Shown here in pieces: positions 1 through 64,000 of a stretch of 64,000 nt of DNA. The notes beneath the pieces were generated by a model. It saw only the letters and a list, made by a program, of their open reading frames with translations. It did not search any database and was not told the DNA's origin. Source of the DNA: Nocardia sp. BSTN01. Its GTDB lineage: Bacteria > Actinomycetota > Actinomycetes > Mycobacteriales > Mycobacteriaceae. Numbering within the stretch: the first letter of the stretch is position 1; the number at the start of each line of letters is the position of its first letter. The translations under genes were made by a program, and so were the position numbers. The stretch covers positions 62,001 to 126,000 of the forward strand of contig NZ_JADKYP010000012.1 of the NCBI RefSeq assembly GCF_015354405.1, read 5' to 3'.

Positions 1-2219
1 TCCGGGCCGGGGAACCGCGCGCGCAGCATGGGGTGTCGCCACACCAACTCTCGCAGCGCGTCATGCAGCCGGCTGGGGTCCACCCCTGAGCCCCGCAGCT
101 CGAAATACGTCCGACAACCGACTCCGCCGAGCGGTTGCCGAGCGTCGCGGCCGATCCAGAACGCTCGTTGCAGAGCGGTAGTGCGCGTCGTGCCCGACTC
201 GCCGCCGGTCAGCACGCGGACCGGAGTCGGTGCGGATGTGGTCCGGCAGCGTTCGATCAGGTCGTCCCATCGCCGAACGGTGGGTTCGGTATAGAGCGCG
301 GCGAAGGTAGGAAAGCTGTCGCGTTCGGCGGCCCAGGACATGAGCTGTGCCGTCATCGCGGAGGTCCACCCGTAGCCCACCAGGTCGGCATCCACGTCCA
401 GCTCATCGGGACGGACACCGAGCAGTGCCGCGACGAACCGTGCGGTATCGGATCGGCGAGGGTTCCCCACGGCCGCGGCGGCCGTCTCCCACAAGACCGG
501 AAGGGAATTGCCGGACACGCGCGCGGCCACCTCGCGGCGCCTGATCTTTCCTGAGGTAGTCAGCGGGAGCGTCTTGGGTGGAACGAAGATGACGCGTTCG
601 GGTGCGGTCCGATGCTCGGTGAGGATCCGCCGGTGCACCGCTCGGCCGATGTCGTCGAGAATGGCTTCCGGACCGGCTGTTTCGACAACCAGGACCCAGG
701 ACTGGTCGCCGGATTCCGGCTGGACCGCACATGTGCCCGCCGGTGCGATCGCATCGTGCGCCGACTCCGCCGTGGTCTCGATGTCGTTGGGGAAGTGGTT
801 CATTCCGCCGACGATGATCAGGTCCCGATATCGGCCGGTGATGTACAGCTCATCCCGCAGCCGGAATCCGGCATCGCCGGTGCGCAGGAACGGTCCGGCA
901 CCCTCGTGGGTGTGCGCCCCGAACACCTGTGCGGTATCGGTTTCGCGCTGCCAGTACCCGATCGGCAGGCCGGGTCCGGCGATCCAGATCTCGCCGATCC
1001 GGCCGTCGGGGAGCGTGCGGCTGTTGTCGGGGTCGACGATCCGCACGTCCCAACCGAGGGTGGAGTTGCCGCAGCTGACCACAGTCCGAGCGGGGCGGCT
1101 GTCGTCGCGATCCACGGGCACCGCACGGCCACAGCGCAATTCGTCGGCATCGAAGCGCTGTTGATGCCATCGGCGCCGGACGGTGGTACCGCTGACAGCG
1201 AGGCCGGCCTCCGCGAGGCCGTACTGGGGGCACATAGCGGAATCTGCGAGGCCGGCCGGCGCGAAATGCTCGGTGAACCGGCGGACCGTATCCGCGCGTA
1301 CGGGTTCGGCGCCGTTGCTGGCGATGCGCAACGATCCGAGATCGAGGTTTTCGACGTCGTCGGGGTGGAACGCCGTGATCGACTGCCGGTAGCCGAAGTC
1401 GGGCCCGGCGATCCAGTTGCCGCGAACGTCGGAGACGGTGGCGAGCCAGATCCGCGGATCACGAACGAAGTCGTGCGGGGGGATCAAGGTCGCGCTACCA
1501 CCGGTGAGCAGCGGGACGAGCAGTCCCCAGAACAGGCCCATATCGTGGTACGGGGGAAGCCAGCTGACGGTGTGCATCGGCTCGGGCGCGTTCCAGATCG
1601 AACTCACCACGTCGACTTGCCGCAGGATCGAGGCATGAGTGTTGAGCACACCTTTCGGGCGGCCGGTGGAGCCGGACGAGTATTGGATGAAAGCGACCGC
1701 CTCCGGTGCCGCCGAGTCCCCGGCGCGCGGAGTCCGGTTGCCGTCGCCGTGTGCGCACTCCGGATCGTCGACGAGAACCGCTGGAAGTTCGTGCAGTACA
1801 GCGTTTTTGTCGACTGCTGCGGCAATCTGCGTGGTCGTGGCGACGGCAGCGGGCGCGCAGTCGGCGATGACGCCCTGTGCACGGGCGAGGTATCGCTGCG
1901 GGTCGTGGGCCGACGGCAGATAGACCGGGACCGGGATCGCCCCTACCTGGAGCGCGCCGAGGAAGGCCGCGATGAAATCTTCACCACCGGGAAGTGCCAG
2001 GACAACTCGCTCTCCCGGGTGCAGCGTCGCGAACGCTGTCGAGCAAAGCCGCGAAATATGTTCCGCCAGAACCGAGTAGGTGAACTCCGCTTCGTCATCG
2101 TGCGTCCGGATCCGCACCGCGACGTTCTGTGCATGCCGGCGGGCGATGTCGGTGAACGCTTGTGGCACCGAAATGCCAACCGGCCGTGAGGATGTCAGGT
2201 CGACGGAGGGTGTACTCAT
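1..2219 (-). CDS. NRPS N-terminal part: fatty acyl-AMP ligase, carrier and condensation domains (partial)
   Basis: The gene runs off the left edge; about 739 residues are visible. Residues 1 to about 560 form a fatty acyl-AMP ligase, shown by QYSSGSTGRPKGV, SWLPPYHDMGL and PQYGLAEAGLAVSG. Residues about 570-640 form a carrier domain whose predicted phosphopantetheine serine lies in DLVGYGWTSAM, rather than the usual LGxxS. The last part opens a condensation domain (ALQRAFWIGRDARQPLGGVG, then WRHPMLRARF), the N-terminal style of siderophore and heterocyclisation C domains. The ATG is preceded by TTGGAGAATC, a good ribosome site. Inferred role: it adenylates a fatty acid, loads it on the carrier and passes it to the next module of a lipopeptide. 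A divergent methyltransferase lies upstream. The modules that would define the product are outside the window. Confidence 0.9.
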   Translation of the reverse strand, partial: MSTPSVDLTSSRPVGISVPQAFTDIARRHAQNVAVRIRTHDDEAEFTYSVLAEHISRLCSTAFATLHPGERVVLALPGGEDFIAAFLGALQVGAIPVPVYLPSAHDPQRYLARAQGVIADCAPAAVATTTQIAAAVDKNAVLHELPAVLVDDPECAHGDGNRTPRAGDSAAPEAVAFIQYSSGSTGRPKGVLNTHASILRQVDVVSSIWNAPEPMHTVSWLPPYHDMGLFWGLLVPLLTGGSATLIPPHDFVRDPRIWLATVSDVRGNWIAGPDFGYRQSITAFHPDDVENLDLGSLRIASNGAEPVRADTVRRFTEHFAPAGLADSAMCPQYGLAEAGLAVSGTTVRRRWHQQRFDADELRCGRAVPVDRDDSRPARTVVSCGNSTLGWDVRIVDPDNSRTLPDGRIGEIWIAGPGLPIGYWQRETDTAQVFGAHTHEGAGPFLRTGDAGFRLRDELYITGRYRDLIIVGGMNHFPNDIETTAESAHDAIAPAGTCAVQPESGDQSWVLVVETAGPEAILDDIGRAVHRRILTEHRTAPERVIFVPPKTLPLTTSGKIRRREVAARVSGNSLPVLWETAAAAVGNPRRSDTARFVAALLGVRPDELDVDADLVGYGWTSAMTAQLMSWAAERDSFPTFAALYTEPTVRRWDDLIERCRTTSAPTPVRVLTGGESGTTRTTALQRAFWIGRDARQPLGGVGCRTYFELRGSGVDPSRLHDALRELVWRHPMLRARFPGP

Positions 2220-2940
2220 GATTCTCCAAGCGCGGCCGAACGACCGAGGCGCGCAGAGTTCGAGCGGTGCCCGACATTGCGCACCCTCCGGTCGGACAAG
2301 TCCCACCGGTCGGTCATAAGTTACTCAGTAATCTGAGAGTATGTCGAGGTGGAGGCTGTCAGGCGCGTTTTGCTGTAAGTGACACCGCGTGACCTTTGCG
2401 GCTGCGATGGCTACCTGACGTAAGAAGAACGTGGCCTATTTACCTGCGAGTATGTGCGAACTCGCGAACGGCGTCGAGCGGTTGTGGTGTCATGTTCTCC
2501 TGCGCCGCAAAGCTCGTCGGAAGTCTGCCGAGGTCACGATAAGTAACTTCCCATTCTCCATGATGAGTTGTCGCCGCGGCGTGGAACCCGGTCTGTGGAG
2601 GCGAGAGTGATCGTGGCCTACCGAGCAGGCAGTCGTCTGCCACGCTGTCTGGCGCGTCGGGCGAGCGGATCGATGTCGGGCACTCTTCGCGCCGTGGATC
2701 ATGGACCCGCGGTCGGTGATCTCGATCCTCCGCCGCGGCCGGCGCTTTCGGTCTGCTCGGGTGGATGTCCCGTCGGATCGGGGAATGCCGCCGCCGGCGT
2801 CCGGCGGCGGCGAATCGACGCGAAGTCGCCGGCTCGTGTTATCAACTCCGCTATCGTGCGTGACCCTCTCGACTCCGGTGTCTCCGCTGTTGCGACATAT
2901 TCGACCGGCGGCCGGTGGAAAGAAAGAACAGGTATTTCTC
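2220..2940. other. Divergent intergenic region, no gene seen
   Basis: This region separates the leftward NRPS from the rightward methyltransferase and should hold both promoters. Open frames here have no recognisable protein features. Bases 2320-2460 are AT-richer than the flanks. I found no DtxR/IdeR-type iron box by eye, although the condensation domain next door is of a type common in siderophore synthetases. Confidence 0.6.
2324..2337. promoter_or_regulatory. Inverted repeat CTCAG-TAAT-CTGAG
   Basis: A perfect 5-bp inverted repeat with a 4-base spacer lies about 105 bases upstream of the NRPS start, in an AT-richer stretch. It could be a regulator site for the NRPS or the divergent methyltransferase, but a repeat this short can also occur by chance. 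Confidence 0.3.
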
Positions 2941-3684
2941 ATGTCTCCCGAAGTGCTGACCGATGATCCCTACGCGCTCTCCGCTGAGTTCTATGACGTG
3001 ATGGCGGCGCCCCATTGGGCAACCAAACGGGAATTTCTCGTCGCAGCTCTCCGGGCGGCAGGTCCGATCGACCTTCCGATCGTGGATATCGGCGCCGGGA
3101 GTGGACTGTCGACAATGGCCATAGCGGAAACCGTGGATGATGTCGCCATTCACGCGGTGGAACCGTCGCCGGCAATGCGGGCGGCGCTTGTTTCCAGGAT
3201 CCTTTCCCATCATAATGCGTTCGAACGTGTCACTGTGCAGGCGGGGCGAGCCGAAAATATCGTCTGGCCGGATCGAATCGGCGCGGTGTCGATGATGGGA
3301 GTGGTCGGCTATCTCGATCCGGACGTGCGCCATGAACTCTGGGCGAATATCCGATCTCGCCTTCCTGCGGGTGCGCCGGTGGTTGTCGAGTACATGCCGC
3401 TGTCGACGCCGGTGACGGTGCCCGAGTTCACCATCGCGCAGAAGCGCATCGGGCAACATATCGCCGAGGTCAGGATCGCGGGGGAGCCGGCGTCGGACAC
3501 CGCCGAGCGCTGGACGATGAGATATCTGGTACACGAGGGACAACGCGTCGTACGGGATTTCACAGCCGAGCATGTATGGGAGACGGTGGGGATCGAAACT
3601 TTGCGGGAGGAAGCATCGCACCATGGATTGAATTGCGAGGAAGTCAGTCCGATCATCGGTGTGCTGCGCCCGTCGACATCCTGA
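2941..3684 (+). CDS. Class I SAM-dependent methyltransferase
   Basis: A 247-residue protein with a Rossmann-type methyltransferase fold. Motif I is VDIGAGSGLSTMAIAE at about residues 44-59, followed by an acidic-loop region HAVEPSPAMRAAL that should bind the SAM ribose. The frame stays open about 240 bases further upstream, but that extension is proline- and arginine-rich and shows no domain. I chose the ATG at 2941, which follows AAAGAAAGAACAGG. The gene is divergent from the FAAL-NRPS, so it may modify that product (N-, O- or C-methylation), but the substrate cannot be read from the sequence. A TetR gene follows after 73 bases. Confidence 0.85.
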   Translation: MSPEVLTDDPYALSAEFYDVMAAPHWATKREFLVAALRAAGPIDLPIVDIGAGSGLSTMAIAETVDDVAIHAVEPSPAMRAALVSRILSHHNAFERVTVQAGRAENIVWPDRIGAVSMMGVVGYLDPDVRHELWANIRSRLPAGAPVVVEYMPLSTPVTVPEFTIAQKRIGQHIAEVRIAGEPASDTAERWTMRYLVHEGQRVVRDFTAEHVWETVGIETLREEASHHGLNCEEVSPIIGVLRPSTS

Positions 3685-3707
3685 TCGGCAGGCTCTGGAT
3701 TGAGAAG

Positions 3708-3729
3708 GCGACAGCTCATGATCTGTCGC
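3708..3729. promoter_or_regulatory. Palindrome GCGACAG-N8-CTGTCGC upstream of a TetR gene
   Basis: Perfect 7-bp arms with an 8-base spacer lie between the methyltransferase stop and the TetR start at 3758. Position and shape fit an autoregulatory TetR operator. It could instead form an RNA hairpin ending the methyltransferase transcript, but no T-run follows it. Confidence 0.5.
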
Positions 3730-3757
3730 GGCGGCCGCATTGCGAAGGATGAGTACG

Positions 3758-4321
3758 ATGTCGGGCGACAATGTGAACAGGCGTGGCAGCATGACTCGTA
3801 TGTCATTTCGGAATGCTCTGGTCGAATTGACCGAGCAACGCGGCTACGACGCGGTCACCGTCGGGGATATTGCTGAACGGGCCAACGTGACTCGTACAGC
3901 CTTCTATCGTCATTACCGCGATAAGCAAGATCTCATCGAGGGTATATTCTCCGACACGCTGGGGATGATTGTTCAGGCCGATGCGTGTTCGGTGGAAGAG
4001 CGTGCGCCGCAATTGCGCATGCTCTTCGATCGGGTGGCCGAGAACGAGCGACTGTTTCGCGCATTTCTGGGTCCGGGGGGCAGTGCGTGGTTCGACTGTG
4101 AAATCCAGGAACTCGCATCGCCACTGAGTTGCCTTGTGTGCCAGTGCACGTCGTCCACCTACGCCTGGATCAAGAGCGCGGTCGGTGGAATACTGACAAA
4201 TACGATCGTGTGGTGGCTGGACAACGGGCGCACGATCAGTGCGGACCAGCTTGTTGCGATATACCTTCGGGTGGAGAAGGCCGTCATCGTCCGGATCGCC
4301 GCGGTCGACGATCGGTTTTGA
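3758..4321 (+). CDS. TetR/AcrR-family transcriptional regulator
   Basis: A 187-residue regulator. The N-terminal helix-turn-helix is clear: an entry helix in RNALVELTEQRGYDAVTV, then DIAERANVTRTAFYRHYRDK. The C-terminal ligand domain is cysteine-rich (LSCLVCQC at about residue 127) and matches no family I recognise. Start options are TTG 3740, ATG 3749 and ATG 3758; I prefer 3758 because GAAGG stands 9 bases before it. A perfect palindrome about 30-50 bases upstream suggests autoregulation. Its target is probably itself, the methyltransferase or the divergent NRPS; this is inferred from position only. Confidence 0.85.
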   Translation: MSGDNVNRRGSMTRMSFRNALVELTEQRGYDAVTVGDIAERANVTRTAFYRHYRDKQDLIEGIFSDTLGMIVQADACSVEERAPQLRMLFDRVAENERLFRAFLGPGGSAWFDCEIQELASPLSCLVCQCTSSTYAWIKSAVGGILTNTIVWWLDNGRTISADQLVAIYLRVEKAVIVRIAAVDDRF

Positions 4322-4823
4322 CGAGATGGTTCAACACGATTCGCCGGTTCCTCCATGCGGCTGTCATTCTGGCGCCCGGATTCGACAGTCTGTCTATGTG
4401 GCCCTATGCGGGTCGGCGCGGCAACAGTCCTGTCGGCAACTTCCCGCTGACGACGATTGCCGAATGGTGCAGGCCGAGCGCATTGCCCGAGTGGCATCCG
4501 AAGCGATTGAGAGGACCGCGCCGCGCACGTAGAAGTGATTAGGCATTCCATGTCTCATATGGCTTACCGAAAGGTGAGCGGCGCCGATGGGCGATCCTAT
4601 GCGGCCGACCGTGTGTAGTTTACCTCGAACCAGCAGGCCATCGACGGCGTTCTATCCAGTAGAGACCGCTGCTCGCTGTGGTTCGGTTGGAGTGTGGCAG
4701 CAGGATCTGTGATCTGTCCAGATGTGATCACGACGCTGTCCACCTCTGGTATGTTAATGGCGATTCTCTTCTATGGAGGCGTTGTGGTCAGTATGCGCCT
4801 CAGCTCGACGAGGAGTGGTGAGA
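4322..4823. other. Intergenic region, no gene seen
   Basis: No frame here has recognisable protein features or a convincing ribosome site. The stretch TGGTATGTTAATGG near 4747-4760 is AT-rich and could be part of the promoter of the secreted protein that follows. The AGGAG of that gene is at 4811-4815. Confidence 0.5.
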
Positions 4824-5453
4824 GTGGATAGCGTGCGCACTTGCGCGTCGGTGAGGTTCGCGAAAAGGTTCGGTGGTGCCCTGTTGGCCGCGATCGCCCT
4901 CGCTGTCGCGGGGACGGCCGGGCCCGCGCACGCACGATCACCTGAGCGAGAGTGTCCCGGACGCTACGTTGTGACCGTGCCGGGGACCTGGGAGACCTCT
5001 GCTGATGAGCCTCGCCGGGGCATGCTCGCCGCCGCCTTGGAGGATTTGCCGGGCGATGTGCGTGTCGATAATGTCGCATTGACCGCCACCGCCTTTCCCT
5101 GGGAAGGTGACGTCTATGGCCGCTCCGAGCAGGAGGCTCTCGACAAGGCGCGTGCCATGGTCGCCGATATGGCGCGAATATGCGCATCGACACGCGTCGC
5201 CCTGGTCGGTGACAGCCAGGGCGCCGATGCGGCCGGAGATCCGGCGGCCGAGATCGGCACCGGCAGCGGGGTGGTATCGCCGGATCGTATCGCACTCGTG
5301 GGGCTGATCTCCGATCCCAGTTTCCTCGCACAGATCGAGGAATTCCTGAACTCCGGTATTCACCAAAGCTATCCGGGCTATGTGGTCGGTCCGCGCGGTG
5401 AGACGTCGTTGTCGTGGCCGCGAATGCGGTTGACGGAGGCTGCGGATGAGTAG
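4824..5453 (+). CDS. Cutinase-family secreted protein with an apparent internal deletion
   Basis: A 209-residue protein with a signal peptide (basic start, core GALLAAIALAVAGTAGPAHA). After it come CPGRYVVTVPGTWETS, ATAFPWEGDVYGRS and the nucleophile elbow VALVGDSQGADAAGD, all typical of actinobacterial cutinase-like serine esterases. After GLISDP the sequence jumps to FLAQIEEFLNSGIHQSYPGY, which looks like the family's C-terminal end. From memory of the family, the missing segment holds the catalytic Asp and a second disulphide, so the protein may be inactive. GTG 4824 is chosen because AGGAG lies 8 bases upstream; GTG 4818 is the alternative. A hairpin follows the gene. Confidence 0.8.
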   Translation: MDSVRTCASVRFAKRFGGALLAAIALAVAGTAGPAHARSPERECPGRYVVTVPGTWETSADEPRRGMLAAALEDLPGDVRVDNVALTATAFPWEGDVYGRSEQEALDKARAMVADMARICASTRVALVGDSQGADAAGDPAAEIGTGSGVVSPDRIALVGLISDPSFLAQIEEFLNSGIHQSYPGYVVGPRGETSLSWPRMRLTEAADE

Positions 5454-5495
5454 GTATCGCCGGCCTGTCCGGATGCGGCACTTTCGATCGGAAAC

Positions 5496-5512
5496 TCGAG
5501 GCGGAGCCTCGA
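5496..5512 (+). terminator. Hairpin TCGAGGC-GGA-GCCTCGA after the cutinase-like gene
   Basis: Perfect 7-bp stem with a 3-base loop, 43 bases after the cutinase-like stop codon. It is followed by AAATC rather than a T-run, so termination is plausible but not certain. Confidence 0.4.
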
Positions 5513-5576
5513 AAATCAAGCAGCGTTGGTCTGCTGTCCGGTTCCTGGCACCAGGCGCGGATGGTCGGTGATTCCG

Positions 5577-6056
5577 ATGCGCACGGTCGATGTGGAATGC
5601 ATTATTCGGGCACCGATATCGGATGTGTTCGAATGGCTTACAGACGTCTCCAACCACCGCAGGGTACCTGTCGTACAGGGTGTCCGGCGAATACGCCCGG
5701 GTGATGTTGCCGAGCACGGCACCGGGTCGGTCCGGCGAATCGGCTCCCCTCTGCTGCGGTTGACCGAGCAAGTGGTCGACTACGTCCCGCCGTCGTATGT
5801 CCGGTATCGAATCACCGATTCGTTTCCCGCCCTGGCCCGTTCGGAGGGGTGCGTGATCTTCGATGCGGTGGCGGAGGGCACCCGGGTGCGCTGGACGACC
5901 CGATTCGAGGTCGATACCTCATTCGGCGGCCGACTGCTCACGGCGGTGTGGGAACCGATCTTCAGCGCTGGAATCCAGTCGGTACTGAACACTGCTGCCG
6001 CGGAACTGCGGGCGCGGAGTTCTGTGGTGACCGGCCGAGCAGGCGCCGCGCACTGA
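5577..6056 (+). CDS. SRPBCC-family (polyketide cyclase/START-like) protein
   Basis: A 159-residue single-domain protein of the SRPBCC helix-grip fold. It starts with the typical strand-helix pattern RTVDVECIIRAPISDVFEWL and has mid-domain strands such as YVRYRITDSFP and GTRVRWTTRFEVDTSF, ending in a long C-terminal helix. Such proteins bind small hydrophobic ligands, and some act as cyclases. Nothing in the sequence names the ligand. ATG 5577 is preferred; an in-frame start 51 bases upstream would add residues without conserved character. The next gene is convergent. Confidence 0.75.
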   Translation: MRTVDVECIIRAPISDVFEWLTDVSNHRRVPVVQGVRRIRPGDVAEHGTGSVRRIGSPLLRLTEQVVDYVPPSYVRYRITDSFPALARSEGCVIFDAVAEGTRVRWTTRFEVDTSFGGRLLTAVWEPIFSAGIQSVLNTAAAELRARSSVVTGRAGAAH

Positions 6057-6170
6057 GCCCGACCCGATGAATCGATGCCCTTGTGCAGAGAACGAACATG
6101 GGCCCGCCCGGCCGCGCGGCCGAGACGGCGGCGGCGCGGCTGCGTCGGCTTTCTGCACGGGCCGTCGGGC

Positions 6171-6992
6171 CTATGACTTGCGCGCCACCCCCGCATAGAA
6201 CGACACCCGCGCGTCCAAGTTGTCGCCCTCGATGTTCGTCGCTTCGGGTTGCCACCTGTGCGGCACCTCCACACCCGGTGCCACCAGCTCCAAACCGGTG
6301 AAGAATGCCGAAAACTCCGCCCGCGACCGGAATTGGGCGGCAATCCCGCCGTCTGCGTAGATCTGCGCGATCCTGGCGAATGTGTCCGGATCGAAATCTC
6401 TTGTCGCGTGGCTCAGAACCAGGTAGCTGCCCGAGGGTACCGCATCCATCAAGGCCGCGAGGATCTGCGCCGGCCTCTGACTGTCAGGGATGAAGTGCAG
6501 CAACGCAATCAGGCTAACCGCCACCGGCCTGGTCAAATCCAGCGTGCGTCGCAGATCGGGCGCGTCCAAGATCGCCTGCGGTGTCGTGACATCGGCATCG
6601 ACATAGGCGGTGCGGCCCTCCGTACTACTGGCCAGCAGTGCCCGCGCATGTGCCAGGACCGTGGGATCGTTGTCGACGTACACCACCCGTGACTCGGGTG
6701 CATCCGTCTGCGCGACCTGGTGAAGGTTCGGCTCGGTCGGGATTCCGGTCCCGATGTCGAGAAACTGCCGCACGCCCTGTTCGACCAAGAAGCGCGTGGC
6801 GCGATGCATGAATCCGCGATTCACCCGAGCGGCGACGCCGACCGACGGGAACACCCTCTCTACCCGTGCAGCGTGTTCGCGGTCGACGTCGTAATTGTCC
6901 TTGCCACCGAGGTACCAGTCATACATCCGGGCGGTGTGTGGCTTGCTCGTGTCGATGTCCACAGTCGCCAATTCTGACAGCCTCCTCGGCAT
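6171..6992 (-). CDS. SAM-dependent methyltransferase, DUF574 (PF04672) family
   Basis: A 273-residue protein of the actinobacterial DUF574 methyltransferase family. Near the N-terminus is the family signature PHTARMYDWYLGGKDNYDVD; the SAM-binding motif I is FLDIGTGIPTEPNLHQV, followed by VVYVDNDPTVLAHARALL. A strong ribosome site, TGGAGGTGAA, touches the ATG at 6992. Members are often present in many copies in Nocardia and Streptomyces, and their substrates are mostly unknown. It converges on the SRPBCC gene and has no obvious operon partner. Confidence 0.9.
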   Translation of the reverse strand: MPRRLSELATVDIDTSKPHTARMYDWYLGGKDNYDVDREHAARVERVFPSVGVAARVNRGFMHRATRFLVEQGVRQFLDIGTGIPTEPNLHQVAQTDAPESRVVYVDNDPTVLAHARALLASSTEGRTAYVDADVTTPQAILDAPDLRRTLDLTRPVAVSLIALLHFIPDSQRPAQILAALMDAVPSGSYLVLSHATRDFDPDTFARIAQIYADGGIAAQFRSRAEFSAFFTGLELVAPGVEVPHRWQPEATNIEGDNLDARVSFYAGVARKS

Positions 6993-7425
6993 TTCACCTC
7001 CATTGATCGTGCCCTCGATCCTTGAATCTGCCGTAAACGGCGCAAGGCGGACGCTCGCCGGAAATCGATGCCGCGCCGATGATCATGCTCAGGGCGGCCG
7101 TGAGCGCCGAAGCCGATGCCGCGCATGGGATCTCGTCCCCTCCGCTCACCACCGGTTCTGCCCTGAAGCGTGCACTGATTCAACGCTTTTCGACGGTAGA
7201 CCGGGCGGCGCCCGCCCTGATTCCGGGCGTTCGCTGATCAGCACGGCGACGGACGCGATCCGACCGTCTTCCCGGGATGCACGCTAGCCTGGCCACTATG
7301 CCCGTCGGCGCCGACTCGTTCGCCTCCGGGCTGTTCATTCGCTTCGACCTGACCGCTCTGTGTGCGAGCTACGTTGCGCGACGTCGGGTTCTATCGCCGT
7401 CGAGTCGATACGGCTGTGCTGAGAC

Positions 7426-8322
7426 TCAGGCGGATCGGAGCGAGTGCTGCGGAAAGGTGACGCCCGTCAGTTCTTCGGAGACCTCCCACAGGCGGCGGGC
7501 CACGTCGACATCCTTCGATCGATGTGATCGGCCGACCAGTTTCGGCGCGCCGCGCCCCTGCAGTAGCCCGCCGGGGCCTGCGTAGCCATTGCCGGGCATC
7601 TCGGTGGTTGCTGCATAGAGTGTCGGCAGCGCGCCGTCGTCGTCGCTTTGTGCGGCAAGGGCGGTGGCCATCCTCATGACCAGATGTCGCGCGCGGCCGT
7701 GTCCGTCGGGCTTCAGCAGGTTCGTCGCCGCCATTCCGGGGTGAGCGGCCGTCGCAAGCACCGGCGAGCCGGCTTCGGCGAGGCGACGCTGAAGTTCCGC
7801 GGTGAACAACAGGTTGGCGAGCTTGGATTGTGCGTATGCGGCCATCGGCCGATATGGTCTGCGCTCCCAATTCAGGTCGTCGAAGTCGATCGAGCCGATC
7901 TTGTGGCCATTGGACGACACGGTCACCACCCGGTTGCGGATCTGCGGCAGAAGCAGATTCGTGAGCGCGAAATGCCCGAGGTGGTTCGTCCCGAACTGCA
8001 GTTCGAAACCATCCACCGTGCGGGTGAGCGGCGGAATCATGACGCCCGCATTGTTGATCAGAATGTCGACAGGCTCGGAGAAGCCGTCGGCGAACGTACG
8101 GATCGACGACAGGTCGGCGAGGTCGAGTTCGCCGACCTCGACCTCGCCGGGCATCGCCGCCGCGGCTGCGCGGCCCTTGTCGAGGTTGCGTACGGCGAGC
8201 ACGACGTGCGCGCCCTTCGCGGCAAGAGCACTCGCTGACGTGCGGCCGATCCCGCTGTTCGCGCCGGTGACGACGACGGTGCAACCGGTCATGGAAGGAA
8301 TGTCCGAGGCGGAGAAGTTCAT
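7426..8322 (-). CDS. Short-chain dehydrogenase/reductase (protochlorophyllide reductase-like SDR)
   Basis: A 298-residue NAD(P)-dependent oxidoreductase. The nucleotide-binding motif is VVVTGANSGIG near the N-terminus, then LINNAGVM (NNAG motif), VTVSSNGHK (catalytic Ser) and YAQSKLANLL (catalytic Tyr and Lys, YxxxK). The layout matches the retinol dehydrogenase/WW-domain oxidoreductase-like SDR subgroup, whose substrates vary. Two tandem ATGs exist (8325 and 8322); the second has better spacing from GGAG. It is divergent from a TetR gene, with three CAATGT-type half-sites between them, so the TetR protein probably controls it. Confidence 0.9.
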   Translation of the reverse strand: MNFSASDIPSMTGCTVVVTGANSGIGRTSASALAAKGAHVVLAVRNLDKGRAAAAAMPGEVEVGELDLADLSSIRTFADGFSEPVDILINNAGVMIPPLTRTVDGFELQFGTNHLGHFALTNLLLPQIRNRVVTVSSNGHKIGSIDFDDLNWERRPYRPMAAYAQSKLANLLFTAELQRRLAEAGSPVLATAAHPGMAATNLLKPDGHGRARHLVMRMATALAAQSDDDGALPTLYAATTEMPGNGYAGPGGLLQGRGAPKLVGRSHRSKDVDVARRLWEVSEELTGVTFPQHSLRSA

Positions 8323-8330
8323 CATCGCTC

Positions 8331-8373
8331 CAATGTATCCACCTGCCTACAATGTTGTCCAGTGGAAACATTG
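8331..8373. promoter_or_regulatory. SDR/TetR operator region with three CAATGT half-sites
   Basis: CAATGT occurs at 8331-8336 and 8350-8355, and the inverted ACATTG at 8368-8373. The last two are part of a perfect 7-bp palindrome, CAATGTT-N10-AACATTG (8350-8373). The block fills the gap between the divergent start codons at 8322 and 8387, where a TetR dimer could block both promoters. Confidence 0.7.
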
Positions 8374-8386
8374 CTATCGTTGGTTC

Positions 8387-9004
8387 GTGCCAGACCCTCA
8401 CGACCCCCGGCCCTACCACCACGGAAACCTGCGGGGAGCGCTACTTGCCGCGGCCGAGCGTGCCCTGCGCGAGCGTGGGCAGGATCAGTTGTCGTTACGC
8501 GACCTGGCCAAGGAGATCGGCGTCAGCCACACCGCGCCACGCCGGCACTTCCCGAACCTGCAGGTCCTGCTCGATGAACTCGCCGAAGCGGGTTTCGCCA
8601 GGCTGGAGACGGCGTTGCGGGAGGCATTGACAAGCGCCGACGACGAATTCGGCGCCCGCGTGCGCGCAACCACGACGGCTTATACGCGTTTCGCGACCGA
8701 CAACGCCGCGCTCCTCGAGCTGATGTACACCAGCAAACACCGCCCCGACGCGGCTCGGATCGCCAAGGCCGCCGAAGGCCCATTCGGCCTGATGAACGAC
8801 CTCATCATCGAGGGGCAGCAACGAGGCAGGCTCCGAGGCGGAGATCCCGAGCGTATCGGCATCGTCCTGTTCGCGACCCTGCAGGGCATCGCGTCGATCA
8901 TCAACGGCAACATCGTCAAGCCGGCACTACTCGACGGGCTCGTGGAAACCGCGGTCGAACAATTTCTCCGCGGGGCGAGTCCTGCCGAAACCACCGCGCA
9001 GTGA
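8387..9004 (+). CDS. TetR-family transcriptional regulator
   Basis: A 205-residue regulator. The DNA-binding part reads YHHGNLRGALLAAAERALRE, then LSLRDLAKEIGVSHTAPRRH, a TetR helix-turn-helix ending in the usual HF. The C-terminal domain has the TetR_C WHG-like layout (TTAYTRFATDNAALLELMY). GTG 8387 is chosen because the frame upstream runs antisense through the SDR gene and lacks a domain. No strong ribosome site is visible. It most likely represses the divergent SDR gene and itself, with an unknown inducer. Confidence 0.85.
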   Translation: MPDPHDPRPYHHGNLRGALLAAAERALRERGQDQLSLRDLAKEIGVSHTAPRRHFPNLQVLLDELAEAGFARLETALREALTSADDEFGARVRATTTAYTRFATDNAALLELMYTSKHRPDAARIAKAAEGPFGLMNDLIIEGQQRGRLRGGDPERIGIVLFATLQGIASIINGNIVKPALLDGLVETAVEQFLRGASPAETTAQ

Positions 9005-9861
9005 GTATCCCCGGGAGCCTGTGAAGAACACCGGGCTATCTCTGGCTGGTGCCCATATGCCGCTCGTAGCGTCGCCGGCAGTCCTGGATCTCGTCTGGTG
9101 GACGACGTGGAGGCGGGCGAACGATTCTCGTCGTGATTCGCCGAGTGGAGTCAGGGATTCCGGGGCGGGAGTCAGGTTTCGGCGGTCAGGATTTCGTTGA
9201 GGAAGCGCTGTGCTCATGTCGTGGGCTGGTGATCGGTCGTCCGGCTGGTCGATATCTACTCCCCGGCATTCCCGATGCCCGTTTGCAGGCGTTGCACGCG
9301 GGGTTCTCGGTGCCCGGCGCAGGCGCGCTGCTGGGCGGTGAATTCGCCGCGACCCGTAGCGGTGGTCGCACCGACTCTCGCGGTACTACGACGAGACTCT
9401 CAGATGGCTCGAGCTGGAGCGACACCCAGCGTGCGGGTCGCCGACAGCGCGGCCGGCTGCTGTCGGATCCCGACTGCGCGCGGTGGTGCAGAACAGATCA
9501 GCGTCTGGCTGCGCCGCGAATATTCCGACCGCCGCTTGTGGCATGTGAGCCACGAGGCGATCGACAACGCCGAAAAGTCTAGTCTGTCAAGAACTTTGAC
9601 CAAACGACTGCGCATTGGCGGTTCGCTGGGGCGGCGCAGGCGCCGTGCTGATCGATGGGGGCGAGCAGTGACGATGCGGTGATGCGTGTGGTCATCGGGC
9701 CCCTCCCTGACTGATGAGCGCTGGTGTCTCCCCGACGTGGGCAATGGTCGGCGGATACGTGGCACCGGGTCCGAGGTTTGCTGCACCTGGGCTACCGCTA
9801 TGAAGTGGTACCGCGTTGGATATATCTGATGTGATAAGTCTTGCCGAGTAAGGGAGGCCCG
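9005..9861. other. Decayed region with a transposase relic, no intact gene
   Basis: The 857 bases between the TetR gene and the epoxide hydrolase hold open frames without intact domains. Part of it (about 9480-9655) encodes scraps of an IS30-type transposase. I see no terminal inverted repeats or target duplication. Confidence 0.6.
9480..9655 (+). pseudogene. IS30-family transposase fragment
   Basis: The translated segment EQISVWLRREYSDRRLWHVS followed by HEAID matches the IS30 transposase core, usually PEQIxxWLRxxYPDxxxxxVSHExIY. A few residues later, LSRTLTKRLR and a basic RRRRRADRWG stretch also fit that family, but the piece between them is shortened. The start, the catalytic acidic residues before this segment and the end are missing or scrambled. 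This is a dead remnant, marking past insertion in an accessory region. Confidence 0.65.
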
Positions 9862-10983
9862 GTGGCCGCGGAGCCGTTCGAAGTCAGCATCACCGAAGCC
9901 GAGATCGCGGATCTGCGTGAACGATTGCGACGGACACGGTGGCCCGAGCCCGAGCCGGTGGACGACTGGTCGCAGGGTTTGCCGCTGGCTTATGCGCGGG
10001 AACTGTGCCGCAGCTGGGCCGAGGACTACGACTTCGGGTTCGCCGAGCGGCTGAACGTCTTTCCGCAATATCGCGACACGATCGACGGGCTGGGCATCCA
10101 CTTCCTGCACGTCCGCTCGCCCGAGCCGGATGCGTTCCCGCTGGTGCTCACGCACGGGTGGCCGGGTTCGGTACTCGAGTTCCTGAAAGTCCTGGGGCCG
10201 CTGACCGACCCGCGAGCGCACGGTGGCGACCCGGCGGACGCGTTCCACGTCGTCGCGCCGTCGCTGCCCGGGTACGGCTGGAGTGACAAGCCGTCGACGA
10301 CGGGGTGGGGCGTCACTCGCATCGCGCGCGCCTGGGACACGGTGATGGTTTCGCTGGGTTACGAGCGGTACGGCGCGCAGGGTGGCGACTGGGGTTCGGC
10401 GGTGTCCGGCGCGCTGGGCGAGGTGGCGCCCGGGCGGGTCGCCGGCGTGCACCTGAACATGGGGTCCGTGGCGGCGGGCACGTTCGATGACCCGACGCCC
10501 GCGGAGCTGGCGAACCTCCAGGCCGCCAAGGAGTTCCAGCGCACCGGTAGGGGGTACTCGGCGATCCAGGCGACCCGGCCGCAGACGCTCGGCTACGGCC
10601 TCACCGACTCGCCGGCGGGCCAGGCCACGTGGATCGCCGAGAAGTTCTGGGCCTGGACGGACAACAACGGTCATCCCGAGGACGCGTTGTCGCGGCAGCA
10701 GATCCTCGATGAGATCTCCGTCTACTGGTTCACCGCGTCGGCCACGTCGTCGGCGCGCCTGTATTGGGAGAGCTTCGCCTCCTTCCGCGACAAGGTCACC
10801 GCGCCGTCCGGGTTGTCGATCTACCCGCGCGACATAACTCGCCCGTCGCGGCGCGAGGCCGAGCAGCGGTTCACCGACCTGCGCTGGTTCGAGGAACTGC
10901 CGCGAGGCGGCCACTTCGCCGCGCTGGAGCAGCCGGAGTCGCTGGTCGAGCAGGTGCGCGGGTTCTTCCGCCTCGTCCGCTGA
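9862..10983 (+). CDS. Epoxide hydrolase (EHN-type alpha/beta hydrolase)
   Basis: A 373-residue enzyme of the microsomal epoxide hydrolase type. The N-terminal EHN domain is visible (FEVSITEAEIADLRERLRRT, then WPEP). The alpha/beta-hydrolase core has the oxyanion motif HGWPGS, the Asp nucleophile in GGDWGSAVSG and the terminal catalytic His in GGHFAALEQPE. It should add water to an epoxide to give a diol; the natural substrate is unknown. GTG 9862 follows AAGGGAGG by 4 bases; an in-frame TTG at 9841 is a weaker start. GC content and codon use are clearly higher than in the decayed DNA just upstream. Confidence 0.9.
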   Translation: MAAEPFEVSITEAEIADLRERLRRTRWPEPEPVDDWSQGLPLAYARELCRSWAEDYDFGFAERLNVFPQYRDTIDGLGIHFLHVRSPEPDAFPLVLTHGWPGSVLEFLKVLGPLTDPRAHGGDPADAFHVVAPSLPGYGWSDKPSTTGWGVTRIARAWDTVMVSLGYERYGAQGGDWGSAVSGALGEVAPGRVAGVHLNMGSVAAGTFDDPTPAELANLQAAKEFQRTGRGYSAIQATRPQTLGYGLTDSPAGQATWIAEKFWAWTDNNGHPEDALSRQQILDEISVYWFTASATSSARLYWESFASFRDKVTAPSGLSIYPRDITRPSRREAEQRFTDLRWFEELPRGGHFAALEQPESLVEQVRGFFRLVR

Positions 10984-11230
10984 CGGTCCGTCCCCCCTCG
11001 CCACCGCCGGCCCAGCCCGCCAGCATCTCAGCAGTGCCCCTCGATGCGGCGTTTGCCGAAGGAACGCTGGATCGGTCGGTTCGACTTGCTAGGCATATCC
11101 GCCTGATCGGACCTGTTGATCGTCTTCAACCGCGATCGCACGAACCGCTCTGAGTCGTCTGCGAATGGCCGGTACCCCTACCGGCCATGTGGTGAACGGG
11201 ACATTCCGAGCAGCGGCGAGCCTGCGCGGC

Positions 11231-12007
11231 TTACGGGCATTTCAGGATCTGGCATGCCTGGATGAAGTGATCACGCCGGACGTCTCTCCCATGGGAACCG
11301 CCGTTGATGATCTGCGAGACGGGATCGATACTCGCGGGGTCCTGGGGGTGCGCGTTGTCGGCGACGGCGTTGAGATTGTGGGTGTTCCAGTACCACGCGG
11401 CCGTGGCGAACGCGTACTTCGGATCCGCCACCAGCTCGGGGTGATTGACGAAGTCGACACCGAGCGCCTGGCTTGCGCGTTCATAGTTGTTTCGTCCGGT
11501 GAGTTGGAGGCCACCGCGCCCCTTGTACTTGGGGCCGTCGCCGGGTTGGGTGTTGCCGAGATCTGCCCGTCCGTTGTAGTCGCTGCCGTCGCTGTACTCG
11601 GTCAACGTCGCGAAACCGGCGGTCTCCTGTCCGACCTGCGCGAGGAAAGCGGCGGCACGCTGCGGTGTGTCGATACCGGCCGACTGCATCGCGCTGTTGA
11701 TCTGCGGTAGCCAGTTGGTGACATTCGCCTGATCGGCGCCGGGCAGCGCCGCCGGGGCCGCGATGGGCTGAGGAGCCGGGGGCGCGACGGGCTGAGGGGC
11801 CGGGGCGGGTGCCTGACCTGCTCCGGGCGCGCCGGTCGCGGTGATGGTAGTCGCGAGCGCCTTCATATCGATCGCCTGTGGGGGAGACGACTGGCCACCG
11901 CCGGCCGTGGCGATGATGGTCGCTGCCGCGGTGGCGGCCAGCGACACGGCACCGGCGGTGCGGACGATCGAGGTCATTGATCTGCGACGTGTGGATGTTG
12001 CGGACAT
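11231..12007 (-). CDS. Secreted glycoside hydrolase family 19 (chitinase/endolysin-like)
   Basis: A 258-residue exported protein. It starts with a basic signal region (MSATSTRRRSMTSIVRTAG) and a hydrophobic Ala-rich core, then a Pro/Ala linker with repeated APQPVAPPAPQPIA-type units. The catalytic domain begins near residue 95: RAAAFLAQVGQETAGF contains the putative catalytic Glu, and KYKGRGGLQLTGRNNYERAS is the GH19 substrate-cleft signature. GH19 proteins with this short layout cut chitin or peptidoglycan. ATG 12007 has AGGA 9 bases upstream. Cell-wall lysis or chitin use are both possible roles. Confidence 0.85.
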   Translation of the reverse strand: MSATSTRRRSMTSIVRTAGAVSLAATAAATIIATAGGGQSSPPQAIDMKALATTITATGAPGAGQAPAPAPQPVAPPAPQPIAAPAALPGADQANVTNWLPQINSAMQSAGIDTPQRAAAFLAQVGQETAGFATLTEYSDGSDYNGRADLGNTQPGDGPKYKGRGGLQLTGRNNYERASQALGVDFVNHPELVADPKYAFATAAWYWNTHNLNAVADNAHPQDPASIDPVSQIINGGSHGRDVRRDHFIQACQILKCP

Positions 12008-12869
12008 GCGATCTGATTCCTGTTCTCGACTGTTCGGGCACACAGCGGGCAGCGAGCAGCCGGGCGGGATCGAATGAACTCGCCTCTGCACGGAGTGCTG
12101 TGGGGGATGACCTGACCCGGAATGGCGAACTGTCGCGATGCTGCGGGCGCTGCCCTGTGCCGCGCCTCGACCGGAGTCGGGCGCGCGTCCTACCGCGATC
12201 AGTCCGCCGACCGGTTTGTCACGCCGAAGGCGCGGCCGAATTTGGCGACGGTTTCAATTGGGAGACGCGAATTACGATTCGCAAGCACATTCGGACCAGG
12301 TTGCCGAACATATCTCTATACGATAACGCTCCGGCATCACCGCGGCAACGACGGCACGCTGGAAGCGGGGCCGCACCGGGGTGGGCTACCCCTTTTTCAT
12401 GCGCCTGACCAGCAAATATTCCCTAAACTATGGCGCCGCTCACAGTTTGTGATTCTGTATTCCAGATCACGTTAGTATCAAGAAGGCCGTTACGTGTTCG
12501 AGTCTCGCCCCGCCGGGCGGGGCTGTATTTCGCCGGCCTGGTCGACTGTGTCTGCAGGCTAATCGCGACCGGAACTCGTGCCCTCGGATTCATCGCCGGC
12601 GCCGACGTCTACCTCTACGCGGCGACATCGATGATGGCCGGTGTCGGCATCATCGCATCGGCACAGTCGCTGTTGTCGCACCCGATGGACGCTCGCCGCC
12701 GCGGCGGTTGCGGCCGTCGGGGGCGGCAGCAGCCGGCTGCGCGAACGCGGTCTCAGGAAACAAGCGGCCGCAGCTGTCGGTGGGTGGGCCGCAGTCGACA
12801 ACGCGTTGGCCCCGCATACCGTCCTGCGTGGTTATAGCCGGTGTGGGCCCGAGCTGATGCACTACGCGA
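12008..12869. other. Intergenic region, no intact gene seen
   Basis: Promoter DNA of the GH19 gene should lie at the left. An AT-rich block at about 12405-12480 is followed by a short tRNA 3'-end-like string (TTCGAGTCTCGCCCCGCC, 12497-12514) and a hairpin. The open frames to 12870 show no protein family. Confidence 0.5.
12507..12523 (+). terminator. GC-rich hairpin GCCCCGCC-G-GGCGGGGC
   Basis: Perfect 8-bp palindromic arms around one base, followed by TGTATTT. It resembles an intrinsic terminator for rightward transcription. The effective loop would need to open two or more of the inner pairs. No intact gene lies directly upstream on this strand. Confidence 0.4.
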
Positions 12870-13283
12870 TTGGTCCGGAGAACGTGGCGCCGCACCGGCT
12901 CGGGCGATCACGAGGCCGCCGTGGCGATGGCGGCGCCGGACCTGCGCTTCCGCTTCCTCGGCGATACCCCGCTCGGTGCCGACCTGCGCGGACCGGAGGC
13001 GTTTCGCGATTGGTTCGCTCGCTTCGATCGACTGCTGCCGGGACTGCGCCTGGAATTGGTGGATGTGGTCTCCAGCGGCCCGCCTTGGAGAACGAAGGTC
13101 GCGGTCCAGCTGCGGGTGAGTGGGACCCTGGCCGATGGCAGCGGTTACCGCAACACCGCGATGCAGTGGCTCACGCTGCGCTGGGGCAGGCTGGTGGAGG
13201 ATCTGGTTCTGGAGGACACCCTGACCCTGCATCGCGCCCTCGCCCGGCAGCAGGCGGACGGGGCGATCGCCCGATCGCTATAA
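12870..13283 (+). CDS. NTF2-like / SnoaL-type nuclear transport factor 2 family protein
   Basis: A 137-residue single-domain protein. The sequence from residue 20 fits the SnoaL/NTF2 cone fold: APDLRFRFLGDTPLGADLRG, then AFRDWFARF, a central strand with SGTLADGSGYRNTAMQW, and the closing LRWGRLVEDLVLEDT. Such domains serve as isomerases, cyclases or ligand binders; no specific role can be read. The only in-frame start after the upstream stop at 12855 that gives the full domain is TTG 12870, and no ribosome site is evident. A lost true start through decay upstream is possible. Confidence 0.6.
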   Translation: MVRRTWRRTGSGDHEAAVAMAAPDLRFRFLGDTPLGADLRGPEAFRDWFARFDRLLPGLRLELVDVVSSGPPWRTKVAVQLRVSGTLADGSGYRNTAMQWLTLRWGRLVEDLVLEDTLTLHRALARQQADGAIARSL

Positions 13284-13487
13284 GGTCAGCACCACGCGAT
13301 AGACGATCTCCATGCCGCCACGGGCCAACGGGCGCGAACTCTCGAATTCGAGATCCGTCCGCGCATCCAGCGAATCCGTCAGGCGCACACCGCCGCCGAC
13401 GAAGAACGGCAGAACCACGGGCTCGAGTTTGTCGAGAACTCCGAGCGCGCGGTAAGTCTCGATCGTGGCCGGCCCGCGGTGAACAGC
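13278..13487 (-). pseudogene. C-terminal fragment of a DHFR/RibD-like reductase
   Basis: The translation reads HRGPATIETYRALGVLDKLE, then PFFVGGGVRLTDSLDARTD and GGMEIVYRVVLTL. This is the C-terminal third of the bacterial dihydrofolate reductase-like (RibD C-terminal domain) family, where GGG..TI and LPxxVGGGxRL form the cofactor-side strands. The N-terminal two thirds, with the start and first nucleotide-binding strands, are absent. Sequence before it at 13488-13535 shows no family features. Its stop codon overlaps the end of the facing NTF2-like gene by 6 bases. Most likely a deletion remnant. Confidence 0.7.
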
Positions 13488-13668
13488 ACCGACCGTGAGA
13501 GCCAGGATTACCCCGAACCCCGAATTTCGTTGCACCCCCGCGCTTTTCGCGAGATTGGCCTGGCCTGGCCTGCGGGCCGGCCGCCGGCGGTCCGCGCGTT
13601 CGGTGACTATGCCGAGAGGGGGGCCGTGGGTGCCTGGTCGGTGCGGGCAGGCCGCGGCCGGATCGTCC

Positions 13669-14691
13669 TCACCGCGTGGCGGGCTTCGGGCCCGGTTGCG
13701 GGCCGGTGTTCAGCTGTTCGGGTAACACGGTGAAGTGGCGGACGAAACCGGACAGCACGGGCAGGTCCTTCGGTGCGGTCCACTCGCCGAGCAGGTCGCC
13801 GGTGACGGTGTCGCTGTAGAGATAGTGACCGTGGGTGGGTTCGTCGAGGTCGTAGGCGTCCAGGTAGATCCGCCATCGGCCGTCGGGGAGCGGGATCACG
13901 CACTGTCCCTCGCGCGGTTGTCCCGGGCCCGGTCCGCCCCAGCGCGCCCAGTTCCCGGTTCGCGCGAACGTGTACGGGCCGACCAGGCGGTCGGCCACCG
14001 CGACCTCGACGTTCTTGGTCGATTCGTTCTTGACGAACGCGTAGTAGCGTCCCTGCGACAACGTGACCGTAGTGTCGATGTAGCCGAGGTCGCCCGGTGC
14101 GGGAACGACGCCTGCCAGCGGTATGGGCGTGGTCCAATGCAGCCGGCTCAGCGATGAGGTGGTCGCGGTCATGACGCAGGGCCGGAAGACCGTGCCGTCG
14201 TTGATGTTCACCAGGACGCTGACCGTGCCGTCACGGTCGACGAACCATTCCGGCGCCCAGGTATGGGTGACACCGTCGAACGGAATCGTGTACTCGTACA
14301 GGAACTCCCAGTGGATCCGGTCGCGGCTGCGAGCGAACCCGATGGTGTCGCCGTCCCATGCGGTCGTGTACGTCACGTAGTACGCGCCGTCGATGTGACG
14401 AAAGATGCTGGGGTCGCGGCACAGGCCCTTCTTGGTCGTGGCCGCAGCCGGCGGGGTGTCGCCGGGGTCGGCGTCCGGTGGACGGTAGGCGTCGGCCTGA
14501 ACGAGCCGGAAATTCGTTGCGTCGGTGGATTCGTAGACCCACATATCGGTCTGGCTGGCGTTGGTGAACGCCGTCATCGTGTATCGGATCGGCGGGGCAG
14601 CGGCCACTGCGCGTCGGGATGCCACACCGCTCAACGGTACGCTCGCTGCCAGGGCCAGCATCGCTCTGCGCGACAGCCCGATCGACGTCAT
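13669..14691 (-). CDS. Secreted glycoside hydrolase family 43-like protein
   Basis: A 340-residue exported protein. The N-terminus has a twin-arginine-like signal (GLSRRAMLALAASVPLSG). The mature part resembles five-bladed beta-propeller GH43/GH32-type enzymes: CRDPSIFRHIDGAYYVTYTT holds the first-blade Asp, RDRIHWEFLYEY is a blade motif, and APEWFVDRDGTVSVLVNI and LDAYDLDEPTHGHYLY follow. Likely a glycosidase on arabinan- or xylan-type sugars, but the substrate is uncertain. ATG 14691 starts the signal peptide; sequence upstream in frame is a different, decayed gene read antisense. No operon partner is evident. Confidence 0.8.
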   Translation of the reverse strand: MTSIGLSRRAMLALAASVPLSGVASRRAVAAAPPIRYTMTAFTNASQTDMWVYESTDATNFRLVQADAYRPPDADPGDTPPAAATTKKGLCRDPSIFRHIDGAYYVTYTTAWDGDTIGFARSRDRIHWEFLYEYTIPFDGVTHTWAPEWFVDRDGTVSVLVNINDGTVFRPCVMTATTSSLSRLHWTTPIPLAGVVPAPGDLGYIDTTVTLSQGRYYAFVKNESTKNVEVAVADRLVGPYTFARTGNWARWGGPGPGQPREGQCVIPLPDGRWRIYLDAYDLDEPTHGHYLYSDTVTGDLLGEWTAPKDLPVLSGFVRHFTVLPEQLNTGPQPGPKPATR

Positions 14692-14807
14692 ATGCGGATT
14701 ATCCAGCCCGTGAACGCTGAATGATTGCTGACACACCGCGCGTGGTGAGTAGGTCGATATGCTGCTGTTGTGGTGGCAGCACAGGCGCCCACACCGGCCG
14801 TCCCGGG

Positions 14808-14979
14808 CGGCCGCCGGATTCTGCTGCGTGGGCCGTGGAGATGACGTGGCATGTGCGCCCTCAACGGCCGAGAGGCTACCGCGTCGTTTCCCGAGCTGAC
14901 CGCCGCGCTGGCCGATACCGCCGCCGATCGCCGGTTCGTCATCGACGGAGAGGTTATCGCCCCGGAGATGCCGACCGGG
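14808..14979 (+). pseudogene. ATP-dependent DNA ligase fragment (LigD/LigC-like), frameshifted
   Basis: Two pieces in different frames match the adenylation domain of actinobacterial ATP-dependent DNA ligases. First is PDSAAWAVEMTW (about 14808-14848), like the PxxxxWAxExKWDG lysine-motif region, but with the catalytic Lys-Trp-Asp changed. Then, after a shift, CALNGREATASFPELTAALA and ADRRFVIDGEVIAPE (14854-14964) correspond to the SRNGxxxTxxFPEL and VLDGEIVA segments. Everything downstream is lost. The piece is nonfunctional and lies in the gap between the GH43-like and nucleotidyltransferase genes. Confidence 0.6.
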
Positions 14980-15225
14980 ATCCTTATCTTGAGTTGTCAA
15001 GTGTCGTGCCCGGTAGGTGGCTGAAGCTTGAGCGAGGCATGTGAGGCATATTCGCGTGCTCAGCGAACCTCGGCATACGGTCGATTTGTAGGGCCGCTCG
15101 CACGGCAGCGACCGTTAAGGCGGCGGGGTACGGTCGACCCATGATGTGACGACGAATTGCCCACTCTGGCACCGCTTGAGCCGACGCTGCGGTGCCGTTC
15201 CGTCGACCGTCCGCCATGGAGATTC

Positions 15226-15975
15226 ATGACCGACGAACAATTCTGCGATCTTGTCGCTACACGTTTGGCTGCCCTGCACGCGGTGCAAGCAGTCACACTC
15301 GGCGGCTCTCGCGCCACCGGCACCCACACCCCGAAAAGCGACTGGGATTTCGCTATCTACTATCGCGGCCATTTCTCACCTGGCCGTTTGCGTGAGATCG
15401 GTTGGCCAGGAACGGTTTCCGAGGTCGGAGAATGGGGCGGCGGTGTGTTCAACGGCGGTGCTTGGCTCACCATCGACGGCCGAGCCGCCGACATCCACTA
15501 CCGCGACCTCGACGTCGTCGAACACGAAATCGTCGAATCACGCCAAGGCCGGTTCCATTGGGAGCCACTGATGTTCCACCTGGCAGGGATCCCCAGCTAC
15601 CTATTGGTCGCAGAATTGGCCCTCAATCGCGTTCTGCGCGGACAGCTGCCCCGACCGCAGTATCCGCAGGCTCTTCGCACAGCCGCCCCACCGATCTGGC
15701 GCGACAAGGCGGAACAGACACTGCGGTACGCCCGCAAAACCTACCCCGCACGGAGCCAGATCACCGAAGTCGCGGGTGCGCTCGCCACCGCGGCCATGCA
15801 GACCGCGCACGCCGTGCTGGCCGCGCGCGGCGAATGGGTCACCAACGAGAAGCGGCTCCTGCATCGAGCGGGACTACGTGAGTTCGACGAGATCATCGCC
15901 GGACTTCGCCCGGAACCGGCGACTCTGGACCGGGCCCTCGCCTACGCGCAAAACCTGCTGCTCTCGTCTGAATAG
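15226..15975 (+). CDS. Nucleotidyltransferase-domain protein
   Basis: A 249-residue protein with the minimal nucleotidyltransferase signature GGSRATGTHTPKSDWDFAIY at residues about 26-45: GS, then D-x-D metal ligands. A further acidic strand DIHYRDLDVVEHEI could give the third carboxylate. The C-terminal half is helical, as in aminoglycoside and lincosamide nucleotidyltransferase-like families. It probably moves a nucleotide to a small molecule or protein; a drug-modifying role is possible but unproven. ATG 15226 has GGAG 5 bases upstream. It stands alone between relic DNA and the VOC/TetR pair. Confidence 0.8.
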   Translation: MTDEQFCDLVATRLAALHAVQAVTLGGSRATGTHTPKSDWDFAIYYRGHFSPGRLREIGWPGTVSEVGEWGGGVFNGGAWLTIDGRAADIHYRDLDVVEHEIVESRQGRFHWEPLMFHLAGIPSYLLVAELALNRVLRGQLPRPQYPQALRTAAPPIWRDKAEQTLRYARKTYPARSQITEVAGALATAAMQTAHAVLAARGEWVTNEKRLLHRAGLREFDEIIAGLRPEPATLDRALAYAQNLLLSSE

Positions 15976-16197
15976 CGCAGATTCAACACACGGCGAGTCT
16001 TCGAGCTCGAGGGGAACGTGAGCCCGGCCCGCAGCGAGAACGTCAACTTTTTCGCGCGATCGAGGTCGACATCGACGCCGAACTCGCGTCAGTTGGGCCC
16101 CACTAGATTCCGGCCGCTGCACGGCCGCGACACTCTGTTCTGACCGTAGTGTTGCGAGGACGTATCCCCGGCTCGTGACAGAGAACGCGCAGGACCG

Positions 16198-16548
16198 CTA
16201 CTGGCTCGCAGCCTGCCACAGCGCCAACGTCGCACCACCGGGCTCGTCGATCACCACCACCGACCCCGGCGGCAGGTCGATGCGGGGCTTGACGATTCGT
16301 GCGCCGAGCGCGAGAGCCTGCTCGGCTGCAGCATCCACATCGGCGACCGGCACGTACGGAATCCATTGCGGGCGACGTGAGTCGTCGGCCGCGAGTGGGG
16401 TGAATCCACCCCAGAGGCCGTCGCTCATGCCGAACATCGGGCCTGCGGGCGATTCGGTGATCGGCCACCCGAACAGCTCGGAGTAGAAGCGACGCGACGC
16501 GTCGAGGTCGGTGGTCCGGACATCATGGAAAACGAAAACTTGGGACAT
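16198..16548 (-). CDS. VOC-family (glyoxalase/bleomycin-resistance-like) protein
   Basis: A 116-residue single vicinal-oxygen-chelate domain protein. It starts QVFVFHDVRTTDLDASRRFY, followed by SELFGWPI, the classic betaalphabetabetabeta opening, and ends GSVVVIDEPGGATLALWQA. Two such units normally make a metal site. The substrate is unknown; close relatives are annotated as glyoxalase-like or hydroxylase-like. ATG 16548 lies inside a palindrome (TTGGGAC-ATGC-GTCCTAA), so a bound regulator would cover the start codon itself. Divergent from a TetR gene, which probably represses it. Confidence 0.85.
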   Translation of the reverse strand: MSQVFVFHDVRTTDLDASRRFYSELFGWPITESPAGPMFGMSDGLWGGFTPLAADDSRRPQWIPYVPVADVDAAAEQALALGARIVKPRIDLPPGSVVVIDEPGGATLALWQAASQ

Positions 16549-16583
16549 GCGTCCTAACTTTAGGTCGAGTGTCCCAACTTTGG
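16540..16583. promoter_or_regulatory. VOC/TetR operator region with three palindromes
   Basis: Three related inverted repeats are packed in 44 bases: TTGGGAC-ATGC-GTCCTAA (16540-16557, one mismatch), CCTAA-CT-TTAGG (16553-16564) and CCAA-CT-TTGG (16574-16583). The last two are centred 20 bases apart, about two helical turns. They lie between the divergent start codons at 16548 and 16608. Confidence 0.7.
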
Positions 16584-16594
16584 CAACGGGTGGG

Positions 16595-16600
16595 TAGATT
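16595..16600 (+). promoter_or_regulatory. Probable -10 box TAGATT of a leaderless TetR transcript
   Basis: TAGATT ends 7 bases before the GTG at 16608, with no ribosome site between. The spacing fits transcription starting at or next to the start codon. Confidence 0.5.
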
Positions 16601-16607
16601 GGGGCTC

Positions 16608-17186
16608 GTGACAACGACGAGACCGGTCATCGAGGCCAACCGGCGCGGCAAGCGCGAGCAGATCGTCGACGCTGCCAAACAAGTTCTCGCACGCGATGGT
16701 CTGGCCGCGTGTACAGCGCGCACGGTCGCGGAGGCGAGCCCGCTGAGCAAGAGCGCCGTGCACTACTACTTCGACGACATCCACCAGCTCGTCGATCAAG
16801 CCATGCGTGAACACGTCGCCGCGATGGTGGCGGCGCTGCGCCGCGCCGCCGACGCCGAAACCGATGCGGCCGAGAAGGTCTGGGCAGTGGTCGACGCCTA
16901 CCTGCGGATGTTCGCCGAGCAGCCCAATGCGGCGTTCTTATGGTTCGAGTACTGGATCGACACCGGCCGCCGGCACTCCTCCGGAGCCGTCGGCGCAACT
17001 CTCAGCGATATGCACACGCTGCTGAGTGAGGTCATCGCCGAACTCCCCGTCGAAGATTCCGCCGCGACCGCCCGCACGGTGCTGTCCTGGCTGCTGGGCA
17101 CCGTCGTACAACAGCAAGTGCAGCCGAACACACCGACCTCCATACGCCAAGAACTGGACGCGATCCTTCGAAGCGCCACAACGTAA
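16608..17186 (+). CDS. TetR-family transcriptional regulator
   Basis: A 192-residue regulator. The helix-turn-helix covers KREQIVDAAKQVLARDGLAA and TVAEASPLSKSAVHYYF, where YYF closes the recognition helix. The rest is an all-helical ligand domain (VWAVVDAYLRMFAEQP, AARTVLSWLLGTVVQQQV). GTG 16608 is the natural start: it is preceded by a -10-like TAGATT and the frame upstream overlaps the operator. It most likely controls the divergent VOC gene and itself through the three palindromes. Confidence 0.85.
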   Translation: MTTTRPVIEANRRGKREQIVDAAKQVLARDGLAACTARTVAEASPLSKSAVHYYFDDIHQLVDQAMREHVAAMVAALRRAADAETDAAEKVWAVVDAYLRMFAEQPNAAFLWFEYWIDTGRRHSSGAVGATLSDMHTLLSEVIAELPVEDSAATARTVLSWLLGTVVQQQVQPNTPTSIRQELDAILRSATT

Positions 17187-17326
17187 TTCAACCCGCGACG
17201 AATCGACGGCCCGAGCTTCAGCATGGCACCCCACCCACAATTCGGAGGTTGCCGCCCGCGAGGCAGGAGAGGCCGGCTTGAACCTTGACGAATACGCACC
17301 GAGTCCGGAGAAAGATGGGGCAGGAA

Positions 17327-18247
17327 ATGACCTCGACCAGGTATGACGGAGACAGCTGGGACGTGGCATCCAGCGTCGGCTCGACCGCCACCATGGCTGC
17401 GGTGGCCCGGGCGATCGCGACCCGTGCCGACCCAGCGCTCATCGACGACCCGTTCGCTGAACCGCTCGTCCGGGCGGTCGGCATCGACCTGCTCACCGGA
17501 CTGGCGACCGGCGAAGCGCCCCCCGACGAACTGGTCGAACAGGTATGGATCGACCTGGCCAAAGTGCGAACCAAGTTCTACGACGAGTTCTTTCGCGACG
17601 CGACAAACGCGGGCCTCACGCAGGTCGTGATCCTGGCCTCGGGGCTGGATTCGCGCGCATACCGATTGGCGTGGCCGACCGGGACCGTGGTGTACGAGGT
17701 CGACCAGCCGCAGGTCATCGCATTCAAAACTCGCACGCTGGACGACTTGGGTGCCGTGCCCACCGCCGACCGCCGAGTTGTCGCTGTCGACCTCCGCGAC
17801 GATTGGCCCACCAGACTCTGCGCCGTCGGATTCGACCCGAGTCGCCCGACCGCGTGGAGCGCCGAAGGACTGCTGGGCTACCTGCCACCCGAGGCGCAGG
17901 ACCGCCTGCTGGACACCATCACAGAACTCAGCGCGCCCCGAAGCCGGATCGCCACCGAGAACAGGCCCAATCCACGGCCGGGCCAGGAGGACACGACGAA
18001 GGAACGTCTGCATCGCATTTCCGAACGCTTCCGCACAGACGATTTCGCTCCCGACATGGCGAGGGTCCGGTATTTCGGCGACCGCAACGAAGCGGCCCCC
18101 TACCTGGCCGACCGCGGCTGGACGCTGAATGGCATCAGCGTCCGAGACCTGCTGGCCGCCAACAACCTTTCGCCTCTGCAAGACGACGACATGCGGATGG
18201 GCGACATGGTCTATGTCAGCGGCACCCTCGACAAGACCAGAAACTAG
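17327..18247 (+). CDS. Class I SAM-dependent methyltransferase, PF04072 (TIGR00027) family
   Basis: A 306-residue protein of the large mycobacterial/nocardial family of putative methyltransferases. Signature segments in order: [50 protein letters not shown] (SAM-binding motif I), [16 protein letters not shown] and [19 protein letters not shown]. Natural substrates are mostly unknown for this family. ATG 17327 matches the usual family start; ATG 17315, after GGAG, would add four residues. A mobile-element relic follows on the other strand 34 bases later. Confidence 0.9.
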
Positions 18248-18281
18248 CCTCCTCGAGGTTCGCAGGGACATCTGCTGGTAT

Positions 18282-18839
18282 TCAGTTGCGGGTGCGGATC
18301 ATTCGCCGCAGGCTCGTCCGCGCGGCCAAAAGGTCGTCGCTGGTCGCGGTGAGTGTTGTCGACAGGGCGGCATACTCGGTTCGTAGTTGTTCCAGTTCGG
18401 CCCGCAGTGTGCTGTTCTCAAGCCCGAGGTCTTTCGCCTGTTGCAGCAGGGCGACGGGATCGGGGGCTTCGAGTTGCCGGCCCAGCTGGCGGCGGATCAT
18501 TGTTTTGGTGGCATCGAGTTCTGTGCGCAGCCGCGATATTTCGGCTCACGCCAGTTCAAGGTCGGTGCGAAGGCTCGCCACGCCGACGCTGTCGACACGG
18601 CCGGAGGTGGCCAGCGATGTGTGAGTCTGCTGGCGGCGGGCTTTTTCCAGGTGCTCGCGGATGCCGGGCGCGTAGACGAGCCAGGTCGACACCTTCGCTG
18701 CGTGCGCGACCGAGGCCGCGGTGATGGTGTCGCCGCGCTCGAGCATCTGCTCGAGGGTGGCCAGCACGCGGGCTCGTTTCTCCCGGCTGTCGCGGCGGCG
18801 CGCTTCGCGTAACACCTCGGCTGGTGTGCGGGCGTTCAT
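18282..18839 (-). pseudogene. TnpC-like (DUF6262) gene broken by an in-frame stop
   Basis: The N-terminal half reads MNARTPAEVLREARRRDSRE, then KRARVLATLEQML and KVSTWLVYAPGIREHLEKAR. This is the DUF6262/TnpC-like family found after integrase genes of Tn554-like elements. After SLRTDLELA a TGA stop at about 18544-18546 interrupts the frame, and the same frame continues AEISRLRTELDATKTMIRRQ into a coiled coil (LRAELEQLRTEYAAL) ending at 18282. Reading through gives a protein of about 185 residues, close to what I recall as family length. A CGA-to-TGA change is the simplest explanation. The start overlaps the preceding gene (ATGA), as in intact elements. Confidence 0.75.
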
Positions 18840-19147
18840 GAATCGGCCTCGTGTCCCTGAGTGACGGACAGTGGCAACAGTTTTCGTCCTTCGGCGGCGC
18901 GAGCTCGGCGCAGTATCCGGCTGGCGTCCTCGATGTGCTCGCGCTCCTGGTCGGGCAGGGCGGCGAGTTGGTCGTTGATGATCGAAGCGATGCCGCTGAA
19001 TGCGTCGATCTGGTCGGTCAGGTTGCGGATCACGAAGTCGTCGGCCTCCATTGCCGAGGCGATCTCGCGGTCGGCTTTGAGTGATCGGATGTGGTCCTCG
19101 ATGGCTAGTGAGTTGCGGGGCCGTTCATCTCGACAAAGATCGGTCAT
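18836..19147 (-). pseudogene. C-terminal fragment of a Tn554-like TnpB integrase
   Basis: A 103-residue open frame whose body, RPRNSLAIEDHIRSLKADRE, then FVIRNLTDQIDAFSGIASII and ALPDQEREHIEDASRILRRA, matches the C-terminal helical tail of TnpB-type transposases/integrases of the Tn554 group. The catalytic tyrosine-recombinase domain that should precede it is missing: upstream DNA belongs to the metallo-hydrolase gene, whose stop overlaps this ATG. The element was therefore cut at about 19140. The conserved ATGA overlap to the TnpC-like gene remains. Not functional as it stands. Confidence 0.65.
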
Positions 19148-20082
19148 ACCGGGACCGTGACCTGGAGCTGGCGGGTTGCCTGATGGTCGTGCGTGGGGAC
19201 GATCCGCGCGAGGTGCCGGGCGAGGTGGAGCCGGTGCAGGGTTTCGAAGGCGCGGTCGCGGTCCTCGTCGAGCAATGATCCTGGGTAGCTGGTTTTCTGG
19301 CGGATCTCATCGACCTGCAGGGTGTGCCAGGCGGCGTCTCCCGCGAGCAGGACCCAGCCACGCTCGGTGTGGGTGAGCACGCCGACGCTGCCGGGCGTAT
19401 GCCCGGCCAGATCGACGAGGAGCACAGTCGAGTCGCCGAACAGATCGTGACTGCGGGTGAAGGTGAGTACCGGCGGGCCGTCCAACTCGTAGTCGACGAT
19501 CGGGCGATCGCGCAGCGCATCGCGGACCCCGCCCGTCGGGGCTACCGGTCCGGCCGAGATCCACTCCCGCTCCGGGCGGTGCAGGTACACCGGGAGGTCG
19601 CGCAGATCCAGCAATCCGCACACATGGTCCCAGTGCGCGTGCGTGGGTAGCGCGAAGTCCAGCGCCGGCGGACCGGGCAGTTCACGCAGGGCGTCAACCG
19701 TGGCGAGCGCGCCGGTCGGTGGACGGACCGCCATCCGCAACACGGCCGGCAGCTGCGCGATCGTGCGCTGCTCGACATCGACACAGATGCTCGGATCGAC
19801 GATGAACCGCGCCGCCGGATGCTCGACCACGAACGAAGTGAGCGAATTGGTGATCCGCCACGGCGTGAACCGCCCTTCCACGACCCCGAAGGTCGGCACC
19901 GACCGCGGCGCCTGACGCAGAGCCGTCACCGTCACCGCACCCTGCGGCGCGGGCAAACCCGCATCGGCGATCGAACGGAGCAACCGCTGGTCGGGCCGAC
20001 GCGGCCGGATCAGCCCGGGCACGATTCCCACTGCGGCGGTACAGCATTCGACAACGCTCGGTGTGCGTGCACGATCGGACAT
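19144..20082 (-). CDS. MBL-fold metallo-hydrolase
   Basis: A 312-residue metallo-beta-lactamase-fold protein. The metal-binding motif HxHxDH is seen in LPTHAHWDHVCGLLDL; further ligands are likely in LVDLAGHTPGSVGVL (His) and LLAGDAAW (Asp), with IVPTHDH at the end. The layout resembles lactonase/glyoxalase-II-like enzymes that hydrolyse esters, lactones or thioesters. An N-terminal stretch of about 90 residues precedes the fold. ATG 20082 has GGGGG 9 bases upstream. It is divergent from an SDR gene. Its 3' end abuts the Tn554-like relic, so its last codons may be at a junction, though PTHDH is intact. Confidence 0.85.
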   Translation of the reverse strand: MSDRARTPSVVECCTAAVGIVPGLIRPRRPDQRLLRSIADAGLPAPQGAVTVTALRQAPRSVPTFGVVEGRFTPWRITNSLTSFVVEHPAARFIVDPSICVDVEQRTIAQLPAVLRMAVRPPTGALATVDALRELPGPPALDFALPTHAHWDHVCGLLDLRDLPVYLHRPEREWISAGPVAPTGGVRDALRDRPIVDYELDGPPVLTFTRSHDLFGDSTVLLVDLAGHTPGSVGVLTHTERGWVLLAGDAAWHTLQVDEIRQKTSYPGSLLDEDRDRAFETLHRLHLARHLARIVPTHDHQATRQLQVTVPV

Positions 20083-20396
20083 ATCGGCGTTCCCCCGTTC
20101 CCCGCTTTCTGCAGGCGACTCGATCGGTCGCCGCTGACGGTGGGACCGTAGCACCGTACGTCGACAGGAAGAATCGGACCGAGGGATCAGCCGGTGTCCT
20201 ACCGGGGTGGGAAGACAAGCTCCGTCCGTGGCCCGTATTCAGCGCGCGATGCTCGCGGTACATTCCGTTTTCGTAAGGACAGGAGCGGTTTTCGTCTCTG
20301 CGACTCCGATCGTGGGATGGGTGGGATCGTTGCCTGGGGACATGGCGCGGCGGCCGCGTCGAATTCGCGCGCACCCAGCAGAACGGGGCTGAATAC
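20083..20396. other. Divergent promoter region of MBL and SDR genes
   Basis: About 314 bases without a supported gene. A 48-codon frame at 20248-20394 has no ribosome site or recognised features. Promoters of both flanking genes should be here. Confidence 0.5.
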
Positions 20397-21197
20397 ATGG
20401 CGCTACCTTCTCCCGGGCCGGATGCCACGGCGCTGGTGACCGGCGCGTCCTCCGGTATCGGTGCCGCATTGGCCTGCGAGCTCGCCAGGCGTGGCCACGG
20501 CGTGACTCTGGTGGCGCGTCGCGTCGACCGCCTGAATGCGCTTGCCGAGGATTTGTCGGAGGCCTATGACGTACGCGCTGAAGTGCTGCCGTGCGACCTG
20601 CTGGACGCCGACGCCCGTGCTGCGCTGCCCGGCCGCGTGGAAGAGCGTGGCCTGAGAGTGAATGTGCTGGTCAACAACGCCGGTATCGCCAGCTCAGGTG
20701 AGTTCGCCGCCCAGGATGTCGACCACGAGATCACTATGGTTCGGCTCAACTGCGAAGCGGTGCTGGCCCTGACGGCCTCGTTCACACCGGCCTTCACTCG
20801 ACGGCCCGGAGCCATCCTCTTCGTCGCCTCGGCCGCGGGTTTTCACCCCGTTCCTCGCCAAGCCACCTACGCCGCCACGAAGGCATTCGTGCTCTCGCTG
20901 GCCGAGGCTTTGCACAGGGAATTGCGCCCGGCCGGAACCAGTGTCACCGCTCTGTGCCCCGGCCCCGTCGACACGGAGATCGCCGCGAGGTCCGCGAGCC
21001 TTCAACACCTGATGGCCGAAATCCCGCGGTTCAGTCGTATCTCGGCCGATCGGTGTGCGGCACAGGCCATCCGCGCGCTGGACAGGAACAAACGCATCGT
21101 GGTGCCTGATACGGCAATCCGCGCGGCCACGCTCCTCAGTCGAAACACCCCCCACCGGCTACTGTTTCCCATCCTCGAACGGGTCTACCCGCCGTGA
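20397..21197 (+). CDS. Short-chain dehydrogenase/reductase
   Basis: A 266-residue classical SDR. Motifs: ALVTGASSGIGAALACELA for NADP(H) binding, VLVNNAGIASSGEF, FVASAAGFHPVPRQATYAAT giving the catalytic Ser and Tyr, the Lys following in KAF, and CPGPVDTEI after the active site. The basic RR after the second strand (VARRVDR) suggests NADPH preference. The arrangement is close to the DltE/YqjQ-like SDR subgroup. No substrate can be named. ATG 20397 follows a weak GGGG site. The next gene on the other strand is a broken lipase. Confidence 0.9.
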   Translation: MALPSPGPDATALVTGASSGIGAALACELARRGHGVTLVARRVDRLNALAEDLSEAYDVRAEVLPCDLLDADARAALPGRVEERGLRVNVLVNNAGIASSGEFAAQDVDHEITMVRLNCEAVLALTASFTPAFTRRPGAILFVASAAGFHPVPRQATYAATKAFVLSLAEALHRELRPAGTSVTALCPGPVDTEIAARSASLQHLMAEIPRFSRISADRCAAQAIRALDRNKRIVVPDTAIRAATLLSRNTPHRLLFPILERVYPP

Positions 21198-21240
21198 CAC
21201 CACCACCTACGAAAGCATCGTGTGGCATCCGTTCGAGGAC

Positions 21241-22457
21241 CTACGGCACCGGGACCATCTCCGGGTGCAGCAACGCGGCCGGAGCGCGAACGAGATCGTC
21301 GTATCGACCGAATGCTGTGTCGAAGAAGGCGCGCAGGTAGCCGCGCTGCAGATCGAGTGAGTCGCGGGGACCGATGGTGCCGACAAGCCGGGTGGTAATC
21401 GTGGGCGGCGTGTCGGCCGCGGCGGCGAGCGCGGGCACGATCAGTTGGTTGTCACAAACGACAGGTGCTGCGAACCGTTCATCCGGAAACGAGGTTGTGG
21501 CCCGTGCCCGTCGGCCCGGAACTGCCGCCAGCCCGGGTCCGCGTCACGGGCGTCGTCACCGGCGCCCACGAGCAGGAATGGGCGGTCCAGCCCGTCGGTG
21601 ACCGCCGAACCCGACAGGGTGCCATCGAGATTCGCTCCCGCCGCGATCCGCCGATCGTCGTGCATCGCCTGGGCCGTGGTGGCGCCACCCAGAGAATGCC
21701 CGAACATCCCGACCTTCGACACGTCGAGTATCCGGGCCAGGCCCTGCGGTAGCGGATGACGGTCGGCATCCGGATCCGAGCCCGCGGCCATGTCGGCCAG
21801 GCGGTCGAGCACAAACCGCGTGTCGGCCAGTCGGATCGGTACTGCGGCAGCGGCCTGAACCGCAGACTTGTCACGGTCGGGGGCCGGCGGCAGAACACTC
21901 TTCTCGACCCGCCCATCCGGGAATCGGGTCGCGAACGTCTCGTAGGTATGTCCGAGAGTGACCACGACGAAACCGTGGCTGGCGAGGTCTTCGACCTGGG
22001 CGCTGCTCAGCTCGCCCGGCATGCCCATACCGGGCGAGAACAGCAGCATCGGGCGACCTCCCCCGGACACGTCGGCGGGCGCATCGACATGGCCGTGACC
22101 GGGTGCCAGCGTCGAGGACGCCGCCGAAGGAATACCGTAGTAGGCGAGGCTCTGGATATACATTCGGGCAAGATCAGGAGCGAGCCACGGCCGCACCGGC
22201 ACCCCTGCGACATCGGTTGCGGGATACCAGATACTGATCATCAATTCGCGCGCACGACCCGGGATATACGGATCCTCGCGGGACGCATCGACCAGATGCA
22301 GGTCGGTCACACCGATCGCATCGGGACCGGTCGGTTCCGGCAGAGTCACGACCACCGGCACCGGTTGAGGCGGTACCGGCTCGGCCCGGCCGACGGCATC
22401 GACCACCGCCGAGGCCAGCAGCAGAACCACCAGGCACCGCAATACCTTGCCGAACAA
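21241..22457 (-). pseudogene. PAF-acetylhydrolase-like secreted lipase, frameshifted near the 3' end
   Basis: The first 338 codons encode a signal peptide (VLRCLVVLLLASAVVDAVGR), a nucleophile elbow VGMFGHSLGGATTAQAM and a likely catalytic His in NGSQHLSF, typical of the PAF-acetylhydrolase/chlorophyllase-like alpha/beta hydrolases. The frame then stops at 21441 (FVTTN, stop). A second frame, starting NQLIVPALAAAADTPPTITT and ending LLHPEMVPVP at 21241, carries the expected family C-terminus. One missing base near 21455 explains this. All catalytic residues precede the shift, so a shortened active enzyme is possible. A sequencing error cannot be excluded. Confidence 0.75.
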
Positions 22458-22613
22458 GATATTCCCTCCCCGAGTATCGACGATGCTCGCCGCGCTCGGC
22501 TCAGCCTATCCTGGGATCGATCGATCGTCGGTGTGTATCGGCGGCACGGCGCAGATGCGTAGGCATGTGAACCTAGAGCCAGTGCGCAATTGGGCTACTC
22601 GGAAGGTTCGTCG

Positions 22614-22754
22614 ATGGCCACGCGCCACTATATCGACAAGCGTGGGTTCAAGCACAAGGCTGTCGACAACTCCCAATGGCTGGAGTACCTAAATCCCCAA
22701 AGTGGCACTAAAGTTACACTTCTGACCCGATTCCCACAGGCGGCAACCGGCTGA
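22614..22754 (+). CDS. Possible small protein, 46 residues
   Basis: A short frame starts ATG after GGAAGG with 7 bases spacing, a good ribosome site. It encodes MATRHYIDKRGFKHKAVDNS, then QWLEYLNPQSGTKVTLLTRF and PQAATG. The protein is basic, aromatic and soluble, without a membrane segment; no family is recognised. Third-position GC is high in the first half and lower in the second, so part may be noncoding. It lies before the secreted protein at 22823, with 68 bases between. It could also be the N-terminal scrap of a longer decayed gene. Confidence 0.35.
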   Translation: MATRHYIDKRGFKHKAVDNSQWLEYLNPQSGTKVTLLTRFPQAATG

Positions 22755-22822
22755 CCTGCGGAAATGTTTCGGGTCAGCGTAATCCGATCGTTATGTCGGG
22801 TGATCGATCCGATGGGAAATAG

Positions 22823-23431
22823 ATGAGATTCACCAACTTTGTCGGCACCTCGCTGATCGCTATCGCGGCGACGAGTATCGCCTACGGTACCGCTTATGCC
22901 GAGCCTGCCGCGCCCGCGCCGGCGCCGGGCCAGGTGCAGACCCAGCAGAGCCCGGCCGTGCACGGCACGGACCAGGGTGTCGGCTACACCACCGAACTCG
23001 CCGATATGGGCAACAAGATCGTCACCACGGTGACGGGCGGCAAATTCGCCCTCACCTCGGACAAGTCGGCGGTCACCCTGACCAACGACAAGGGCGCCGT
23101 GGTGATGAGCTACCCGCTCTCGGCCAAGGGACCCAACGGCACCACCGTCGCCGCCGCGGTGAACGAGGACGGCACCAGCCTGACGCTGACCCCGCAGGGG
23201 CAGCCGATCTCGTCGGTGAAGAACATCTCCGGTCAGGACTGGTTCTTCTCCGAGCTGCAGCACGCCTCGCTGGGCGCTGCGGTCGGCGCGGTGATCGGCT
23301 TCCTGGTCGGCCTGATCTTCATCGGCGTCGGCTCGATCCCGGGTGCGGTCCTGGGTGGCGTGATCGGCCTGCTGGTCGCGGGCGGGCAGCCGCTGATCGA
23401 CTCCGCCTTCGCCTACTTCAGCGGTAACTGA
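22823..23431 (+). CDS. Exported/membrane-anchored protein of a nocardial hypothetical family
   Basis: A 202-residue protein. It has a signal peptide (TSLIAIAATSIAYGTAYA), a short Pro/Ala/Gln linker, a beta-rich middle (residues about 50-125, e.g. GKFALTSDKSAVTLTNDKGA), and a C-terminal hydrophobic glycine-zipper segment (GAAVGAVIGFLVGLIFIGVG, then GAVLGGVIGLLVAGG). I recall such proteins as common in Nocardia, sometimes annotated as a DUF8020-type family; no function is established to my knowledge. ATG 22823 follows GATGGGAAATAG. The cobK reading frame begins 20 bases after its stop. Confidence 0.7.
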   Translation: MRFTNFVGTSLIAIAATSIAYGTAYAEPAAPAPAPGQVQTQQSPAVHGTDQGVGYTTELADMGNKIVTTVTGGKFALTSDKSAVTLTNDKGAVVMSYPLSAKGPNGTTVAAAVNEDGTSLTLTPQGQPISSVKNISGQDWFFSELQHASLGAAVGAVIGFLVGLIFIGVGSIPGAVLGGVIGLLVAGGQPLIDSAFAYFSGN

Positions 23432-23450
23432 CACCGAAAGTGTTGCGACA

Positions 23451-24182
23451 CTGAAGGTTCTGATTCTCGGCGGCACCAGGGAAGCTCGGCAGCTCGCCGA
23501 TATCGCCTCCGGCGAGCGAGGATTCGACATCGTCTCCTCGCTCGCCGGCCGCGTGCGCGAACCCGTCCTGCCCGCCGGAGCGGTGCGCATCGGCGGGTTC
23601 GGCGGCACCGCTGGCTTGCGGAAATGGCTGGCGGACAATGTGATCGACGCGGTCGTCGACGCCACCCATCCCTTCGCGGGCACCATCTCCTCGCATGCGG
23701 CCGCCGCGGCACGAGCGAACGGGGTGCCGATCGTGCACGTGCGCCGGCCGGGTTGGTCCGAACAGCCCGGTGACCGGTGGTCACGGGTACCGGATCTGGC
23801 CGCCGCCGCCCGCGCCGTGGCCGAAATCGACCGCGTCTTCCTCACCATCGGCCGCCAGGGCGTGGCGGCCTTCGCCGAACTCGGTGAGCCGTGGTTTCTC
23901 ATCCGCGCCATCGACCCGCCGACCGGACCCGTTCCGCCGCAGCATCTTCTGCTTCTCGCCCGTGGGCCGTTCACCGTGGCGCAGGAGGTCGATCTGCTGC
24001 GCGAGCACCGCATCTCGGCGATGGTGACCAAGGACAGCGGTGGCGACCTCACCGCGGCCAAGCTGACCGCTGCCCGTACGTGCGGCATTCCGGTCGTGGT
24101 CGTCGACCGGCCACCGGTGCCCGAGGGTGTCGAGTGTGCGGAATCCGTTGCGGCGGCGTGGGAGTGGTTGAACGCGCGCTGA
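23451..24182 (+). CDS. cobK: Cobalt-precorrin-6A / precorrin-6A reductase CobK
   Basis: CobK reduces a macrocycle double bond of precorrin-6A with NADPH in cobalamin synthesis. The family N-terminus LKVLILGGTREARQLADIAS is followed by VDATHPFAGTISSHA, FLTIGRQGVAAFAEL, FLIRAIDPP and the C-terminal MVTKDSGGDLTAAKL. The first standard start codon in this frame is GTG 23553, which would remove the nucleotide-binding GGT strand. Between the upstream in-frame stop at 23394 and 23553 there is no ATG, GTG or TTG. I therefore place the start at CTG 23451, where family similarity begins, giving 243 residues. A base lost just upstream (GTG 23440 or TTG 23443 are out of frame) is the alternative. It converges on cobIJ. 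Confidence 0.85.
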   Translation: MKVLILGGTREARQLADIASGERGFDIVSSLAGRVREPVLPAGAVRIGGFGGTAGLRKWLADNVIDAVVDATHPFAGTISSHAAAAARANGVPIVHVRRPGWSEQPGDRWSRVPDLAAAARAVAEIDRVFLTIGRQGVAAFAELGEPWFLIRAIDPPTGPVPPQHLLLLARGPFTVAQEVDLLREHRISAMVTKDSGGDLTAAKLTAARTCGIPVVVVDRPPVPEGVECAESVAAAWEWLNAR

Positions 24183-24209
24183 CGCCGGTCGGTGCGGTGT
24201 CCGAGCGGC

Positions 24210-25790
24210 TTACCGGTCGGCCGCGACCGTCGCTGTGTTGTCCTTCGCTGCCTGCCCGTACCGCCGCGAGGTGAAAACCCGTGTCCCGTGCGGGGTCTCC
24301 ACGGTGGCGGTGGTGGACGCGCCGATGATGAGCAGCGTGCGCATGTCGACCTCGTCCGGGTTCAGCTCGGCCAAGGTCGTCACGCGCACCGATTCGCTCG
24401 GCCCGCCGACGTCGCGGCCGAGGACCACCGGTGTGTCCGGGCCGCGATGCTCGAGGACGAGCTCGCGCAGGGCGCTCACCTGCCACCGCCGCTGGGTGGA
24501 GGCCGGATTGTAGATCGCGATCGCCATATCGGCGGCGGCGACCGCCGAAATGCGTTGTGCCACGGTCTCCCACGGTTTGAGGCGATCCGAGAGCGAGATC
24601 ATCGCGAAATCATGGCCGAGGGGGGCGCCGATGCGCGCGGCGACGGCACTGGCCGCGGTGACGCCGGGCAGCACCCGCACGGGTACGTCACGCCATTGCG
24701 GATCAGCGGATTCCTCGACGACCGCGGCGGCCATCGCGAACACCCCTGGATCGCCGGAGGACACGACGACCACGCGGGCTCCGGATTTCGCCAGATCCAA
24801 GGCCATGGCGGCGCGTTCGGATTCGACCCGGTTGTCGCTGAGATGGCGGCGCTGCCCGGGGCGGATCGGCACCCGGTTCACGTAGGTGGTGTAGCCGACG
24901 ATATCGGTCGCCGCCGCGAGGGCGCGGGTGACCTCGGGCGTGGTCCACTGCGCGGAGCCGGGGCCCAGTCCCACGACCACGACCTCACCGACCTCCGGAC
25001 CGGGGGAGGCGGGCGAATCGTCCTGCGCCGCGGCGGGTTCGGCGGTGGTGAACGGTATCTGGGTGGTCGGCGTGGGGCCGGGCACCACGGTGATGGCGAA
25101 ATACGGCACGTCGGCGTCGGAGACATCCGCAGCGCGCAGGACCCGCTGCCGCCCGGTGCTGGCACGTTCCACGTAGTAGGCGTCGTCGAGCCGCCCGGCC
25201 TTCGAAAGCGCTTGCCGCACACCGGGATAGGTGCGGCCGAGTTTCATGATGGCCGCGGCGTCGGCATCGGCGAGGCGTTCGGCGAGCTGATCCGGCGGCA
25301 TGGTGCCGGGCAGCACCGTCAGCACCTGCTCGCCCTCCACCAATGGCGTGCCGAGCGCGGCGGAGGCGGCACTGACCGAGGTGATGCCGGGGATGATCTC
25401 CGCGGGGAACCGGTCGGCCAGGCGCCGGTGCATATGCATGTACGAGCTGTAGAACAGCGGATCACCGGCCGCCAGCAGCGCGACGGTGCGGCCCGCGGCC
25501 AGATGGCCGGCCAGCAGTTCGGCGGCGCGTTCGTAGAATTCGTCGATCGCGCCCTGATAGCCGCCCGGATGGTCGGTGGTCTCGGTGGTCACCGGATAGA
25601 CGAGATGTTCCTCCAGCTGACCGGGCCGCATATACGGCGCCGCGATCGAGCGGGAGATACTGCGGCCGTGGCGGGCGCTGTGGAAGGCGATGACATCGGC
25701 CGATTCGATGATGCGGGCCGCCTTCACCGTCACCAGCTCCGGGTCGCCGGGCCCGAGCCCCACACCCCACAGTTTTCCGGGCGCGCTCAT
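24210..25790 (-). CDS. cobIJ: Bifunctional precorrin-2 C20- / precorrin-3B C17-methyltransferase CobIJ
   Basis: A 526-residue fusion of two SAM-dependent tetrapyrrole methylases. Residues 1 to about 245 are Cob[21 protein letters not shown], then [16 protein letters not shown] and [15 protein letters not shown]. After a linker rich in Pro and Ala, residues about 270-526 are Cob[61 protein letters not shown] and [14 protein letters not shown]. It methylates C20 of precorrin-2 and later C17, with ring contraction. The fusion is usual in actinobacteria. Its ATG overlaps the cobH stop (ATGA), so the two are translated together. Confidence 0.95.
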
Positions 25791-26422
25791 TCCTGCTCAC
25801 TCGCGATCGCATTGAGGGCGGCGGCGGTGATGGCGCTGCCGCCGCGCCGGCCGTGCACGGTGAGGTATTCGACGCCGCCGTATTCGGCCAGGGCCTGCTT
25901 GGATTCGGCGGCGCCGACGAAGCCCACCGGAATTCCCAGCACCGCGGCGGGGCGGGGCGCGCCCGCGTCGAGCATGTCCAGCAGATGGAACAGTGCGGTC
26001 GGGGCGTTGCCGATCGCGACCACGGCGCCGTCGAGCCGATCTCGCCACAGTTCCAGTGCCGCAGCCGATCTCGTATTGCCCATTTTCTGTGCGAGCTGCG
26101 GTACGCGCGGATCGGCGAGCAGGCACAGTACGTCGTTGTCGGCGGGCAGCCGTTTGCGGGTGACGCCGGAGGCGACCATGGTGGCGTCGCACAGGATCGG
26201 CGCGCCGGCGCGCAGTGCGGTGCGGGCCGCCGCCACGACCTGCGGGGTGTGGGAGATATCGGTGGTCAGATCGACCTGTCCGCACGCATGGATCATGCGC
26301 ACCACCACCTGCGCGACATCGGCCGGGAACCGCGCCAGATCGGCTTCGGCCCGGATCGTCGCGAACGAGCGCCGATAGATCTCGGCCCCGTCGGTGAGGT
26401 AGCTGGTACGCACATCGGACAT
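25787..26422 (-). CDS. cobH: Precorrin-8X methylmutase CobH
   Basis: A 211-residue enzyme that moves the C11 methyl group to C12, turning precorrin-8X into hydrogenobyrinate. The catalytic His lies in [17 protein letters not shown]. Other family segments are [36 protein letters not shown] and [16 protein letters not shown]. Of two nearby ATGs, 26422 is preferred because AGGGTG stands 7 bases before it. cobIJ follows with a 4-base overlap. The pair would convert precorrin-2 to 3A, 3B to 4, and 8X to hydrogenobyrinate; other steps must be encoded elsewhere. Confidence 0.95.
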
Positions 26423-26495
26423 GGGCATCACCCTAGCGGTGAGAATCCGGGCCCCGAGCGGCAGCGTGGGCAAGGCGCCGGCCCGGCCTGCGACA

Positions 26496-27068
26496 TCAGA
26501 ACGGGACCCTGGCCCGCCAGGGCGATCCGGCCGGATCGTGCAGAGGATTGGCCAAGACGAGATAGCGGAACAGGGCCAGCGCCCCGGTCAGCAGCACCAC
26601 CGCGAGCGGGACTTCGGCGAGCGCCGCCGTCGCGATCGAGACCCGTATCTCGTCGGGACCGGCGGTCGTCGTATCGAACCACGCGTCTACGAGCAGCAGC
26701 ACCCCCGTGCCGAACGCCGGCAGGATCACCAGCACCCGCCGTCGCCAGCCGAGATAGGCGGTGGCGGCCATCATCGCCACCAGGAAGATATCGAAGCCGA
26801 TCCATACCAGCGCCCAGTGGTTCGCGTTGTAGTCCTGCGGCAGCGTGAAGCCGAGGTAGACCAGCCACGGAATCATCGCGATCGAGCCGCCGACCATCAG
26901 CCACAGGCGTAGTCCGCGGGCCACGCGCACCTTGTGCGGACGCGGCCGCACCCGGTCGGGCCGCAGTCGCGCGACCAATTCGAGCCGCTGGGCGAGCGAG
27001 AGCCGCGCGATCTGCGCATCGGTGAGCAGGTCGGCGGTAGACGGCGAGGGATCCGCGGACGAGTCCAT
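26496..27068 (-). CDS. Conserved integral membrane protein, four predicted helices
   Basis: A 190-residue protein. The first 50 residues are soluble and basic ([20 protein letters not shown]). Then come about four hydrophobic segments: [60 protein letters not shown], and [20 protein letters not shown]. No catalytic motif or transporter family is recognised. It sits between cobH and cobG on the same strand, 73 bases before cobH, so it might belong to the same transcript. A link to cobalamin or cobalt handling is only positional. Confidence 0.75.
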
Positions 27069-27225
27069 CGATCCAGTGTGCGCGAACCGCGGGATTGTTG
27101 GGGCGTGCCGCGAGCAGTTCGACCAGGCGCGGCCGACAGTACGACCATCCGAGCGGCGGTGATGCCGAATAGGACAGCGTCACGGCGAGGTGCTGCCTCA
27201 GCGAGCCGCGCCGGGCGGTGAGGTG

Positions 27226-28428
27226 CTAGTGCGGTCGGTCGTCTGCGCGGGGCCCGGTGATGCGATAACCGCCGGATTCGGCGACCACCTCGGTGACCGG
27301 CCCGGCCGGACGCCCGCATTGCCGATCGCAACCGGACCAGTGCTGTCGCCCGGCGACGACCACCTGATCGGCCCCGACGCCGGACAGGTCCGGTGCCGGG
27401 GCGCCGACCGGCAGCACCCGCCCGGAGGCGACGGCGTCGGCCGCGTCCGCTCGCACGTCGGTGAGTGATTTCGCGCAGCCCGGCCGCCCGGCGCACGCGG
27501 TCACCGCCAGCCACGGCGAGTTCGCGTCGAAGATCAGGCCCATCGGCGCCAGCACCCGCACCACCTGCTCGGCGGTCCACTCGTCCATATCGGCCACGAC
27601 CAGACTGCGCCAGGGGGTGATCAGAATCGGATGTTCCACCGCCGCGACGAATTCCGCGGTCCGGGCCGGCAGGGCGCCGAGGGGCACCGCCGCCCCGAGC
27701 GCGACCCGGTCGTCGGCCTGGGTGAGCCAGCCGATCGGAATATCGTGGCGGGCAACGAAATCCATCGGCTCGGCGGTCGGTTCCAGAGCCAGTTCGGTCA
27801 GGATCCGAGCCGGGCCGTCGGCGACCTCGCGCAGCCGCCACTGTTCGCCGCGCAGCCGCTGGAAGCTGTGTGCCGCCGCCAGCATCGTGTCCACCGCCCG
27901 GTCCGCGCCGATGCGCGCGCCCGAATCGCGTCCGGCCAGAACCAGCGCGAACTCGGCCTCATCGGTGGCGTGGACGCCGATATCGCCGGCGAGACCACTG
28001 ATGTCGCCGCGGCCGTCGTCGAGGGTGAACAGCACGCGCCCGGGTAGCGCGGCCAGTTCCGGGGCCGCCCGCAGCCCCGCGTCGAGTTGCGCGACCAGCG
28101 GATGCACATCGCTCCAGCCGCCCGACCGGCCCGACAGCGGCGAGGCCACGATATTGCGCACTCGTTCGTGGGTGGGTGCCGGCAGCAGATCGGCGCGCTC
28201 GAGCCGCTCGGCCAGTGCCGCGGCATCGTGCATCTGCCGCAACTGCACATTGCCGCGGGAGGTCAGTTCGATACTGCCGTTACCGAGCTCGTCGGCCGCC
28301 GCGGCCAGCGCACGCAGTTGATCGGGGGTGATCGCGCCGCCGGGCAGCCGGATCCGGGCCAGCGGACCGTCGGCGGCCTGATGCAGGCGCAGAACACCGG
28401 GGCAGGAGTCGGGAGCGGAGCGCGTCAT
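27226..28428 (-). CDS. cobG: Precorrin-3B synthase CobG
   Basis: A 400-residue protein of the nitrite/sulfite reductase-like ferredoxin family. CobG hydroxylates C20 of precorrin-3A and forms the gamma-lactone, using O2, which marks the aerobic cobalamin route. Two ferredoxin-like domains are visible: RLPGGAITPDQLRALAAAAD with IELTSRGNVQLRQM, and later DIPIGWLTQADDRVALGAAV. The [4Fe-4S] cluster cysteines are in TACAGRPGCAKSLTD and HWSGCDRQCGRP. ATG 28428 follows GGGGA by 6 bases. It is on the same strand as cobH-cobIJ, separated by a membrane-protein gene. Confidence 0.95.
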   Translation of the reverse strand: MTRSAPDSCPGVLRLHQAADGPLARIRLPGGAITPDQLRALAAAADELGNGSIELTSRGNVQLRQMHDAAALAERLERADLLPAPTHERVRNIVASPLSGRSGGWSDVHPLVAQLDAGLRAAPELAALPGRVLFTLDDGRGDISGLAGDIGVHATDEAEFALVLAGRDSGARIGADRAVDTMLAAAHSFQRLRGEQWRLREVADGPARILTELALEPTAEPMDFVARHDIPIGWLTQADDRVALGAAVPLGALPARTAEFVAAVEHPILITPWRSLVVADMDEWTAEQVVRVLAPMGLIFDANSPWLAVTACAGRPGCAKSLTDVRADAADAVASGRVLPVGAPAPDLSGVGADQVVVAGRQHWSGCDRQCGRPAGPVTEVVAESGGYRITGPRADDRPH

Positions 28429-28630
28429 GATGTCCCCAGCCTACGAGCCGGGCGTGCCCGGAATGCGGCCGGTGCGTCCGAGGCACGGGCTGGTCAGTGA
28501 CCGCGGCGCAGGTACAGGCGATGGCGCGAGACGCGGGACGGTTCGTGTGCGGCGCCCGGCCAGGAGGAATCCGGCAGCAGGCTCGGACCGGTGTGGTGGG
28601 TCGTCCGGTCGTGACAGGCGGTCGCGCTGC

Positions 28631-28951
28631 TCACCGGTCCTTCGAGCTGTTCTCGTCCCGGGCGTGGACTACGGCCTGCCACAGCTGGTCGTCGACGTAA
28701 CTGTCCGACAACAGGTGTGGTGTGTCGTGCCGATCGGAATGGTCGCGGCGGACCGTGGACTCGAAGACCAGCAGCCCGAAGATCGCGACCGCCGCACAGG
28801 CGCCGGCGGCGACGAGCAACAGCCCGCCGTGGCCACCCGCCGCAGCGGCCAAAGCCATCGCTAGCAACGCGACGGCAATCATCATGCAAGTTATTCCTGA
28901 CCAGGCGGCAAAGCGGTTCCGCCTGCTCCATCCCGGTGAGTTCGGCATATT
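28631..28951 (-). CDS. Small membrane protein, two predicted helices
   Basis: A 106-residue protein with two hydrophobic segments, GITCMMIAVALLAMALAAAA and LLLVAAGACAAVAIFGLLVF, and a charged C-terminal tail (STVRRDHSDRHDTPHLL). No family is recognised. ATG 28951 is used; the frame stays open further up but that part overlaps the region upstream of the riboswitch. The ribosome site is weak. It is divergent from cobN, with the riboswitch serving only the other direction. Confidence 0.5.
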   Translation of the reverse strand, partial: NMPNSPGWSRRNRFAAWSGITCMMIAVALLAMALAAAAGGHGGLLLVAAGACAAVAIFGLLVFESTVRRDHSDRHDTPHLLSDSYVDDQLWQAVVHARDENSSKDR

Positions 28952-28994
28952 CACAGCGTACGCCGAGGAGTCGGATCGGGAAATACCGGTCACA

Positions 28995-29105
28995 GCAGTG
29001 CGATAGCATCCGGGGGCTCGCCGATACGAGGAAAGCCGGTGCAATTCCGGTGCGGTCGCGCCACTGTGACAGTCAGACCCTCCGGGCGGGCGGCCGTATC
29101 CGCTA
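28995..29105 (+). promoter_or_regulatory. Cobalamin (adenosylcobalamin) riboswitch upstream of cobN
   Basis: The sequence has the cobalamin riboswitch core in order: GAGGAAAGCCGGTGCAATTC (29028-29047), CGGTGCGG, GCCACTGTGA (29060-29069) and AGTCAGACC (29071-29079), the last being the usual 3' conserved block. Upstream GATAGCATCCGGGGG could supply earlier helices. The riboswitch lies 25-135 bases before the cobN GTG on the same strand. It should lower cobN expression when cobalamin is plentiful. Exact ends are approximate. Confidence 0.85.
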
Positions 29106-29129
29106 TGGGCGCGTCACCCGAGGAGAACC

Positions 29130-32100
29130 GTGATCCTGCTGCTGTCCACGTCCGACACCGATCTGCTGTCCGCGCGCGCGAGCGGCGCCGAGTACCGGCT
29201 CGCCAATCCGGCCCGGCTGCTGGTGGAGGATCTGCCCGGACTGCTCGACGGCATCGATCTGATCGTGGTCCGCATCCTGGGCGGCCGCCGCGCCTGGGAG
29301 GACGGCCTGGACGCGCTGCGCGCGAGCGGGATTCCGCTGGTCGCCCTGGGTGGCGAGATGGCGCCCGATGCCGAGCTGATGGAGTGCTCGACGGTCCCGG
29401 GCGGGGTCGCCGCGGACGCGCACAACTATCTGGCCGCGGGTGGGCCCGGCAATGTGCGGCAGCTGCACAACTTCCTGTCCGACACGGTGCTGCTGACCGG
29501 TCACGGCTTCGAGCCGCCGGTCCACCTGCCCTCCTGGGGTGAACTCGACCGGACCCCGGAGGACTTGTCCGGCAACGATTCCCGCCTCGCCGCCTCGCCG
29601 ACGGTGGCCGTTTTGTACTACCGCGCCCAGCACCTGGCCGGGAATACGGCCTACGTCGAGGCGCTGTGCCGCGCGCTGGAACAGGCCGGCGCCCGTCCGC
29701 TGCCGCTGTTCTGCGCGTCGCTGCGCAATGCCGAGCCGGATCTGCTCGACACGCTGCGCCGCGCCGACGCGCTGGTGGTGACCGTGCTGGCCGCGGGCGG
29801 CACCAAACCCGCGACCGCCGCCGCCGGTGGTGACGACGAGGCCTGGGATATCGGCGCGCTCGCCGACCTGGATGTGCCGATCCTGCAGGGCCTGTGCCTG
29901 ACCAGCGGCCGGGACCAGTGGGCGGACAACGACGACGGGCTCTCGCCGCTGGACGTCGCCACCCAGGTCGCGGTGCCGGAATTCGACGGGCGGATCATCA
30001 CGGTGCCGTTCTCGTTCAAGGAGTTCGACGCCGATGGCCTGTCCACCTATGTGCCCGACCCGGAGCGGGCGGCGCGGGTCGCGGGCATCGCGGTGCGCCA
30101 CGCGCGGCTGCGGCATCTGCCCGTGGCGCAGCGGCGGATCGCGCTGATGCTGTCGGCGTATCCCACCAAACATGCGCGCATCGGCAATGCCGTGGGGCTG
30201 GACACCCCCGCGAGTGCGATTCGGCTGCTGACCGAGATGCGGACGGCTGGTTACGATCTCGGCGCGACAGGTGAGGTGCCGGGACTCGAGGAGCGCGACG
30301 GTGATGCGCTCATCCACGCGTTGATCGCCGCCGGTGGCCAGGATCAGGACTGGCTCAGCGCGGAACAGTTGGAGGGCAACCCGATTCGCATCGGCGCCCG
30401 GCAGTACGCGGCCTGGTTCGCCACCCTTCCCGAGGAACTGCGCACCGCCGTCGTGGAGGCGTGGGGGCCGCCGCCGGGCGAATTGTTCGTCGACCGCTCC
30501 GCCGATCCGGACGGCGAAATCGTCATCGCCGCACTGCGTTTCGGCAATATCGTGCTGCTGGTGCAGCCGCCGCGCGGCTTCGGCGAGAATCCGGTCGCGA
30601 TCTACCACGATCCGGATCTGCCGCCCAGCCACCACTATCTGGCGGTGTATCGGTGGTTGTCCGCGCCGACCGGCGAGGGCGGGTTCGGCGCCGACGCGAT
30701 GGTGCACCTGGGCAAACACGGCAATCTGGAATGGCTGCCGGGCAAGACGCTGGGCATGTCGGCGGCCTGCGGCACCGATGCCGCCCTCGGCGATCTGCCG
30801 CTGATCTATCCGTTCCTGGTCAACGATCCCGGCGAGGGCACCCAGGCCAAACGCCGCGCCCACGCCACACTGGTCGACCACCTCATTCCGCCGATGGCGC
30901 GCGCCGAGACCTACGGCGATATCGCGCGTCTGGAACAACTGCTCGACGAGCACGCCAATATCTCGGCGCTGGATCCGGCCAAACTGCCCGCGATCCGGCA
31001 GCAGATCTGGACCCTGATGCGGGCCGCGAAGATGGACCACGACCTGGGGCTGGACGAGCGGCCGGACGAGGACACCTTCGACGACATGCTGCTGCACGTC
31101 GACGGCTGGTTGTGCGAGATCAAGGATGTGCAGATCCGCGACGGTCTGCACATCCTGGGCCAGGCGCCCGCCGGGGAGGGCGAACTGGATCTGGTGCTGG
31201 CGATGTTGCGCGCCCGCCAGCTGTGGGGCGGCGAGGTCGCGGTGCCGGGGCTGCGCGAGGCGCTGGGGCTCGACGAATCAGGGGAGGAATCGCGTGAGCG
31301 CGTCGATGTCGTCGAGCAGCGCGCCCGGCAGTTGCTGGCCGCACTGCAGGCGGCGGAGTGGTCGCCGGACGCGGTCGGGGAGCTGGTGGCCCGCTACGAA
31401 CCCGACGCTCCGGATACTCTCGCCGCCGTCTTGCGGTTCGCCGCAACCGAAGTCGTGCCCCGGCTGCGGCAGACCGGAGTCGAGATCGAGCGGATTCTGC
31501 ACGCCCTGAACGGCGGTTTCATCCCGGCCGGGCCGAGCGGTTCACCGCTGCGCGGTCTGATCAACGTGCTGCCGACCGGGCGGAACTTCTATTCCGTGGA
31601 TCCGAAGGCGGTGCCCTCGCGGCTGGCGTGGGAGACCGGGCAGGCGATGGCGGACTCGCTGCTGGAGCGCTACCGCGCCGATCACGGCGACTACCCGCGC
31701 TCGGTCGGGCTCTCGGTGTGGGGCACCTCGGCCATGCGCACCGCCGGTGACGATATCGCCGAAGTGTTCGCGCTGCTGGGTGTGCGGCCGGTGTGGGACG
31801 AGGCGAGCCGCCGCGTCACCAGCCTGGAGGTGATCGACCTGGCCGAGCTCGGCCGCCCGCGCATCGACGTCACCGTCCGGATCTCCGGCTTCTTCCGCGA
31901 CGCGTTCCCGCACGTGCTGGCGCTGCTCGACGACGCGGTCCGGCTGGTCGCCGATCTGGACGAACCGGCGGAATCGAATTATGTTCGCGCGCATACCGAT
32001 TCGGACCTGGCCGAGCACGGTGACCGGCGCCGTGCGACCACCCGGATCTTCGGCTCCAAACCCGGCACCTACGGCGCCGGCCTGCTGCAGCTGATCGACT

Positions 32101-32753
32101 CCAAGAGCTGGCGCACCGACGACGACCTGGCCCAGGTGTACACCACCTGGGGCGGCTACGCCTACGGCCGTGGTCTGGACGGCGCGCCGGCCGCCGACGA
32201 TATGCGCGCCGCCTACCGGCGCATCGCGGTCGCGGCCAAGAACACCGACACTCGCGAGCACGACATCGCCGATTCCGACGACTACTTCCAGTACCACGGG
32301 GGTATGGTCGCCGCAGTCCGGGCGCTGACCGGTAAGAACCCCGAGGCCTACATCGGCGACTCGACGCGTCCCGACGCGGTGCGCACCCGCACCCTCTCCG
32401 AGGAGACCACCCGGGTGTTCCGCTCCCGCGTGGTCAATCCGCGCTGGCTCGAGGCGATGCGCCGCCACGGCTACAAGGGCGCGTTCGAGATGGCCGCGAC
32501 GGTCGACTACCTGTTCGGCTACGACGCCACCACCAACGTCGTCGCCGACTGGATGTACGAAAAGCTTTCGGAGAGCTACGTTTTCGACGATGTGAACCGC
32601 AAGTTCATGACCGAGTCGAATCCGTGGGCACTGCACGGCATCGCCGAACGACTGCTCGAGGCGGCCGAACGCAAACTGTGGGAGGCCCCGCAGCCGGAGA
32701 CGCTGGACCGGTTGCGGCAGATCTACCTCGAAACCGAGGGCGAACTGGAGTAG
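29130..32753 (+). CDS. cobN: Cobaltochelatase subunit CobN
   Basis: A 1207-residue large subunit that, with CobS and CobT-type partners, inserts cobalt into hydrogenobyrinate a,c-diamide using ATP. The N-terminus MILLLSTSDTDLLSARASGA is typical of CobN. Later segments include RIALMLSAYPTKHARIGNAV, MVHLGKHGNLEWLPGKTLGM, PTGRNFYSVDPKAVPSRLAW and VDYLFGYDATTNVVADWMYE, all strongly conserved in CobN/ChlH. Length is normal for the family. GTG 29130 has GAGGAG 5 bases upstream. A cobalamin riboswitch precedes it. The small chelatase subunits are not in the window. Confidence 0.95.
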   Translation: MILLLSTSDTDLLSARASGAEYRLANPARLLVEDLPGLLDGIDLIVVRILGGRRAWEDGLDALRASGIPLVALGGEMAPDAELMECSTVPGGVAADAHNYLAAGGPGNVRQLHNFLSDTVLLTGHGFEPPVHLPSWGELDRTPEDLSGNDSRLAASPTVAVLYYRAQHLAGNTAYVEALCRALEQAGARPLPLFCASLRNAEPDLLDTLRRADALVVTVLAAGGTKPATAAAGGDDEAWDIGALADLDVPILQGLCLTSGRDQWADNDDGLSPLDVATQVAVPEFDGRIITVPFSFKEFDADGLSTYVPDPERAARVAGIAVRHARLRHLPVAQRRIALMLSAYPTKHARIGNAVGLDTPASAIRLLTEMRTAGYDLGATGEVPGLEERDGDALIHALIAAGGQDQDWLSAEQLEGNPIRIGARQYAAWFATLPEELRTAVVEAWGPPPGELFVDRSADPDGEIVIAALRFGNIVLLVQPPRGFGENPVAIYHDPDLPPSHHYLAVYRWLSAPTGEGGFGADAMVHLGKHGNLEWLPGKTLGMSAACGTDAALGDLPLIYPFLVNDPGEGTQAKRRAHATLVDHLIPPMARAETYGDIARLEQLLDEHANISALDPAKLPAIRQQIWTLMRAAKMDHDLGLDERPDEDTFDDMLLHVDGWLCEIKDVQIRDGLHILGQAPAGEGELDLVLAMLRARQLWGGEVAVPGLREALGLDESGEESRERVDVVEQRARQLLAALQAAEWSPDAVGELVARYEPDAPDTLAAVLRFAATEVVPRLRQTGVEIERILHALNGGFIPAGPSGSPLRGLINVLPTGRNFYSVDPKAVPSRLAWETGQAMADSLLERYRADHGDYPRSVGLSVWGTSAMRTAGDDIAEVFALLGVRPVWDEASRRVTSLEVIDLAELGRPRIDVTVRISGFFRDAFPHVLALLDDAVRLVADLDEPAESNYVRAHTDSDLAEHGDRRRATTRIFGSKPGTYGAGLLQLIDSKSWRTDDDLAQVYTTWGGYAYGRGLDGAPAADDMRAAYRRIAVAAKNTDTREHDIADSDDYFQYHGGMVAAVRALTGKNPEAYIGDSTRPDAVRTRTLSEETTRVFRSRVVNPRWLEAMRRHGYKGAFEMAATVDYLFGYDATTNVVADWMYEKLSESYVFDDVNRKFMTESNPWALHGIAERLLEAAERKLWEAPQPETLDRLRQIYLETEGELE

Positions 32754-32839
32754 CGCGTGGCCGCTACGTCGTCGAGCGCACCGGCTGCTGCGCCGCGCGG
32801 CGGATGTGCGGGCGCGCGTTCCGCCCTTACCGTGGGTAT

Positions 32840-33229
32840 ATGACCTGGAACGAACTCGCACAGGAGAAGTACGTCCTGCTCACCACTTACAAGAAGGACG
32901 GCACGCCGGTCGGGGCCCCGGTCTGGGTGGCTCCCGACGGCGACCGGCTGGTGGTCTGGACCAATCCGAAGACCTGGAAGGTGAAAAGGCTGCGCCGCAA
33001 TGCCGCGGTGACGGTTCAGGCCTGCGACGCCCGCGGCCGCACCTCCGGATCGCCGGTGAGCGCCGGCACCGCGCGCATCCTCGACGCGGACGGAACCGAA
33101 CGGGTGCGCGATCTCGTCGCCCGCAAATACGGCGTGATCGGCACGGTGCTGATCCGCGGGCACAAGTTGATCTTCGGTAAGGATCGCTCGGTCGGGCTGG
33201 CGATCACCGCTGAACCGGCGGGGGAGTAG
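32840..33229 (+). CDS. PPOX-class F420-dependent oxidoreductase
   Basis: A 129-residue split-barrel flavin/deazaflavin-binding protein. The opening KYVLLTTYKKDGTPVGAPVW and the core KTWKVKRLRRNAAVTVQACD are signatures of the Rv1155/Rv2074-like PPOX family that uses F420H2. ATG 32840 is preceded by TACCGT and six bases, which suggests a leaderless transcript. The neighbour at 33263-33649 on the other strand is a paralogue with the same two signatures, so the pair arose by duplication and inversion. The reduced substrate is unknown. Confidence 0.85.
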   Translation: MTWNELAQEKYVLLTTYKKDGTPVGAPVWVAPDGDRLVVWTNPKTWKVKRLRRNAAVTVQACDARGRTSGSPVSAGTARILDADGTERVRDLVARKYGVIGTVLIRGHKLIFGKDRSVGLAITAEPAGE

Positions 33230-33262
33230 CCGCCGCCGGATCAGGCCGGGTGCCCTGCCGAA

Positions 33263-33649
33263 TCACGCCGGGACAGCGGTGATTTCGATGCCGATCGTGC
33301 CCTTGCGTCCGCGTCGCAGCAGGCTGCCGGTGACGATCAGCCAGCCCATGATCGAGTACTTGCGCTTGATCAGCTGCCGGGTCCGGTCGCTGTCCTGCTC
33401 GTCGAGCACGCGGGCGGTGCCACGCACGATCTCCCCGTGCGGCTTGCCGGAGACGTTGCACGGCTGCAGGGTGACGTCCGGATTGCGCCGCACCCGCTTG
33501 ACCTTCCACGCGGCGGTCTCGCTCCAGACGTACAACTTGGCATCGTCGAGCGCCGCCCACACCGGGGTCGCGACCGGTGTGCCGTCCTTCTTGTAGGTGG
33601 TGAGCAGAACGTAGTTCGCGGTACCCGCGGGCCCGAAAGGATTGTCCAC
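33263..33649 (-). CDS. PPOX-class F420-dependent oxidoreductase (paralogue)
   Basis: A 128-residue split-barrel protein. YVLLTTYKKDGTPVATPVWA and AAWKVKRVRRNPDVTLQPCN align closely with the facing gene, but the C-terminal part differs (SIMGWLIVTGSLLRRGRKGT). It is likely also F420-dependent. The two genes are convergent, 33 bases apart. The start ATG 33649 opens with MDNPFGPAGTANY. Substrate unknown. Confidence 0.85.
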   Translation of the reverse strand: MDNPFGPAGTANYVLLTTYKKDGTPVATPVWAALDDAKLYVWSETAAWKVKRVRRNPDVTLQPCNVSGKPHGEIVRGTARVLDEQDSDRTRQLIKRKYSIMGWLIVTGSLLRRGRKGTIGIEITAVPA

Positions 33650-33686
33650 GACTGCCTAGCCTAATCGGTCGGAAGACCGGCGTGAA

Positions 33687-34454
33687 TCATGCCGTATGCG
33701 TGAGGATTCGAGGGCCCTCGTCGGTGATGGCGACCGTATGTTCGGAATGTGCGGTGCGCGAGCCGTCGGCGGAGCGGATCGTCCACCCGTCCGGATCGGT
33801 GATGATGCGGTCGGTGGTACGCGCGAACCAGGGCTCGATCGCGATGGTCAGGCCGGGGACGAGGCGCATGCCGCGCCCGGCGCGCCCGGCGTTGGGGACG
33901 TGCGGATCCTCGTGCATCGTGCGACCGAGCCCGTGGCCGCCGAATTCGGTGTTGACGGGGTAGCCGTGCCGCCGCGCGACCGCCGCGATGGCCGCGGAGA
34001 TGTCGCCGAGCCGCCCATCCGGCCGGGCGACCTCGACGGCGGCGGCCAAGGCCTCCTCGGTGGCGGCGACCAGCCGGGCATCCTCGGGATCGGCGGTGCC
34101 GACGATGGTGCTGACCGCGGCGTCGGCGACCCAGCCGTCGACCGAGACCGCCAGGTCCATGGTCAGCACATCACCGTCGCGCAATCGGTAGTCGTAGGGC
34201 AGGCCGTGCAGGACCGCGTCGTTGACCGACAGGCACACGGTGTTGCGGAACGGCCCGCGCCCGAACGAGGGCGCGTAGTCCCAATAGCACGACACCGCTC
34301 CTCGTTCCCGGATGCGCCGGCGCACATGCTTTTCCAGATCGAGCAGATTCACCCCGACCTCGGCCTTCTCCCGCAGTTCGGCGAGCACCTGCGCGACGAA
34401 GCGTCCGGCCACGCCCATTCGCTCGATCTCGGCAGCTGTCTTCAGTTCGACCAC
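33687..34454 (-). CDS. map: Methionine aminopeptidase, type I
   Basis: A 255-residue M24-family dinuclear metallopeptidase that removes N-terminal Met from new proteins. Metal and active-site residues are seen in NDAVLHGLPYDYRL (His), TMDLAVSVDGWVADAA (two Asp), EFGGHGLGRTMHEDPHVP (His pair), TIAIEPWFA (Glu) and HSEHTVAI (Glu). GTG 34454 follows GGGAGGTTTC, a strong ribosome site. It is divergent from a small HTH gene, and two copies of a GGTATNNNNATACC palindrome lie between. A second housekeeping map gene is probable elsewhere; this copy looks regulated. Confidence 0.95.
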   Translation of the reverse strand: MVELKTAAEIERMGVAGRFVAQVLAELREKAEVGVNLLDLEKHVRRRIRERGAVSCYWDYAPSFGRGPFRNTVCLSVNDAVLHGLPYDYRLRDGDVLTMDLAVSVDGWVADAAVSTIVGTADPEDARLVAATEEALAAAVEVARPDGRLGDISAAIAAVARRHGYPVNTEFGGHGLGRTMHEDPHVPNAGRAGRGMRLVPGLTIAIEPWFARTTDRIITDPDGWTIRSADGSRTAHSEHTVAITDEGPRILTHTA

Positions 34455-34471
34455 GAAACCTCCCTGGAATC

Positions 34472-34514
34472 GGTATTTATATACCGACTCTAACCGTAGC
34501 GGTATTTGAATACC
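34472..34514. promoter_or_regulatory. Two GGTAT-N4-ATACC palindromes between map and the HTH gene
   Basis: GGTATTTATATACC (34472-34485) and GGTATTTGAATACC (34501-34514) are near-identical 14-base palindromes 29 bases apart centre to centre, about three helical turns. The first is next to the map ribosome site and the second ends 6 bases before the TATGCT box of the HTH gene. They should bind the HTH protein and regulate both genes. Confidence 0.8.
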
Positions 34515-34519
34515 AGCTC

Positions 34520-34525
34520 TATGCT
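34520..34525 (+). promoter_or_regulatory. Probable -10 box TATGCT of a leaderless HTH transcript
   Basis: TATGCT ends 6 bases before ATG 34532, with no ribosome site between, and lies next to the second palindrome. A bound HTH protein would therefore overlap this promoter. Confidence 0.5.
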
Positions 34526-34531
34526 GAGGGC

Positions 34532-34795
34532 ATGGTTCGACTTCCGCTGACCCCGGCCCAGGTGGAGGCCGGTCGCCGCTTGGGCGCGCATGTGCGTGCG
34601 GTCCGGGGCGACCGAGATCCCGCGGAGATCGCCCGGGCGGCCGGCATCTCACCGGAGACGCTGCGCAAGATCGAATCCGGTCGGCTGCCCAGCCCGGCGT
34701 TCGGCACCGTCGTCGGACTCTCCGGGGCGCTGGGAATCCCGTTGCAGGAGTTGGCCGAGGTCTGGCAGTCCGCACGCCTCAGCGCCTCGGCCTGA
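34532..34795 (+). CDS. XRE-type helix-turn-helix regulator
   Basis: An 87-residue protein that is almost entirely an XRE-type DNA-binding domain: [20 protein letters not shown], then IARAAGISPETLRKIESGRL and GLSGALGIPLQELAEVW. The recognition helix is in ETLRKIESGR. Small HTH genes divergent from a map gene are seen in other actinobacteria, as far as I recall. It probably represses or tunes map and itself through the twin GGTAT palindromes. The signal it answers is unknown. Confidence 0.85.
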   Translation: MVRLPLTPAQVEAGRRLGAHVRAVRGDRDPAEIARAAGISPETLRKIESGRLPSPAFGTVVGLSGALGIPLQELAEVWQSARLSASA

Positions 34796-34803
34796 CGGTC
34801 CGG

Positions 34804-35451
34804 CTAGTTCTTCTCGGCCCGGAACAGGGGATATGCCGCGTCGGCGATCGCTTCCGGCGACGGGAGTGCGGCGCGCGCCTCCGGCGGGCTCATTCGCGAT
34901 TGCAGTGCCCGCTGATGCGCCGCGCCCACCACCAGCAGGGCCGCGGTGCGCGGTTCGGCGACGATGCGGTGGCGGGCCGACAGGTGTCCGATCACCACAT
35001 CCAGGGCGCGATGTGGGCCCAGATCGAAGTCGCGGCTGCGTTCGGCGTAGACCGCGCGCAATTCGGCATCGGATTCGATTGCCGCGATGACGGGTAGCGC
35101 TGCGCGGAAGAAGTCCTCCAGCACGATCACCAGGTGCGCGAGATCGCTTCGCAGATCGGCGGATTCGGCCTCGTCGGGGGAATGGGACGGATCGGCGAGC
35201 ATATCCTTCAACGGCCGCAGGTGATGCTGGATCACCGCTTGGAGCAGGCCGGTGCGATCGCCGAAGTGGTAGAAGATGCTCGATTCGGCGACCCCGGCGC
35301 GCGTGGCGATCTCCTTGGTGGTGAGCCGCGCGACCCCCGAACTCGTGAGGACCTCCTGTGCGGCCGCGATCACGGCCTCCCGCACTCCGCTGCGCGGTCG
35401 CCCACGCGTCCGTGCGGGCGGTTCGGTGTTCTGGGCGTGCTGGCGGGGCAC
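34804..35451 (-). CDS. TetR-family transcriptional regulator
   Basis: A 215-residue regulator. After an arginine/proline-rich arm (PPARTRGRPRSGVREAVIAA) comes the helix-turn-helix LTTKEIATRAGVAESSIFYH with FGDRTGL. The C-terminal domain has the alpha-helical TetR layout (LAHLVIVLEDFFRAALPVIA). GTG 35451 follows AAGGAAG by 6 bases. A 29-base, almost perfect palindrome lies between it and the divergent DUF385 gene, the probable target. Its inducer is unknown. Confidence 0.85.
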   Translation of the reverse strand: MPRQHAQNTEPPARTRGRPRSGVREAVIAAAQEVLTSSGVARLTTKEIATRAGVAESSIFYHFGDRTGLLQAVIQHHLRPLKDMLADPSHSPDEAESADLRSDLAHLVIVLEDFFRAALPVIAAIESDAELRAVYAERSRDFDLGPHRALDVVIGHLSARHRIVAEPRTAALLVVGAAHQRALQSRMSPPEARAALPSPEAIADAAYPLFRAEKN

Positions 35452-35501
35452 CGAGTCTTCCTTCCGATCGGTCGTGCCCTTGCAGTATGCCGCATCCCGT
35501 C

Positions 35502-35530
35502 GTATTTTCTGAGTAGGCACTCGAAAATAC
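35502..35530. promoter_or_regulatory. Large palindrome GTATTTTC...GAAAATAC, TetR operator
   Basis: Perfect 8-bp outer arms GTATTTTC (35502-35509) and GAAAATAC (35523-35530), with inner arms GAGT and ACTC around AGGC; only one unpaired base separates outer and inner arms on the left. It is in the AT-rich gap between the start codons of the TetR gene (35451) and the DUF385 gene (35548). Confidence 0.75.
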
Positions 35531-35547
35531 AGATCGGAGCTGTCGAC

Positions 35548-36054
35548 ATGTCCACTCCCAGCACACCCACGTCAGCCGGCACCGCGGCTGCCGAATCGGC
35601 GGGACGCGGCCGGTTGCGCATGCAGACGGCGGTCGACGCCGCCATGCGCGCACTGTTGCGGTCGCCGCTGCATCGCCTGCTCAGCGCGAAATTGATGATC
35701 GTCACCGTGGTCGGGCGTAAAACCGGCCGCGTCTACGCGAATCCGGTCGGCTACGCCGAATCCGACGGCGCGCTTCTCGTCGGCACCGCGGCGGGCTGGC
35801 GGCGCAATCTGCGGCCGGGTGAACCAGTTCGGATCACCTGGCGCGGCCGGGAGCGGCTCGCCGACTGGGAGGTGATCTCCGGCGAAGACGAGATCACCGA
35901 GCCCTACCGCATCATCCTCACCCAGAACCCCACGCACGGTCGCTTCGCCGGCATCAGCCTCGATGCGGACGGCAATGTGGACCGGGAACAGCTGCGCGCC
36001 GCCCTCGGTCGCGGCACGGTGGTCGTGCGGCTGCGGCCGCGCTCGATGCGCTGA
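35548..36054 (+). CDS. Nitroreductase/F420H2-dependent quinone reductase family (DUF385) protein
   Basis: A 168-residue split-barrel protein of the deazaflavin-dependent nitroreductase (Ddn/DUF385) family. The core is IVTVVGRKTGRVYANPVGYA followed by GALLVGTAAGWRRNL, where the glycines and Arg/Lys contact F420. The first 20 residues are Ser/Thr/Ala-rich and the next part (RMQTAVDAAMRALLRSPLHR) is helical. Such enzymes reduce quinones or nitroaromatics with F420H2; the substrate here is not known. The divergent TetR gene and the strong palindrome suggest induced expression, perhaps by a toxic compound. Confidence 0.8.
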   Translation: MSTPSTPTSAGTAAAESAGRGRLRMQTAVDAAMRALLRSPLHRLLSAKLMIVTVVGRKTGRVYANPVGYAESDGALLVGTAAGWRRNLRPGEPVRITWRGRERLADWEVISGEDEITEPYRIILTQNPTHGRFAGISLDADGNVDREQLRAALGRGTVVVRLRPRSMR

Positions 36055-36070
36055 ATGCGGGTAACGGTGC

Positions 36071-37510
36071 TCAGGTCGCCTGGCTGACCGAGGACATGTG
36101 AAAGTCGGGGATCCGCATCGGTGGCATGGCCGTACGGGTGAACCAGTCCTTCCATTCGCGAGGCAGCGTGATCTCGGTGGCACCGACCTCGGTGGCGCGG
36201 CGCAGCAGATCCAGCGGGCTCTCGTTGAAGCGGAAGTTGTTGACCGCGGCGGTGACCGCGCCGTCCTCCACCAGATACACACCGTCGCGGGTCAGGCCCG
36301 TCTGCAACAGCGTGGCCGGATCGACCTCGCGGATGTACCACAGGCAGGTCAGCAGCAGACCCCGCTCGGTGGTGGCGATCATCTGCTCGAGCGTGCGATC
36401 CGTCCCGCCGCTCAGCAGCAAATTCTCACCGGCCACCGTGACCGGAGCGTCGTACTGCGCGGCCACGGCGCGCGGATAGATCAGCGACTCGATCACGCCC
36501 TCGCGCAGCCAGTCGACGCGACCGGCCGACAGGCCGTTGTCGAAGATCGAGGACGTTTCCGACGAGGCCGCGGTCGCGACGAACGGCCGATACTCCAATC
36601 CGGCAGCAGCCGGGTCCGAGTACAACGTCAGCGGCAGGTCGGTGAGTCGCTCCCCGATACGGGTGCCGCCGGCCCGGGCGAATGCGGTGTGCCCCTCGTG
36701 AGCCCCGCGTCCGTCCATCGACCACAGCATCGGAATGAGCAGATCCGCGACCGCCGAGGGCGGCAGCAGGGTGGGGTAGCGGCCGGCCGGCAGCTCGACC
36801 CGGCGGGCGCACCAGTCCAGGCGCCGGCTCAGCTCGGCCAGCAGTGCGGTGACGCCGATATCGGTGAAATCGGCGGTCGGCGCGCCCACCCAGGCGCTGG
36901 CCGGATCGTTGTCGCCGCGTTTGCCGTTGATCTCGATGGATCCGGTGGGCTCGGTCCACCGTCGGCGGATGCCGGTCGACGTGCCCAGCCAGGTGGTGTG
37001 CAGCTGATGGTGGGCGAAACCGTAGAGCCGGTCGGCGCCGGCGAACCCGACCGCGAGCTCACCGGCGAGTCCGGTGAACACCTCGATACCGGTTTCGCGC
37101 ACCGGGCCCGACCACTCCGGATCCGATTGCGCGCCCGCGTTTTCCGGGTCCAGCAGTGGCATCGCGTCGGCGGCGGGCTCGGCGGTGCGAGCCGCCTCTT
37201 CGGCACTGCGCACCACGGCCTCGATCTCGGCGGGGTCCACGCTGGTGGAACCGACGCTGCCCACTCGCGCCGAGCGTGGGCCCTCGCGCAGGATCGACAC
37301 CACCGCCCAGGACCGTGACACCGACGACCCGTTGGTGGTCATGGAATTGCCGGCCCAGCGCAGCGAGGCCTCCGACGCGTCGGTGACGATGACGATCGTC
37401 TCGTCCGCGCGTGCGACGGCCAGCGCCCGCTCCACGACCTCCGCGCCGTGCATCATCGTCACCGACCGGCCTCCCGTGTTGTCTGCGAAATCCGAACCGT
37501 CGCCGTTCAC
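36071..37510 (-). CDS. tldE: TldE/PmbA-type partner of the TldD metalloprotease
   Basis: A 479-residue protein of the TldD/TldE (PmbA) family. Family segments are ETIVIVTDASEASLRWAGNS near the N-terminus, YPTLLPPSAVADLLIPMLW, DNGLSAGRVDWLREGVIESL and LLLTCLWYIREVDPATLLQT, ending in VNNFRFNESPLDLL. It lacks the HExxxH metal motif, as TldE proteins do, and pairs with TldD to cleave unfolded or modified peptides. GTG 37510 overlaps the tldD stop (GTGA), so the pair is translationally coupled. In other bacteria TldDE helps mature ribosomal peptide products, but no such precursor was noticed here. Confidence 0.9.
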   Translation of the reverse strand: MNGDGSDFADNTGGRSVTMMHGAEVVERALAVARADETIVIVTDASEASLRWAGNSMTTNGSSVSRSWAVVSILREGPRSARVGSVGSTSVDPAEIEAVVRSAEEAARTAEPAADAMPLLDPENAGAQSDPEWSGPVRETGIEVFTGLAGELAVGFAGADRLYGFAHHQLHTTWLGTSTGIRRRWTEPTGSIEINGKRGDNDPASAWVGAPTADFTDIGVTALLAELSRRLDWCARRVELPAGRYPTLLPPSAVADLLIPMLWSMDGRGAHEGHTAFARAGGTRIGERLTDLPLTLYSDPAAAGLEYRPFVATAASSETSSIFDNGLSAGRVDWLREGVIESLIYPRAVAAQYDAPVTVAGENLLLSGGTDRTLEQMIATTERGLLLTCLWYIREVDPATLLQTGLTRDGVYLVEDGAVTAAVNNFRFNESPLDLLRRATEVGATEITLPREWKDWFTRTAMPPMRIPDFHMSSVSQAT

Positions 37511-39030
37511 CCCGCCTCCTGGCGGGTGTTGAGGATGTTCACCCCGCGCACCAGCACCGACGGGCACCCGTGCGACACCGCCGCGACCTGGCCGGGCTGG
37601 GCCTTACCGCAGTTGAACGCCCCACCCAGGACCCAGGTCGAGGGGCCGCCGACGGCTTCCATCGCGCCCCAGAAGTCGGTGGTGGTGGCCTGGTAGGCGA
37701 CATCGCGCACCTGTCCGGCCAGCTCCCCGTTGCGGATTCGGAAGAAGCGCTGCCCGGTGAACTGGAAGTTGTAGCGCTGCATGTCGATCGACCAGGACCG
37801 GTCGCCCACGATGTAGATGCCGTCCTCGACGCGCGAGATCAGCTCGGCGGTGCTGGTGTCGGTCTGCGGATCGGGCTGCAACGACACGTTGGCCATGCGC
37901 TGAATGGGCACGTGGTGGGCCGAATCGGCGTAGGAGCAGCCGTTGGACCGGGGCACCCCGAGACGAGGCGCGAAGACCCGGTCGAGCTGATAACCGACCA
38001 GGGTGCCCTCGCGCACCAGATCCCAGCGCTGCCCGGCGACCCCCTCGTCGTCGTAGCCGACCGTCGCCAAGCCGTACTCCTGGGTCCGGTCGCCGGTGAC
38101 GTGCATGATCGGGGTGCCGTAGCGCAGCGTCCCGAGCTTGTCCGGGGTGGCGAAGGAGGTTCCGGCGTAGGCCGACTCGTAGCCGATCGCGCGATCGTAT
38201 TCGGTGGCGTGACCGATGGATTCGTGAATCGTCAGCCACAGATTCGTCGGGTCGATCACCAGGTCGGTGGGACCGGGCGTCACCGAGGGCGCGGCGACCT
38301 TCTCGGCCAGCCACTGCGGCATCCGGGCCAATTCGTCGTGCCAGTCCCAGACTCCGTCGGCGCCGGTGACGTACTCCCAGCCGCGCCCGGCCGGGGCGGC
38401 GAGAGTGCGCATGGTCTCGAAACCACCCGTCGTCGCGTCGACGGTGATCGCCTCGAGTTGCGGGTGCAGCCGCACCCGCTGCTGGGTGATGGTGGAGCCC
38501 GCGGTGTCGGCGTAGTAGGTCTGCTCCTTGACCTGCAGCACCGAGGCCGTCACGTGATCGATGCCCGCGGCCGACGACAGTTGCTGCGAATAGTCCTGCA
38601 GCAGTGCGACTTTCTCCGGGGTCGGCACGGTGAACGGGTCCACGTCGTAGGGCGAGACCCAGGTGGCGTCGCGGTAGACCGGTTCGTCGGCGAGTTCGAC
38701 CCGCTCCCGGTTGAGTGCCCGCACGGTGGCCGCGACCGTGACCGCGCGCTGGGCCACCACCACGGCCGTCGCGGATGTCAGCTCGCAGTGCGAGGCGAAA
38801 CCCCAGGTGCCGTCGACGACCACCCGGACCGCGAAGCCCAGGTCGACGGCGTTGTCGACGGACTCCACCCGGCCGTCGCGCAACCGGATCGATTGGGTCA
38901 CCAGCCGGTGCACCCGCAGGTCGGCGTGTTCGGCGCCGGCCGCGCGTGCCGCCGTCAGCGCCGCGTCGGTCAGGGCGGCCAGCGGTAGCGCGCGGAACTG
39001 TTCGTCCACGGTCGCGGATGCGATGCTCAC
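37507..39030 (-). CDS. tldD: TldD-type zinc metalloprotease
   Basis: A 507-residue catalytic subunit. The metal-binding motif is NLWLTIHESIGHATEYDRAI (HExxxH plus Glu). Other family segments are VQSI-like QSIRLRDGRVESVDNAVDLG near residue 50, YADSAHHVPIQRMANVSLQP and GGAFNCGKAQPGQVAAVSHG near the end. GTG 39030 starts just before the conserved N-terminal helix; longer in-frame extensions antisense to a TetR gene are ignored. It is first in the two-gene unit with tldE. The region upstream holds a palindrome that may control the unit or the divergent TetR gene. Confidence 0.92.
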   Translation of the reverse strand: MSIASATVDEQFRALPLAALTDAALTAARAAGAEHADLRVHRLVTQSIRLRDGRVESVDNAVDLGFAVRVVVDGTWGFASHCELTSATAVVVAQRAVTVAATVRALNRERVELADEPVYRDATWVSPYDVDPFTVPTPEKVALLQDYSQQLSSAAGIDHVTASVLQVKEQTYYADTAGSTITQQRVRLHPQLEAITVDATTGGFETMRTLAAPAGRGWEYVTGADGVWDWHDELARMPQWLAEKVAAPSVTPGPTDLVIDPTNLWLTIHESIGHATEYDRAIGYESAYAGTSFATPDKLGTLRYGTPIMHVTGDRTQEYGLATVGYDDEGVAGQRWDLVREGTLVGYQLDRVFAPRLGVPRSNGCSYADSAHHVPIQRMANVSLQPDPQTDTSTAELISRVEDGIYIVGDRSWSIDMQRYNFQFTGQRFFRIRNGELAGQVRDVAYQATTTDFWGAMEAVGGPSTWVLGGAFNCGKAQPGQVAAVSHGCPSVLVRGVNILNTRQEAG

Positions 39031-39125
39031 CCGGCCTACGCTAATTGCTGACCGCCGACCGGGCCAACGGATTCGCCGGCGGGTGCGGCGAAACACTCCG
39101 GGACCCAACGCGACACGCCGTGCAA

Positions 39126-39144
39126 GTTTGCAGACGATGCAAAC
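39126..39144. promoter_or_regulatory. Palindrome GTTTGCA-N5-TGCAAAC between tldD and a TetR gene
   Basis: Perfect 7-bp arms around GACGA, near the middle of the 206-base gap between divergent starts 39030 and 39237. Its form is a typical TetR operator, so tldDE may be under the neighbouring TetR regulator. Confidence 0.65.
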
Positions 39145-39222
39145 ATGCACGAAATGCGGTGTGGCACCGACTGAAACGCGCGCGAAACGCCCAGCCTGCC
39201 GCAGGTTGCGGCACCGATGGCG

Positions 39223-39228
39223 TACTGT
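39223..39228 (+). promoter_or_regulatory. Probable -10 box TACTGT of a leaderless TetR transcript
   Basis: TACTGT ends 8 bases before GTG 39237; no ribosome site is present. Confidence 0.4.
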
Positions 39229-39236
39229 CTGCCCGC

Positions 39237-39890
39237 GTGCCGCCATCCGCACTCCGTGACCGCAAGCGGGAACGCACCCGCCGCTCCCTCCTCGAGGCTG
39301 CCGCCGACCTGTTCGAATCCCGCGGCTACGAGGCGACCACCGTCGCCGATATCGCCGCGACCGCCGAGGTGGGGACCAGGACATTCTTCAACTACTTCGA
39401 GAGCAAAGAGGAACTGCTCTTCCCCGAACCCGACGAACGCGTGACCGCGGCGGTGGCCGCGATCGCGAGCCGCCGCAGTGACGAACGCCCCGTCGAGGTG
39501 CTGCTGCGCGCGCTGCGGGCCGCCGGCGACAATCCCGGAGACCATCTCGGCGACGATCTCGCGGCCCGGATCGCGGTGTTGCGCGCCCAGGTCTCGCGCA
39601 CCGTTCCCGCCGTCAGCGGCCGGGCCGCACACGCCCAGCTGGCCGCGCAGCAGGAGATCGCGCGTCGGCTGCGCGACGCGTTCCCCGACGAATTGGACGA
39701 GGTCGGCGCGGCCGCGCTGGTCGGCGCTGTCGTCGGAGCGGTGTCGGGCGCGCTGACCGTGCTGTTCTCCGGCCGGCACGCGATCGAGGACGGGGAGCGA
39801 CTGCATCGCACCATTCGCGAGACCACATCGCGGGTGCTGGCGCCCTGGCTCTCGGCCGGGCGGCATCTGACCGCGGAGGCCCGCTGCTGA
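39237..39890 (+). CDS. TetR-family transcriptional regulator
   Basis: A 217-residue regulator. Helix-turn-helix: RKRERTRRSLLEAAADLFES, then TTVADIAATAEVGTRTFFNY with FESKEEL. The C-terminal domain is Ala/Arg-rich and helical, resembling the TetR_C subgroup often linked to multidrug or lipid genes. GTG 39237 follows a TACTGT box. It converges on the TauE/SafE gene with 7 bases between stops. The palindrome at 39126-39144 is the likely operator; its targets may be itself and tldDE. Confidence 0.85.
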   Translation: MPPSALRDRKRERTRRSLLEAAADLFESRGYEATTVADIAATAEVGTRTFFNYFESKEELLFPEPDERVTAAVAAIASRRSDERPVEVLLRALRAAGDNPGDHLGDDLAARIAVLRAQVSRTVPAVSGRAAHAQLAAQQEIARRLRDAFPDELDEVGAAALVGAVVGAVSGALTVLFSGRHAIEDGERLHRTIRETTSRVLAPWLSAGRHLTAEARC

Positions 39891-39897
39891 GCGCCGC

Positions 39898-40665
39898 TCA
39901 GCCGAACTGCTGCCAGCCCAGGCGGATGACCATCGCGGTCACCACGATCAGCAGCACCGCGCGCACGAACCCGGCGCCGCGGGCGAGCGCCATCCGCGAA
40001 CCCACCACGGACCCCGCGATATTCGCCACCGCCATGCCGAGGCCCACCGACCAGATGATGTGCCCGGTGGCGGCGAGCAGAATCAGCGCTCCGAGATTGG
40101 ACCCGCAGTTGATCACCTTCGCCATGGCCGCGGCGCGCACGAACTCGGTGCCCAGCAGGGTGGCGAAGGAGATGATCAGGAAGGTGCCGGTACCGGGACC
40201 GACCAGCCCGTCGTAACCGCCGATCAGTCCCGCCGACAGGCCCACCACCAGAATCGTGCGGCGCCGGGTCGGCGGGTCGGTGGCCATCGTCACCCCGATC
40301 GAAGGCCGCGTCGCCACCACGATCGCGACACCGATCAGCACCGCCATGACGATCGGGATGAAATAGCGCCGGTCGATCAGCGCCACCGCGGCCGAACCTG
40401 CGGCCGCCGCGCCCGCCGCGATCACCGCACTCGACACCATCAGCGGCCGGTTCATCGGGACCCGGCGCGCGAAAGTCAGTGCGGCGGCGCTGGTTCCGGC
40501 GAAGGCGGCGATCTTGTTCGTACCCAGGGCGGTCTGCGGCGCCAGCGTCGGCGCCACCAGCAGCAGGGTCGGCAGAATGATCAGTCCGCCGCCGCCCACA
40601 ACGGCATCCACCCAGCCCGCGACCGTGGCCGCGGGCAGCAGCACCGCCCAATCAGCCACATCCAC
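39898..40665 (-). CDS. TauE/SafE-family sulfite/anion exporter
   Basis: A 255-residue integral membrane protein of the TauE/SafE (PF01925) family. The first half has the family motif VDAVVGGGGLIILPTLLLVA followed by LGTNKIAAFAGTSAAALTF; the second half repeats it as GLSAGLIGGYDGLVGPGTGT followed by AAAMAKVINCGSNLGAL. About eight helices are expected. Members export sulfite, sulfonates or organic acids. The start is GTG 40665 or GTG 40659; no ribosome site is seen. It is divergent from the sensor kinase gene, 81 bases apart. Confidence 0.9.
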   Translation of the reverse strand: MDVADWAVLLPAATVAGWVDAVVGGGGLIILPTLLLVAPTLAPQTALGTNKIAAFAGTSAAALTFARRVPMNRPLMVSSAVIAAGAAAAGSAAVALIDRRYFIPIVMAVLIGVAIVVATRPSIGVTMATDPPTRRRTILVVGLSAGLIGGYDGLVGPGTGTFLIISFATLLGTEFVRAAAMAKVINCGSNLGALILLAATGHIIWSVGLGMAVANIAGSVVGSRMALARGAGFVRAVLLIVVTAMVIRLGWQQFG

Positions 40666-40734
40666 GTCGGCGACACAATCAGAGTTCGCGACGTGCGGCA
40701 AATCGTGGCGCCCGATGCCGCGATGGCGGCCACC

Positions 40735-40740
40735 TAGGCT
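40735..40740 (+). promoter_or_regulatory. Probable -10 box TAGGCT of a leaderless kinase transcript
   Basis: TAGGCT ends 6 bases before GTG 40747, with no ribosome site between them. Confidence 0.5.
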
Positions 40741-40746
40741 GAGCGG

Positions 40747-41967
40747 GTGCGCCGATTCAGTCTGTGGCTCCGTGGCAAACCCATGGTCGCCGATTCCATC
40801 CTCGCGGCCGCACTGGTGCTGTTCGATCTGCTCACGCTCGGCGGCAAGGATCACACGATCGTCTACCTGATCCTCGGGCTGCTCGTTCCGGTGCCGGTGA
40901 TCTGGCGGCGCAGCTATCCGCGGGCCAGTGCGGTCGCCCTGCTGGTGTTGTCGATCACGACCAGCGCGGTGAGCGTGGTCCTGCACGAGGATCTGCAGCC
41001 GCCGGCACTGCTGGCGGTCGGCGTCGCGCTCTACACCCTCGTCGCGTACGTGGGCCGGCGCGAAGGTCTGCTGTATCTGGTCGGCCTCGCCGTGGACGGG
41101 GCGTTCTCGCTGGCCGTGGTCGACCAGTCGGTGCCGATCGTCATCGGCTTCCTGATCATGTTCTACGCGCTGTGCTGGACGCTCGCGGAATTCCTCGGCG
41201 CCCGCCACGCCTACGACGCCGAGGTCGCGGCCCGGCTCGCCGTCGCCGACTACGACCGCGAACGCAGCGCCCACGACGCGGTCTCGACCGAACGCACCCG
41301 CATCGCCCGCGAACTCCACGACGTGGTCGCCCATGCGGTCAGCGTCATCATCGTGCAGGCCGACGGGGCGAAATACGCCTTGCGCCGCGATCCGGAGATC
41401 GCCGAACAGGCATTGGGCACCATCGCCGCCACCGGCCGCGAGGCGCTGCGCGAACTGCGTCGCACCGTGGAACTGCTGCGCACCGAACACGCCCCGGAAC
41501 AGCTGCCGCAGCACGGCACCGCGGGACTGGCGAAGGTAGTGGAGATGATGCGCAGCGCCGGGCTGGCCGTGGAACTGGAACTCACCGGAGAACTCGACGA
41601 CGTCGCTCCCGAGGTGAGCCTGGGCATGCACCGCATCGTGCAGGAATCGCTGACCAACACCTTCCGCCATGCCGGCCCCGATCCGCAGGCCTGGGTGCGG
41701 GTGCGCCGGCGCGACGCGGACGTGCTGGTCGAAGTCCTCGATCGCGGTGATGCCGGACCGTCCGCGACCGGCTCCACCGTGGCGGCGAAGGCGCCCGCCG
41801 TGGACGACACCGCATTACGCAACGGCATCGCCGGCAGCGGTCTCGGGCTGGTCGGGATGCGGGAGCGGATCGCGGTCCTCGGCGGCACCCTCGAGGTGGG
41901 ACGACGCCCCGAGGGCGGCTGGCGCGTCTGCGCCACCATTCCCCTGCAGCGCGAACTACCCGACTGA
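40747..41967 (+). CDS. Sensor histidine kinase, NarL-type (HisKA_3)
   Basis: A 406-residue membrane kinase. About five to six hydrophobic segments fill residues 15-150 (ILAAALVLFDLLTLGG, IVYLILGLLVPVPVIW, SVPIVIGFLIMFYALCWTLA). The dimerisation/phosphoacceptor box is RIARELHDVVAHAVSVIIVQ, with the His in ELHD. The ATP-binding part ends in GSGLGLVGMRERIAVLGGTL. It should sense an envelope or membrane signal and phosphorylate the response regulator encoded next. The stop is 30 bases before that gene. Confidence 0.92.
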   Translation: MRRFSLWLRGKPMVADSILAAALVLFDLLTLGGKDHTIVYLILGLLVPVPVIWRRSYPRASAVALLVLSITTSAVSVVLHEDLQPPALLAVGVALYTLVAYVGRREGLLYLVGLAVDGAFSLAVVDQSVPIVIGFLIMFYALCWTLAEFLGARHAYDAEVAARLAVADYDRERSAHDAVSTERTRIARELHDVVAHAVSVIIVQADGAKYALRRDPEIAEQALGTIAATGREALRELRRTVELLRTEHAPEQLPQHGTAGLAKVVEMMRSAGLAVELELTGELDDVAPEVSLGMHRIVQESLTNTFRHAGPDPQAWVRVRRRDADVLVEVLDRGDAGPSATGSTVAAKAPAVDDTALRNGIAGSGLGLVGMRERIAVLGGTLEVGRRPEGGWRVCATIPLQRELPD

Positions 41968-41985
41968 CCGGGGGAGAAGCCCGGT

Positions 41986-41991
41986 TAGATT
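41986..41991 (+). promoter_or_regulatory. Probable -10 box TAGATT of a leaderless regulator transcript
   Basis: TAGATT lies in the 30-base gap after the kinase stop and ends 6 bases before GTG 41998, so the regulator may have its own promoter besides read-through. Confidence 0.45.
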
Positions 41992-41997
41992 GGTGCG

Positions 41998-42657
41998 GTG
42001 CCGATCACCGTACTCGTCGTCGACGACCAGGAACTCATGCGTGCCGGACTCAAGATGGTGCTGGGCGCGCACCCGGATGTCGACGTCGTCGCCGAGGCCG
42101 ACAACGGCGCGACCGCCGTGCGCCTGGCCGGTGAGCTGGCCCCGGACGTGGTCCTGATGGATGTGCGGATGCCCGTGGTCGACGGCGTCGCCGCGACCGC
42201 CCAGATCCTCGAATCCGGATGCGGCAGCAGGGTTCTGGTGATGACCACCTTCGACCTCGACGAACACGCGCTCGGCGCATTGCGTGCCGGAGCCAGCGGC
42301 TTCCTGCTCAAGGACACTCCGCCCGAGGATCTGATCTCCGCCATTCGCAGTGTCGCGGCCGGCGACGCCGTGGTCTCGCCGAAGGTGACCAAGCGGCTGT
42401 TGAACCGGTTGATCGCCGCGGACCCCGCCCGCGTGCGCGACCCGTCGGTGCTCGACGTGCTGACCGCGCGCGAACGTGAGGTGCTCGAACAGATCGCCGC
42501 CGGGCGCTCCAACGCCGAGATCGCTGCCGAGCTGTACCTGTCGGAGGCCACGGTGAAGACGCACGTCGGCCGGGTGCTGACCAAATTGGGACTGCGCGAC
42601 CGGGTGCAGGCGGTCGTGCTGGCCTATGAGACCGGGCTGGTCACACCGGGTACCTGA
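41998..42657 (+). CDS. LuxR/NarL-family response regulator
   Basis: A 219-residue two-domain regulator. The receiver has VLVVDDQELMRAGL (acidic pair), VVLMDVRMPVVDG with the phospho-acceptor Asp, VMTTF (Thr switch) and LLKDTPPEDLI (Lys). The C-terminal LuxR-type helix-turn-helix is LTAREREVLEQIAAGRSNAE followed by LYLSEATVKTHVGRVLTKLG. It is the cognate partner of the kinase just upstream. Targets are unknown; the divergent TauE/SafE exporter is a possible one by position. Confidence 0.93.
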   Translation: MPITVLVVDDQELMRAGLKMVLGAHPDVDVVAEADNGATAVRLAGELAPDVVLMDVRMPVVDGVAATAQILESGCGSRVLVMTTFDLDEHALGALRAGASGFLLKDTPPEDLISAIRSVAAGDAVVSPKVTKRLLNRLIAADPARVRDPSVLDVLTAREREVLEQIAAGRSNAEIAAELYLSEATVKTHVGRVLTKLGLRDRVQAVVLAYETGLVTPGT

Positions 42658-42742
42658 CCCGAGCGTGCGGCGATATGCCCGGATCGGGAGAAAATCGGGG
42701 CCCTCGCGCGTTGGGCAGGGTAGATCGTGGAAAGGATCGCCG

Positions 42743-43225
42743 ATGCCCGCCCTGTTGTTCGCCGTCTATCTCGTCGTCGAGATCGCGGCGCTGGTCGTGG
42801 TCGGCCACCTCATCGGTGCCGTGCCGACCATTCTGCTGCTCATCGCCGGATCCGCGCTCGGGCTGATCCTGGTGCGTTCCCAGGGCCGCCGGGTCTTCGA
42901 GCAGTTCCGCCGCGCCCGGCGCGGTGAGATCGCCCCGGGTACCGCCGTCGCCGACGGCGCGCTGGTCGGGGTGGGCGCGCTGCTGATGTTCGTTCCCGGT
43001 CTGGTCACCTCGGTGTTCGGACTGCTGCTGCTCCTGCCCACCCGCGCACTGTTGCGACCGCTGGTCTCGGCCGCGGCGCTGCGCCGCATCGACCGGCTGA
43101 CCATGGCCGGCGGATATCGCGGCGTGGTGGTGGAACCCTCCGGTGAGGTGGTCGACGGCGTGGTCGTCGAGCAGTACTACGACGACGGTCAGGGCCCCGC
43201 GCGGCGCATGATCGATCCCCGCTGA
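42743..43225 (+). CDS. FxsA-family membrane protein
   Basis: A 160-residue membrane protein of the FxsA family. FAVYLVVEIAALVVVGHLIG is the first helix; AVPTILLLIAGSALGLILVR, then QGRRVF, is the family's central signature; MFVPGLVTSVFGLLLLLPTR forms the last helix. The C-terminal tail is acidic and tyrosine-containing. The cellular function in actinobacteria is unclear; E. coli FxsA affects phage exclusion by F factor. ATG 42743 follows GGAAAGGA. In M. tuberculosis an fxsA homologue lies close to ppm1 and rbpA, so its place here is conserved. Confidence 0.85.
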   Translation: MPALLFAVYLVVEIAALVVVGHLIGAVPTILLLIAGSALGLILVRSQGRRVFEQFRRARRGEIAPGTAVADGALVGVGALLMFVPGLVTSVFGLLLLLPTRALLRPLVSAAALRRIDRLTMAGGYRGVVVEPSGEVVDGVVVEQYYDDGQGPARRMIDPR

Positions 43226-43275
43226 CCGACCCGCACTGATCGCATGCAGCCGGCCGTGCGGCACACTGGTCACCC

Positions 43276-44871
43276 GTGAGTACCCAGTTGCTGGTCGGCG
43301 TCCGAATCTACAGTTCCAGTTCCCCCGATGCGACCACGATGGCGGTCACCGACGGCACCGTGGTCTGGCTGGGCGCCGAACGTCCCGGCCGCGCGCTGCA
43401 TCCCGACGCCGAAATCATCGATCTGGACGGCGCTTTCGTCGCCCCGGCCTTCGTCGATCCGCACGTACACGTCACCGCGCTGGGCCTGCAACTGACGGGT
43501 CTGGATCTGTCCCAGGCGAATTCGCTGGCGCAGTGCCTGGATCTGGTGCGCGCGTACGCCGCCACGCATGCCGGAACGATCATCGGCGACGGCTGGGACG
43601 AGACCCGCTGGCCCGAGGGGCGCCCGCCCACGGTCGAGGAGATCGACGCCGCGGCCGGGCCGGGCCGCGCGGTCTATCTGTCCCGCGTGGACGCCCATTC
43701 CGCCATCGCCTCGACCGCACTGCTCGACGCGGTGGCCGCCGTCCGCGCCGCCGCGGGATATACCACCGGCGCACCGCTTCGCGCCGACGCCCATCACCTC
43801 GTCCGCGAGGCCGCACTCGACGGTCTCGACCGCGCCCAGCGCGACCGGGCCCGGGCCACCGCACTCGATTACGCGGCCGCCCGTGGCGTGGTCGCCGTCC
43901 ACGAATGCGCGGGCCCGCAGATCTCCGGCCGCACCGATGTGCGCGAATTGCTGGAATTCGAGCACGGTGTCCAGGTGCGGGCGTATTGGGGTGAGGCCGT
44001 CACCTCCGCCGACGAGGCGCGGGCGCTGGTCGGCGAACTCGGCGTGCACGGGCTGGCCGGGGATCTGTTCGTCGACGGGTCCTTCGGCTCCCACACCGCG
44101 TGGCTGCGCGAGCCGTATGCCGACCGCGACACCACCGGCGTCTCCTATCTCGACGCCACGGCGATCGCCGCCCACGTCCGGGCCTGCACCGAGGCCGGGA
44201 TCCAGGCCGGATTCCACGCGATCGGCGACGCCGCCGTCGACGCGGTGGTCGAGGGCTTCGCCCGCGTCGCCGGCGAGCTCGGCGCACCGGCGGTGGCCAC
44301 CCGCGGCCACCGCCTCGAACACGCCGAACTGCTCGATGCCGCCCAGATCGCGAAACTGGCCGAATTCGGCGTGATCGCCAGTGTGCAACCGGGATTCGAC
44401 GCCGCCTGGGGTGGCGCCGAGGGAATGTACGCCACCCGGCTGGGCGCCGAACGCGCCGTGGCCACCAACCCGTTCGCGGCGATGGCCGCCGCCGGGATCT
44501 CCCTGGCCATCGGCTCCGACGCTCCGGTGACGGCGCTGAACCCGTGGGAGGCCGTCCGCGCGGCCGCGAACCACCGCACTCAGGGACACCACATCTCCCC
44601 GCGCGCGGCCTTCGCCGCCGCCACCCGCGGCGCGTGGCGAGCCGGCGGCGTGCGCGACGGCATCGCCGGCACGCTGGTGCCCGGCGCTCCCGCGAACTAC
44701 GCGATCTGGGACACAACGGAATTGGTGGTCGCCGCCGCCTCGGACACGGTGCAACGCTGGTCCACCGATCCGCGCTCCCGCGTGCCCGGCCTGCCGTCGC
44801 TGGACGAGGGCGCCGAACTCCCGCGTTGCCTGCGTACGGTCCGTGAGGGAGTCACCATCTACGCGGCCTGA
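43276..44871 (+). CDS. Amidohydrolase family protein (Amidohydro_3)
   Basis: A 531-residue metal-dependent hydrolase. Metal-binding segments: FVAPAFVDPHVHVTALGLQL (HxH), FHAIGDAAVDAVVEGFARVA, HRLEHAELLDAAQIAKLAEF (His) and ISLAIGSDAPVTALNPWEAV (Asp). It resembles the YtcJ-like/exoenzyme-regulatory AepA-type amidohydrolases. Substrate unknown. GTG 43276. It lies between the FxsA-family gene and lnt on the same strand. Confidence 0.9.
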   Translation: MSTQLLVGVRIYSSSSPDATTMAVTDGTVVWLGAERPGRALHPDAEIIDLDGAFVAPAFVDPHVHVTALGLQLTGLDLSQANSLAQCLDLVRAYAATHAGTIIGDGWDETRWPEGRPPTVEEIDAAAGPGRAVYLSRVDAHSAIASTALLDAVAAVRAAAGYTTGAPLRADAHHLVREAALDGLDRAQRDRARATALDYAAARGVVAVHECAGPQISGRTDVRELLEFEHGVQVRAYWGEAVTSADEARALVGELGVHGLAGDLFVDGSFGSHTAWLREPYADRDTTGVSYLDATAIAAHVRACTEAGIQAGFHAIGDAAVDAVVEGFARVAGELGAPAVATRGHRLEHAELLDAAQIAKLAEFGVIASVQPGFDAAWGGAEGMYATRLGAERAVATNPFAAMAAAGISLAIGSDAPVTALNPWEAVRAAANHRTQGHHISPRAAFAAATRGAWRAGGVRDGIAGTLVPGAPANYAIWDTTELVVAAASDTVQRWSTDPRSRVPGLPSLDEGAELPRCLRTVREGVTIYAA

Positions 44872-45067
44872 GGAAGGTGCGCGACCGACATCGGCCGCGC
44901 TTCGTCCCTGTGGGCGCGTGGCGGACGCCCGGCATGACCCGTTCGTCCACCGCCACTGCACGGACCGGGGTAACCGACGAGCGCCGTGGTTGGACATCGA
45001 CGACGCGCCCCGGCCCGGCATGCGTGCGCCCCCGGAGCCCGGCACGGGCCGGTGCACGGTATCCCAG

Positions 45068-45073
45068 TAGGCT
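45068..45073 (+). promoter_or_regulatory. Probable -10 box TAGGCT of a leaderless lnt transcript
   Basis: TAGGCT ends 6 bases before GTG 45080; the same box and spacing as before the sensor kinase gene. Confidence 0.5.
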
Positions 45074-45079
45074 GGCGCG

Positions 45080-46672
45080 GTGCTGGGCGTGACGTGGCGG
45101 GTGTGGGGGAGGATCGGGGCCGCTGTCGTCGCCGGGCTGCTGGTGTTCGCGAGTTTTCCGCCCCGTACCTGCTGGTATCTCGCGCCGATCGGCATCGCGA
45201 TCCTGATCCTGGTCGTGCGCGACGCGCCGAGGTTGCGCGGCGGATTCGGTTACGGGCTGCTGGCGGGGCTCGCGTTCTTCCTGCCGCTACTGCCGTGGAC
45301 CGGCATCTACGTCGGGCCGGGGCCGTGGCTGGCGCTCTCGGCCGCGTGCGCGGTGTATGTCGGCCTGTTCGGGCTGCTGTCGCGGCTGGTGTGCGACCTG
45401 CCGGGCTGGCCGGTGTGGGTGGCGCTGATGTGGACGCTCACCGAATGGGGACGCTCCAGTTTTCCGTTCGGCGGATTCCCGTGGGGCCGGCTCGCTTTCG
45501 GGCAGGCCGACGGCTGGTATCTGCCGCTGGCCTGGCTCGGCGGCGCGCCGGTGGTGAGCTTCGCGGTCGCCCTGACCGGAACGGTTCTGGCCGCGCTACT
45601 GCTTCGGTTGCGTCCCCGGGCAAACGCACGGCGTGCGGTCGTAATTATCACTCTCGCAACGGTTGTGGCTATTATCCCGATTACCGGAGTGATCCTCCGG
45701 ACCGCGCTGCCCGCCCCGGACGACGGAGACCGGTCGATCACGGTCGCCGCTATCCAGGGCAGCGTGCCGCGGCTGGGCCTGGACTTCAACGCCCAGCGCC
45801 GCGCCGTGCTGGACAATCACATTCGCCGTACCGAGGAACTGGCCCGCGCGGTCGCCGCGGGCACCGCGGCACAGCCGGATGTGGTGATCTGGCCGGAGAA
45901 TTCCTCCGATATCGACCCGCTGCGCAATTCCGACGCCTACGACGAGATCACCGCCGCCTCCCGCGACATCCACGCCCCGATCCTGGTGGGCGCCGTCCTC
46001 GTCAACGACGACCGCACCACCACCAATTCGGTGATCGTGTGGGACGCCGACGGGCCGGGGGAGCGCCACGACAAGAAAATCATCCAGCCGTTCGGCGAAT
46101 ATCTGCCCTATCGCGGCTTCTTCCGCCACTTCTCCAGCTACGCCGACCGCGCCGGCTACTTCGTGCCCGGTCACGGCGACGGTGTCGTGCACGCCCGGTC
46201 GGCCGGCGGAGGCCCGATGGTCGCGATCGGCGTGGCAACCTGCTACGAGGTCGCCTTCGACCGGGCCTTCGAGGATTCGCTGCGCGCCGGTGCGCAACTG
46301 CTGACCGTCCCTACCAACAACGCCACCTTCGGCGACAGCGATATGACCTATCAGCAGCTGGCCATGTCGCGAGTGCGAGCCGTCGAACACGGCCGGGCGC
46401 TGGTGGTCGCCGCGACGACCGGCGTCAGTGCCGTTGTCACCGCCGACGGTGCGGTGCGACAGCAGACCGCCAAATTCGTGCCCGATGCACTCGAGGCGAC
46501 ACTGCCGTTGCGCAGCGAAACGACACCCGCGACGGCGATGGGTCCCCTCCCGGAACGCATGTTGTGTATTCTTGCTGCGGCCGTTGTCCTGGTTGCGGCT
46601 ATCCGGCGGCGAACGATGCGCTCGGCGCATCGGACCGATGAGGACGTCACCGGCGACCGGGCATTCGACTGA
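45080..46672 (+). CDS. lnt: Apolipoprotein N-acyltransferase Lnt
   Basis: A 530-residue membrane enzyme that adds the third acyl chain to lipoproteins. The N-terminal half has six to seven helices (AAVVAGLLVFASFPP, YGLLAGLAFFLPLLPW, and WTLTEWGRSSFPFGGFPWGR before the fourth). The C-terminal half is the extracytoplasmic nitrilase-like domain with a Glu-Lys-Cys triad: VVIWPENSSD (Glu), DKKIIQPFGEYLPYRGFF (Lys) and GVATCYEVAFD (Cys). A last helix is near residue 505. In mycobacteria lnt is fused or adjacent to ppm1; here no ppm1 follows, and an NRPS gene begins 370 bases later. Confidence 0.93.
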   Translation: MLGVTWRVWGRIGAAVVAGLLVFASFPPRTCWYLAPIGIAILILVVRDAPRLRGGFGYGLLAGLAFFLPLLPWTGIYVGPGPWLALSAACAVYVGLFGLLSRLVCDLPGWPVWVALMWTLTEWGRSSFPFGGFPWGRLAFGQADGWYLPLAWLGGAPVVSFAVALTGTVLAALLLRLRPRANARRAVVIITLATVVAIIPITGVILRTALPAPDDGDRSITVAAIQGSVPRLGLDFNAQRRAVLDNHIRRTEELARAVAAGTAAQPDVVIWPENSSDIDPLRNSDAYDEITAASRDIHAPILVGAVLVNDDRTTTNSVIVWDADGPGERHDKKIIQPFGEYLPYRGFFRHFSSYADRAGYFVPGHGDGVVHARSAGGGPMVAIGVATCYEVAFDRAFEDSLRAGAQLLTVPTNNATFGDSDMTYQQLAMSRVRAVEHGRALVVAATTGVSAVVTADGAVRQQTAKFVPDALEATLPLRSETTPATAMGPLPERMLCILAAAVVLVAAIRRRTMRSAHRTDEDVTGDRAFD

Positions 46673-47042
46673 CGGCCACCGCAACTCTCCCGGACAATCA
46701 CACATCGCGGGTACCCACGAATCGATCTTTCTCACACTCCGTCGATTCCGGGCCGCCCATCCGCATTCGCCGACCGGTTGCACATCCGGATGCCGCGTGC
46801 TGTCGATCTCGTCCTTGACGGGCTATCAGAGCGGAACGGCTGCGATTTGCGGTGAAATAGCTATCTAATTGCTCCATCCGCCTGTGGCGTTCGCGGCCGA
46901 AGATCACGACATCGTTACCAGTCCGGCCGCAACGGGGCTCCGAATCATAGGGCGTGGATCACGTCCTCCCGTTGGCGCGCGCTTTTCCGCCCGCGGATGG
47001 GGACCGGGGAGTTGCGTATACAGCGGCAGAACGGAGTGATTG
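46673..47042. other. Promoter region of the NRPS operon; no ppm1 remnant seen
   Basis: No frame here resembles ppm1 or any other family. A local AT-rich stretch, GGTGAAATAGCTATCTAATT (46852-46871), includes the palindrome ATAGCTAT and may be part of a promoter or regulator site. No canonical iron box is visible. GGAG at 47034-47037 serves ATG 47043. Confidence 0.5.
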
Positions 47043-50000
47043 ATGAGTTCATTGGCCACCGATCGTGTCGACCAATGTGCTTCCGGCGAATTCTCAGCAC
47101 AACCCTTCGCTCTGTCACCGGCGCAAACCGCCCTGTGGTACGCGCAGCGGATTCGACCCGATGTGCCACTGACCATCGCACAGTACGTGGAAATTCACGG
47201 TGATCTCGACGTGGGCCGGCTGCTCTACTCGATCGAGCGGTTCGGCACGGAATCCCAGGTGGGCCAGTTGCGCGTCGTGGAGATCGACGGCGTGCCGCAG
47301 CAGGTGGTGGATTCGGCGCATCGGCCCGGCTGGGCTCGGATAGATCTGCGCCAGGAACCCGATCCGCGCGCGGCGGCGCTGCGATGGATGAACGAGCACG
47401 CCAGCAGCCCGATCGAGATCGAACACGAGCCGCTGACCATCAACGTCGTCCTGCGCCTCGGCGACCAGGACTACATCTGGTACTGCCGTGCTCACCACAT
47501 CGTCATCGACGGCTACGGCGCCATGAACGCGCTGACCCGCACCGCCGAGATCTACACCGCGCTGGAGAATCACACCGAGCCCTCGGTCTCGCGGGCCACC
47601 CCGCTGGCGGAGATCTATGCGGGGGAGTCGCAGTACCGGGAGTCGAGCCGCTATCGGGCCGATCAGGAGTACTGGCGTGAGCAGCTGGTGGGGGTGGGCG
47701 CGCCGCTGACACTGTCGTCGTCGGGGATCGCCTCGTCCACCCCGGATCCCGGCCGGCGCATCGCGGCGGCCGTGCTCGACGCCGATACCGAGGCCGAACT
47801 CGCCACTGCCGCTGCCACATTCGACTCGCAGAACTCGGCACTGGTGGTCGCGGCGCTGGCGGGGTACGTGCGCGCGGCGACCGGCACCTCCGATGTGGTG
47901 CTGAGCCTGCCGATGTCCGCGCGGACCACGGTCGCGCTGCGCCGCTCGGCCGGCGTGGTGTCGAACGTGGTGCCGATCCGGGTGCGCTTCGACGCCGGCA
48001 CCACGGTCGCCGACGTCGTCAAGGCGACCGAACTGCAGATCACCGGCGCCCTACGGCACCAGCGTTACCGCCACGACGACATCAGACGCGACTGCGGTTA
48101 TTCGCGCGATGCCCGCGGCTTCTTCGGCCCGATGGTCAACATCATGCTCTTCCACAGCGAGCTGAACTTCGGCAGCTTCGTCGGCTCGCTGAACGTGCTG
48201 TCCACCGGCCCGGTCGAGGATCTGTCGATCAACCTCTACAACGGCGAGGGCGGGCGCATCCACGTCGATTTCGAGGCCAATCCTCAGCTCTACGGCGCGG
48301 CCGAGCTGACACGTCACCATGAGCGGTTCCTCGACTATCTGAACCGCTTCCTCACCGCCGATCCGGCCGAGCCGATCGCGGCGGTGCCGGTGATCACCGA
48401 CGCCGAACGCGACGAGGTGCTGCGGCAGTGGAACGCGACCGCCGTGCCGGAGCAGCCAGGGACCCTCGCCGATCGGTTCGGGGCGCAGGCACGGGCCACG
48501 CCGAATGCGATCGCGCTCGAATTCGACGGCGACACACTGACTTACGAACAGCTACGACAGCGCGCGGATCGGCTGGCGCGCATGCTGATCGCCCGCGGCG
48601 CCGGACCCGACACGGTCGTGGGCCTGGCCATGCGGCGCAGTCTCGACCTGGTGGTCGGGATGTACGCCATCGTGCGCGCGGGGGCGGCCTATCTGCCGAT
48701 CGATCCCGATCATCCGGCCGAGCGCACCGCGCACATCCTCGACCAGGCCGCCCCGCTGTGCGTACTGACCGCGGCCCGGGACGAGGCCGACCTGCCCGGC
48801 GACGTCGCGGTGATCGATGTGCAGCAGCTCGGCACGGCCGATTCCGGCGCCGAACCGCCGATCACCGACGCCGACCGGCGCGCACCGCTGCGCCGCGACC
48901 ACCTGGCGTACGTGATCTTCACCTCCGGCTCGACCGGTAAACCCAAGGGCGTCGGCATCACCCACGCCGCCATCGTGAACCGCCTGGCGTGGATGCAGCA
49001 CCGCTATCCGCTCGACGACAGCGACACCGTCCTGCAGAAGACTCCCGCGACCTTCGACGTGTCGGTATGGGAGTTCTTCTGGCCGTTGCAGATCGGCGCG
49101 CGGCTGGTGATCGCGGCACCGGACGGCCACCGCGATCCGGCTTATCTCGCGCGGATCATCGCCGAAAAGGGCGTGACCACCGCCCATTTCGTGCCCTCGA
49201 TGCTGTCGGTGTTCGTCACCGACACCGATGTGCGCGGCTGCGACGGACTGCGCCGGGTGTTCTGCAGCGGTGAGGCGCTGCCCGCGGCGACCGTGCGTGA
49301 TTTCCACGCCGTCGTTCCCGGCGCGCGGCGGGCCGGATCCCCGGCATCGGCCGACGGCGCGCAGTTGCACAATCTGTACGGGCCCACCGAGGCGGCCGTC
49401 GACGTCACCTATTGGGCGTGCGCGCCGGAGAACGACGTCGTCCCGATCGGCGCGCCGGTCTGGAACACCCAGGTCTACGTCCTCGACGAGACGTTGCGAC
49501 CGGTCGCGCCCGGTGTGATCGGCGAACTGTATCTGGCCGGCGTGCAGCTGGCCCGCGGTTACCTGGGCCGCCCCGCCCTGACCGCCGACCGCTTCGTCGC
49601 CAATCCGTTCACACCCGGCGAGCGCATGTATCGCACCGGCGACCTGGTGCGCTGGCGGATGGATCCGATCCCCCCGGCGACCGGCGCGGACCGGCTGCCC
49701 GCGGTCCTGGAATACCTGGGGCGCAGTGACTTCCAGGTCAAGATCCGCGGCCAGCGAATCGAACTCGGCGAGGTCGAGGCGGCACTGCTGGCCGACGAGC
49801 GGATCGCCCGCGCGGTCTGCGTCGCCCACACCACGCCGGGCGGAGACGAGCTGGTCGGCTATGTGGTGGCCGCGCCGGGGCACACCGTCGACAGCGTCGC
49901 CATGATCGCCGACCTCCGTGGCGTACTGCCCGGGTACATGGTGCCCACCGTGATCGTCGTACTCGGCGAAATGCCGTTGAGCGCCAACGGAAAGATCGAC

Positions 50001-53000
50001 CGCAAGGCGCTGCCCGCACCGGAGGCGCCCGCGCGCCGCGGCGGCGACAGCATCGTCGAGCCGCGCACGGCCACCGAACGGCAGATCGCCGCCCTGTTCA
50101 CCGAGGTCCTCGGCTGCGAGAGCCTGGGCGTCGAGGACAGCTTCTTCGACCTCGGTGGCAATTCGCTGTCCGCCGCACGGGCCGTGGCGCGGATCAACGC
50201 CGCCTTCGGCTCCGGGCTGACCATCCGGGATCTGTTCGAATCGCCGACGGTCGCCCAGCTCGCCGAGCGGATCGGTGAGCACGGCGTCGACCGGTCCTCC
50301 CCGAAACTGGTGGCCGGCCCACGGCCGCAACGCATTCCGCTCTCGCTCGCGCAGCAGCGGCTGTGGATCCTCAATCGTTTCGCCGAACACGCCGGCGCCT
50401 ACAACATGCCGCTGGCCGTCGAGCTGACCGGACCGCTCGAGGTCGAGGTGCTGCGCGCCGCACTGCTCGACGTGCTCGAACGGCACGAGAGCCTGCGCAC
50501 CACCTTCCCCGATTCGCCGACCGGCCCGACCCAGGTGATCCACGAGCCCGCCGAGATCCCGCTGAACCTCGAGCCGATCGACGTCACCGGTGCCGACGCG
50601 CTCGCGCTGGCCACCGAATACGCCGGATACGGCTTCGATCTGCGCAGTCAGGCGCCGATCCGGGTGGCGCTGTACGCCACCGGACCCGACGTACACGTCT
50701 TCCTCATCGTCCTGCACCACATCTGCGGCGACGGCTGGTCGGTGGCGCCGCTGGCTCGCGATCTGATGGGTGCGGTCGCCGCGCGCACCACCGGACAGGC
50801 CCCGCACTGGGCGCCGCTGCCGGTGCAGTACGCCGACTTCGCGCTGTGGCAGCGCGAACTGCTGGGCGACGAGACCGATCCCACCAGTGCGCTGGCGCGG
50901 CAGCTGGCCTACTGGCGCACCGCCCTGGCCGAACTGCCCGATCAGCTGGACCTTCCGCTGGATCGCCCGCGCCCGCGGCAGCGCGATACCGCCGGTGGCC
51001 GAGTCGAATTCACGATTCCGGCCGAAACCCGCCGCGCGGTCGCCGACGTGGCCGCCGAGCGCGGCGTCAGCACGTTCATGATCATGCACGCGGCGTTGGC
51101 GAGCCTGCTCTCGCGTCTGTGCAACACCACCGATATCGCCATCGGCACCCCGATCGCCGGGCGCTCCGATCCGGCGCTCGACGATCTGGTCGGCATGTTC
51201 GTCAACACTCTGGTGCTGCGCACCGAGGTCGACCCGGCCACCGGATTCGACCGCATGCTCGATCGCGTCCGCGAAACCGACCTCGATGCCTTCGCCAATG
51301 CCGATGTGCCGTTCGAGCGGCTGGTCGAGGTCGTCAACCCGTCCCGCGACGCCGGCCGCCACCCGCTGTTCCAGGTGATGCTGTCCTACGAGAACTCGCC
51401 CGAACTGCGGGTCGACCTGCCCGGTCTCAGTGCCCGGGTGCTGCCGATGGACGTCGGTGTCGCGAAATTCGATCTCCAACTGATCGTCCACGACAGCGAT
51501 GCCGCCGATGCCGAGGACGGCCCGCTGAGCGCCGAATTCGGTTACGCCGCCGACGTTTTCGACCATGCCACCGTGCAGGCCGTGGCCCGGCGTTTCGTCC
51601 GGCTGCTCGACGCCGCGGTCGTCGCGCCGGAGACCGCGGTCGGTGATCTGCCGATCCTCGACGCCCGCGAGATCGGCAATCTGGTGCCGATCGCCGGTGC
51701 GCCGGGCGTGCCGCCGCTGAGCCTGGCGCGGCTGCTGCACGAAACCGCGGAGCGGGTCCCGGATCTGGTCGCGGTCCGATACCGGGGCCGCGACACCACC
51801 TACCGGGAGATCGACGAGGCCTCCAACCGGCTGGCCCGGGTGCTGATCGAACACGGCGCCGGACCCGAGGTGGTGGTCGCTATCGCCTTGCCGCGCAGCC
51901 TGGCCTCGATCACCGCGATCTGGGCGGTCGCCAAGACCGGCGCGGCCTATGTGCCGGTCGACCCCGGCTATCCCGCAGAACGCATCGAGCACATGCTCAG
52001 CGATTCCGGTGCGATGCTCGGCCTGACCGACGCCCCCAGCCACGCCGCCATGCCGGAACGGCCGATGCACCGTGGCCGGCACCGCAAACAGGGCGCCGAC
52101 TGGCTGCTGCTGGATTCTCCCGTCCTCACCCATGCCCTGGCGCGGGTCTCGTCGGCGCCGGTCACCGATCGGGATCGGCTACTGCCGCTGCGCATTTCGC
52201 ATCCGGCATATCTGATCTACACCTCCGGTTCGACCGGCAAACCCAAGGCTGTCGTGGTCACCCACGGCGGTATCGCCTCGCTGGCGCACGAGCAGATGCA
52301 TCTGTTCAAAGTCAACGATATGGCGCGCACGCTGCACTTCTCCTCGCCCTCCTTCGACGCCTCGGTACTCGAACTGCTACTGGGTTTCGCCGCGGGCGCA
52401 ACGATCGTGGTCGCCCCGGCCGGACTCTACGGCGGCGCCGAACTCGCGCGGCTGCTGCGCGACGAGCGGATCACCCACGCGTTCATCACCCCGGCCGCGT
52501 TGGCGACCGTATCGCCGGACGGCCTCGATGATCTCGAGGCCGTGATCGTCGGCGGTGATGCGTGCCCGGAGGATCTGGTCCGCACCTGGACCGCCGGACA
52601 TCGCATGCACAACATGTACGGGCCGTCCGAGGCGACCGTCGCCGCCACCGCCAGCGACCCGATGGTCGCGGGCCGCCCCGTCCCGATCGGCAAACCGGTG
52701 CGCGGGATGCGGCTGTTCATCCTGGACCACCGGCTGCATCCGGTGCCGCCCGGCGTCGCGGGGGAGTTGTACATCTCCGGCCCCGGCCTGGCCCGCGGCT
52801 ACCTCGGCCGCCACGGGCTGACCTCGACCCGGTTCCCGGCGAATCCGCACGGGCGCCGCGGCGAACGCATGTATCGCACCGGTGATCTCGTGATGACCGA
52901 CGGGAACGGTGTGCTGCGCTTCTTGGGTCGCGCGGACGATCAGGTGAAGATTCGCGGTTTCCGCATCGAGCTGCGCGAAATCGACCATGTGCTGCGCGCG

Positions 53001-56000
53001 CACCCGGGTGTGCGATTCGCGATGACCGTCGTGCACACCGGTGAGCACGGGGCCGCCCGGCTGGCCGCGTACCTGGCCGCCGACGCCGGCGCCGACGTCG
53101 ACCCGGCCGAGGTGCGCGAGACCGCGCGCCGCCATCTGCCCGCCTATATGGTGCCCGCCGCGATCACGGTGCTGGACCGGGTACCGGTGACTCCGGCCGG
53201 CAAGGTCGACCGCAAGGCGCTGCCCGCGCCCGTCTTCACCTCCGCCGGGCCGACGCGGGCGCCGGAATCGGAGCTCGAGAAGCGGGTCGCGCAGGTCTTC
53301 GCGACGGTGCTCGGCCATGCCGTACCCGGCGCCGAGGACAGCTTCTTCGACGCCGGCGGCAACTCGCTGCTGGCGACGCGGCTCACCGCCGCGCTGCACG
53401 CCGAATTCGGTGTCGAACTGCCGGTCCGGGCCGTCTTCGAAACGCCCACCGTGGCCGGGGTCGCGGCCCACCTGGAAGACGCGCCGCGCACGAACCGGGT
53501 GGCGCTGACACAGTACGACCCGCGCCCCGCCCGGATTCCGCTGTCGTTGCCGCAGCAGCGCATGTGGTTCCTGAACCGCTACGCACCCGAATCCAGCGCC
53601 TACAACATCGCTTTCGCGTTGCGCATCGACGGCGACCCGGATCTGCCCGCACTGCGCGCCGCCTTGGCCGATCTGGTCGACCGGCACGAGGTGCTGCGCA
53701 CGATCTTCCCCGAGGATCAGGCCGGCCCGTATCAGCTGGTTCTCGGCTCCGACCGCTGCCTGCCGGTGCTGGAACCCGTGGTGACCGACGAACGCGGCTC
53801 TCAGCTGGCGCTGCGCGGCCTGGCCCAGCGCGGATTCGACCTCACCCGCGAGATCCCGTTGCGAATGACGGTGCTGCGCACCGGAATCCGCACCTACCAG
53901 CTGGGCATCGTGGTTCACCACATCGCCGCGGACGGCTGGTCGCTGGGACCGCTCACCACCGATCTGATGGTCGCCTACACCGCGCGCCGCGACGGCGCGG
54001 CCCCGGCGTGGGCGCCGCTGCCGGTGCAGTACGCCGATTTCAGCCTGTGGCAACGCGAATGCCTCGGTGACGTTTCCGATCCGGCCAGCGCCGCGGCCGT
54101 GCAGCTGGGGTTCTGGCGCGACACCCTCGCCGGCCTGCCGGAGGAACTGCCGCTGCCCTACGACCGGCCGCGTCCGGCCGAGCCGACCAACCGTGCGGGC
54201 ACCGTCCGGATCCGGATGCCGGAAGAACTGCGCGAGCGGCTCGACGACCTGGCCCGCGCACAGGGTGTGAGCATGTTCATGGTGCTGCGCTCAGCGCTGG
54301 CGGTGGTGCTGCGCATCGTCACCGGCGGCCGCGACATCGTCATCGGCACGCCGGTGGCCGGGCGTGCCGACACCCGCCTCGACGACCTGGTCGGCATGTT
54401 CGTCAACACCCTGATGCTGCGCTCGGACGTCGATCCCGACCAGACCTTCGCCGATCAGCTGCGCGCCGACCGCGACGGTGAACTCGCCGCCATGTCGCAT
54501 GCGGAACTGCCGTTCGAGCGCATCGTCGAGGAACTCGGCCGCGACAACGGCGGAGTGCGGCCGCTGCTGCAGGTCGCGCTCATCGTGCAGGACACCACAC
54601 CACCGGCCCTCGAACTGCCCGGGCTGCGGTTGCGGGCCCAGGAACTCGACATCGCGGTGGCCAAGTTCGATCTGGAACTGCGGGTGCCCGCCGATGCCGG
54701 TGACCTCGAAATGGTCTATGCCGCAGAGCTTTTCGACGAGGACACGGTCTGCACGCTGGCCGAGCGGCTGCTGCTGGTGCTGGATTCGGTCAGCGCCGAC
54801 GCCCACGTCCGGGTGCGCGACATCGATGCGCGTACCGACATCGAACGCACGCACTTCACCCCGCGCCGTGGCCCGGCCGCCACCCCGCAGTGCAGCCTGG
54901 CGAACTACTTCACCGCCACCGCGCACCTGCATCCGCACCGCACCGCGATCCGCAGCGGCGACCACGAGCTCAGCTACGCCGAGCTGGAGCGCTGCTCGAA
55001 TCGGATCGCCCGCGCCCTGATCGCGCGCGGCGTCGGCAGCGGCGACCGGGTGGCCGTCGGGCTGACCCGGTCGATCGAATCGGTGGCCGCCGCCCTGGCC
55101 GTCACCAAAGCCGGTGCGGCGTTCGTCCCCGTCGATCCGAACTATCCGGCCGACCGCGTGCGGCACATGCTCACCGACTCCGGATGTGCGCTCGGCATTT
55201 CCGTGACCGCCCACCAGGAGCGGCTGCGCCGCGCCATCGAGGGCAACGGCTCGGCGCCGGGCACCGAGTGGCTGCTGCTCGACGACGCGACGCTGCGCGC
55301 CGAGCTGGACGCGCACGACGAGCGCACGATCACCGACGCCGAACGGCGGCGCACGGTGTGGACGACCGACCTGGCCTACCTGATCTACACCTCCGGTTCG
55401 ACCGGAAAGCCGAAGGGCGTGGCCGTCACGCATGCCGGGCTGTCCAATTTCGCCGACGAGATCCGTGAGCGGATGCGCATCGACCGCGACGCCCGCACCC
55501 TGCATTTCGCGAGCCCGAGTTTCGATGCGGCCGTGCTGGATCTGCTGCTGGCGATCGGCGCCGGCGCCATCATGGTGATCTGCCCGCCCGACATCTACGG
55601 CGGCGACGAGCTGGCCGCCCTGATGGATCGCGAATGCATCAGCCACACCTTCATGACCCCGGCCGCGCTGGCCACCATCGACCATCGGCGCTGGCCGCTG
55701 CCGCACCTGCGCGCGATCATGGTCGGCGGCGAGGCGGTCGGCACCGATCTGATCGCGCGCTGGGCGCCGGGCCGGATGCTGTTCAACGGATACGGCCCGA
55801 CCGAGACGACCATCGTGGTCACGATTTCCGACCCGATCGCGGTCGGTGACCAGGTGACCATCGGCTCGCTGGTGCGCGGGGTGCACGCGGTGGTACTCGA
55901 CGAGCGGCTGCGGCCCGTCCCGATCGGCGTACCGGGCGAGTTGTATCTCGGCGGCCAGTCCGTCGCGCGCGGCTACTTCGACCGTCCCGATCTCAGCGCG

Positions 56001-59000
56001 GCGCGGTTCGTCGCCGACCCGTACGGGCCCGACGGCGCGCGCATGTACCGCACCGGCGATGTGGTGCGCTGGCGCGCCGACGGCGCGATCGTCTACCTCG
56101 GCCGCAGCGACCACCAGGTGAAGCTGCGCGGTTTCCGCATCGAACTCGGTGAGATCACCGAGGTGCTGGCCGCGCACCCGGCGCTGCGGTTCGCCCACAC
56201 CGAGGTGCGCGAGATCGCCGGCACACCGCGGATCGTGTCCTACGTCCAGCCCGCCGAACCCGGCGCCGACATCGACGTCGAGGCGCTGCGGACCCATGTG
56301 GCCGCGCACCTGCCGGCGCATATGGTGCCCGGCAGCGTCACCGTGCTGGACCGGATTCCGCTGACCCCGGTCGGCAAACTCGACCGCGACGCGCTGCCGG
56401 AACCGCAGCAGATCACCACCGCGGCGCGGGAACCGGGCACCGACACCGAACGCCTGGTCGCGCAGGTGATGGCCGAGTTGATCGGCGCAGAATCCGTCGG
56501 CGCGGACGACAATTTCTTCGAGATCGGCGGAAACTCGCTGCTGGCAACGCAATTGGTGGCCCGGCTGAGCGACGCGACCGGGGTGCGGGTGCAGGTGCGG
56601 TCGGTCTTCGGCGCCCCGACCGTGGCCGAACTCGCCGCCCTGCTCGACGGCGGCACGGGCGAGGGCGACCACGGCCCCGCCCTGACCCGGCGTGAGCGCC
56701 CGGCCCGGGTGCCGCTCTCGGCGGCGCAGCGGCGGCTGTGGTTCCTCAACCGGTTCAACGCCTCCTCGGCCGAGGATCTGTCCGGTGTCTACAACGTGCC
56801 GGTCGCCCTGCGGATGCGTGGTGCGCTGGACGTGGCGGCGTTGCGCGCGGCGCTGCACGCGGTGCAGCGGCGGCACGAAACGTTGCGCACGGTCTTCCCG
56901 GAAGTCGAGGGCGAGCCGTACCAGCGGGTGCTCGCACCCGGCGAGGCCGCGGTGGCACTGCCGGTCGTCGACGTCGACGAGGGCGAAATCGCCGGCACCG
57001 TAAGGACTTTCGCGGCTGCCGGATTCGACCTCGCGTCGACCGCACCGCTGCGGGCGCAGCTGCTGCGCATCGCCGCCGACGATCACGTCCTGGTCCTTGT
57101 CGTCCACCACATCGCCATGGACGGCTGGTCGCTGGAACCGCTGGCCGCCGATATCGCGGGTGCGTACCGGTCGTATGCGGCCGGCTCGGCGCCGGAATGG
57201 GACGAGCTGCCCGTCCAGTACGCCGATTACACGCTGTGGCTGCAGGACACGCTGGGCGCGGAGGACGATCCGGAATCGCCGATCAGCCGCCAGCTCGACT
57301 ACTGGCACGAGGCGCTGGACGGTCTTCCCGAACTGTTGCCGCTGCCCACCGACCGGCGCCGCCCGGCGACGCCGAGCTACCGCGGCGGCACGGTGGATTG
57401 CGTCCTCGACGCCGTCACCCACCGCGAACTGCAGGTCGTCGCCGCCCGCCACGGTGTCACGATGTTCATGGTCCTGCACGCCGCGCTGGCCTCGCTGCTG
57501 CACCGGATCAGCACCGAACACGACATCACCGTCGGCACGCCGATCGCCGGACGCGGACAGCAGGCCCTCGATCCGATGGTCGGCATGTTCGTCGGCACCC
57601 TGGTGCTGCGCACGCCGGTGAGCGGCGCGCAGACCTTCGCCGATCTGCTCCGCGCCGTGCGCGACACCGACCTCGAGGCCTTCGCGCATGCGGACGTGCC
57701 GTTCGAGCGGCTGGTCGAGGTGCTCAATCCGGCGCGCTCGCAGGCGCATCACCCGATGTTCCAGGTGATGCTCTCGGTGCGGAATCAGCCGGTACGCAGC
57801 CTGGAACTGCCGGAGCTGACGATCGAGGCGTGCGACGCCGATCCGGGGATCGCGAAATTCGATCTGCAGTTCACCCTCACCGAATCGTGGACCGAACAGC
57901 GGGAACCGGCCGGGATCACGGTCTCGGTGAATTTCGCCCGCGACCTGTTCGACGACACGACCGCCGCCCGCCTCGGCGCGCGTTTCGCCCGGTTGCTGCG
58001 GGCCGCGGCCACGAATCCCGAACTGCCGGTGGGTGATCTGGAACTGCTCGACCCCACCGAATGGACGACGCTGGCGCCGGTGCGGGGTGCGCTCGCCGGG
58101 CGGCCGGGAACGCTGCCCGAGGTCTTCGCCGCCGCGGTGGCCGTCGATCCGCGGGCGATCGCCCTGCGCACCGAAGACGCCGAGATCAGCTACGGTGCGC
58201 TCGACCGGTGGACCAACCGGCTGGCCCGGGTGCTGATCTCGCTCGGTGCCGGACCGGAAACGCTGGTGGCCCTGGGTATTCCGCGGTCGATGGAATCGGT
58301 GGCGGTGACCCTGGCGGTGGCCAAGGCGGGTGCGGCGTTCGTGCCGGTCGACCCGAACTACCCCGAACACCGCATCGCCCACATGCTCACCGATTCCGGT
58401 GCCAGCCTGGGCATTACGCTCGCCGCCCACCGCGATCGGATGCCCGCGGGCGCCGAATGGGCGGTCCTGGACGCGCCGGCTCTGCAGGAGCGTGTGCTGC
58501 GCGCCTCCGATGCGCCGATCGCGCCACACGAGCGGCGGGGCCGGTTGCGCATCGAGAACCCGGCCTACGTCATCTACACCTCCGGCTCGACCGGCACCCC
58601 GAAGGGTGTGGTGGTCACCCACGGCGGTCTGTCGAATTTCGCCGCCGAAACCGCCGAACGGTTCGACGTGCGACCCGACAGCCGGGTGCTGCACTTCGCC
58701 ACCCCGAGCTTCGACGCCGCCATGCTGGATCTGCTGTTCGCGCTGGGCGGGGCGGCGACGCTGGTCATCGCGCCCACCGGGGTGTACGGCGGTCCGGATC
58801 TGGCGCGGTTGCTGGCCGAGGAGGACATCACCCACGCGTTCATCACCACCGCCGCGCTCGGCACGGTGGATCCGACCGGCCTCGACTCGTTCCGGCACGT
58901 GCTCGTCGGCGGCGAGGCGCTGCCGCCGGAGCTGGTGGCGCGCTGGGCGCCCGGCCGGAACCTGCACAACGTGTACGGACCGACCGAGACGACCATCGTC

Positions 59001-60692
59001 ACCCTGATGGCCCCGCCGATCGCACCGGGTGCGCCGATCACCATCGGCGAACCGATCCGCGGCGTGCACGCGGTGGTGCTGGATTCGCGGCTGCATCCGA
59101 CCCCGGCCGGCGTGGTCGGCGAACTGTACCTGTCGGGTCCGGCGCTGGCGCGTGGGTACCACCACCGCACCGGGCTCAGCGCCCAGCGGTTCGTGGCCAA
59201 CCCGTTCGGCAAACCGGGCGAACGCATGTACCGCACAGGCGACCTGGTGCGCTGGGTGCAGCGCGGCGGCCGCGCCGAGGTCGAATACGTGGGCCGCACC
59301 GACCACCAGGTCAAGATTCGCGGTTTCCGGATCGAACTCGGCGAGATCGACGCCGCGCTGCACCGCCACGACCAGGTCGAATGGGCCACCACGATCGGTC
59401 ACCGCACCGCCGCGGGCGCCACCGCGCTGGTCTCGTATGTGAAAGCGCGCGCCGGCACGAATCCGACGGCGGCGCAGCTGCGCACCCATGTGGCCGGTCT
59501 GGTGCCGAGTTATATGGTGCCGCAATCGATCATGCTGCTGGAGTCGGTGCCGTTGAGCCCGGTCGGCAAGCTGGATCGCAAAGCGCTTCCCGAACCGGTC
59601 TTCGCCGCCGAACACGGCTACCGCGCGCCGTCGGGCCCGCTGGAGACGGCCGTCTGCGCCGCCTTCGCCGAGGTGCTGGGGGTCGAGAAGGTCGGCGCCG
59701 ACGACGGGTTCTTCGATCTGGGCGGCAACTCGCTGCTCGCGACGAAGGTGGTGGCCCAGTTGCGTTCGGCCGGAATCGAGATGCCGGTGCAGCTGATGTT
59801 CGCCGAGTCCACCCCGGCCGGTATCGCCCGGCAGCTGGCGGCCTCCGGTGAGGATGTGCTGGCGGTCGCGATGCAGCCGCTGTTGCCGATCCGGCCCGTG
59901 AGCGAGTCGATGGTGGAGCCGCTGTTCTGCGTGCATCCGGCGATCGGGCTGTCGTGGTGCTACGCGGGCCTGCTGGCGCATCTGCCCGGCGACCGCCCGG
60001 TCTACGGGCTGCAGGCCCCGCACATCACCGGTGCGCAGGAGCACGACTCCATCCGGGCGGCCGCGAAAGATTATGTCGCGCATATGCGTTCGGTGCAGCC
60101 GGAGGGGCCGTACCATCTGCTCGGCTGGTCGCTGGGTGGTCTGATCGCGCACGAGATCGCGGTCCAGCTGCAGGACGCGGGCCAGCAGGTGGCGCTGCTG
60201 GCGATGATGGACAGCTACCAGCTCGGCGATCGCTGGCTCGACCAGGCGATGCCGGGCGTGGCCGACATCATCGGCGAATTCGGCAGCGATCTGCTCGGTG
60301 GCGACCACGGCGTGGATCCGGGTCTGACCCTGGACGAGGCGGCCGAGCTGCTGCGCAACCGGCCCGGCCCGTTCGCGGCGCTGACGATGGACCATCTGCA
60401 GCGGCTCTACACCGGATACGCCAACGGCACGGTGCAGGCGAACGGATTCCGGCCGCGGGTCTTCGACGGTGATCTGCTGTTCTTCACCGCCGCCGACGAC
60501 GAGATCAACCTCGCCGACCCGCAACGCTGCGCCGCGGCGTGGGAGCCGTTCGTGACGGGTGTGATCTCCGACCGCAAACTGCGCTGCCGGCATTCCGGCA
60601 TGACGACGCCGGAAGCGCTGGCCGTCATCGGCCCGGTGCTGCGGCAACAACTCGAGGCCGCCGCCGGCGGCGACACGGAGGAGACGCTGTGA
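47043..60692 (+). CDS. Four-module nonribosomal peptide synthetase, C-A-T x4 plus TE
   Basis: A 4549-residue NRPS. Approximate domains: C1 21-456, A1 474-990, T1 1010-1078, C2 1097-1540, A2 1560-2061, T2 2077-2145, C3 2163-2596, A3 2617-3118, T3 3134-3203, C4 3220-3670, A4 3690-4183, T4 4198-4267, TE 4287-4549. C domains keep HHxxxDG (HHIVIDG, HHICGDG, HHIAADG, HHIAMDG). Carrier sites are GGNS. TE has GWSLGG. No epimerisation or methylation domain is seen. C1-A1 resembles EntF. By eye-alignment to GrsA, A1 reads DVWHFSLVD(K), a serine code. A2-A4 read DALFIGMVA, DALFMGGIV and DALFLGVIV, mutually related but not assignable. C1 must receive an acyl donor in trans. Start ATG 47043 has GGAG; the stop overlaps the ABC gene. 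Confidence 0.95.
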
Positions 60693-61678
60693 GTTTGGCA
60701 GTGGAAGTCACCGATCTGGTCAAGACCTACGGTAAGGCCCGGGTGCTCGACGGCATCGATCTGGAGATCCCCTCGGGGACCGTGATGGGTCTGCTGGGTC
60801 CCAACGGCGCCGGGAAGACGACGACGGTCCGGATCGTCACCACCCTGTTGAAACCGACCTCCGGCAACGTCCGGGTCGCCGGGGTCGACGTGGTGCATCA
60901 TCCGGCGCAGGTGCGCACCCGGATCGGGCTGTCGGGGCAGTACGCCGCGGTCGACGAGAACCTGTCCGGATTCGAGAACCTGCGGATGGTGGCCCGGCTG
61001 TACGGCATGGACCACAAGAAGTCCGCCGAGCGCGCGACCGAACTGCTCTCGGCGCTGGGACTGGAACACGCGGCCGGCCGGCGTGCGGGCACCTACTCCG
61101 GCGGTATGGCCCGCCGCCTGGACCTCGCCGGTGCGCTGGTGGCGCGGCCCACGGTGGTGGTACTCGACGAGCCGACCACCGGTCTGGACCCGCGCGGGCG
61201 ACTCGATATGTGGAAGGTCATCGGCGATCTGGTCGACGACGGCACCACCGTGCTGCTGACCACCCAGTATCTGGAGGAGGCCGATCAGCTGGCCGACCGG
61301 ATCACCGTGATCGACAAGGGCAAGGTGATCGCCCGCGGCTCCGCCGACGAATTGAAGACTTCGATCGGCGGCGACCGGCTCACCGTCACCCTCGCCGAGG
61401 GACAGGACCCCGGCCCGGCGAAGTCCGTGCTGAGCGAGGTCGGGCTCGGGGAGCCGATCCACGAACCGGGCGCCGATCACGTCTCGATCGTGGTCGGCGA
61501 CGGCACCCGCACCATGGTCGAGGCACTGCGCCGGCTCGACGACGCGGGGGTGTGCGTCGTGGACGCGGAGGTGACCCGGCCGAGTCTCGACGATGTGTTC
61601 CTGTCGCTGACCGGTACGCCCGCCGAGCCGATCGAAGAATCCGAAACCGAAGACGTAGCAGAGGAGATCATGTCGTGA
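60689..61678 (+). CDS. ABC transporter ATPase, DrrA type
   Basis: A 329-residue ATP-binding subunit. Walker A is [16 protein letters not shown], the signature is [20 protein letters not shown], Walker B is [16 protein letters not shown], and the switch His is replaced by a Gln in [17 protein letters not shown], as in DrrA. The C-terminal extension ([18 protein letters not shown] to [11 protein letters not shown]) is the DrrA-type tail. GTG 60689 overlaps the NRPS stop (GTGA), with GGAGGAG upstream. With the next gene it should export the NRPS product and may give self-resistance. Confidence 0.93.
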
Positions 61679-62580
61679 GTACCGTCGAAGCGGCGGTCGC
61701 CGAATCGGAGACGGCGGCAGAGCCCACGCAGACAGACGCGGCGGTGACGCGGCCCGACATCGACAGTGACGTCCATACGATCGCGGCGCCGGTCCGGGTC
61801 TTCCGCGACAGCGCGATCATCGCCTACCGCAATCTGCTCACCATCCTGCGGGTGCCGACGCTGCTGGTGACCGCGACGGTCCAGCCGTTGATGTTCGTGT
61901 TCCTGTTCGCCTACATCTTCGGGGCGTCGCTGGGCGGCGGCCAGTACCGCGAATTCCTGCTGGCCGGCATCTTCACCCAGACGGTCGCCTTCAACGCCGC
62001 GTTCACCACCGTGGGCCTGGCCAACGACCTGCAGAAGGGCATCATCGACCGGATGCGCACGCTCCCGATGTCGCGGATGGCGGTGCTGATGGGGCGCACC
62101 CTGTCCGACACGGTGGTCAACGTGGTGGCGCTGGCCGTCATGGTGGCCTGCGGTTATCTGGTCGGATGGCGGATCAACGGCTCGGTGGCCGATGCGGCGC
62201 TGGGGTTCGCGATCATCCTGCTGTTCGCGTTCGCGATGTCGTGGGTGGGCGCGCTGACCGGGCTGATCGCGCCGAATGTCGAGGTCGCCCAGAGCGCCGG
62301 GCTGATCTGGCTGTTCCCGGTCACGTTCATCTCCTCGGCCTTCATCTCCGCCGAGACGCTGCCGGGCCCGCTGCGTTCGATCGCGGAATGGAATCCGATC
62401 ACCGCGGTGTCGGCATCCGGCCGGAAACTGTTCGCCAACAGCTCACCGCCGACCTTCGCCGCCCCGCACGGCTGGCCGGTCGACCACTGCGTGGAGTACG
62501 CGGTGGCGTGTTCGGTGGCGATTCTGGCCGTGGCGGTGCCGCTGGCGTTGCTGCAGTACCGCAAGGTGGCCAGCCACTAG
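61675..62580 (+). CDS. ABC transporter permease, DrrB type (ABC-2)
   Basis: A 301-residue permease. After a 35-residue acidic soluble start come six hydrophobic segments, including PLMFVFLFAYIFGASLGGGQ, VVALAVMVACGYLVGWRING and ALGFAIILLFAFAMSWVGAL. The ABC-2 signature region is GLIWLFPVTFISSAFISAET, then LPGPLRSIAEWNPITAV. GTG 61675 overlaps the ATPase stop (GTGA); GAGGAG precedes it. The three genes NRPS-drrA-drrB form one tightly coupled operon, ended by a hairpin 15 bases later. Confidence 0.93.
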   Translation: MSTVEAAVAESETAAEPTQTDAAVTRPDIDSDVHTIAAPVRVFRDSAIIAYRNLLTILRVPTLLVTATVQPLMFVFLFAYIFGASLGGGQYREFLLAGIFTQTVAFNAAFTTVGLANDLQKGIIDRMRTLPMSRMAVLMGRTLSDTVVNVVALAVMVACGYLVGWRINGSVADAALGFAIILLFAFAMSWVGALTGLIAPNVEVAQSAGLIWLFPVTFISSAFISAETLPGPLRSIAEWNPITAVSASGRKLFANSSPPTFAAPHGWPVDHCVEYAVACSVAILAVAVPLALLQYRKVASH

Positions 62581-62595
62581 ACAGTCCCGACAGCA

Positions 62596-62632
62596 GAAAG
62601 TCCCCCCGCACCTCGAGTGCGGGGGGACTTTC
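62596..62632. terminator. Strong bidirectional intrinsic terminator
   Basis: A perfect 16-bp stem, GAAAGTCCCCCCGCAC and its complement, with loop CTCGA, flanked by partly complementary ACAGC and GCTGT. The arm ends in ACTTTC then GCTGTTTCTC, giving T-rich DNA on both strands. It separates the NRPS-ABC operon from convergent rbpA. Confidence 0.9.
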
Positions 62633-62645
62633 GCTGTTTCTCGAT

Positions 62646-62981
62646 CTACCGGCCGCGCCGGGTCTTGAGCAGGTCGAGGCGCTCCTGCAGCAGCTCCTCG
62701 AGCTCCTCCTTGGAGCGGCGTTCCAGCAGCATGTCCCAGTGGGTGCGCGGGGGCTTGACCTTCTTGGGTTCCTGGGTGGTGCCTTCGATCAGGATGCCCT
62801 CCTGACCGTTACGGCACAGCCAGGTCGGCGGGATTTCGGCGTCGTCGGCGAACGGGACGTCGAATTCCTCACCGTTGTCGGTCCGGTACCGCGCCACTCG
62901 ACGTGGTGCCAGGTCGTGGTCGCGGTCCGTCTCGTAGCTCACCGCTCCGAGCCGGCTACCTCGGAGTACGCGATCTGCCAT
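62646..62981 (-). CDS. rbpA: RNA polymerase-binding protein RbpA
   Basis: A 111-residue actinobacterial transcription factor that binds the beta subunit and the housekeeping sigma factor and stabilises the open complex. Sequence: MADRVLRGSRLGAVSYETDR (N-terminal tail), then the core RVARYRTDNGEEFDVPFADD, IPPTWLCRNGQEGILIEG with a zinc-type Cys, and the C-terminal sigma-interaction helix PPRTHWDMLLERRSKEELEE. ATG 62981 gives the usual length; GAGAGGA is upstream. In M. tuberculosis rbpA is next to ppm1; here the NRPS operon lies in between. Confidence 0.95.
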   Translation of the reverse strand: MADRVLRGSRLGAVSYETDRDHDLAPRRVARYRTDNGEEFDVPFADDAEIPPTWLCRNGQEGILIEGTTQEPKKVKPPRTHWDMLLERRSKEELEELLQERLDLLKTRRGR

Positions 62982-63172
62982 GGTGTGCGGTCCTCTCTGG
63001 CCTGTCGGCAACGTTCTACTGGACTATCAACGCGCCGGCGGCCCGATCGGTTCCCGCGACGGTCAACCGGTGCATTTTACGGTCTCGGCCGAGCCTGGCC
63101 GCTGTCGGCCCGGCCGGTAGCGGTGATTCGCCGGTTCCGGCGAGGCCCCGGCGCGGGTGGCGGGCGGGCGGC

Positions 63173-63178
63173 TAAGGT
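63173..63178 (+). promoter_or_regulatory. Probable -10 box TAAGGT of a leaderless transcript
   Basis: TAAGGT ends 8 bases before ATG 63187; GGG just before the ATG is too close to be a ribosome site. Confidence 0.45.
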
Positions 63179-63186
63179 GTCGGGTC

Positions 63187-63513
63187 ATGTCGCGCCGTGT
63201 GCTGTCGTCGTGCCTGTGGTGCGGCCGGGAAATCGCCGATACCGAGATCGGCCGCCGCCGCCGGTATTGCCGGCAATCCTGCCGCCAGCGCGCCTACGAA
63301 CATCGCAAGGGTCTGGAGGGGACCGGCATACCGGAGGATTCGGTGGTGCTGAGCGCTCAGGAGGCCGCCGATCTCGCCGACCGCTGGTTCGCCGCCCGGT
63401 GCGCGGCCGAGGATGTCGCCACCGCCGTCGCCGAGGGCGCCGATTCCTCGGAGCTGGCCGAATTGACCGCCAACCTGGTCGCCCTCGCCAAGGACGCCGA
63501 ACGGCTGCGCTGA
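63187..63513 (+). CDS. Small Cys-rich zinc-ribbon-like conserved protein
   Basis: A 108-residue protein. The N-terminus holds four cysteines in two pairs, SSCLWCGREI and RRRYCRQSCRQRAYEHR, typical of a zinc ribbon. The rest is an acidic Ala-rich helical segment (SAQEAADLADRWFAARCAAE, ATAVAEGADSSELAELTANL). Homologues are common in mycobacteria and nocardiae near rbpA, as far as I recall, but no function is known. ATG 63187 is chosen over an in-frame upstream start because it fits the TAAGGT promoter. Its 3' part overlaps a facing membrane gene by 157 bases. Confidence 0.75.
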   Translation: MSRRVLSSCLWCGREIADTEIGRRRRYCRQSCRQRAYEHRKGLEGTGIPEDSVVLSAQEAADLADRWFAARCAAEDVATAVAEGADSSELAELTANLVALAKDAERLR

Positions 63514-64000
63514 TCGTGCCGCACGCGGCTGTGCCGACCGTGCCGTAATACGGCCGCGGCCGCGCCCAGTGTCACCATGCCGAGCGCGAAAAATGCGAGC
63601 ACGGTGGGGCGATCGGGATGGATCAACGGCACCGCCCGCAGCGCCTGCCACAACAGCAGCGCCACCAGCCCGCCGTAACCCAGGCCCAGCACGCCGATCA
63701 AACGGGCGCGCACCCGATCGTCGAGCCAGGGCCGCCGGCGCGCGAGCCACGCCGTGATCGCGACCGCCGCGAGCAGGAACTGGATGCCGTGCAGTCCCGC
63801 GAAATGCGGAATCCGCAGATCGCCGCCGATCGTGCTCCAATGCGTGATCGGCATATCGCCGACGCCGTCGCGTACCGGCAGGGCGGTATCGGTCACCGTA
63901 TGTCCGGCCGCCAGCCGCACCGGACGGCCCTGCGCGTCACGCACGGTCTGCTCACCGGTGAAGCCCATCAGATATCCGAGCGCCATCCCGGCGACCGCGA
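63357..64000 (-). CDS. Membrane protein, partial (N-terminus beyond window)
   Basis: At least 214 codons are visible; the frame stays open to the right edge, and AVAGMALGYLMGFTGE there looks like the end of a helix, so the start lies outside. Hydrophobic segments are LHGIQFLLAAVAITAWLA, RLIGVLGLGYGGLVALLLWQ and VLAFFALGMVTLGAAAAVL. The last 55 residues are Ser/Ala/Arg-rich and antisense to the zinc-ribbon-like gene; they may not be conserved. A loop with GDMPITHWSTIGGDLRIPHF lies between helices. No family is recognised. Confidence 0.6.
   Translation of the reverse strand, partial: AVAGMALGYLMGFTGEQTVRDAQGRPVRLAAGHTVTDTALPVRDGVGDMPITHWSTIGGDLRIPHFAGLHGIQFLLAAVAITAWLARRRPWLDDRVRARLIGVLGLGYGGLVALLLWQALRAVPLIHPDRPTVLAFFALGMVTLGAAAAVLRHGRHSRVRHDQRSRSASLARATRLAVNSASSEESAPSATAVATSSAAHRAANQRSARSAAS

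What the first reader, a model, noticed from the sequence alone, without database searches (positions are those of the whole stretch)
47043..60692. Uncharacterised four-module NRPS with an EntF-like serine first module
Module 1 (C1-A1) follows EntF closely in motif wording (QRYRHDDI region, [25 protein letters not shown]), and its code reads as serine. In EntF that C domain takes 2,3-dihydroxybenzoate from a carrier protein. Here three more modules follow, with no second EntF-like module. The predicted product is an acyl- or aryl-capped Ser-X-X-X peptide released by the TE, either linear or cyclic. I know of no described nocardial product with this order.
Basis: partly seen in the sequence, partly recalled or inferred. 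Interest (0 to 1): 0.85.

Follow-up and report, generated by a model that had tools for sequence, protein, structure and literature searches.

The report
Nocardia-wide four-module lipopeptide synthetase
This giant gene builds an unknown small peptide that starts with serine and is probably capped with a fatty acid; every Nocardia genome checked carries it, and the cluster, but not its product, is already described in print.

Summary
One open gene (47043-60692, + strand) encodes C-A-T x4 plus a thioesterase. A1 carries the serine code DVWHFSLVDK; A2-A4 carry related hydrophobic codes.

It is not special to this strain: an orthologue is in 149 of 149 Nocardia genomes tested, with a DrrAB-type exporter directly downstream. 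It matches the four-module NRPS of Komaki 2014 (seven strains, line #25) and Männle 2020 (all Nocardia, GCF 4), product unknown.

The EntF/aryl-cap reading is not the best one. C1 matches the lipid-loading starter domains of RzmA and CDA better than EntF. At the site that sets acyl length in RzmA it has Ala in 79 of 80 named relatives. No 2,3-dihydroxybenzoate enzyme reaches its cut-off; the best aryl-AMP ligase sits beside a salicylate synthase on another contig.

Best model: acyl-Ser-X-X-X, X hydrophobic, released by the TE and exported by DrrAB. The 'N-acyltransferase' printed as part of the cluster reads as housekeeping lnt. The same synthetase lies between lnt and rbpA in Antrihabitans, Skermania and a Rhodococcus sp. 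Leaf247 group. No chemistry was tested.

The parts
47043..60692 (+). four-module NRPS, C-A-T-C-A-T-C-A-T-C-A-T-TE, 4549 aa
   Evidence: orthologues in 149 of 149 Nocardia genomes
47106..48416 (+). C1, starter condensation domain, HHIVIDG; Ala at the RzmA R148 position
48540..49817 (+). A1 adenylation domain, serine code DVWHFSLVDK
50331..51671 (+). C2, ordinary elongation C domain (HHICGDGWS)
51720..53222 (+). A2 adenylation domain, code DALFIGMVAK
53535..54848 (+). C3, elongation C domain (HHIAADGWS)
54894..56396 (+). A3 adenylation domain, code DALFMGGIVK
56709..58064 (+). C4, elongation C domain (HHIAMDGWS)
58110..59580 (+). A4 adenylation domain (ends estimated from A2 and A3), code DALFLGVIVK
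59919..60605 (+). thioesterase domain, GWSLGG
   Evidence: nearest solved TE 7crn, 169.5 bits, EntF TE 77 bits
60689..61678 (+). DrrA-type ABC exporter ATPase; GTG start overlaps the NRPS stop by 4 bases
   Evidence: TIGR01188 342.7 bits, cut-off 312.45; coordinates
61675..62580 (+). DrrB-type ABC-2 exporter membrane protein; GTG start overlaps drrA by 4 bases
   Evidence: PF01061 97.4 bits; 67.8 bits, below the drrB subfamily cut-off of 223.05; same strand and 14.0-15.2 kb from C1 in 132 of 132 genomes with both on one contig
45080..46672 (+). lnt, apolipoprotein N-acyltransferase: common flank, not judged part of the pathway
   Evidence: TIGR00546 278.9 bits, cut-off 132.9; present with and without the NRPS
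43276..44871 (+). amidohydrolase, common flank
   Evidence: PF07969
62646..63011 (-). rbpA, common flank on the other strand
   Evidence: PF13397

Best explanation
It is a lipo-tetrapeptide synthetase common to the genus Nocardia. Proposed mechanism: (1) C1, a starter condensation domain, joins a medium- or long-chain acyl group (acyl-CoA, or acyl on a carrier protein in trans) to L-serine loaded by A1 on T1; (2) modules 2-4 add three L-amino acids with hydrophobic side chains (aliphatic or aromatic; no epimerisation domain found); (3) the TE releases the acyl-Ser-X-X-X peptide, linear or closed as a lactone on the serine hydroxyl or on a beta-hydroxyl of the acyl chain; (4) the DrrAB exporter, whose genes overlap the NRPS end, carries it to the envelope or outside. 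Shown by sequence: domain order, serine code, starter type of C1, small gate residue, gene overlaps with the exporter, conservation and synteny. Inferred: acyl (not aryl) cap and its length, identity of X, form of release, site of action.
For: C1 against the PDB: RzmA starter 209 bits, CDA starter 183, EntF 152.5; identity CDA 33% (partial), RzmA 30%, EntF 26%. Zhong 2021 (PMC7804268, passages): RzmA R148 sets acyl length, a smaller side chain gives a longer chain, and Y138A/M143A/R148G moves the preference to C14, up to C16. Window C1 has Ala at 138 and 148; EntF has Tyr and Phe. Position 148 is Ala in 34 and Ser in 1 of 35 unnamed Nocardia loci, Ala in 79 and Ser in 1 of 80 named loci. A1 serine code in 19 of 19 synthetases read; among the 11 Nocardia of these A4 is identical in 11 and A2 is the same but for I/M at one position in 11. 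C2-C4 are ordinary elongation C domains and group away from C1. DrrA over its curated cut-off, 4-base overlaps, same strand at constant distance in 132 of 132. No DHB enzyme over cut-off.
Against: No product has been seen; nothing chemical was tested. The C1 tree leaves EntF, RzmA, CDA and one own-genome starter unresolved at its base and EntF is a long branch, so the lipid reading rests on scores and pocket residues, not on the tree. Position 143 is Ile, not small, and position 138 varies among the 80 named loci (A 36, G 31, V 10, M 2, S 1). No fatty acyl-AMP ligase or stand-alone acyl carrier gene appeared among the 20 window ORFs scanned, and none was searched for elsewhere, so the acyl donor is unknown. 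No MbtH match on this contig; four over cut-off lie on other contigs.
Confidence: 0.68

Rival explanations
1. Aryl-capped peptide: C1 takes 2,3-dihydroxybenzoate or salicylate from a carrier protein, as EntF does, giving a siderophore-like aryl-Ser-X-X-X.
For: C1 is in the starter family that includes EntF and ObiF1; A1 code equals the EntF code (equality recalled); module 1 hits the EntF model over residues 23-1080. The genome has a salicylate synthase (513.7 bits, cut-off 325.15) and a nearby aryl-AMP ligase.
Against: EntF is the last of the 7 PDB sequences at E<=1e-40; the EntF Tyr/Phe pair is absent; best DHB dehydrogenase match 168.3 bits of 300 needed; the aryl-AMP ligase scores 647.1 of 723.55 and lies next to the salicylate synthase on contig C181, as printed for nocobactin cluster II (PMC7413640, passage). 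Hydrophobic A2-A4 pockets suggest no iron ligands. Aryl carrier proteins were not searched for.
Confidence: 0.1
2. Humimycin-like antibiotic locus: the NRPS is the positional counterpart of the larger synthetases found near lnt in other genera, and makes an acyl peptide aimed at cell-wall synthesis of competitors.
For: In 6 of 20 further non-Nocardia regions downstream of lnt another NRPS follows: five frames run over 5400 aa to the edge of the stretch, L096 is cut at a contig end at 3668 aa. Ser is the second A code found in five of the six (not L090); in L093-L096 the first and third are DALF/DAMF types, the order of predicted humimycin A Tyr-Ser-dTyr (PMC12024397, table passage). Humimycin clusters are printed as holding an amidohydrolase and an N-acyltransferase (PMC5550956, section 8).
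Against: Their C1 domains fall outside the 14-row clade of the four-module family; residue number and order differ; humimycin is a predicted, synthesised product; I could not confirm that iupU lies beside lnt, and the pattern search may have missed A domains. Presence in every Nocardia tested fits a house function better than a weapon.
Confidence: 0.12
3. Short-acyl or uncapped peptide: C1 takes acetyl or another small donor, or is idle, and the product is a small peptide.
For: No lipid-activating gene among the 20 window ORFs scanned.
Against: Intact HHIVIDG motif; the RzmA domain, whose natural chain is C2, has Arg at the gate, here Ala in nearly all copies.
Confidence: 0.1

Closest known systems
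Nocardia GCF 4 (Männle 2020, PMC7413640) and line #25 (Komaki 2014, PMC4035055)
   Same: four-module single NRPS in all genomes of each study; GCF 4 also: N-terminal Ser, three unpredicted residues, two transporters and an N-acyltransferase beside it
   Different: no difference found; this report reads the N-acyltransferase as housekeeping lnt and adds the lipid-cap evidence and the other genera. Identity with both is inferred from the description, not from accession numbers.
Starter-C lipopeptide synthetases (RzmA rhizomide, CDA)
   Same: starter C domain type; small gate residue as in members that take longer chains
   Different: four modules, Ser first, DrrAB genes overlapping; substrates not tested
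EntF (enterobactin)
   Same: C-A(Ser)-T start and a TE at the end
   Different: three further modules, 26% C-domain identity, no DHB enzyme over cut-off, below the EntF model cut-off
Humimycin synthetases of Rhodococcus (IupU)
   Same: NRPS with starter C, printed with an amidohydrolase and an N-acyltransferase in the cluster
   Different: predicted heptapeptide with D-residues and Ser second; the possibly related synthetases near lnt read here have C1 domains of other branches

Membership tests
Nocardia GCF 4 / line #25 cluster | single NRPS of four modules | tested here: met
Nocardia GCF 4 / line #25 cluster | Ser first, three residues not predictable (GCF 4) | tested here: met
Nocardia GCF 4 / line #25 cluster | N-acyltransferase and two transporters beside it (GCF 4) | tested here: met
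   lnt, drrA, drrB
Nocardia GCF 4 / line #25 cluster | present in all Nocardia | tested here: met
   149 of 149 sampled genomes, one per species
Nocardia GCF 4 / line #25 cluster | accession-level identity with the published genes | not tested
   supplementary tables not available here
EntF (enterobactin synthase F) | NCBIfam equivalog NF007605 score of 2400 or more | tested here: not met
   1988.4 whole protein, 804.5 first 1533 aa
EntF (enterobactin synthase F) | single C-A-T-TE module | tested here: not met
   four modules
EntF (enterobactin synthase F) | DHB supply genes in the genome | tested here: not met
   TIGR04316 best 168.3 of 300, TIGR02275 best 647.1 of 723.55; aryl carrier protein not searched
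Starter-C lipopeptide synthetase | first domain is a starter C domain | tested here: met
   best PDB matches RzmA and CDA starters; separate from elongation C domains with 99/97 support
Starter-C lipopeptide synthetase | small residue at the acyl-length gate | tested here: met
   Ala
Starter-C lipopeptide synthetase | C1 condenses a fatty acyl donor with the first residue | not testable with these tools
   needs enzyme assay
Humimycin synthetase | seven residues in the order Tyr-Ser-dTyr-Phe-dThr-Val-Val | tested here: not met
   four modules, Ser first

The most novel reading that the evidence does not exclude
The product is a core, near-primary lipopeptide of the cell envelope in Nocardia and sister genera: made by every species, exported by its own DrrAB pump, vertically kept at the lnt-rbpA locus, and needed for normal surface or hyphal growth rather than for warfare or iron. 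The larger synthetases near lnt in other genera would be its evolutionary replacements.
Probability: 0.3. Interest if true: 0.72.

Novelty: already known. Interest (0 to 1): 0.46.

Why it matters
This gene is in every one of 149 Nocardia genomes tested here, while the best known Nocardia siderophore cluster, nocobactin, is printed as present in 92 of 101 genomes (PMC7413640, passage). A 13.6-kb gene kept by a whole genus of soil bacteria and opportunistic pathogens, with conserved substrate codes and an overlapping exporter operon, points to a molecule that matters to all of them, yet none of the papers seen here reports it. The lipid-cap prediction tells chemists where to look (hydrophobic acylated tetrapeptides in lipid extracts) and what not to expect (a catechol siderophore). 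The reading of lnt as a neighbour removes a likely false tailoring enzyme from the cluster.

Tried and rejected
Serine-first EntF-like module as something special: rejected, the same ten-letter code occurs in 7 other modules of the own-genome stretches fetched, and one other own-genome synthetase (L004) also begins with Ser behind a starter C domain. DHB cap: rejected as above. lnt as lipidating enzyme of the pathway: rejected. lnt is in 35 of 36 non-Nocardia genomes tested (the miss is 66% complete). Of 20 regions fetched downstream of it, 13 have lnt and rbpA with no NRPS found between, 6 have another NRPS near lnt (in L094 beyond rbpA) and 1 ends at a contig edge. Of 80 named C1 loci 11 have no lnt in the 3 kb upstream, 3 of them Nocardia. 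RNA structure in the 370-base leader: z -0.70, nothing. Sigma-70 promoter or terminator in the leader: none found. Novelty of the cluster: rejected after finding it in print. Reading X from the codes: left open, as a comparison with known Leu, Val or Tyr codes would be from memory only. L084 gave no codes because the script took an antisense frame; it is left out of the 19 read. The TE query was in a wrong frame, so its TE rows are void; one search has the corrected one. G148 was but not in the second genus sample, so it is not in the colinearity count; 14 more have C1 and drrB on different contigs.
Full report
WHAT IS THERE. The window is bases 62001-126000 of contig C24 of a 7.79-Mb genome. 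The gene runs from ATG 47043 (or TTG 47040) to 60692 without a stop. Pfam gives 4 Condensation, 4 AMP-binding, 4 AMP-binding_C, 4 PP-binding and 1 Thioesterase stretches and no other family.

SUBSTRATE CODES. Codes were taken by aligning A-domain cores and reading nine positions plus Lys. A1 DVWHFSLVDK, A2 DALFIGMVAK, A3 DALFMGGIVK, A4 DALFLGVIVK. That the first is the serine code of EntF is recalled. The same script shows it in 7 other modules of the own-genome stretches fetched, so it is not a mark of EntF descent. Over 19 synthetases of the family that could be read (of 20; L084 failed), A1 is identical in 19 of 19. In the 11 Nocardia among them A4 is identical in 11 of 11, A2 is DALF[IM]GMVAK in 11 of 11, and A3 varies. 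The hydrophobic pockets fit aliphatic or aromatic residues, as Männle 2020 also states (passage).

HOW COMMON. C1 as query found an orthologue, 58-100% identical, in 147 of 149 sampled Nocardia genomes; the open frame is 4452-4735 aa in 132 of the 147 and shorter in 15. Of the 15, 13 have C1 and drrB on different contigs, but G028 and G072 have them on one and may hold a frame break. The other two genomes, both in many contigs, carry the end of the gene at 71% and 66% identity, so 149 of 149. drrB was sought in a second sample of 148 genomes. Where C1 and drrB lie on one contig they are on the same strand 14.0-15.2 kb apart in 132 of 132; 14 more are split between contigs and G148 was not in the second sample. 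For G055 the best drrB match is weak (1.9e-74).

THE LOCUS. In 11 further Nocardia loci fetched (L076-L086), drrA and drrB follow in 11 of 11, rbpA is seen in 10 of 11, and a long lnt match lies upstream in 9 of 11; L077 has only a fragment and L078 none. Among 80 named C1 loci, 69 have lnt on the same strand within the 3 kb upstream; the 11 without are 3 Nocardia (N. elegans, N. veterana, N. vermiculata) and 8 Rhodococcus. Their C1 domains (seven of these eight loci were put in the tree) form one clade with the Nocardia ones, support 99/98, 14 rows. The family search (301 genomes; 27 of 31 genera have some C1 match at E<=1e-40) also lists many matches on frames of other lengths, which I did not study.

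OTHER SYNTHETASES NEAR lnt. Of 20 further regions fetched downstream of lnt, 13 have lnt and rbpA with no NRPS found between, 6 have another NRPS and 1 ends at a contig edge. Five of the six frames exceed 5400 aa and run to the edge of the stretch; L096 is cut at a contig end at 3668 aa. Their C1 domains belong to other branches. Ser is the second code found in five of six (not L090), and in L093-L096 its neighbours are DALF/DAMF types, the order predicted for humimycin A (PMC12024397, table passage). Ceniceros 2017 (PMC5550956, section 8 read) says humimycin clusters hold a conserved amidohydrolase and N-acyltransferase, which fits this locus; I could not confirm it for iupU (PMC2947987, passages, gives only its locus tag).

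THE CAP. C1 against all PDB sequences: RzmA starter domains 209, 207 and 204 bits, CDA 183 and 182, ObiF1 171, EntF 152.5. That 7c1h/7c1k/7c1p are RzmA follows from the paper's use of 7C1H and its R148A and H140V variants. Zhong 2021 (PMC7804268, passages) showed that R148 of RzmA controls acyl length, that shorter side chains give longer chains, and that Y138A/M143A/R148G moves the preference to C14, up to C16. The alignment used here puts CDA Met at that site, as the paper does. The window C1 has Ala at 138, Ile at 143 and Ala at 148; EntF has Tyr and Phe at 138 and 148. Position 148 is Ala in 34 and Ser in 1 of 35 loci, and Ala in 79 and Ser in 1 of 80 named loci, where 138 is A 36, G 31, V 10, M 2, S 1. 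Six of the seven other own-genome starters in the tree also have Ala at 148, so this marks the type in general. The tree does not resolve EntF, RzmA and CDA against each other. On supply: the best aryl-AMP ligase (C181, 647.1 of 723.55 bits) lies next to the only salicylate synthase over cut-off (C181), and no DHB dehydrogenase reaches its cut-off (best 168.3 of 300). Aryl carrier proteins and fatty acyl-AMP ligases were not searched for.

EXPORT AND FLANKS. By coordinates the drrA start overlaps the NRPS stop by 4 bases and drrB overlaps drrA by 4, so the three genes look translationally coupled. DrrA passes its subfamily cut-off (342.7 of 312.45); DrrB is an ABC-2 membrane protein below its own. 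lnt passes its equivalog cut-off and is found with or without the NRPS, so the N-acyltransferase that Männle 2020 lists beside the NRPS is best read as a housekeeping neighbour.

PRIOR WORK. Komaki 2014 (PMC4035055, passages) lists a four-module NRPS common to seven strains, composition not predictable. Männle 2020 (PMC7413640, passages) describes GCF 4 in all Nocardia with Ser plus three residues. That both are this gene is inferred from the description. Nine paper searches were made; no passage seen in the seven papers opened names a product of this gene, and most subscription journals are not in that library.

VERDICT. A real, genus-wide synthetase, already in print as a cluster, with an unknown and probably fatty-acylated product. 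Interest comes from its universality and from the fact that a single deletion plus lipid LC-MS would settle it.

Noticed in passing
window 45080-47043; L067:2740-3573; L087: A polyprenol-phosphate mannosyltransferase-like frame (named by eye) follows lnt in Antrihabitans and in g31 but the 370-base gap between lnt and the NRPS here has no room for it; best own-genome match is only 46% identical, on contig C181.
   Followed up: partly
L089, L090, L093-L096: Other genera hold synthetases with C1 domains of other branches near lnt, possibly humimycin type: the lnt-rbpA neighbourhood looks like a favoured home for NRPS genes.
   Followed up: partly
L126:1366-2793: In N. elegans an integrase-like ORF (23.7 bits, below the Pfam cut-off of 27.1) lies upstream of the NRPS where lnt would be expected.
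   Followed up: no
G028:C15 and G072:C1: Two Nocardia genomes have C1 and drrB on one contig at normal distance but a shorter open frame (2986 and 3861 aa): possible frame break or assembly error.
   Followed up: no
G000 contig C139, L004-L006: Very large synthetases rich in Ser codes in the same genome, probably the Ser-rich clusters of Komaki 2014.
   Followed up: no
window 36071-39384: A PmbA/TldD-like metallopeptidase pair on the minus strand.
   Followed up: no
window 24210-32753: Cobalamin-type genes: tetrapyrrole methylase, CbiC, CobN.
   Followed up: no
window 3-2306: Minus-strand part of a larger frame that runs beyond the window, with a condensation-like stretch at its edge and an adenylation-like motif.
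   Followed up: no
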